Shown here one piece after another: positions 1-28,233 of a stretch of DNA of 28,233 bases. Under the pieces are notes generated by a model, which did no database searches, was not told the origin of the DNA, and was given only the letters and a program-made list of their open reading frames with translations. The stretch is from a virus. Where the stretch lies: positions 1-28,233 of IMG/VR virus record IMGVR_UViG_3300035698_000573; one strand, 5' to 3'. Every line of letters starts with the position of its first letter. Positions within the stretch are counted from its first letter, which is position 1. Both the position numbers and the translations under genes were made by a program.

Positions 1-2
1 AC

Positions 3-710
3 TACCCTCAGTCAGTGGTTGATCGTGTACGTATTAACCCAGATCCTTCGACCATCCAGAAGGACGATATTCCTATTTTCTTGGAGCAGCGAGGCTTCAA
101 AAAAGTCGGGAATATCGTCCTTACTGGTCAGTTAGACTTTGCTATTAGTGGTGCTTACCGAGATGTAAAAACAACCTCTACTTTTAGTTATACTTCTGGA
201 TCCAAAGATGGAGATTATATTCTTCAAGGATCTATGTATCGCTATATTATGCCTGAATTTATCTGGAAAGATACAATGAGAATTGAGTTTATCTTTACAG
301 ATTGGGCTAGTTATAGAGCAAGAGGTAATCCAAACTATCCTCAAGCTAAAGCAGCACATAAAGAATTTACTCTTATGACTCCAAAAGTCACTGAAGAGTG
401 GATTCTTGATAAGCTTTCTGACATTAAGAAGAACGCAAAGCATGTAAAGAATCAAGAAAAACTGGTTCGCTGTACAGATAAGGAACTATGGAAACAACCA
501 GACTCCTTTAAGTATTATGCTAACCCTGAAACAGCTAAAGCTGGTGGTCGTTCTCAAAAGAGCTTTGATAATCTAGCTGATGCAGAACAACACAAATCCG
601 ATAAAGGTAAAGGTGTAGTAGTCACTGTGAAAGGCGAAGTTAAAGCATGTGAGTATTGCTCTGCCTTTTCGGTTTGTGAACAACGTAAGGAGTATTTCCC
701 AGATGAATAG
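3..710 (+). CDS. Cas4/AddB-like PD-(D/E)XK nuclease, 5' end missing
   Basis: The reading frame is open to the left edge, so the start lies outside the window; a GTG at 15 is in frame but has no reason to be the start. Numbering from that GTG, the visible nuclease motifs are D41 (in GQLDF), D50-V-K52 (the D/E-x-K step) and Q71-G-S-M-Y75, the QxxxY motif of the RecB/Cas4/AddB branch. Near the C-terminus, C212, C215 and C221 form a Cx2Cx5C cluster. In Cas4 and AddB three C-terminal cysteines join one N-terminal cysteine to hold an iron-sulfur cluster; the fourth would be in the missing part. The likely role is a DNA exonuclease in phage replication or recombination, or degradation of host DNA. 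The last 8 bases overlap the next gene. The family call is firm, the exact activity is inferred. Confidence 0.8.
   Translation, partial: YPQSVVDRVRINPDPSTIQKDDIPIFLEQRGFKKVGNIVLTGQLDFAISGAYRDVKTTSTFSYTSGSKDGDYILQGSMYRYIMPEFIWKDTMRIEFIFTDWASYRARGNPNYPQAKAAHKEFTLMTPKVTEEWILDKLSDIKKNAKHVKNQEKLVRCTDKELWKQPDSFKYYANPETAKAGGRSQKSFDNLADAEQHKSDKGKGVVVTVKGEVKACEYCSAFSVCEQRKEYFPDE
686..692 (+). promoter_or_regulatory. Ribosome-binding site deciding the primase start
   Basis: TAAGGAG lies 10 bases before the ATG at 703, inside the end of the nuclease gene. It supports ATG 703 over the in-frame GTG at 649, which has no comparable site. Confidence 0.75.
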
Positions 711-2865
711 CATCTTCTATAACCTTGATGTTATAGAAAACACGCCACACCATCCTGCAATGCAAGAACTGACTGATCTCCTGTGCCATCGTACAGGGAA
801 CGTAAATCGTGATTTCTTTCAAGCTGAGATAGCGTATTTTCTAGGACTCATCCCATCTTCTATGAGATGTAAAATCAATTCCCCTGAAAGGGGTATTCTA
901 CCTGTCAATATCTATTCAATTGCTTTGGCAACCTCTGGATTTGGTAAAGGTCATTCTGTCAATTTGATGGAAGATGTGCTCTTGGGGTTCAGAGAATCAT
1001 ACATGAAGAGTACTTTTGCACATTTAGCTGAACAAAACCTTTTTAATCTTGCAGTAAATATTGCTGCTGCAAAAGGTGGAGATGAAGTTAAAGAACTTGA
1101 AGCTCTAACCAGTGACTTCAAAAAACAAGGACATGCCCCATTCATCTTTGATAGTGGTACTGGTCCTGCTGTAAAACAGCTTCGTTATAAACTTCTGCTT
1201 GCAGGAGTTGGATCTATTAACTTCCAAATGGATGAAATGGGTTCCAACCTTTTGGGTAATAATGAAGTATTGAACACACTCTTGGAACTTTATGATCTTG
1301 GTAAAATCAAAGCCAAGCTTGTTAAGAACACTCCTGACAATGAAAGAGGTCTAGATATTTCTGGATCTACTCCATCTAATGTCTTGATGTTTGGTACAAG
1401 TTCCAAACTATTTGATGGAGCCAAAGTCGAAGAAGAATTTTATAGCTTCCTTGCAACTGGTTATGCCAGACGATGCTTCTTTGGCATGGGTCGAAGTGAA
1501 ACTAAATTTGCTGAAATCAATCCAGAAGATGTTTACAATGGTTTGGTATCCAAATCTCAATCTACAACAATGAATCGGTGGCAAAACTTTCTTGCTAAGT
1601 TTTCAGATCCTCGTTTTTACGATATTGTTTTGGAGATGCCTAAGACAACTGGTATTGAACTCATCAGTTATCGTCTTCATTGTGAAGCAACAGCTAATGA
1701 AATGCCTGAACATGAAGAAATCCGTAAAGCTGAACTATCTCATAGATATTTCAAATCACTTAAGCTTGCTGGTGTTTACGCATTTCTGGATGAATCTACT
1801 GATATTAAAGTTAAACATATCAGACAGGCTATTAAAGTAGCTGAAGAATCTGGAGCTTCATTCCAAAAGCTTCTGAAGCGTGAACGTAACTTTGTACGGC
1901 TGGCAAAATACATTGCCACAAGCCCAGACAACCTCACACACGCCGATCTCGTAGAAGACCTTCCCTACTACCCTACATCCACAGTCGCCCGTAAGGAGAT
2001 GATGGATTTGGCTATGGCATGGGGTGTAAGTAACCATGTCGTCATTACAAAGAATGTTGTTCAACAAGTCGATTTCTTTTCTGGTTCAACACTAGAAGAG
2101 ACAGACTTGAATAAACTGAAATTCTCTTTCAGTAATCACTTTGCCTATGACTATGAAGCAACTGAACAACCTTTGGAAAAACTAGAAGTTCTTCTACAAC
2201 AACCCGATATTCATTGGGCAAACCATAGCTTTGAAAAAGATCATAGGAGTGAAGATAACATCATTCCCGGATTCAACATGCTTGTTGTAGATGTAGACGG
2301 TGGTATTAAACTGGAAGCAGTTCATCAACTTCTGAAGGATTATACCTTCATTACAGCTACCACTAAAAGGCATACTGAAGAAGAAAACAGATTTCGACTC
2401 ATCATGCCTACAAACTACATTCTTTCTTTGGAAAAAGATGACTACAAGGAGTTCATGAATTCATTTCTTATGTGGCTTCCTTTTGCATCTGATCCAAGTG
2501 CTAACCAAAGATCTAAAAAATGGCAAACACATGAAGACTCTAAAGTTCACATTAATCGTGGTCCTCAGGTTATTGATGTTTTACCATTCATTCCCAAAAC
2601 CAAAGCTAACAATGAATATGTTCAACAGATAGCTGACCTTGGTAATCTTGAGAATTTGGATCGTTGGTTCTTGAACAACATGGAAGTGGGTGGTAGGAAT
2701 AACACCCTGCTAAATTATGCCATGATGCTTAAAGATGCTGGCATGAAATATGACGATCTGGAAAAGAAGATTCTCGAACTGAACCAAAGGAGTGATGCTC
2801 CTTTGAAGAAGGATGAAATCTACTCCACCGTCTTAAAATCAGTTGCTCAAAAAATGAGTAGCTAA
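703..2865 (+). CDS. Helicase-primase fusion: P-loop ATPase, winged helix, AEP primase, PriCT
   Basis: This 720-residue protein probably primes and unwinds DNA at the phage fork. Residues 70-300 look like a DUF3987-type P-loop ATPase: an unusual Walker A, T-S-G-F-G-K-G-H-S (77-85), where the lysine is followed by Gly rather than Ser/Thr, and a Walker B-like Q-M-D-E-M near 177. Residues about 397-440 resemble a winged helix. Residues 525-610 look like an archaeo-eukaryotic primase: D530-V-D532, then H557 and R563/R565 in a T-K-R-H...R-F-R-L-I-M-P segment, then D597. Residues 660-716 (GGRNNTLLNYAMMLKDAG) match primase C-terminal PriCT domains. The helicase-like part precedes the primase, the reverse of the common order. 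The next gene starts 9 bases downstream. In N4 a gene of this type lies in the same replication block (recalled). Domain calls are from motifs only. Confidence 0.75.
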   Translation: MNSIFYNLDVIENTPHHPAMQELTDLLCHRTGNVNRDFFQAEIAYFLGLIPSSMRCKINSPERGILPVNIYSIALATSGFGKGHSVNLMEDVLLGFRESYMKSTFAHLAEQNLFNLAVNIAAAKGGDEVKELEALTSDFKKQGHAPFIFDSGTGPAVKQLRYKLLLAGVGSINFQMDEMGSNLLGNNEVLNTLLELYDLGKIKAKLVKNTPDNERGLDISGSTPSNVLMFGTSSKLFDGAKVEEEFYSFLATGYARRCFFGMGRSETKFAEINPEDVYNGLVSKSQSTTMNRWQNFLAKFSDPRFYDIVLEMPKTTGIELISYRLHCEATANEMPEHEEIRKAELSHRYFKSLKLAGVYAFLDESTDIKVKHIRQAIKVAEESGASFQKLLKRERNFVRLAKYIATSPDNLTHADLVEDLPYYPTSTVARKEMMDLAMAWGVSNHVVITKNVVQQVDFFSGSTLEETDLNKLKFSFSNHFAYDYEATEQPLEKLEVLLQQPDIHWANHSFEKDHRSEDNIIPGFNMLVVDVDGGIKLEAVHQLLKDYTFITATTKRHTEEENRFRLIMPTNYILSLEKDDYKEFMNSFLMWLPFASDPSANQRSKKWQTHEDSKVHINRGPQVIDVLPFIPKTKANNEYVQQIADLGNLENLDRWFLNNMEVGGRNNTLLNYAMMLKDAGMKYDDLEKKILELNQRSDAPLKKDEIYSTVLKSVAQKMSS

Positions 2866-2874
2866 GGAGATCCT

Positions 2875-3615
2875 ATGTCTGAAAATCCAAAAAGTATCCT
2901 CATTTGTGGTGAATCCGGTCACGGAAAGTCTGCATCACTTTTGGCGATTAAAGATAGAACAGATGTTCTATATTTGAATTGTGAAAATGGTAAACCTTTG
3001 CCATTCAAAAACCAGTTTAAGAAAAAAACAATTACAGATCCTGAAGATATTATTGGCTTCATAGATCAACTTGTTAATCTAGGTGATGAAAATCCCTTTA
3101 ATTTTGTAATTGTTGATACTGTTAGCTTCATGATGGATATGTTTGAACGTGTTCACGTTACAAACTCTCCTAACAGTCAAAAGATGTGGGGAGAGTATGG
3201 TCAATTCTTCCCTCGTCTAATGGATGCAACAGCTAAACTAGAAAACACATTCTTTATTTTCCTTGGTCATCTTGATTCAGTTCTGGATGATGATGAAGGA
3301 ATTATGAAACACAAAGTTCCCGTAAAGGGTGCTTTGTCCAAAAAAGGTATTGAAGCCTTTTTTACTACTGTTGTTTATGTCAAACGAATGAAAGTAAAAG
3401 ACATCTTGAAAGGATGTCCTAATCCAAGTTCGTTGCTAAACATTACACCTAAAGAAGAAACTCAAGGCTATAAGCATGTGTTTCTAACTGAACCTGATAA
3501 GACCACTATCGGAGGTCGTATCAGATCTCCTCTTGGTATGTGGGCTGAAGACGAACTCTACATCGACAACGATGCTGGAGCCGTCATTAAACGATTGGTT
3601 GCTTACTACAAATAA
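2875..3615 (+). CDS. RecA-like/Sak4-type phage ATPase
   Basis: This 246-residue P-loop protein has Walker A G-E-S-G-H-G-K-S at residues 12-19 and a Walker B-like F-V-I-V-D at about 77-81 (D81 followed by T-V-S). Size and layout match the AAA_24/Sak4 group of small RecA-core ATPases used by phages for single-strand annealing or recombination, often encoded beside an SSB as here. AAGGAG at 2864-2869 precedes ATG 2875 by 5 bases and overlaps the stop of the primase gene, so the two are probably translated together. It probably acts on SSB-coated single strands during replication-linked recombination; a helicase-loader role cannot be excluded. Confidence 0.7.
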   Translation: MSENPKSILICGESGHGKSASLLAIKDRTDVLYLNCENGKPLPFKNQFKKKTITDPEDIIGFIDQLVNLGDENPFNFVIVDTVSFMMDMFERVHVTNSPNSQKMWGEYGQFFPRLMDATAKLENTFFIFLGHLDSVLDDDEGIMKHKVPVKGALSKKGIEAFFTTVVYVKRMKVKDILKGCPNPSSLLNITPKEETQGYKHVFLTEPDKTTIGGRIRSPLGMWAEDELYIDNDAGAVIKRLVAYYK

Positions 3616-3682
3616 GATTAATCACTTCTCTTCTTTGGTTTCGACCAAGCACTGTCTCATGAGAAATAAGAAGGAACACAAC
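3616..3682 (+). promoter_or_regulatory. Leader before the SSB gene with small inverted repeats
   Basis: This 67-base gap is the longest on the left arm. It holds a 5-bp stem with a TTCG loop (TTGGT 3635-3639, ACCAA 3644-3648) and a 10-base palindrome TCTCATGAGA (3655-3664), followed by AAGGA (3671-3675) as the ribosome-binding site. An mRNA-level control site for SSB is possible. No convincing promoter was seen. Confidence 0.35.
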
Positions 3683-4492
3683 ATGAGTAATATTTTTGCT
3701 AAAGCTAAACCTGCTGCCGAAAAAGTCGAAGACGACTATGTAGGTGGTGGTGGTGCGCTGGTAACGGATATTTATCCAGCGACAATTAAATATGCCTATA
3801 TTGGTAAAGCTGCTCACAGCGATGCCCGTAGTCTTGTTCTATCACTTAAGATTGGTAACTCTGAAGTTCAGCGTACCATCTGGATGACTGACAAACATGG
3901 CAACGTCACTTACGATGACAAAAAAACCAAAGAAAAGAAGAACCTTCCGGGCTTCAATCAGGTCAACAGTCTTTGTATGCTCATTGCTTCGAAAGAAGTT
4001 GGTAATATGGATGTGGAAGAAAAAACTCTGAATCTATATGACTTTGATTCAAAGAAAGAAATTCCCCAAGCAGTAGACTGCTTTGTAGATCTTCATGGTC
4101 AAAGCATCCAAGTAGCAATTCAACAACAAATTGTTGATAAAACTACTAAAAATGAATCCACTGGTGATTATGAACCTACCGGAGAAACCCGTGTAGTAAA
4201 TGAATTCATCAAATTCTTTCCAGAAGATCGTCTTGTAACTATCAGTGAAGTCGCTCACTTTGTGAAATCCCTTGGTGGTGACTTTGATGAAGTTCTCAAA
4301 GATGGAGATCTGGGAAAAGCTATTTCCAAGATGGAAAACGATGGTGACTATGCAACCACATGGTTGGAGAAAAACCGTGGTGAAACTTGGAATCGTGCTA
4401 CCGGAAATAAGAAAGAAGGCAAAGCCTTCGGTGGTGGCAAATCGTCTGGTGGAGGCGAAAAGAAAGCTAAGTCGAGTCTGTTTGACGATTGA
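3683..4492 (+). CDS. ssb: Single-stranded DNA-binding protein
   Basis: This 269-residue protein starts at ATG 3683 behind AAGGA. The first half (about 25-190) is a mixed beta-rich sequence consistent with an OB fold. The end is typical of phage SSBs: a Gly/Lys/Ser-rich flexible linker (about 235-262, with GGGKSSGGGEKK) and the acidic tip K-S-S-L-F-D-D. Position between the RecA-like ATPase and a RusA-like resolvase fits, and N4 has its SSB (gp45) in the equivalent replication block; in N4 that protein also activates late transcription by host RNA polymerase (recalled). I infer the family from the tail and context, since OB folds have no fixed motif. The stop is 48 bases before the chosen start of the next gene. 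Confidence 0.65.
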   Translation: MSNIFAKAKPAAEKVEDDYVGGGGALVTDIYPATIKYAYIGKAAHSDARSLVLSLKIGNSEVQRTIWMTDKHGNVTYDDKKTKEKKNLPGFNQVNSLCMLIASKEVGNMDVEEKTLNLYDFDSKKEIPQAVDCFVDLHGQSIQVAIQQQIVDKTTKNESTGDYEPTGETRVVNEFIKFFPEDRLVTISEVAHFVKSLGGDFDEVLKDGDLGKAISKMENDGDYATTWLEKNRGETWNRATGNKKEGKAFGGGKSSGGGEKKAKSSLFDD

Positions 4493-4524
4493 TCAAACAT
4501 ATCGAACTTGAAGGTTATACTATC

Positions 4525-4551
4525 AGGGAGTCTCATAATGTGAGGCTCCCT
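4525..4551 (+). promoter_or_regulatory. Hairpin sequestering the resolvase ribosome-binding site and start
   Basis: The arms AGGGAGTCTCA (4525-4535) and TGAGGCTCCCT (4541-4551) form an 11-bp stem with one G-U pair and a 5-base loop TAATG. AGGGAG (4525-4530) is the only good ribosome-binding site before the resolvase, and GTG 4540 starts at the last loop base, so folding would hide both. There is no U-tract after it, so a terminator is unlikely. Translational control is inferred. Confidence 0.6.
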
Positions 4552-5418
4552 ACTTATGAGAATGTTAGTAAAAACAATGTTAAAGCTATCAATCTTAATA
4601 TTTATCGTAACCTTCATCACCATCATCTCAATAACCAGAAAAAGAATTTCCATGATGAGGTGAAGCCTCTACTAAGGCAATTACCCAAGGCAGAGCAGAT
4701 CTGGATCCACTACACGATCTTCGCAGCAAGGAACGGACGTTTAGATACTATGAACATCGGTTCTATCGTGGACAAGTATTTCTCTGACACGATGGTGGAA
4801 GCTGGAAAAATACCAGATGATAATATGCATCATATTGTTTTATCTACTTTTTCCTTTGGTGGTGTTTGTCCAATGGATGGACATACTATCGCAACAATCA
4901 ACATATTAGATAAAGATAAGGAGACACCGCCAATGCGTGTACTACTTGATGAAGATGACATCCAAGCAGCCCTTGATGCTCATGTGAAGAGCTTGAATCT
5001 TCCCGGAGCTACAGGTGTAGAACTCAGCGTAACTGACGATGGAGACATCGAAGCTGAAGTCCTGATGGGTAATGTCAAACCCAAAAGCAGGGGTGGTCGC
5101 CCTCGTGGTTCGAAAACAACCACTACCCGTTCTACTAAGACGGAGATGACTAATGATTCTGAAACTGATTCTGAAGGAAGTAGCGATGGCTCTGATTCAG
5201 GAGGCAGTGACGAATCAGAGGCAGACGTTAAAGAGGGAACGACAGAACCTGTTAAACCCCAAACCAAAGCCGAAAGTGAAGACACCAAAAAGGGAAACCT
5301 TTTCAGGGACGAGGAAACCCAATCCTCGGAATCCGACACCTGTGAAACTGAAGCTCCCAAAGAAAATCTTGCTTCAAAAGTGAAAGTAAAGAAATCGAGT
5401 ATTTTCGATGTTGATTGA
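4540..5418 (+). CDS. RusA-like Holliday junction resolvase with AT-hook and acidic tail
   Basis: Start chosen at GTG 4540, giving 292 residues beginning (V)RLPTYENVSKNN, because AGGGAG lies 9 bases upstream; a TTG at 4489 overlapping the SSB stop is the alternative. Residues 1-120 follow the RusA pattern: N-terminal basic/Asn-rich strand-helix, then D-T-M-N-I-G-S-I-V-D-K at about 70-80 and an A-G-K-I-P-D-D-N motif, matching RusA's D-x-D-N-L-x-K ... D-D pattern in which the Asp residues bind metal. RusA normally ends near 120. Here about 170 residues follow: an unrecognised segment (125-180), an AT-hook-like G-G-R-P-R-G-S-K (about 185-192), a long Ser/Asp/Glu-rich stretch, and a tip K-K-S-S-I-F-D-V-D nearly identical to the SSB tip. 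It probably resolves branched replication intermediates before packaging. Confidence 0.65.
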   Translation: MRLPTYENVSKNNVKAINLNIYRNLHHHHLNNQKKNFHDEVKPLLRQLPKAEQIWIHYTIFAARNGRLDTMNIGSIVDKYFSDTMVEAGKIPDDNMHHIVLSTFSFGGVCPMDGHTIATINILDKDKETPPMRVLLDEDDIQAALDAHVKSLNLPGATGVELSVTDDGDIEAEVLMGNVKPKSRGGRPRGSKTTTTRSTKTEMTNDSETDSEGSSDGSDSGGSDESEADVKEGTTEPVKPQTKAESEDTKKGNLFRDEETQSSESDTCETEAPKENLASKVKVKKSSIFDVD

Positions 5419-5590
5419 TACACTTAGAACCATTGGCCTCATCATTATGATGATTGCTGTAATTGGCCTCTTTGTCCTATTAGCCCCTTTTCTCATCATC
5501 GGGCTATGGCTCTTTGTATGGGGGTTTATTGCATTCGTGATTTTCTCCTTCATCGGATATGCAATAATTGAATGGTTTAAGGAAAAGTAA
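5408..5590 (+). CDS. Small two-helix membrane protein
   Basis: This 60-residue protein is almost entirely hydrophobic from residue 9 to 54, enough for two membrane-spanning helices (about 9-28 and 30-54) with a short turn near P27, ending in W-F-K-E-K. ATG 5408 overlaps the resolvase stop by 11 bases, so it is probably translated by coupling. It is the last gene before the convergent terminator. Its size and topology would fit a class II holin or a small inner-membrane protein, but no lysis partner is visible in the window, so I do not assign a function. Confidence 0.6.
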   Translation: MLIDTLRTIGLIIMMIAVIGLFVLLAPFLIIGLWLFVWGFIAFVIFSFIGYAIIEWFKEK

Positions 5591-5597
5591 ACCATTC

Positions 5598-5635
5598 AAA
5601 AAGTCCCCCCCATAGAAATATGGGGGGGATTTTCT
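5598..5635. terminator. Bidirectional intrinsic terminator between convergent arms
   Basis: A perfect 10-bp stem, CCCCCCCATA (5605-5614) with TATGGGGGGG (5619-5628), closes a GAAA loop. On the + strand it is followed by ATTTTCT; on the - strand by ACTTTTT. It ends both the replication operon and the virion polymerase transcript, and the + strand U-tract overlaps the polymerase stop codon. Confidence 0.9.
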
Positions 5636-5636
5636 A

Positions 5637-8600
5637 TTATCCATTCAACAGATTAACCCATGGGTTAAGTTCAGGTGCTGTAAACAACATCTCATAACCT
5701 GTTGAATAATCAAGATTACCTGCTCCAATAACTGAGAAGATGTTATCTTGAATTGGAGTACCCAAGTCTTCAAATGGGAAATTGATAGCAAAGGATCTAA
5801 CAGGGTTATCTCTCATCTGTTGCAGTGCAATTTTTGCAATACGCAATTTGCAAGCCATAAACCAACTTAGACCATTCTTTTCCAATCCAGAACGAACACG
5901 ACCCGGCTGCGTAGTAAAGTTCACGAATTCTTCGTTGATCTGAGCAACAGCATCCTCAGGAGTAAAGCCCTTCGCAAGAAGGTGGTCGTAGTAAATAGCT
6001 TTACCCAAGAAGTCACCATACTGAGTTGCCCTATTAGCAACCTGATACATTTTGGTAGACTTCGAAACCAACCCATATTTAGCAATAGTCGATACACCAT
6101 CTGGCAGTTTCTCTGCCAATTGTTCAACATAATCTCCAAGCTTACCAGTCGTAATATCCTGATCAAACTCAGTAATACCTTCAGACAAAGCTTTATAAGC
6201 CCCAGCTTTAATCATTGGAGCAATAGACATTTTGTTATTCAGATCTCTGATAACTCTCATCTTCTCTTCAATAATACGTTTCTGGTTTGCATCTTTAGCT
6301 CTCAGCTTAAGTTGTGCATCAAGTTCAATCAGAGTGGTTACATTATGGTTATACTTCTCCACTTCAGCCAACTTCCTACGGAAATCTTTCACAATAGATT
6401 TCAAAGGTACACCACGAGTAACCAACTGAGCAATGTTAGACTGGAAGTTCATTGCAGGGATAATCAACGATTTCACAATGATAATGTCTTTAGCAGTAGA
6501 CACAGCCCCTTGCAGGATGCCTTCAGCCTGTACAACACGTTTCATAGCACTCCTGCCCATAAACAGATGTGTCGTCTCACGGACCACTGTACGGACTTCT
6601 GAAGGCATACGAGATTTACCAGTCCACATGTCAGCAACAGATGGTTCTCTATAGCCTACAGCCAAGTTAATCTGATCAGTACGTACCATCATACCCTCAC
6701 CATCAAATTTCGTATCAATATACGCTTTGATATTTTGAGGAATCAGATCGAACGATTCTTTGTAGATTGGATCTTTAGACTTCTTTATGTTCTCAAAAAG
6801 CTTATCAGAACCTTTCTCTCTAGTCTGCCAAATACGAGCCAATTCATCTACCAATTGCATGTTATAATGATAAGCAGTGGTTTCTTCCACATGTCTACCA
6901 GCCCATGCACCCAGCATGATTGCAAGGTTTTCTTCACGCCCCATATGTTTTTCAATAACATCAGGGTTCAAAGATCTTTCAAAACCAGACACAGTACCGT
7001 CTCCTGCAAAAACAGGAATCCATGTTTCTTTATCATTTGCCAAAGTAAAGCTGGGTTTATTGAAAGTATCAATTGCTTTATCAACAACTCCATCTCCACT
7101 GATGTAACCAGTCGTTTCACCATTCACAGACAAACCAGTATTACTATCAACACCTCTATAAGTAGCCGCTACGTTCTGCATTGTACCCTGTGCATACTGC
7201 CCCGAAACTCTTATATCAGTGGTGTAATAAGATCTGGTCACAACACTATTGGGATCACCAGTAAACTCTCCAAGTTTAATATAACCTTGAGACTTACGCT
7301 TCAGTTCATTTGAATTCAAATCCACAATGATACGAGTGTTTTTAGCACCCTCATTGGGAATATAACCTTTATAAGCATTCAAACGAGCAACTTCAGTAAT
7401 ACCCGGTTTGCTTTCTTCAGCCTCATTAAGACCTTGGATATAAGTCACAATTTGTTCAATAGCTTCAGGATCCGAAGCATAGAGATCACTTACAGCTTGT
7501 CTCTGATCTGGATCCATCATGTCGATAGCATAGATAGAAATCAGTTCATCCAAAATTGAAACCAAAGTAGGATCAAAGGTTCCATCAAGATTTTTAGCAA
7601 TAGCATAAGCATTACGCACCAAGAGTTTACCTGCTCCTTGATTTGTCATGAACTTAGCAAGTTGCTCTGCTTTATCTTTTGCATCTTGTGCAGTCGCAGG
7701 AGTCAGTTTGTTTTCAATCTGACTTTCCAAAGCACGAATACGTTCATTACGATAAGACAAATCACTCAACAAACTCATAGACTTATCCATGAAATCTGTA
7801 TCAATCACTGATACAAAATCAGTTTTAGCAATGGTATTAAACATAGCTTTCCACTGAGTTTTAGTTGGTTTGTTAGTAAACAGTCGTGCCAGAATACCCG
7901 GAAGATCTTCACGATAAGCCTGACGCATACCAGAGATAGCAGCGTTTACTTGGTCTTGAAGAGCAACAATCTTAGTATTGAAACGATCTGTACCAACAAT
8001 TTCAGACACCATTTCCCGAATAGGAATCAGTGTCATAAAGGGAAGACCCATGTGAACAACATCTTTAACTTTCTGGTTCGTCAAATCTGTACCAGCTTTA
8101 TCAAGATAGTTAGTTCCAAAAGTCAGCAAAGAAGTCAGATGCTTCCGAGTTTTACTTCTAGTAGATGCTTTGGTTTCACGATCAGTTCTTCTCATCAGAT
8201 CATCAGTTTTTCCAAACACACCAGATACATAATTATCAGCCGCTTCAAAAGAAGAAGTTACTTTATTCAACAAAGCATATTCTCTTTCTTTATCATGCTC
8301 AACAATTGTAGCAGCCAGCATATCCATCACACTAGATGCATTACCACTTTCTGCCAGACTACCAGTCATGTTTTGCATCAGCAGTGCAGAGAATTGGGTC
8401 AATGTATTTTGAAGACTTGCAGATTGTCTCTGAGTTTCTGGTTCAGGAATCTGATCCAACACACTACGAAATTTAGCCGAAGTCTGAGACAAACCAAGAA
8501 GAACAGAGATTGAGTTAATCATGTCTCTATTTCTATCATCACCAAAAGCATTCATCACAGCAGAGTATTCTTGTGCTGCTTCTGGACCAGTTCCAAACAT

Positions 8601-11600
8601 TTCAGGAGTCATATTATCTACAATATGATTGAACATATTTGTCATTGCAATCAGAGGCTGACTCTTCAATGAAATCGCAGAGTTAATAACACCATAGATT
8701 GCTTTAAATGTCAGACGTGCATTTGCATTAGACAACATATTTACCTGACGCAGATCATTTACAATCCGGTCAACTGCTTCTCTTGCTTTGATCTGTTCAT
8801 CCATCTTGAACATCTTTTCAGATGGACTCAGATTATCCAGATAATCAGAAATCAAATTGATCCAGTAATTGGTATAGTTATTGGCAGTTGGGGTTACTTC
8901 TCCACCTTCATTATCAATACTACCACCATCACCATTACCACCATCTTCAGTGTTTTCATCCACTGGACCTTCAACAAGAACCTTGGTGTTAAAGACAACC
9001 TGATCAAACATCGACTCTGGGATACCTCCCATAAGTCTACGCATCAGACGAATTACTTTATCAGCCAAATCTTTAAGAGTATTAGTTTTGGTGTTCTGAG
9101 TTTTCTTTCTCACTTCTGAATCCGACAGCACATAAGCCATAAGCTCATTCACAGCGGCTGCTTTAGAGAATGGGTCAGTCTTACTCTGTCTACGCAAGAT
9201 AGCTGCCTGAGCCTCTCTCACACGCTCTCCACCCTCAATCTGAAGGAACTCTTCCATAAGAGCTTCCAGACGAACGATTGCATCATTTGGTTTACCTTCA
9301 TAATGATCAAGAACCTTCTTGAACGTAGTAGCATGAACCAATTCATGAAGAACAGTTGTAGGATTACTAGTGGTCAGAAACAGAATATCATTCTGAGCAT
9401 CATAGTAACCTTTAGCAGAATTCAGAATCTCACCACTGTCAGGGAGATTATCAATTCTCCACTGATTGAGTTGTCCTTGAGTACCCATAATTACACGAGT
9501 ATCACCAATCAAAGGACTAATGATATTCAGTACAATCTTTTGTGCATCAGTAAACCGCAAAGCTTTAACCACAGCTTTAGCAGTACTTTCACGTACAGGT
9601 TCAACTACATCTTCAGGTGTATTCACTACTGCTTCTGTAGATGGATTTTTCATCTCTTTATCAATCATCTGATTTAAAGCCGTCAAACCAATCTCAGTAT
9701 CTCCACGAGAATGACCCACAGCAGAACCACCCATCTGATCAACAGATGAACTAATACGTTTGAATACCACTTTACGAGCACGACTAGCTTTCAGTCGATT
9801 ATCCAATTGAGACATAACTTGTTCATTAGAATTAGCAGTAATGGTCATATTTTTGTTTTTATCTTTGACGGTTTTGAATGCAACATCCAGAGCAGTTTTA
9901 TCCACCGTAGGATTATTCATAAACCCACGGAAGTTTTCTACACCCATAGAAAGAACATCTCTTTCCCACGATTGCCGAACAGCTTCGTTAATACGAGGAC
10001 CATATTCTTTGAGCTTAGTTACAGGAATATCCAAACCATCAAAGATACCCAGAACATCTTCTGGAGCATTTGGATCCGAGAAGAATAGGTTCATCATCAT
10101 TGCATCACCAGTACCAATAATAATGAAGGGAAGTGCTTTTACCCCTACATCTTCAGGCTGACGAAGCATTGGTTTTTGATTCAAAGAGTTATCCATAGCA
10201 GCAGACAACACAGTCCAATCACTTGCAATACGAGTTTCAAATCCACCAATAGCAAGTGTCTGATCATCTGATCTAAAGATTGGAGACATAGCTGCAAGCT
10301 CATCTACAATCTTGTTATATTCTTCCATTGGAATGTCAGAAATAACAGGAACCATTTGTCCTTCTTTATTTTTACGACTACGAATTTTACCTTCATTACT
10401 AAGTTGTTTAGCAAGAGCATCTATTCTCTGAATAAACAACGTATTCAAGTATTGAGCTTGAATATTAGTAGACATAACCAACAGATCATTCAGTTCTGTA
10501 ATTTTTGTTCCAAGAGTTTCTTTTGCAGCTTCTGTCAAAGCTTTACCAATTGTATTGGTAATCACTTTTCTAAAAAGAGCTTGTTCTGATTTAGAAAACT
10601 CCCAGCTATTACTACGATTATCTGTAGGAATATTCACACCCAGAGTTTGAAGATCTACAACCAGATCTCCATCATAAGCTACTTTATTCAAATCATAATT
10701 GGCTTCATGAAGTTTTTGATAAAACATAATCATCATATCATCAGCCAAACCAGTACCAACACCTTTGACCCCAGAACCATAGTTTACTTTAGTCATAGGA
10801 TTTTTGGCAGAATTACGAGTCATTTCAAATGTCCCGGATTCTGGATTGTAAGCAAAGTCACCAAACCAACCTGCAAATCTACGTGCAGCAGCAACTTCTA
10901 CCCCCATTTTTTCTTGGGTCATTTTAATAAGTTTAGCTTGAGCAGTACGAGACACAGTTTCATAGAGATCCAAGTTTCCTTTGACCCCAAAGAAATCATT
11001 TACAGTCTTATTCACTTTACCAATAAAATATCCAATACGCTCAAGATTATGGTATTCATTTGGTCCAAGTTCACCTTGACCATAATTAACCATCATGTTG
11101 GCTGCACCATTAGTCAGACCATCCAGTTCTACAGAAAGACTAGATCTGAACGAAGTTTCACCACGTTCCTTAGCAAGTTCCATTTGTGCAACAGTATGAA
11201 TAGCAGCCAGAACTTGAGGTTCTACTTCGGTAGCAGTACCAAGAACAGCTTGAGCAAAAGCATCTCCATCAATTGAAGTACCATCTCTCAAGAAATCTTT
11301 AATGATGTTCTTGGCATTTCCATATTTAGTTTCAAAGTCATCTCTAACAGTGCTGAGAATCACAGCATGATTCTTCTTTTCCAATTTATGAAGTCCAGCA
11401 GCCTGAGCAACACCCAACCATATATCATCTTCTTGAGTAGCAAGATCTACATTAGCCCACGTTGTACCAACAAGAGCACGAAGGATCTTGTTACTTTGAG
11501 GGTTTACCCCTTGGTATTGGTGACGACCGACAGAAGTGATACCCACCGGGTAATATACAGGGACGGTGCCATCTGCCAAAGCATCGGTGAGAGTCTCTGC

Positions 11601-14600
11601 ATCAGCAAGAGAGTTCTCAATTGAGATGTTTTTACCCATGATTGAACGACGAAGTGTTCCATTAGGATAAGTCTCCTCATTAACATTCTCCACATACCCA
11701 AAAAGAGTACGAGGAGTTTGTGCTCCAATAGCATGAAATACATTAACACGTTCTTCATCTTTATAGTGAGGTGTATTTTGCATCTTACGAACAGCAGCTT
11801 TTTCTCTTCTACTCAGATTAATATTTGATCTATCTTGAGTTTGAGGAGTTCCTTTGATCTTTTGACCAATGGAATAACGCTCACGCTCTTCACCAAACAG
11901 ATATTCTTTAGCAGAGTTTTCCATATCTGCTTCAGCATTATCTCTGATCTCTTTTTGGATCTCACGAATCTTCTCCATATTCAGCATAATGGTTTCTGTT
12001 TTACGTTTGATAATAACCTTTTCACCTGTTTCTGGATCTGTTTTCGATTGATCCAGTTGAGTCAATTCAATGTTTTTAATCGTAATATAGTCTGTAGTCG
12101 CGTCTAGAGCGACCAAGAGTTCAGCAGCAATACCTTCAGCAATACCAAAAATCTCACCCATAGATTGAGTATTGTTAGGAGTTACACCCCACATTTTCAG
12201 AATAGATTTTGCCAATTGGTTCTTCAAAATAGAAGGTGCAATACCATACGTCATATTCAAAAGATCATCATCATTGATGTCTACATAAGAAAGACCTTGT
12301 TTTTCCAATGTATCAATTTGACGACTAGGATCATTTGGAGAAACAATAGCCAACCAATCAACTACAGCAAGAGTTGCCAGTTCCATTAGTCTTTGATCAA
12401 ACTTACCAGTTTCAGGATCAGCAATAGCTGTCCCTCTATATCGGGCAATTTCTTGGATACTTCCATTCTTCAACAGATACTTCAAAGTTTGATGTTTACC
12501 ATCAATCTGAGTTTTCAAAGTTGCCAGACGTTTATTCATATTACCAATCAGCATTGGAGCCAATGCTTTAGTAATGACAAGAATAGACGGATTTAGTTTT
12601 CCATCAGCTTGGCTTCTGGTTTCCAGATCATCCAAGCTTTTAGGGGCATTACTATTTGGATTAGACTTATAAGCTTTATCAAACAGTGGATAGATTATTC
12701 CGTCTGCGGTACTGACATCGGTGTCGGTGTTCCCTTCGGTGACGGCAGAGGTTTCTTGGACACTGGAGGAGGATTCTTGGGTGGTGTCTTCAGATCCAGT
12801 TCTAGTTGCTTCTCTTGGGCCATATACAGACTCCATCAATTGTCTTGTGTAAGGTGTATTATTAAACACATCAGGATCATTTGAGTAATGCAACTCAGTC
12901 AATACAGCAAAGATTTCCTTTGCCTGATCATGAGATCCTTCATCATAACCTTCAATCATTTCGATACGTTCTTGAACGAATTTCTTTTGATTCTTTAGAA
13001 CACTAAGTTCATTGAAGATTTTTCCATTAGGATAGAACAAACGAGATTCACTAAACCATTTACCTTGAGTAAGTTCAGGATCTCCTTTGTAATCAATAAT
13101 ATGACCAACTTCATGAACAATCACTGCTTGACCACGAGCAGTAAGTTCATTGTTAGAATCAAACATATCTTCACGGAGGTAAATAGTTTGACTATCATAC
13201 CAGACATATCCAAACCCACGTTTGGAAGTTTTCTTGTAGACTTGAATATCACGAACAACTTTATTGTTTACTTCACCCATCAGAGAAGTAATCACATCAC
13301 GAACATTCAAACGACGAGTATTAAGATCTTTTAGTTCAAGATCCTTTTTCATTTCTTCCAAGAAATTATCTTCAGTCAGATCAGAATCATCAATCTGCTC
13401 ATCAGAAATAGTTTCTTCACTTGTCGTAGATTCTTCAGTCGCTACCGCGCCTTCATCATCTACTCCAACTTCAGAGACTATTTCTTCTTCGACAACCGTT
13501 GGAATATTATCCCTAATTGCCATAAGAATACGTGGAAACTCTTTTCCCCAAATACCTTTATCTTGGGTATGGGTAATTACCGCATTACCTGTATCACGCA
13601 ATGCTTTCATAGCTTGTGAATTAACAGCAAAAGAAGCTTTCATCAAAGCTTCCATTAGTTGAATATTATACCCACCATCAGTCTTTGTGCCTTTGTTGCC
13701 AGCAATCTTTTTGCTTTCCCCACGAACATATTTTTTATGGGTTTCTGGATCAAATTTACCAGACTTCAAACTTTGATATGCATGTTCAACCGAAAAGTAT
13801 CCACGACCTTTATAGTTAAAAGGACGAGGTGCTAGATTACTAAGAATTCTATTTTCATTGGTTCCAGCCCATACATTTACAGGTGCAGGATTTTCCACAT
13901 CTTGTTGAATGATATTGATACCATCATAGTTCTTAGTCACAACCATGACTTCACCATCTGGACCACGAACAATAGCCCCATCGTGTCCATTCTCTTCGAG
14001 AATCTGATTCAGTGCTTCTTGGTTATTAATCCAAAACTGATCAGGAGCTTGATCTTTAGAATCAAATTCACGAGGTTTCTTCAGAGTAACAGCAGCCTCT
14101 TTTACATGAGGATTCTTAGCACCTTTCAAGCGAGTAAGTTTTGCATATTGCTTTGCCAGTGCAATACTATTTGTAAAGAATGCACCTGTTTTATCCTGAA
14201 GATTTTCACCTTCACGTTTCTTATCAAACGATTCAAAACGACGACCAGTACCATGATACAGTTGAAGAGTCTGTTCTTTCGCAGGCTTACCACGATCAAG
14301 ACCTTCTGAAAGTGTTGGTGTCTGCTCGTCAGAAATTTCTTGCGAAATTTCCTCCTCGACAGCCGTTGGGTTTTGGCGTTCATTTTGAATACTAACAATA
14401 GCCAATAGATCTGCACGTCTGTTTTCAACCAAAGAACGAGCTTTAGCAATTCTGTTAATATAAAGATTACCCTTTGTACCATCATCATCTCTAGCTGCTT
14501 CTGCTTCAATTTTATCTTGACGCTGTTTAGCTTGAGTAAACTGATTTTCAGCAAAAGTTCTTTGTTTAGCCAAAGCTTTATCATCTAAATCTTTATATAG

Positions 14601-17435
14601 ATTTACCAGCTTTGGATCAGGAGTATTCTTTTCTGTTTCAGTTTCAGCAGGTTTAGTTTCAATGTATTCAGGATCACTAAAGTCATCAACCAAAGTGTTC
14701 TGAAGTTCTGTAGGAATCTGAGAAGAAGTATTGTTATCTTTCTTAAGTTGAACCAAGTCAGGAACAACAAGCCCGTCAAAGACTTCGGGAAACGCTTCCG
14801 AAAGAGTTTGGTACAGTTCATATGCTGTCTTGGTATTGCTCTCAATTTCTTGAGCCAATGCAATAGAACCCGGACTACCTCTATGGTATGTCAGAGCACT
14901 AGCTCCCGGACTCCAATTCTCAGGATCTACCCAAGTATTACCATCCATAAGCATACGGAATTTCTGTGCATTACCAGTCAGCTTTCCACGAGAGTTAGGG
15001 GTATTGCTATCGTAAGAACGATTCAATGCATCAACACGATTATTCATATGTTCCAAGAACATAGCAAATTGTTTTGCTACTTCTTTAACAGGAATAACCA
15101 TTTGATCAGAGTTCATAAATGTCCCATCAGGAGATTGAACACCTACAATAATATCAGAAACAAAATCATTCAAAGAACGAAGTTTCTTTCCAGTCGCAGA
15201 AATATAACCATCAGCCATAATACTACGATTGGTTTTATCTACATTGGTAAGAGCTTTGCCTTTTTCTCCAATGGCTTCGAGACTAATGTTACGAGCTTCT
15301 TTAATACCCACTACATCACCAACAGCTTTGTTGATAATTGAAGCAACCTTAGAAGCTACACCAAGAAACTTTTTATCAGTTTCAGAGATATTCTTTCCAG
15401 ATTGTTCAAGAATTTTCTTAACCCCATCAGGGTTAACATTAGCAGGATTAGTTTTTGCTACACTGATTGTTATAGGTACTTCCTGTCCAGCAACAGGAGT
15501 AACAGAATTCAAATCAATTTTAGCTGCATCAGCCAAAGTCTTTTGTACCGCAGATGAAGCAAGAAGATCTCCAACTTTTTTCTTAGCAGCTTCAGGCATG
15601 GAATTAACCATACCAGACAATGCTTGAAATTGAGATGCAGCATAAGTTTTATCTTCATCAGTTGGTTTAAATTTACGATCCCCCATTTTCTGCAACAGAC
15701 CACTAGCTCTTTGCAGAATAGGTTGAGAAGGATTCACAGTGTCAGCAAAACCAGAAGACACATCAATTGTATCTGCTTTTTGGATTGCTTTTGTAACTTC
15801 AGGAGTCAGAGTATTATTCAAGATTTCCTGTTCAACAATACCAGCAGCTTCTTGAGCAATAGCTACATCTTTATTAACCTGTTCTCTTTCATCACGAGTA
15901 TTAAAGTCTGTGACAGCATCTCCAACTGCCGTAGCAGCTTTAGTTGCAATTGGTTGAGTAAGATCCACCAAAGCATCAGTAGCAGGTTGTACAACCTTAC
16001 CAACACTTTGTGCGTCTTTCTTAGCTTGAGACCCCAAACCACTCATAACTTCAGCACCGAATTCTCCAGCACGGAAAGCAGCAGATCTCTTACCCATAAT
16101 AGAATCTGTCAGAGGATCATTAAATCTAGTCTCTTCAAGCAATGCATCAGCAGCCGCTCTAGGAGCGTTCAAGGTGCCTATAATAGCAGCAGGGGTTGCA
16201 GCTACCCCAGCCGTACCCATACCTGCCAGAGCACCAATAGCGGACTCCTCACCAACACCTTCCAATGTATCTCTACCAATTTGAGTATATTCTGCTACAG
16301 CAAGGTTACGATTAATAGTACCTGTTGCACCTTGTCCGGCTTCTTCAATCCCTTCTCCAACAATAGAAAGAATACCTCTTGTCAAACCAGACTCAAGGAA
16401 AGAACCAATAGGCATAGCTTCAAATTTAGAAGTAATAAAACCAAGAATAAAAGTATAAGGAAGTTGACTAATCGCAGCAGTTTCAGCAGTCATACCTGCC
16501 AACTGTGTCCGAGCTTCTTCAGGTGTCATACCTTCTTCATTAATCAGAGCATTAAAAATAGAAGAAGACTGAGACAATGTTTCAAGTGGAATCGACATAA
16601 CATCTTGAACAGCTTCAGAGTAAACACCTGAAACTTCTTGTAAACCTGCACCAGCAGATTGACCAAAAGTAGCCGCAACTCTTTGTGCTACCAAATTACT
16701 AGTAGCAGCTTTAGTCATACCTTTTGCAATTAAACCACCAGTTCCTGCAAGTGGTGCAGAAGCAAACAATGAACCAACACCTTCAGCAATAAGATTACCT
16801 GCTAAAGATGGATCATTCTGCATACGCTCAAGAGCGTTTATAGCATTACGACCTTCACGACGAAGACCAGCCATCAAAGGTGAAGTACCAGTTTCAACTT
16901 CTTTTTCATAAAGAAGTTGTTCATTTTCTTTTTGAAGTTCACCTTCAACAGCAGAAAAATACTTCTTACTTTGAATCTCTTCAGTAAGATTTTCTTGAAA
17001 CATACCCTCAACAATTTGATTGTGAGCTTGATTCAATTCAGCAGCCCTAGATGTACCAGTAGTTGTAGGATCACCATCTAAAGCACCTTCAGCATAACCA
17101 TATGCCAAAGTTCCAAGATTACCAATGTCTCTATAAAGAGCCGTAGCAGCACTTACAGCACTATCTGAAATAGCTCCTACCGTGCTTCTTTCCATAGAAT
17201 CTGAACGAGAAAGTCTATTAGAACCTTGACCTATACGCCAAGCTTCTTGTTGTACATTCTGACCATATTTATTCAGAAGTTGAACATCACTCATCGTAGT
17301 TAAATCACGAGAGACTTGATCATCTCCTAGATCTACTTCACGGTTCTGAGCGATAGCTAGTTTATCTTGATAAGCTGGATTCCGAAGACGGGCAGCAATC
17401 ATTTCAAAGGCAAGTTCTTCATTACGGTCAGCCAT
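5637..17435 (-). CDS. Giant virion RNA polymerase with polyvalent effector domains (N4 gp50-like)
   Basis: This 3932-residue protein starts at ATG 17435 (AGGA 8 bases upstream). Order of domains: N-terminal part with Gly/Ala-rich hydrophobic segments (about 205-430); ADP-ribosyltransferase-like domain (1058-1180, H1061); NADAR domain (1187-1310); zinc-protease-like domain (HEVGH 1441-1445, E1507); RNA polymerase (about 1547-2560); second zinc-protease-like domain (HELVH 2697-2701, E2764); Gly/Asp-rich linker near 2840; long helical C-terminal part. Polymerase motifs are T-S-V-G-R 1967-1971, motif A D2105 in D-G-L-T-N-G, motif B R2207-xxx-K2211-x7-Y2219-G, and motif C D2466. Recalled catalytic positions in N4 mini-vRNAP (R424, D559, K670, Y678, D951) give spacings 135, 111, 8 and 281; here they are 134, 106, 8 and 255. 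In N4 this protein is packaged and injected to transcribe early genes. The extra length over N4 (about 3500) lies N-terminal to the polymerase, where the ART, NADAR and first protease sit. Confidence 0.9.
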   Translation of the reverse strand: MADRNEELAFEMIAARLRNPAYQDKLAIAQNREVDLGDDQVSRDLTTMSDVQLLNKYGQNVQQEAWRIGQGSNRLSRSDSMERSTVGAISDSAVSAATALYRDIGNLGTLAYGYAEGALDGDPTTTGTSRAAELNQAHNQIVEGMFQENLTEEIQSKKYFSAVEGELQKENEQLLYEKEVETGTSPLMAGLRREGRNAINALERMQNDPSLAGNLIAEGVGSLFASAPLAGTGGLIAKGMTKAATSNLVAQRVAATFGQSAGAGLQEVSGVYSEAVQDVMSIPLETLSQSSSIFNALINEEGMTPEEARTQLAGMTAETAAISQLPYTFILGFITSKFEAMPIGSFLESGLTRGILSIVGEGIEEAGQGATGTINRNLAVAEYTQIGRDTLEGVGEESAIGALAGMGTAGVAATPAAIIGTLNAPRAAADALLEETRFNDPLTDSIMGKRSAAFRAGEFGAEVMSGLGSQAKKDAQSVGKVVQPATDALVDLTQPIATKAATAVGDAVTDFNTRDEREQVNKDVAIAQEAAGIVEQEILNNTLTPEVTKAIQKADTIDVSSGFADTVNPSQPILQRASGLLQKMGDRKFKPTDEDKTYAASQFQALSGMVNSMPEAAKKKVGDLLASSAVQKTLADAAKIDLNSVTPVAGQEVPITISVAKTNPANVNPDGVKKILEQSGKNISETDKKFLGVASKVASIINKAVGDVVGIKEARNISLEAIGEKGKALTNVDKTNRSIMADGYISATGKKLRSLNDFVSDIIVGVQSPDGTFMNSDQMVIPVKEVAKQFAMFLEHMNNRVDALNRSYDSNTPNSRGKLTGNAQKFRMLMDGNTWVDPENWSPGASALTYHRGSPGSIALAQEIESNTKTAYELYQTLSEAFPEVFDGLVVPDLVQLKKDNNTSSQIPTELQNTLVDDFSDPEYIETKPAETETEKNTPDPKLVNLYKDLDDKALAKQRTFAENQFTQAKQRQDKIEAEAARDDDGTKGNLYINRIAKARSLVENRRADLLAIVSIQNERQNPTAVEEEISQEISDEQTPTLSEGLDRGKPAKEQTLQLYHGTGRRFESFDKKREGENLQDKTGAFFTNSIALAKQYAKLTRLKGAKNPHVKEAAVTLKKPREFDSKDQAPDQFWINNQEALNQILEENGHDGAIVRGPDGEVMVVTKNYDGINIIQQDVENPAPVNVWAGTNENRILSNLAPRPFNYKGRGYFSVEHAYQSLKSGKFDPETHKKYVRGESKKIAGNKGTKTDGGYNIQLMEALMKASFAVNSQAMKALRDTGNAVITHTQDKGIWGKEFPRILMAIRDNIPTVVEEEIVSEVGVDDEGAVATEESTTSEETISDEQIDDSDLTEDNFLEEMKKDLELKDLNTRRLNVRDVITSLMGEVNNKVVRDIQVYKKTSKRGFGYVWYDSQTIYLREDMFDSNNELTARGQAVIVHEVGHIIDYKGDPELTQGKWFSESRLFYPNGKIFNELSVLKNQKKFVQERIEMIEGYDEGSHDQAKEIFAVLTELHYSNDPDVFNNTPYTRQLMESVYGPREATRTGSEDTTQESSSSVQETSAVTEGNTDTDVSTADGIIYPLFDKAYKSNPNSNAPKSLDDLETRSQADGKLNPSILVITKALAPMLIGNMNKRLATLKTQIDGKHQTLKYLLKNGSIQEIARYRGTAIADPETGKFDQRLMELATLAVVDWLAIVSPNDPSRQIDTLEKQGLSYVDINDDDLLNMTYGIAPSILKNQLAKSILKMWGVTPNNTQSMGEIFGIAEGIAAELLVALDATTDYITIKNIELTQLDQSKTDPETGEKVIIKRKTETIMLNMEKIREIQKEIRDNAEADMENSAKEYLFGEERERYSIGQKIKGTPQTQDRSNINLSRREKAAVRKMQNTPHYKDEERVNVFHAIGAQTPRTLFGYVENVNEETYPNGTLRRSIMGKNISIENSLADAETLTDALADGTVPVYYPVGITSVGRHQYQGVNPQSNKILRALVGTTWANVDLATQEDDIWLGVAQAAGLHKLEKKNHAVILSTVRDDFETKYGNAKNIIKDFLRDGTSIDGDAFAQAVLGTATEVEPQVLAAIHTVAQMELAKERGETSFRSSLSVELDGLTNGAANMMVNYGQGELGPNEYHNLERIGYFIGKVNKTVNDFFGVKGNLDLYETVSRTAQAKLIKMTQEKMGVEVAAARRFAGWFGDFAYNPESGTFEMTRNSAKNPMTKVNYGSGVKGVGTGLADDMMIMFYQKLHEANYDLNKVAYDGDLVVDLQTLGVNIPTDNRSNSWEFSKSEQALFRKVITNTIGKALTEAAKETLGTKITELNDLLVMSTNIQAQYLNTLFIQRIDALAKQLSNEGKIRSRKNKEGQMVPVISDIPMEEYNKIVDELAAMSPIFRSDDQTLAIGGFETRIASDWTVLSAAMDNSLNQKPMLRQPEDVGVKALPFIIIGTGDAMMMNLFFSDPNAPEDVLGIFDGLDIPVTKLKEYGPRINEAVRQSWERDVLSMGVENFRGFMNNPTVDKTALDVAFKTVKDKNKNMTITANSNEQVMSQLDNRLKASRARKVVFKRISSSVDQMGGSAVGHSRGDTEIGLTALNQMIDKEMKNPSTEAVVNTPEDVVEPVRESTAKAVVKALRFTDAQKIVLNIISPLIGDTRVIMGTQGQLNQWRIDNLPDSGEILNSAKGYYDAQNDILFLTTSNPTTVLHELVHATTFKKVLDHYEGKPNDAIVRLEALMEEFLQIEGGERVREAQAAILRRQSKTDPFSKAAAVNELMAYVLSDSEVRKKTQNTKTNTLKDLADKVIRLMRRLMGGIPESMFDQVVFNTKVLVEGPVDENTEDGGNGDGGSIDNEGGEVTPTANNYTNYWINLISDYLDNLSPSEKMFKMDEQIKAREAVDRIVNDLRQVNMLSNANARLTFKAIYGVINSAISLKSQPLIAMTNMFNHIVDNMTPEMFGTGPEAAQEYSAVMNAFGDDRNRDMINSISVLLGLSQTSAKFRSVLDQIPEPETQRQSASLQNTLTQFSALLMQNMTGSLAESGNASSVMDMLAATIVEHDKEREYALLNKVTSSFEAADNYVSGVFGKTDDLMRRTDRETKASTRSKTRKHLTSLLTFGTNYLDKAGTDLTNQKVKDVVHMGLPFMTLIPIREMVSEIVGTDRFNTKIVALQDQVNAAISGMRQAYREDLPGILARLFTNKPTKTQWKAMFNTIAKTDFVSVIDTDFMDKSMSLLSDLSYRNERIRALESQIENKLTPATAQDAKDKAEQLAKFMTNQGAGKLLVRNAYAIAKNLDGTFDPTLVSILDELISIYAIDMMDPDQRQAVSDLYASDPEAIEQIVTYIQGLNEAEESKPGITEVARLNAYKGYIPNEGAKNTRIIVDLNSNELKRKSQGYIKLGEFTGDPNSVVTRSYYTTDIRVSGQYAQGTMQNVAATYRGVDSNTGLSVNGETTGYISGDGVVDKAIDTFNKPSFTLANDKETWIPVFAGDGTVSGFERSLNPDVIEKHMGREENLAIMLGAWAGRHVEETTAYHYNMQLVDELARIWQTREKGSDKLFENIKKSKDPIYKESFDLIPQNIKAYIDTKFDGEGMMVRTDQINLAVGYREPSVADMWTGKSRMPSEVRTVVRETTHLFMGRSAMKRVVQAEGILQGAVSTAKDIIIVKSLIIPAMNFQSNIAQLVTRGVPLKSIVKDFRRKLAEVEKYNHNVTTLIELDAQLKLRAKDANQKRIIEEKMRVIRDLNNKMSIAPMIKAGAYKALSEGITEFDQDITTGKLGDYVEQLAEKLPDGVSTIAKYGLVSKSTKMYQVANRATQYGDFLGKAIYYDHLLAKGFTPEDAVAQINEEFVNFTTQPGRVRSGLEKNGLSWFMACKLRIAKIALQQMRDNPVRSFAINFPFEDLGTPIQDNIFSVIGAGNLDYSTGYEMLFTAPELNPWVNLLNG
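9036..9578 (-). other. Zinc-protease-like domain 2 of the vRNAP
   Basis: Residues about 2620-2800 contain T-V-L-H-E-L-V-H-A-T (His 2697 and 2701, Glu 2698) and a likely third ligand E2764 in N-E-L-M-A-Y-V-L-S-D. This H-E-L-x-H ... N-E-x-x-A-Y layout is typical of metallopeptidase domains in polyvalent proteins. It follows the polymerase by about 230 residues. Confidence 0.75.
9756..12797 (-). other. T7/N4-type single-subunit RNA polymerase domain
   Basis: Residues about 1547-2560. T-S-V-G-R-H...V-N-P-Q-S-N parallels T7 R-G-R-V...F-N-P-Q-G-N. Motif A is L-D-G-L-T-N-G-A-A (D2105). Motif B is R-N-S-A-K-N-P-M-T-K-V-N-Y-G, the same R-x3-K-x7-Y-G pattern as T7. Motif C is G-I-F-D-G-L-D (D2466), where T7 has H-D-S. 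Boundaries are estimated from N4 spacing. Confidence 0.9.
12816..13316 (-). other. Zinc-protease-like domain 1 of the vRNAP
   Basis: Residues about 1374-1540 hold V-I-V-H-E-V-G-H-I-I-D-Y (His 1441 and 1445, catalytic Glu 1442) and a likely third ligand E1507 in A-K-E-I-F-A-V-L, the usual gluzincin layout. It lies just before the predicted start of the polymerase module. Substrate unknown; self-processing or a host protein are both possible. Confidence 0.7.
13394..13503 (-). repeat. Linker repeat, copy 2 (after NADAR)
   Basis: This encodes a linker with P-T-V-V-E-E-E-I ... T-I-S-D-E-Q. Two blocks, 13480-13503 and 13394-13409, are near-identical in DNA to blocks in the linker before the ART domain (14321-14370) and occur in the same order. 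The spacing between blocks is longer in this copy. Confidence 0.7.
13506..13877 (-). other. NADAR domain (YbiA-like) of the vRNAP
   Basis: Residues 1187-1310 show the YbiA/NADAR pattern: N-x-W-A-G...L-S-N-L-A-P-R-P-F, then G-Y-F-S-V-E-H-A-Y-Q-S-L-K, a Lys/Arg-rich middle, A-L-M-K-A-S-F, and a final D-K-G-I-W-G-K-E-F-P-R-I-L-M. NADAR proteins are linked to NAD/ADP-ribose chemistry, and some remove ADP-ribose from guanine in DNA or RNA. It directly follows the ADP-ribosyltransferase-like domain. Confidence 0.85.
13896..14264 (-). other. ART-PolyVal-like ADP-ribosyltransferase domain of the vRNAP
   Basis: Residues 1058-1180 start with L-Y-H-G-T-G (H1061), followed by F-x-x-F-D, a G-A-F-F-T segment, A-x-x-Y-A and a late H-D-G-A-I-V. 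These match the ART domains described in phage and plasmid polyvalent proteins, where the His and Tyr bind NAD and a later Glu/Gln completes the site; the third residue is not certain here. Such domains transfer ADP-ribose to host proteins, nucleic acid or small molecules. Target unknown. Confidence 0.7.
14321..14370 (-). repeat. Linker repeat, copy 1 (before ART)
   Basis: This encodes P-T-A-V-E-E-E-I-S-Q-E-I-S-D-E-Q just before the ADP-ribosyltransferase-like domain. On the + strand, 14345-14370 matches 13480-13503 with only a few differences (ATTTCxTCxTCGACAxCCG), and 14321-14336 matches 13394-13409 with one or two differences. Confidence 0.7.
16146..16823 (-). other. Hydrophobic Gly/Ala-rich segments in the vRNAP N-terminal part
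   Basis: Residues about 205-430 contain three stretches rich in Gly, Ala, Leu and Ile with few charges (for example VGSLFASAPLAGTGGLIAKG and IGALAGMGTAGVAATPAAII), with an aromatic one (LPYTFILGFITSKF) between. They could insert into or cross the host membrane during injection. This is inferred from composition only. Confidence 0.5.
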
Positions 17436-17445
17436 GTGGTAAATC

Positions 17446-17472
17446 CTAGGAATGAGGTTCACTCATTCCTAG
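17446..17472 (-). promoter_or_regulatory. Hairpin overlapping the vRNAP ribosome-binding site
   Basis: A perfect 11-bp inverted repeat, CTAGGAATGAG (17472-17462 on the - strand) and CTCATTCCTAG (17456-17446), has a 5-base loop TGAAC. The AGGA ribosome-binding site (17447-17444) shares its first two bases with the 3' arm, so the fold would partly hide it. What follows is GATTTACC, not a U-tract, so a terminator is unlikely. Confidence 0.6.
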
Positions 17473-17500
17473 TCTCACAACTTAGTATCTTTTTCAATAG

Positions 17501-19435
17501 TTATCTTCGTGCTTGTTCAATTGCTGCCAAGTGAGCATCCAAAGCAACCATTTGAGCTTCCCAAATAGTTCGTCTTGGATCTCCTTCAGGAAGTTTACTA
17601 ATTTTCTGACGAAGAAGGTCTTGCTGACCACGAACCTGTTTCATTTGTTGATTCATAATATCTAAATTAGATTGACCACGTTCATAATTTTGACGTGCAT
17701 TAGGATTCAGCTTTTTAGCTGCTTCCTCAACATCAGCAAATACAAAACGATTACGCAAAGTATTTGGTGTCAGATCCATATCATACCAGAAACTAGAGTT
17801 TTCATCATCACCCGGATCTCTTTTAAACGAATCTCTCATTGCCACTGCAACAACAGCAGGTTCAATATTCAGTTTAAGTGCATATTCATTAACAAGATTT
17901 CTAAGCAAATTCCCATCATATGCTTTCAAAGATTGTGGATCATTCGGCAAACCAAGATCACTTTCAAGACTTGCAGCAGGGTCTTCAGCATATCTACTAA
18001 TTTCACTAATAGCTCTATTTTGATCTGTACTATCAAATCGTCTTTGAGCATCTGTTACAGTATTTTCAACAGCAGCATCTCTTTCCAAATCTTGAGCAAC
18101 AGTTGGTGCAAGCTGACTTTGCAAACCTTCAGAACCAGCAATAATAGATTCAGCAGCTTGTTGAAGATCAAGCAATTCAGAGCTACTAACTTGTCCAGAA
18201 GCTCTTTCAGTAACTTCTTTCATAACAGCAACATCAGTTGTGTTTTCAGGATTAGAAATAGCTTCCATAGTAAGTTGTGCAGTCAAATCTTTAATCTGTT
18301 GTGCAACTTCACCAGCAATACGATCATCACCTCTTTTAGTAGCTGCATCACTACCATTCAGAATAGAATCAACATCTTCCAGTGAAAGATATTGAGACTG
18401 TGCAACAGCCGCTGCAAGAACATCCCTAGAAGTAGTTCCACTTCTTGGATTATTAACTTGAGCAGTAGCTTGTGTTACATTGATAGAACCATCTTTATTT
18501 TGATATTGAGAAGAATTAGCAACAGCAGTTTTCAGCCATTGAGGTGCATTTTTATCTTTACCTCCTGCTCCCCATACAGCAGTAGGACCACCTCCAATAT
18601 GGAATCTACCTGCACCCATATAGTCATCACCAGCACCAATTCCGGTAACACCATTAGCACGAGCACGACCAACAATTTCTTCTAGAACAGGAAGATCCTG
18701 TGAATTGTTCCAATCAAGTTTTCTATCACCCATGTAGAAATCTACATCAGCAGCATTACCATGATCATGTCTTTCACTACCTACTCTTTTAGCTCCCGGA
18801 GTGCCTTTAGCCTCTTGTCCACCAGAAACAACATTCATACGAATTCCCATGTTTTCAAGGAAACTCATTTGACCAATTAGTTCATTACTAATTGGTTTAT
18901 TTCTCGTAGCATTTTGATTGTCATAAGTTAGAAACGCAGGATTACCTGATGGAGTCTGACCATATGTTCCATTTTGTTGTCCTTCCAAACGAGCAGCAAC
19001 AACTTCATCAGACAAACCAGCCAATTCATTACGACGATTATTACCATAATCCCAATCACCTTGAGCACGGTTATTAATAGAATTAGCAATACCCAAGCGA
19101 CCTGATCTATCAGCCATGATAGATTGGTTATTTTCCAAACTTCCAGCTACAGTATTACGACCTGTAACCTGATTAAGAATATTCTCAGAAACTTGACGAC
19201 CTTTAAGACCACCATTCTTAAAATATGCATCAATTTCTTCTTGAGTATTCAAAGCAGCAATTTCATTACCAACTTCAATATCATTCTTTTTAACCCTGCC
19301 TTCTTCATATCTTCCAAGAATACTGGAAGCAGCATCAGCAGCATTATTCAATGCATCATTAGCACCGCTCATAAGACCTGATACGTTAGGTGCAGCAACA
19401 TTAAGTTGTTTCCATTGAAGTCTAGGATCAGCCAT
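17501..19435 (-). CDS. Virion protein with M15-type (D-Ala-D-Ala) peptidase domain
   Basis: This 644-residue protein starts at ATG 19435 behind AAGGAA. Residues about 190-290 carry an M15/VanY-like signature: V-V-S-G-G, then H223-D-H-G-N-A-A-D230 (exact HxxGxAxD), V-T-G-I-G-A-G-D-D-Y, and R-F-H279-I; H223, D230 and H279 would bind zinc. M15 enzymes cut peptidoglycan cross-links, so the protein may open the cell wall during DNA injection. The rest is helical and Gln/Ala-rich, as in podovirus internal or ejection proteins. It sits directly before the virion polymerase gene, the place of N4 gp51 (recalled). A stand-alone endolysin is less likely, given the size and late structural context. Confidence 0.7.
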   Translation of the reverse strand: MADPRLQWKQLNVAAPNVSGLMSGANDALNNAADAASSILGRYEEGRVKKNDIEVGNEIAALNTQEEIDAYFKNGGLKGRQVSENILNQVTGRNTVAGSLENNQSIMADRSGRLGIANSINNRAQGDWDYGNNRRNELAGLSDEVVAARLEGQQNGTYGQTPSGNPAFLTYDNQNATRNKPISNELIGQMSFLENMGIRMNVVSGGQEAKGTPGAKRVGSERHDHGNAADVDFYMGDRKLDWNNSQDLPVLEEIVGRARANGVTGIGAGDDYMGAGRFHIGGGPTAVWGAGGKDKNAPQWLKTAVANSSQYQNKDGSINVTQATAQVNNPRSGTTSRDVLAAAVAQSQYLSLEDVDSILNGSDAATKRGDDRIAGEVAQQIKDLTAQLTMEAISNPENTTDVAVMKEVTERASGQVSSSELLDLQQAAESIIAGSEGLQSQLAPTVAQDLERDAAVENTVTDAQRRFDSTDQNRAISEISRYAEDPAASLESDLGLPNDPQSLKAYDGNLLRNLVNEYALKLNIEPAVVAVAMRDSFKRDPGDDENSSFWYDMDLTPNTLRNRFVFADVEEAAKKLNPNARQNYERGQSNLDIMNQQMKQVRGQQDLLRQKISKLPEGDPRRTIWEAQMVALDAHLAAIEQARR

Positions 19436-19446
19436 ATCAGTATTCC

Positions 19447-19911
19447 TTATAGACGGTTTTTATCAAGATACGCATCAGTTTCTCCACCACTTTTACCTTC
19501 AGTAAAGTGACGAGATCTAATCCTATCTTCCAACGCGGTATTATAGGTTTGTGTTTGGTTTGCAAGGTTAGTGTCCCATTGCTCACGAGCAAACGACATT
19601 TGATCCTTAGCCATTTTATGCTGTTGATAAGTGGACCAAAGGTTCCCTAGAACCTGTACACCACCTAGAATCAAACCAGCACCACCATCTTTAGACCAGA
19701 AGTTTCCTGCTCCACCAGTTTGAGCACCTGTCTGTCCAGACCCACTAAGGACTGTTTGAGTAGGAGTTGTACCCATTCCAGACAGATTAGTACTACCAAC
19801 ATTGGTATTTACATTCTGCCCCATAGAAAGGCTATTAGCAGCAATACCAGTAGTTCCCAATTGAGAACCATTGGTAGTAGCATTGGAGTAGTTCCCAAAT
19901 GAAAGATCCAT
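19447..19911 (-). CDS. Small virion/ejection-type protein (154 aa)
   Basis: No family recognised with certainty. Residues 1-75 are Gly/Ser/Thr/Asn/Gln-rich and low in charge; residues 76-90 (GGAGLILGGVQVLGN) are a short Gly-rich hydrophobic stretch; residues 95-130 form a probable charged helix (MAKDQMSFAREQWDTNLANQ). This layout is common in small podovirus internal head or ejection proteins. ATG 19911 is preceded by AAGGAA lying in the end of the upstream 913-residue gene, with only 3 bases between the genes. The position and size recall N4 gp52, from memory. Confidence 0.5.
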   Translation of the reverse strand: MDLSFGNYSNATTNGSQLGTTGIAANSLSMGQNVNTNVGSTNLSGMGTTPTQTVLSGSGQTGAQTGGAGNFWSKDGGAGLILGGVQVLGNLWSTYQQHKMAKDQMSFAREQWDTNLANQTQTYNTALEDRIRSRHFTEGKSGGETDAYLDKNRL

Positions 19912-19914
19912 AGT

Positions 19915-22656
19915 TTAATTCCTTGGCAAAGTTTTCTGAACGTCAACAAAATCATAGATCATTGAGAAGGTAAGATCCACCACATCTGATCCACTCATGG
20001 TTGTCCTGCGAATATATTGATCAGCAGTTTCAGGTAAATACCCTCTGCTTCCACCAGTATTTCGTCCAGCATTGCCATACGAGCTATCTGTAAGGAAAAG
20101 TGGATTGAAATTCAAATTATTTCCACCCATTCCATCTATTAGATCTTGAATCTCATCCATTCGTCTTTCGTAATCTTTTCCATCATCTTCTAGTTCACCC
20201 TGCATTTCATTAATATCACCTGCAACGTAACCAGAATAACCATTTGCAATAGCATTACCCAAACCAAGAATACCTTCTGCACTAAAGATCTTGGTTCCAC
20301 TAACCCCAGCAGACAGAGCAAATCCTGCAATAGCTGCAAATACTGCACCCCATTTCTCACCAAATAGAGCAGTACCAACCAAACTCAAAACCTGAGAAAT
20401 AATAATAGATGCAATGTAGTTAGCAACTACACCTGCTACTAGCGCAGCCGTACCTGTTAAGCCCAGAGCAGAGCCAACGGCTAGGTTCCCTCCAAGGATA
20501 CCACCCCCTCCTGCAAATGCTCCCGGAGAGACAATCACTGCAATAATAATCACAGCAATTACCAACAAGATCTTAAAGATTCCTTTTTGATACCATTTCT
20601 GTTTAGTTACTTCGTAAGAGTTAAACAAAATCAAAGAATTAGCCGTACACATTTGGGTATAATCAACAATGCTCATTTCAGACATTGTTGGGTAATGAAG
20701 TGGAAGTACAAATCCAGATTCATCTGGATCTTCCAAAGCTTCAGTTGAATTAATAGAAACAGACTTTCCACCATAGATAAAGTTCTGATGGTTCATACCC
20801 CATACAGTCATACGACGATAAGTCGTAGGAGTAACTTGCCAAAAAATGTACATAGATTTAACGGACTTATCTAGCATCCTAGAAATCAATCCATCTCCAC
20901 CTTCACCACTTTCGTTATATTCAATACGTTCTTCCCAATCCACATTAGGTCCAGCAACCAAATAAAGATCATCTACTTTTGGTGCATCAATAACTCCTGC
21001 TCCGGGATCCGTATTATAGGTTCCTTCAAACTGTTCAGTTTCAGCATGAATCCATGACAGACGGATATCAAAACCAAGATTACCCTCAACTAGTCTAATT
21101 GTATTCAAAGATGGAATTTTTACACCATTGGGAAGAGGAGGTCTTGGTAGAATATCTCCCATTAAACCAAGTTTTGGAGATGATACCCATACATCAAATG
21201 CAGCAAGTTCATCTTCATAATCAGCAATTGCTACATTCAAATCAGACATAGCAGTACCAGATCCACCGGACTGAAATGGAATAAGCTTTTCAAAGAATTT
21301 GTAGATGTACTTTCGACATGCCATATCTTTGACATTCAAAGAACATCCAAACATCAAATATGCATAATCAATATCTTCAATAGATTCATTGTCTTCAACA
21401 GTTTCAATTAGCTTATTAAAGCTCTTTCCTTGAAAGCCTCTACGATAAGCTTTCTTCATATCATTTCGAAGATCATCATATTGTTCTTCAAACATCGACA
21501 CGTTGTTAAGTCGAATTGGCATGAATGGAAAAAACTCTTGGAATCCTGAAGCATCTACAGAAGAAACCAAAGCATCTAATACAGCATTACCTGTACCTAC
21601 TTCATAAATGAAAATCTTCTCATTTCCATACAGAGCACCTGTATAGATTGCTTGAGTATCATATTCTGTAGTCCAGCTTTCAACAACTTGCTCACCAGTA
21701 GTTGTTGAGGTTTCAGTTCTGATAACCCCACCACCAAGTGGTATTTCAACAACCACAATATCTTCATATCCAGTACCAACAGTATCTGTATTTATAATAG
21801 TCCAGATTTGTTTTTCACCTTCAATAGATATACCAGTTTGAGCAACAAAGACTTCTCTTTCGTATGTTGCTTCATCCGTACTTAATTCACCTGCAACATC
21901 TGCATCTACCTCATCTTCAATCAGTTCATCAGGATCACCATTATTGTAGCTATGAATGGTTGTTCTGGTTCTCTGAAGAGTCACAGAGGTGAATGATGTA
22001 GAAGAATCAGTTTCTGTAAATTCACTCAAATCTGGAAGTGATGTCACACCAGTTGTAGGAGTTCCTTCTACTACAGCATCTTCACTGTTTGGTAGAAACT
22101 CAATGTATTTAGCAACAATGTATCTCTTACTAGGAGAATACACTGGAGCTACATTATTTTCCCAAGTGAAGAAATCATTGTTAGGAAATTCCACACTGAA
22201 CATATTGGTTGCAGGATCATATTCTCCCAACCAATTTTCACCTTCTCTGGTTGGATAATTTTCATAAATCCATCTCTGCAACCAAGGTTCAAAATCTCCA
22301 TCATTTACTTCCGCACTGTATGCGGTTAATTCTAAGCCCGCTGGAGCAGGGGGTACAGCAGATGGAGGGATCTGTGCCGCAATTACAGCAGCATCCACCT
22401 TGACGCTATTTGTAATCGTTGTGGTAGGCATCCCCGGAAGATTGACTCTATCGCAATATCTGAAGAATTGCTTTTGCTTCATCCCCGGTCCATTGAAATA
22501 GCTCTTGGTAATATCATCAGCCAACGATGGATTGTTAGCAATGATTGAACCAAAGAGAGTACCTTTCAAAAAATTAGGACGATCATCTTCATCCCCAGCC
22601 ATATTATATACGGTTGAGGATACTGTAATGATCTTCTTTGACGAGAAAAGTCCCAT
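19915..22656 (-). CDS. Large structural/ejection protein with membrane-type segment (913 aa)
   Basis: This is a probable virion protein; the exact family is not recognised. It starts M-G-L-F-S-S-K-K-I-I-T-V-S-S-T-V-Y-N-M-A-G-D. Residues 1-680 are mixed beta/alpha with acidic linkers and no enzyme motif. Residues about 692-790 are strongly hydrophobic and Gly/Ala-rich (ILLVIAVIIIAVIVSPGAFA, then several ALGLTG/AALVAGVV-like segments), enough for several membrane-spanning helices. Residues 800-913 are polar again. Such a segment in a phage structural protein suggests membrane contact during DNA ejection. Only 2 bases separate it from the upstream coiled-coil gene. The ribosome-binding site is GGAAG (7 bases from ATG), with AAGG directly against the ATG. 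Confidence 0.6.
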   Translation of the reverse strand: MGLFSSKKIITVSSTVYNMAGDEDDRPNFLKGTLFGSIIANNPSLADDITKSYFNGPGMKQKQFFRYCDRVNLPGMPTTTITNSVKVDAAVIAAQIPPSAVPPAPAGLELTAYSAEVNDGDFEPWLQRWIYENYPTREGENWLGEYDPATNMFSVEFPNNDFFTWENNVAPVYSPSKRYIVAKYIEFLPNSEDAVVEGTPTTGVTSLPDLSEFTETDSSTSFTSVTLQRTRTTIHSYNNGDPDELIEDEVDADVAGELSTDEATYEREVFVAQTGISIEGEKQIWTIINTDTVGTGYEDIVVVEIPLGGGVIRTETSTTTGEQVVESWTTEYDTQAIYTGALYGNEKIFIYEVGTGNAVLDALVSSVDASGFQEFFPFMPIRLNNVSMFEEQYDDLRNDMKKAYRRGFQGKSFNKLIETVEDNESIEDIDYAYLMFGCSLNVKDMACRKYIYKFFEKLIPFQSGGSGTAMSDLNVAIADYEDELAAFDVWVSSPKLGLMGDILPRPPLPNGVKIPSLNTIRLVEGNLGFDIRLSWIHAETEQFEGTYNTDPGAGVIDAPKVDDLYLVAGPNVDWEERIEYNESGEGGDGLISRMLDKSVKSMYIFWQVTPTTYRRMTVWGMNHQNFIYGGKSVSINSTEALEDPDESGFVLPLHYPTMSEMSIVDYTQMCTANSLILFNSYEVTKQKWYQKGIFKILLVIAVIIIAVIVSPGAFAGGGGILGGNLAVGSALGLTGTAALVAGVVANYIASIIISQVLSLVGTALFGEKWGAVFAAIAGFALSAGVSGTKIFSAEGILGLGNAIANGYSGYVAGDINEMQGELEDDGKDYERRMDEIQDLIDGMGGNNLNFNPLFLTDSSYGNAGRNTGGSRGYLPETADQYIRRTTMSGSDVVDLTFSMIYDFVDVQKTLPRN

Positions 22657-22658
22657 CC

Positions 22659-24017
22659 TTAACTTCCAAGATTGTTGTTTAAACGAACCGCAGAAATCAC
22701 CTCATTGATCTCATTGTTAGTCAACTGCGTAGGAGCAGTCAGACCTTCATCCAGAGTCTTCTGAGTAATCCAACCATCCAAGAACATCTTAGCAGTTTTA
22801 TGTTGAGCATCCTTAATGAAGGAATCAATCTGTTGAGTATACAGATCTTTCTGTTTCCCAATAGAACCAACAACAGTACCACCATCAGTTCTAGTATCCA
22901 AAGTCTTAGCTCTTTCAGCTTCACCTTGTTCACTAGTCAGATGTACTTGTTCCTGAAGGAGCGTCAACTGAGTTGGAAGTGTGTTATCCAGATTGTAATC
23001 TTTAATATCTGCATCGACACTAAGATTACGTTTCTGCAAAGCAACAACACCACTGATTGGCGTCAAACCATCAGTACGAGTTTCCAACGTATTAGCACGC
23101 TGAGTTTCAATCTGCTCTTGAATAAGAGTAGTTTCAGCAGGCTGACGATGGTTAAGAATATGCTGTTGTTGTGCCAGTTCCACAGGTTGAATAAACTGAT
23201 TCTGGAATTCTGCCAACGAAGCTTGAACAGGAATAACTCTATCCCGCTGAAGTTTTTGCAGATCTTCTTCAATAGGCTGAAGAACTCTATTCTGGAATTC
23301 AGCAATAGCAGCTTGTGCAGGAAGAATTCTATCTACCTGTACTTCATTCATAGCAACAGTTGAAGGCATCACAGCAGTACGTTCATAATGCGTAATCGCC
23401 AGATCAGCAGGTTGCTGATAATTACGCTGGAACTGTTTAATAGCAACTTCAGCCGTAACCGAATCATGATTAGCTTCTTCAGTAGCGATTTGCATCTTAG
23501 TCAAACCATACTGAGCAGCAGTCAAATTCAATTGGAAGTTAGCATTAGCAGCTTCAATCTTGGTTCTTTCCAGATTAATCAAAGCTTCGGTTGCTTGAAT
23601 TTCTGCAATACGAGCTTGCATTTGTGCAGTAACAGCAGCCCATTTTGCTTGGTCCTTTTGCAAAACAAAGCCTACGGCTTGTGCCATTACTTGATTAGAT
23701 ACAGCCGTATAAACCTCAGCATACTGAGTTCCAGTAATACGATTTCCCTTAAACTCACGTTCAAGGTGTTTATCCATAGCTTGCATAAATACGTCAAAAG
23801 CACCCACACCTTCTAGAGTACCTTTACCTTCAGTAACTCCTGCAATTGTTGCAGGGTTAATAATCGAATAAAGTTCACTAGAATTATCTGGAGTAAAGCT
23901 GTATTTTGCATCACTAAAGTCTGGCGACGGAGGTATATTTACCCCCGCCGTCAATGCGGTGAACAACGAATTCGCCAAGGTAGACGAGTTATCTGTGTTT
24001 TCAAATTTTGCAGACAT
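22659..24017 (-). CDS. Coiled-coil virion protein with 15-residue proline repeat (452 aa)
   Basis: This 452-residue protein is rich in Gln, Glu and Ala and almost wholly helical from residue 90. Prolines at 203, 218, 233, 248, 263, 278 and 293 are exactly 15 apart, with repeats such as P-A-Q-A-A-I-A-E-F-Q-N-R-V-L-Q. Two later segments, near 300-325 and 362-390 (T-L-[ED]-T-R-T-D-G), repeat with a 62-residue spacing. No enzyme motif was seen. Context between the capsid gene and the ejection-type genes points to a tail, neck or internal fibrous protein, in the place of N4 gp54 (recalled). The start is supported by AGAAGGTGA 7-8 bases before ATG 24017. Confidence 0.6.
   Translation of the reverse strand: MSAKFENTDNSSTLANSLFTALTAGVNIPPSPDFSDAKYSFTPDNSSELYSIINPATIAGVTEGKGTLEGVGAFDVFMQAMDKHLEREFKGNRITGTQYAEVYTAVSNQVMAQAVGFVLQKDQAKWAAVTAQMQARIAEIQATEALINLERTKIEAANANFQLNLTAAQYGLTKMQIATEEANHDSVTAEVAIKQFQRNYQQPADLAITHYERTAVMPSTVAMNEVQVDRILPAQAAIAEFQNRVLQPIEEDLQKLQRDRVIPVQASLAEFQNQFIQPVELAQQQHILNHRQPAETTLIQEQIETQRANTLETRTDGLTPISGVVALQKRNLSVDADIKDYNLDNTLPTQLTLLQEQVHLTSEQGEAERAKTLDTRTDGGTVVGSIGKQKDLYTQQIDSFIKDAQHKTAKMFLDGWITQKTLDEGLTAPTQLTNNEINEVISAVRLNNNLGS
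23139..23411 (-). repeat. Protein-level tandem repeat of 15 residues (45 bases)
   Basis: Seven proline codons (AGG on the + strand reading or synonymous) occur every 45 bases, encoding P203 to P293 of the coiled-coil protein. The repeats are diverged in DNA and are kept at protein level. Confidence 0.8.
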
Positions 24018-24059
24018 ATTTGTTCACCTTCTTATGGAGTTATTCTCGATATAGCGAAT

Positions 24060-24785
24060 TTATTCCGCTACGTCGAGAGCACCTCTTGCTTTCTGATCAT
24101 TACCCAAAGAAACGAGTTCTTGTTCAGTAAGCTCAGGGAGATATTCAATAGAGAATTTCTTCATCTGAACAGTACGATATTGTTTCACACCAAAACTCGA
24201 ACCTTTCTGTTTGATTTCCTTACGCATGTTGTAAGTTTCACCTTTCAGAGCATTCAGCAGAATCTCTGGAACATGATACCCAACTTCGTTTTCTTGCCCA
24301 TAGGGAATATATTTGGAAACCTTACCAGTGTATTTATTATACACAGTCTTAATGGCACCCGGTACAGCAGCGTCATTAGGATCAAGGTTAGCAATTCTAA
24401 CACGATGCAGACGCATTGCTTTAGATCGAACAATAGCACGTCTTTCAACTTCAGTAAGTTTAGGATCACGAGGATTCAGTTCTGCAAGAGCAGTACGAGG
24501 AAGATCCATAATGTTCTTCTTTTTCTTACTTGGTTGAGGAGCTTCTTTTGGTTCCGATTGTTTAGCTTTCAGAGCAAGCATTACCGGATCATCTTTATCA
24601 ATATCATCATCTTCAGGACCATCATCTAGTTCTTCTAGGATGTTTTTCTGAAGAGTCTCTACACTGGTATTACCAGAAAATTTAACACCACTCATTGTGG
24701 CAACTTGACGAAGCAGTTCTTTATCACCTGTTTCCTTGGTCAGAGTCACAAGTTCTGCAATACTTTTGTTTTCAAGATCATCCAT
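24060..24785 (-). CDS. Structural protein with SAP/HeH-like N-terminal motif (241 aa)
   Basis: Start chosen at ATG 24785 because AAAAAGGAAAC lies just upstream; an in-frame ATG at 24830 lacks proper spacing. Residues 1-55 (L-E-N-K-S-I-A-E-L-V...S-G-V-K-F-S-G-N-T-S-V-E-T-L-Q-K-N-I-L-E-E-L) resemble helix-extension-helix SAP-type motifs. Residues 56-95 are an acidic then Lys-rich linker. Residues 100-241 are a basic domain of unknown type. It follows the capsid gene, with a terminator between them, in the place of N4 gp55 (recalled). The basic domain and SAP-like motif suggest contact with DNA or head proteins, but this is not shown. Confidence 0.55.
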   Translation of the reverse strand: MDDLENKSIAELVTLTKETGDKELLRQVATMSGVKFSGNTSVETLQKNILEELDDGPEDDDIDKDDPVMLALKAKQSEPKEAPQPSKKKKNIMDLPRTALAELNPRDPKLTEVERRAIVRSKAMRLHRVRIANLDPNDAAVPGAIKTVYNKYTGKVSKYIPYGQENEVGYHVPEILLNALKGETYNMRKEIKQKGSSFGVKQYRTVQMKKFSIEYLPELTEQELVSLGNDQKARGALDVAE

Positions 24786-24858
24786 TGGGAGTTTCCTTTT
24801 TGTTTCACCATGGTGTCGTTCGCTTAACATACCCTAAAAGGTAATACAATAAATAGAA

Positions 24859-24880
24859 AAGGGCGACCGAAGCCGCCCTT
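24859..24880 (-). terminator. Intrinsic terminator after the major capsid gene
   Basis: On the - strand, AAGGGCGGC and GGTCGCCCTT form a 9-bp stem (one G-U pair) with a UUCG loop, followed by TTTCTATTTATT. It lies 22 bases after the capsid stop and before the next virion gene, so it probably lowers transcription into downstream genes rather than ending the operon. Confidence 0.85.
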
Positions 24881-24902
24881 ATCTTTTTTATAAGTAAATT
24901 GA

Positions 24903-26345
24903 TTACTCAGGAATTGGCGAGTAAGCAACTGCGATACGCTCACCACGAAGTTTGATAAACCCGTAGAAGAACTTAATCGAAGAGAAGCCAATCTTACCGT
25001 AAGGATCAGTCCGGTCAGCAGTTTCTTCACCGGGCTTTTTCACGATAATACGGAACTTCTGCTTACCTTGACCACCCATGCCTTGCAGACCAATGGTTGC
25101 AAAAGCCTGATCACCAACAACGAGCAGCGGAGCAACGTCATAGCGACCACCAGTTGCCTGATAACCACCATTCGAAGCCTCTGCATCGCCAACACCCTGC
25201 CAACGCATCATCTGCGGAACAACCACGATACGAAGATGAGCAGTCGGAATTGCACCAACTTCACCATTCATAATGGTTGCAGCATCAGCATATTTCTCAA
25301 CTGGAACAAAGTCATCCCAATCAGAGATCATGATCTGAAGCTCAGAACCAATGTAAGCAATACGCGAAGCACTGATCACACGAGTATCCGTCATACGGCT
25401 ACCTTTGATGATCGTGGTTTTCTTTGGCGTTCTGTTATCGTCAAGAGTGACGGACAGACGCTTCAGATCACCAACAGTCAGCAGGTCAACCGAACTAGAG
25501 TTACCGGAGATTTCAGCAACCGAAGTTGCTACACCGGGGAACACTTTGACATCAGCAGCAGCCAGAAGGTCAGCTTGCAGAAGATCTTCGTTGATTTCGT
25601 TTGCACCAGCAAGCATCTCACGGGACAGGTGCCCATAAAGATCCGAGTCAGTATCAAACATCAGCGAATCCTCAGTCCACTCCATGAAGAAGCCATACTC
25701 AGAGATTTCACCTTTCCGTTCCAGACGGGTAAAGCCAACGCGGTTAACACGTCCACCTTGTTCCGTCAGGGTAGGCATCTTCGAAAGAATCGTACCAACG
25801 TCACGCGAACCACCATACAGAGCACCAGCGTTCTGCATCTTCACACCACCAACAGCAGTGATCACAGCATCTGCATCGGTTTCATCAGCATAGTGAGCCG
25901 AATTAGCCGTAACAGTGATGTTAGCAAAACCAGTACCAGCCGAACCATCAGCACCAGCAGTTGCGATAGTTACCGCAGTACCAGTAGCCGAAGATACGTT
26001 ATCATTAATGGCAGCAGCAGCGGCAACTTTAGAACCGTTTGCAACTACCAGAATGGTCGAAGGGAAGACCACCGTATAAGTACCAGTGACTCGTGCAGCG
26101 CCCAGAGCGTCAATACCTTGGTCATTGACGTTCAGTTCATCCAGCAGCGGGACATAGTAATACACTCGCAGTTCCTTGCCGTAATGTTTCGGCATGGATT
26201 TTGCATCAGCCAGTGGCGAGAAATACATATCTTCAGCAGCATCAATCAGGGACTTACGATCCCAATAGTGAGTGTTAAACTGAGGGCCAACAGTAGACTG
26301 ATTGCCAGCCTCGTTAACCTTCGGAGCGTTATAAATCTGAGCCAT
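24903..26345 (-). CDS. Major capsid protein, N4-gp56 family
   Basis: This 480-residue protein forms the phage head. Typical N4-gp56 features are the N-terminal T-H-Y-W-D-R-K-S-L and M-P-K-H-Y-G-K near 50, I-S-E-Y-G-F-F-M-E-W-T-E-D-S-L-M-F at 214-230, the helical H-L-S-R-E-M...N-E-D-L-L-Q-A-D-L at 239-260, and a C-terminal D-P-Y-G-K-I-G-F-S-S-I-K-F-F-Y-G-F. Residues about 86-168 are a Gly/Ala/Ser/Thr-rich beta-type insert that could be a surface domain. Codon choice is clearly richer in G/C-ending codons than in the flanking genes, as expected for the most highly made protein. The start is set by AAAGGAAAA 6-8 bases before ATG 26345. A strong terminator follows. No protease-type prodomain was seen. 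Confidence 0.9.
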   Translation of the reverse strand: MAQIYNAPKVNEAGNQSTVGPQFNTHYWDRKSLIDAAEDMYFSPLADAKSMPKHYGKELRVYYYVPLLDELNVNDQGIDALGAARVTGTYTVVFPSTILVVANGSKVAAAAAINDNVSSATGTAVTIATAGADGSAGTGFANITVTANSAHYADETDADAVITAVGGVKMQNAGALYGGSRDVGTILSKMPTLTEQGGRVNRVGFTRLERKGEISEYGFFMEWTEDSLMFDTDSDLYGHLSREMLAGANEINEDLLQADLLAAADVKVFPGVATSVAEISGNSSSVDLLTVGDLKRLSVTLDDNRTPKKTTIIKGSRMTDTRVISASRIAYIGSELQIMISDWDDFVPVEKYADAATIMNGEVGAIPTAHLRIVVVPQMMRWQGVGDAEASNGGYQATGGRYDVAPLLVVGDQAFATIGLQGMGGQGKQKFRIIVKKPGEETADRTDPYGKIGFSSIKFFYGFIKLRGERIAVAYSPIPE

Positions 26346-26373
26346 GGTATTTTCCTTTCAGTGTCTCAGTGTT

Positions 26374-27708
26374 TCATTCGGGAGGAGCCATCTTAAGGAA
26401 TTCCTCGTCCGACAGTTTATCAAAGTCAGGAGTTGTTGGTGTATTACCAGAACTCTGCTTTGAAAGAGGTGTCGAAGAAAGATGTTGATTGGTCTCAGGC
26501 TTCTTCACACCCGTAGACTTCCTTGCTCCCGAAGCTAGAGGTTGATTCTGAGTTTGGCCCGTATTCAACGGAGCCATGGAATTACCATTAGGAGCGGGGT
26601 TATTTGTGGGAACATTAAATACACCAGCATTCTTCATTGCTTCACCAACTTGGTCAAACGCTTGAAGGAAAGGTACTTCGATTAGATAACCGAGACCCTT
26701 CTGATAATTCAGTTCCTCAACTACCTTATCGTAAACACCACTCGCTTTCATCTCTTGGAGATTGCCTAGAATACTAGGATTCTCCCTCAATTTAGCTTTA
26801 GACTTTTTATCCCAATCCTTATGAATATGCGAAACCAGAGCCTGTCCTTCAGGAGTAGTTAGAGCATTATCCAAAGCATCACGGAAATCATGGTCTTGTG
26901 GATTACCTTGGTAGTTAGGAGCCTGATAACCTGTTTCTTTTTCAATATCAAGATCCATTGGATCTATTTTGTGACTTTTTAACAACTGAACAATTGCTTC
27001 TTTATTTCCTTTAGACAAATCAATTAGGAAATTAAGCTTATTAGGGTCATCCAATCCCTGATCATTAAGCATTCTATTCAGTGCTTTCATCGGTTTAATT
27101 TCTTGCATCCGACGAGAATAATTAACACCTTGCTGCATAAGACGAATTGCGTCTTCTGGAGAACGAACAGAAAAGTCTTTTCCATCTGCTTTAAATGGAG
27201 TGGTCACAGCTTTATAGAAACCAATTGCATTATCAATTGCAGCGGTATCCATATCTTCAGGCAGTTTATAATAACCTGCTTTAGCTGGAGTTTCTTTTCC
27301 AGTTTTTACAGGTTCTTTTTCAACGGCTTTCTCCCCTTCTTTTTGGGGGTCTGTAACGGGCTGTTTGTTCTCATCGGACTCCCCTTCTTTAACTGGAGGA
27401 GTTCCTTTTTCTGACATTGGGTCTGGGTTGCCAGAGACAATCTTTTCGTCTTCCTCATCTTCATCGGTGCTGGTATCAGACTGATCCCCGGCAGGGTCAG
27501 ACTCACTATTGTCATCAGGTGACTTAGTGCTGTTAAAATCTTCGTCAGAAAGATTTTCTTCTTGGGGTTTTTGTTCAACATGAGATGCCTCACTTGTAAG
27601 TGAACTTTGACCTTCCGGTACATTACCCGAATAATCATTTTCAGAAAGCTTGAGGAAATCCTCATCACTCATGTTTTCAAAATCTTGACGTGTTTGCGGA
27701 TTTGCCAT
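26374..27708 (-). CDS. Acidic scaffold-like protein (444 aa)
   Basis: This 444-residue protein lies directly upstream of the capsid gene, the usual place of a scaffold. Residues 1-140 are very acidic and low in complexity (Asp, Glu, Ser, Pro, Lys); 140-350 are helical; 355-425 are Asn/Pro/Ser-rich. The same 13-residue motif, D-F-[ED]-[NK]-[ML]-S-D-E-[DE]-F-L-K-[LM], occurs at 9-21 and at 428-440, with a partial copy L-S-D-E-D-F at 53-58. Short terminal motifs often dock scaffolds onto capsid or portal, so I infer scaffold function; this is the place of N4 gp57 (recalled). GGAGA precedes ATG 27708 by 8-9 bases. Confidence 0.65.
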   Translation of the reverse strand: MANPQTRQDFENMSDEDFLKLSENDYSGNVPEGQSSLTSEASHVEQKPQEENLSDEDFNSTKSPDDNSESDPAGDQSDTSTDEDEEDEKIVSGNPDPMSEKGTPPVKEGESDENKQPVTDPQKEGEKAVEKEPVKTGKETPAKAGYYKLPEDMDTAAIDNAIGFYKAVTTPFKADGKDFSVRSPEDAIRLMQQGVNYSRRMQEIKPMKALNRMLNDQGLDDPNKLNFLIDLSKGNKEAIVQLLKSHKIDPMDLDIEKETGYQAPNYQGNPQDHDFRDALDNALTTPEGQALVSHIHKDWDKKSKAKLRENPSILGNLQEMKASGVYDKVVEELNYQKGLGYLIEVPFLQAFDQVGEAMKNAGVFNVPTNNPAPNGNSMAPLNTGQTQNQPLASGARKSTGVKKPETNQHLSSTPLSKQSSGNTPTTPDFDKLSDEEFLKMAPPE

Positions 27709-27748
27709 GATAAAATCTCCATCATTGGGCTACAGTAAATAGAATTGA

Positions 27749-27772
27749 AGGCTGGGAATTATTCCCCAGCCT
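27749..27772 (-). terminator. Possible weak terminator or attenuator after the 127-aa gene
   Basis: On the - strand AGGCTGGG (27772-27765) pairs with CCCAGCCT (27756-27749) around an 8-base loop that contains the stop codon, and is followed by TCAATTCTATTTAC. The U-tract is broken, so partial termination or mRNA protection is as likely as full termination. Confidence 0.5.
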
Positions 27773-28142
27773 CATTTTTAATTGCTTCATCTCTTGCTTC
27801 TTCAAGAGCAGCCATTTCAATTTCAGCGAAATGACCCTGCTCAATATGCATTTTCAGATAGTTTCTGAAATTACCAATTGATTTGAGTTCTTGAACACAA
27901 CCTTCAAATGCACTTCCTGCCAAACGACCAGAAGCCATGAGATCAGCCAAGCGATTAGGTTCATTCTGGAAGTAACCTTCCATAACCAAAGACTTAAAGT
28001 CTTCATTAGAAGCCAACCTACGTGCTGAATTAGCACGATCAATAATACCTTGGTAATGCTCTTGTGCTTCCTGATATTGTTCTACAGTCAGTTCAATTTC
28101 ATCAGCGATTTCTTCACCCATAGAGGCATTGTATAGATCCAT
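27759..28142 (-). CDS. Small helical virion-region protein (127 aa)
   Basis: No family recognised. It is a soluble, acidic, fully helical protein (E-L-T-V-E-Q-Y-Q-E-A-Q-E-H-Y near the N-terminus, E-M-A-A-L-E-E-A-R-D-E-A near the C-terminus) without enzyme motifs or membrane segments. It lies just upstream of the scaffold-like gene, in the place of N4 gp58 between portal and scaffold (recalled). ATG 28142 has GGAGA 8 bases upstream. A head-assembly role is likely from position only. Confidence 0.45.
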   Translation of the reverse strand: MDLYNASMGEEIADEIELTVEQYQEAQEHYQGIIDRANSARRLASNEDFKSLVMEGYFQNEPNRLADLMASGRLAGSAFEGCVQELKSIGNFRNYLKMHIEQGHFAEIEMAALEEARDEAIKNEAGE

Positions 28143-28233
28143 GTGTACTCTCCAGTAATTGACTGGTAGCCCGACTATTCAGGCTACCTTCAGTCTTACT
28201 GAGTGCTCAATGGACCAATTGGAAGCCTTTGTC
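28143..28233 (-). other. Right edge: intergenic hairpin and probable end of an upstream gene
   Basis: GGTAGCC (28188-28182 on the - strand) and GGCTACC (28171-28165) form a 7-bp stem with a 10-base loop, extended by GACT/AGTC past a short bulge. No U-tract follows. The upstream gene (the portal by N4 order) must end in the last 60 or so bases, but three frames have stops here and I cannot tell which is used. Confidence 0.3.

Follow-up and report, generated by a model that had tools for sequence, protein, structure and literature searches.

An N4-like virion RNA polymerase with ADP-ribosyltransferase, NADAR and zincin domains and short DNA seams at module borders

The locus and its virion RNA polymerase

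The window analysed here spans an entire IMG/VR viral record (28,233 bases) and covers the late structural block of an N4-like phage together with part of its replication block. Its principal genes are:

649 to 5418, plus strand: primase, Sak4-like annealing protein, a 319-aa ORF in the SSB position and RusA-like resolvase (window gene annotation)
5637 to 17435, minus strand: virion RNA polymerase (vRNAP) gene, 3932 aa (phrog_2206, E = 0 over residues 3–3931; Pfam vRNAP_dom, E = 2.3e-41)
17501 to 24017, minus strand: structural genes in the positions of N4 gp51, gp52, gp53 and gp54, upstream of the vRNAP gene and ordered as in roseophages and N4 (phrog_2646, phrog_2220, phrog_2050)

The minus strand also encodes the major head protein, and no integrase was found among the identified genes of the window. 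The 319-aa ORF is assigned as the SSB by gene order alone. The order gp53-52-51-50, followed by an opposed SSB/Sak4/primase block, is that of the Schitoviridae, and on sequence grounds the phage is N4-like (Schitoviridae) and near the roseophages (Rhodovirinae). The vRNAP ORF contains no internal stop and encodes 3932 aa from an ATG, or 3941 aa from an upstream GTG. Three of its regions have counterparts in N4 gp50:

14676 to 17435, minus strand: N-terminal domain, residues 1–920, aligning along its length with 13 vRNAPs including that of N4
9729 to 11804, minus strand: N4-type single-subunit RNA polymerase region, residues 1878–2569 (Pfam vRNAP_dom, vRNAP_dom_2 and N4_RNAP_helical; six catalytic residues)
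8946 to 9518, minus strand: universal vRNAP zincin-like C1 region, residues 2640–2830, with HELVH at 2697 (vRNAP comparison; N4 C1 domain)

The catalytic residues R424, D559, R666, K670, Y678 and D951 of the N4 mini-vRNAP align with R1971, D2105, R2207, K2211, Y2219 and D2466 of the window protein, and each is conserved in essentially all of 90 aligned vRNAPs (89–90). This alignment bears out the first-pass annotation, which had placed the catalytic motifs of an N4/T7-type RNA polymerase in one 3932-residue protein; the two distances it gave also hold exactly, with motif C 1466 residues from the C-terminus and TxxGR displaced by ∼550 residues away from the N-terminus relative to N4. Identity to the window across the polymerase core is 59% for the Dinoroseobacter phage DFL12phi1, 42–48% for most other Rhodovirinae, 37% for phiCB2047-B and 26% for N4.

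Two HExxH domains had also been listed for this protein. Both are present, but the second, at residue 2697, belongs to the ordinary C-terminal region and is common to all 13 vRNAPs first compared, including N4 (position 2228). A recent structure of the N4 protein, which is ejected, places a zincin-like C1 domain at residues 2124–2375 (PMC12633501). By homology to N4, we infer that the window vRNAP would likewise be packaged and ejected with the DNA. Beyond the polymerase motifs, N-terminal domain, C1 zincin-like domain and C2 that it shares with the window, N4 gp50 differs in lacking the ART, NADAR, first protease and seams described below.

A variable cassette of effector domains

In an alignment of 14 vRNAPs, residues 1–920 and 1600–3932 align throughout, and residues ∼920–1600 form a variable cassette at the border between the N-terminal domain and the mini-vRNAP. 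The window cassette is 781 aa long, against 250 aa for the counterpart stretch of N4, and is the longest of 60 non-redundant complete cassettes (range 148–781 aa). It contains, in order, a seam with a hairpin, an ADP-ribosyltransferase (ART), a NADAR domain, a terminal seam and an M90-like zincin:

14353 to 14369, minus strand: seam 1, CCAACGGCTGTCGAGGA, encoding PTAVEE, residues 1023–1028 (motif and codon analysis)
14331 to 14352, minus strand: hairpin after seam 1, GGAAATTTC-GCAA-GAAATTTCT (inverted-repeat analysis)
13896 to 14288, minus strand: ART-PolyVal ADP-ribosyltransferase domain, residues 1050–1180, with H1061 and D1152 (Pfam; fold matches)
13503 to 13883, minus strand: NADAR domain, residues 1185–1311, with E1217, K1224 and H1289 (profiles, tblastn, predicted fold)
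13486 to 13502, minus strand: seam 2, CCAACGGTTGTCGAAGA, encoding PTVVEE, residues 1312–1317, without a hairpin (motif and codon analysis)
12801 to 13280, minus strand: M90-like zincin domain, residues 1386–1545, with HEVGH at 1441 (Pfam M90; relatives; fold)

The extra length of the protein thus lies where it had been predicted, in a cassette whose ART, NADAR and first protease are missing from N4. The ART, first proposed as ADP-ribosyltransferase-like, scores 45.4 bits against Pfam ART-PolyVal (cut-off 31.2; E = 1.9e-11), and its predicted fold matches MbcT, ParT and tankyrase. Residues H1061 and D1152 are present and aligned in all ART-bearing relatives; the strand-2 residue, Tyr in the published H-Y-D triad of strands 1, 2 and 5, is apparently F1087 here, and is Phe in the relatives too. 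The zincin contains HExxH and falls just under the Pfam M90 cut-off (25.2 against 26.2 bits), which aligned relatives exceed (e.g., 48 bits in L018), and its predicted fold matches the anthrax LF zincin and an M90-type hydrolase.

The NADAR domain is present as proposed, despite a Pfam score below the curated cut-off (24.3 against 35.1 bits; E = 4.3e-5). It matches phrog_1017 (E = 9e-10) and, by tblastn (1e-17), the NADAR of crAss-like phage cr126_1, its best phage match and closest described relative, which itself scores 51.6 against Pfam NADAR. A PDB sequence search with the domain alone gave no match. Its predicted fold (pLDDT 83.7) has just two significant PDB matches, YbiA and a NADAR with ADP-ribose (2b3w, E = 1.3e-5; 8bau, E = 5e-4; probability 1.00). 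E1217, K1224 and H1289 correspond to the E, K and H that are invariant in 31 of 31 aligned members; mutating the corresponding catalytic E88 (to Q) or K95 impairs the E. coli C7 NADAR (PMC11543638). The base composition of the domain matches the rest of the gene, with no sign of a foreign segment.

Cassette content varies strongly among N4-like vRNAPs. By motif count, 11 of 31 Rhodovirinae-like cassettes contain the ART-type YHG[TS] and 20 of 31 contain HExxH; neither motif occurs in the 29 other N4-like cassettes. NADAR appears in one cassette of 60, that of the window. It is absent from 77 N4-like loci scanned, and a single-sequence search of viral contigs found no further N4-type vRNAP with a window-type NADAR. 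These counts answer the concern that the same domains might occur in all N4-like vRNAPs. The cassette is probably an exchangeable effector unit between N-terminal domain and polymerase.

Three further cassettes are of note. One of the 29 other N4-like vRNAPs, with a core 23% identical to that of the window, has a sub-threshold ART-PolyVal match (L071, 8198–9376; 27.7 against 31.2 bits), so the ART may not be confined to Rhodovirinae. Outside the Rhodovirinae-like group, one N4-like cassette bears a weak match to GNAT acetyltransferases (L080, 7685–9370; Pfam E = 0.006, below cut-off). The L027 cassette (7535–9478) contains a ParB-like stretch by eye, with no Pfam match.

Several of these components have been described together before. 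N4-like RNAPs fused to metallopeptidases, with an added ART in that of Roseovarius Plymouth podovirus 1 (RPP1), were published in 2017 as polyvalent proteins, with N4 gp50 and the RPP1 vRNAP as examples and RPP1 as the prototype (Iyer et al. 2017, PMC5512222). The window protein likewise carries several conflict-type domains in one chain, with delivery predicted by homology to N4. The RPP1 protein shares its N4-type RNAP, ART-PolyVal (about 60% identical in the core), M90-like zincin, C-terminal zincin and seams. It differs in lacking NADAR, its ART being followed directly by the terminal seam. NADAR goes unmentioned in the polyvalent-protein paper (PMC5512222). The suggestion that the combination was undescribed therefore fails for ART, metallopeptidase and N4-like RNAP and stands for NADAR, which is apparently undescribed there in the open-licence literature searched. 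NADAR in an N4-type vRNAP and the seams both appear to be new, and to go beyond published work.

NADAR in injected giant proteins and its possible role

A 2022 survey found phage NADARs to be typically standalone (PMC9503650). We searched viral contigs with the window and cr126_1 NADARs and obtained 33 viral loci, nearly all in very long ORFs. In cr126_1, a 2402-aa protein has NADAR at its N-terminus and matches the phi14:2 virion RNAP (PDB 6vr4, E = 9e-15). The motif DFD[IV]D, embedded in a crAss-type catalytic loop, occurs in 24 of the 33 loci under the standard code and in two more with a recoded stop, against 0.23 expected from shuffled sequences, and a profile of the regions bearing it matches PDB 6vr4 (E = 3.9e-68). 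At least 26 of the 33 loci of this NADAR subfamily are thus crAss-type virion RNAPs, an enzyme unrelated to the N4 type. The cr126_1 protein (gp003) illustrates the comparison: it shares the NADAR subfamily (38% identical) within a virion-type RNAP chain, but its polymerase has an unrelated fold (DFDID, double-psi barrel), its NADAR is N-terminal and the exact seam 16-mer was not found in it. Because NADAR precedes the polymerase in some crAss-type loci and follows it in others, more than one joining event is suggested. In a reverse scan for crAss-type RNAPs, NADAR was present in six of 80 loci and in the same ORF in all six, a ratio that is no fair frequency because the query came from NADAR-bearing polymerases and one contig entered twice (L165 is the L125 contig).

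In a NADAR tree, the window groups with L102 and with the crAss-type RNAPs L148 and L149 (support 96/91). Of the five standalone phage NADARs, four lie apart from the giant-protein group and one, on a very long branch, cannot be placed reliably. The nearest relative in bacterial genomes, 60% identical, is part of a polyvalent-type protein encoded on a Zoogloea MAG contig (L282); several of the remoter ones are small standalone ORFs. Judged from these sequences, the typical setting of the subfamily is an injected giant protein, in most cases a virion polymerase. Because L102 and L282 have no recognised polymerase, the association is with giant injected proteins more than with polymerases as such.

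Some of these loci have further peculiarities. The 2801-aa giant protein of L102 (5261–13666) has neighbours that match no PHROG. The Zoogloea protein (L282, 9001–9390) is apparently frameshifted after NADAR, with chromosomal genes adjoining and, by eye, an ASCH-like stretch preceding. Three Oafivirinae crAss-like loci (L098, L099 and L100) encode NADAR within giant proteins of the virion block, 1401 to about 6400 aa long, and have TAG codons in frame within the NADAR or next to it.

We think it rather probable that the vRNAP serves as a delivery vehicle with an exchangeable cassette, in which the ART acts on host proteins, NADAR clears guanine-ADPr and the seams serve as swap points. The vRNAP would be ejected with the DNA and start early transcription, and the cassette would ride along. 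During the opening minutes the ART would modify host proteins, like T4 Alt; a T4 Alt-like role, host modification alongside early transcription, has been proposed for the ART of RPP1 (PMC5512222). NADAR would strip ADP-ribose from guanine of the incoming template or transcripts, undoing a DarT1-type host attack at the polymerase, and the zincin may trim the vRNAP itself or a host target. The guanines modified by host DarT1 are in single-stranded DNA, and the N4 vRNAP works on a single-stranded template. Because target and template are both single-stranded, a NADAR carried by the polymerase would be in the right place to act. If so, the first enzyme that the phage brings in carries its own tool against ADP-ribosylation of DNA or RNA. 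A more specific version, in which N4-type and crAss-type RNAPs separately acquired NADAR to clear guanine-ADPr ahead of them and roseophages swap modules through a hairpin seam, is possible and we hold it tentatively.

The biochemistry of NADARs is consistent with the clearing of guanine-ADPr. Every E. coli NADAR tested, whether of the host or of a phage, removes ADP-ribose from guanosine or guanine (PMC11125620, PMC11543638), and guanosine-ADPr is a substrate of a phage NADAR, the group whose third residue is His (PMC11125620). That activity gave no protection against DarT1 in E. coli (PMC11125620).

NADAR could instead serve as an antidote to the ART of the same phage, the two forming a writer/eraser pair that limits or reverses ADP-ribosylation once infection is established. 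Seams 1 and 2, at residues 1023 and 1312, bracket the ART and NADAR jointly, and the two domains adjoin with no seam, nor any convincing remnant of one (CCTGCACCTGTAAAT), between them. In myxobacteria, moreover, a YbiA-type NADAR is the antitoxin to an H-Y-[E/D/Q] ART (PMC11125620). We nonetheless regard this pairing as unlikely: ten of the 11 N4-type cassettes with this ART lack NADAR, and an unsystematic look found no such ART beside the NADARs of crAss-type RNAPs or of L102 and L282. Equally doubtful is the destruction of soluble ADP-ribose-type alarm signals of host NAD-dependent defences in place of nucleic-acid marks. This has been proposed as the main role of phage NADARs in a survey of viral proteomes (PMC9503650), but every NADAR tested in another study acts on guanosine-ADPr (PMC11125620), and fusion to two unrelated template-bound polymerases suggests action near nucleic acid.

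Seams at the module borders

The pattern [PTS]T[AVL]VE[ED] occurs 26 times in cassette linkers and not once in the other 220,156 residues (0.155 expected). Its DNA is MCAACGGYTGTCGARGA, with Thr ACG and Val GTC in 20 of 21 copies; in the window gene, ACG makes up 7% of Thr codons and GTC 9% of Val codons. Across 214 loci, the exact 16-mer is confined to N4-like vRNAP loci and always lies in cassettes; the many exact matches outside vRNAPs in the wider viral contigs look like chance. Seams are absent from N4, RHEph22, Axy10 and phiCB2047-B, and the strict protein pattern occurs in none of the 29 non-Rhodovirinae-like cassettes, one of which (L065) has a looser STVVEE match in different codons. 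An early promoter was considered and rejected, because the exact 16-mer occurs only twice in the complete EE36phi1 record, both times in the vRNAP gene.

Directly after many seams comes an inverted repeat with arms of 6 or 9 bp around a 4-nt loop, as in EE36phi1 (GGTTTCTGC-GCCA-GCAGAAACC) and L047 (GGATGTCGC-GCCA-GCGACATCT). The hairpin tends to be present at entry seams and missing from the final seam ahead of the M90 domain. We assessed pairing in 38 elements picked by the 17-mer and not by the hairpin. Hairpin cells are paired in 64.7% of cases against 47.1% in shuffles, and the covariation score is 0.442 against 0.199 in shuffles and at most 0.18 in register slides; neither pairing nor covariation was reached in 500 shuffles. 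RNAalifold returned no consensus pairs for all 38 motif-chosen elements, a null that arises because a good part of them lack the hairpin, and the direct pair count is the fairer test. By its sequence, the seam appears to be a new 17-bp DNA element, followed in many copies by a covarying hairpin.

Read as protein, PTAVEE might be a linker motif, e.g., a cleavage site for the phage zincin, with no DNA element involved. Its confinement to cassettes (26 copies, none in the 220,156 residues outside) is compatible with this, as is the proposal that polyvalent metallopeptidases release domains (PMC5512222). Such a linker explains neither the ACG and GTC codons of 20 of 21 copies, which in nine sampled copies from seven genes have a chance of about 10^-20.7 under each gene's codon usage, nor a hairpin that covaries though the encoded peptides differ, and we consider it quite improbable. 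The ART-NADAR-seam join is known from one metagenomic contig, itself a 28-kb fragment, but an assembly chimera is most implausible given an intact ORF, a NADAR with the composition of the gene, a perfect in-frame seam directly 3′ of it and flanking modules that match roseophages.

Seams as a DNA element have partial parallels. Rickettsia palindromic elements occur within coding sequences, whose reading frame continues through them. Tagged REPs, which are bacterial palindromic repeats, share the arrangement of a short tag and a palindrome (PMC3733652). Seams differ from bacterial palindromic repeats in being confined to one gene and to module borders, with no transposase seen.

Comparison of relatives indicates, at sequence level, that module gain and loss takes place at seams. 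The vRNAPs of EE36phi1 and DSS3phi2 share the ART, zincin and seams at module borders with the window. Where the window has NADAR, EE36phi1 has a 154-aa seam-to-seam module and DSS3phi2 has none. The two genes are 91% identical before the seam and 88% after it; EE36phi1 is longer by 462 bp that keep the frame, and the seam is precisely where the two blocks of the alignment overlap. L018 and L044 have both seams in common, and L044 is about 414 bp longer between them; the M90 domain is kept in L018 and missing from L044.

The modules themselves are diverse. That of EE36phi1 (L006, 6970–7432) has no Pfam or PHROG match; it looked NADAR-like in global alignment, yet proved not to be NADAR. L044 carries a different module of ∼138 aa between its seams (8168–8585), without an assigned family.

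Seams are a possible route for in-frame gain and loss of enzyme modules in giant proteins and a search handle for further injected counter-defence enzymes, and they raise the question of the recombination machinery that acts on them. We conjecture that they may be swap points for annealing-type recombination via Sak4 and RusA. In the roseophages we looked at, both proteins are encoded near the vRNAP gene.
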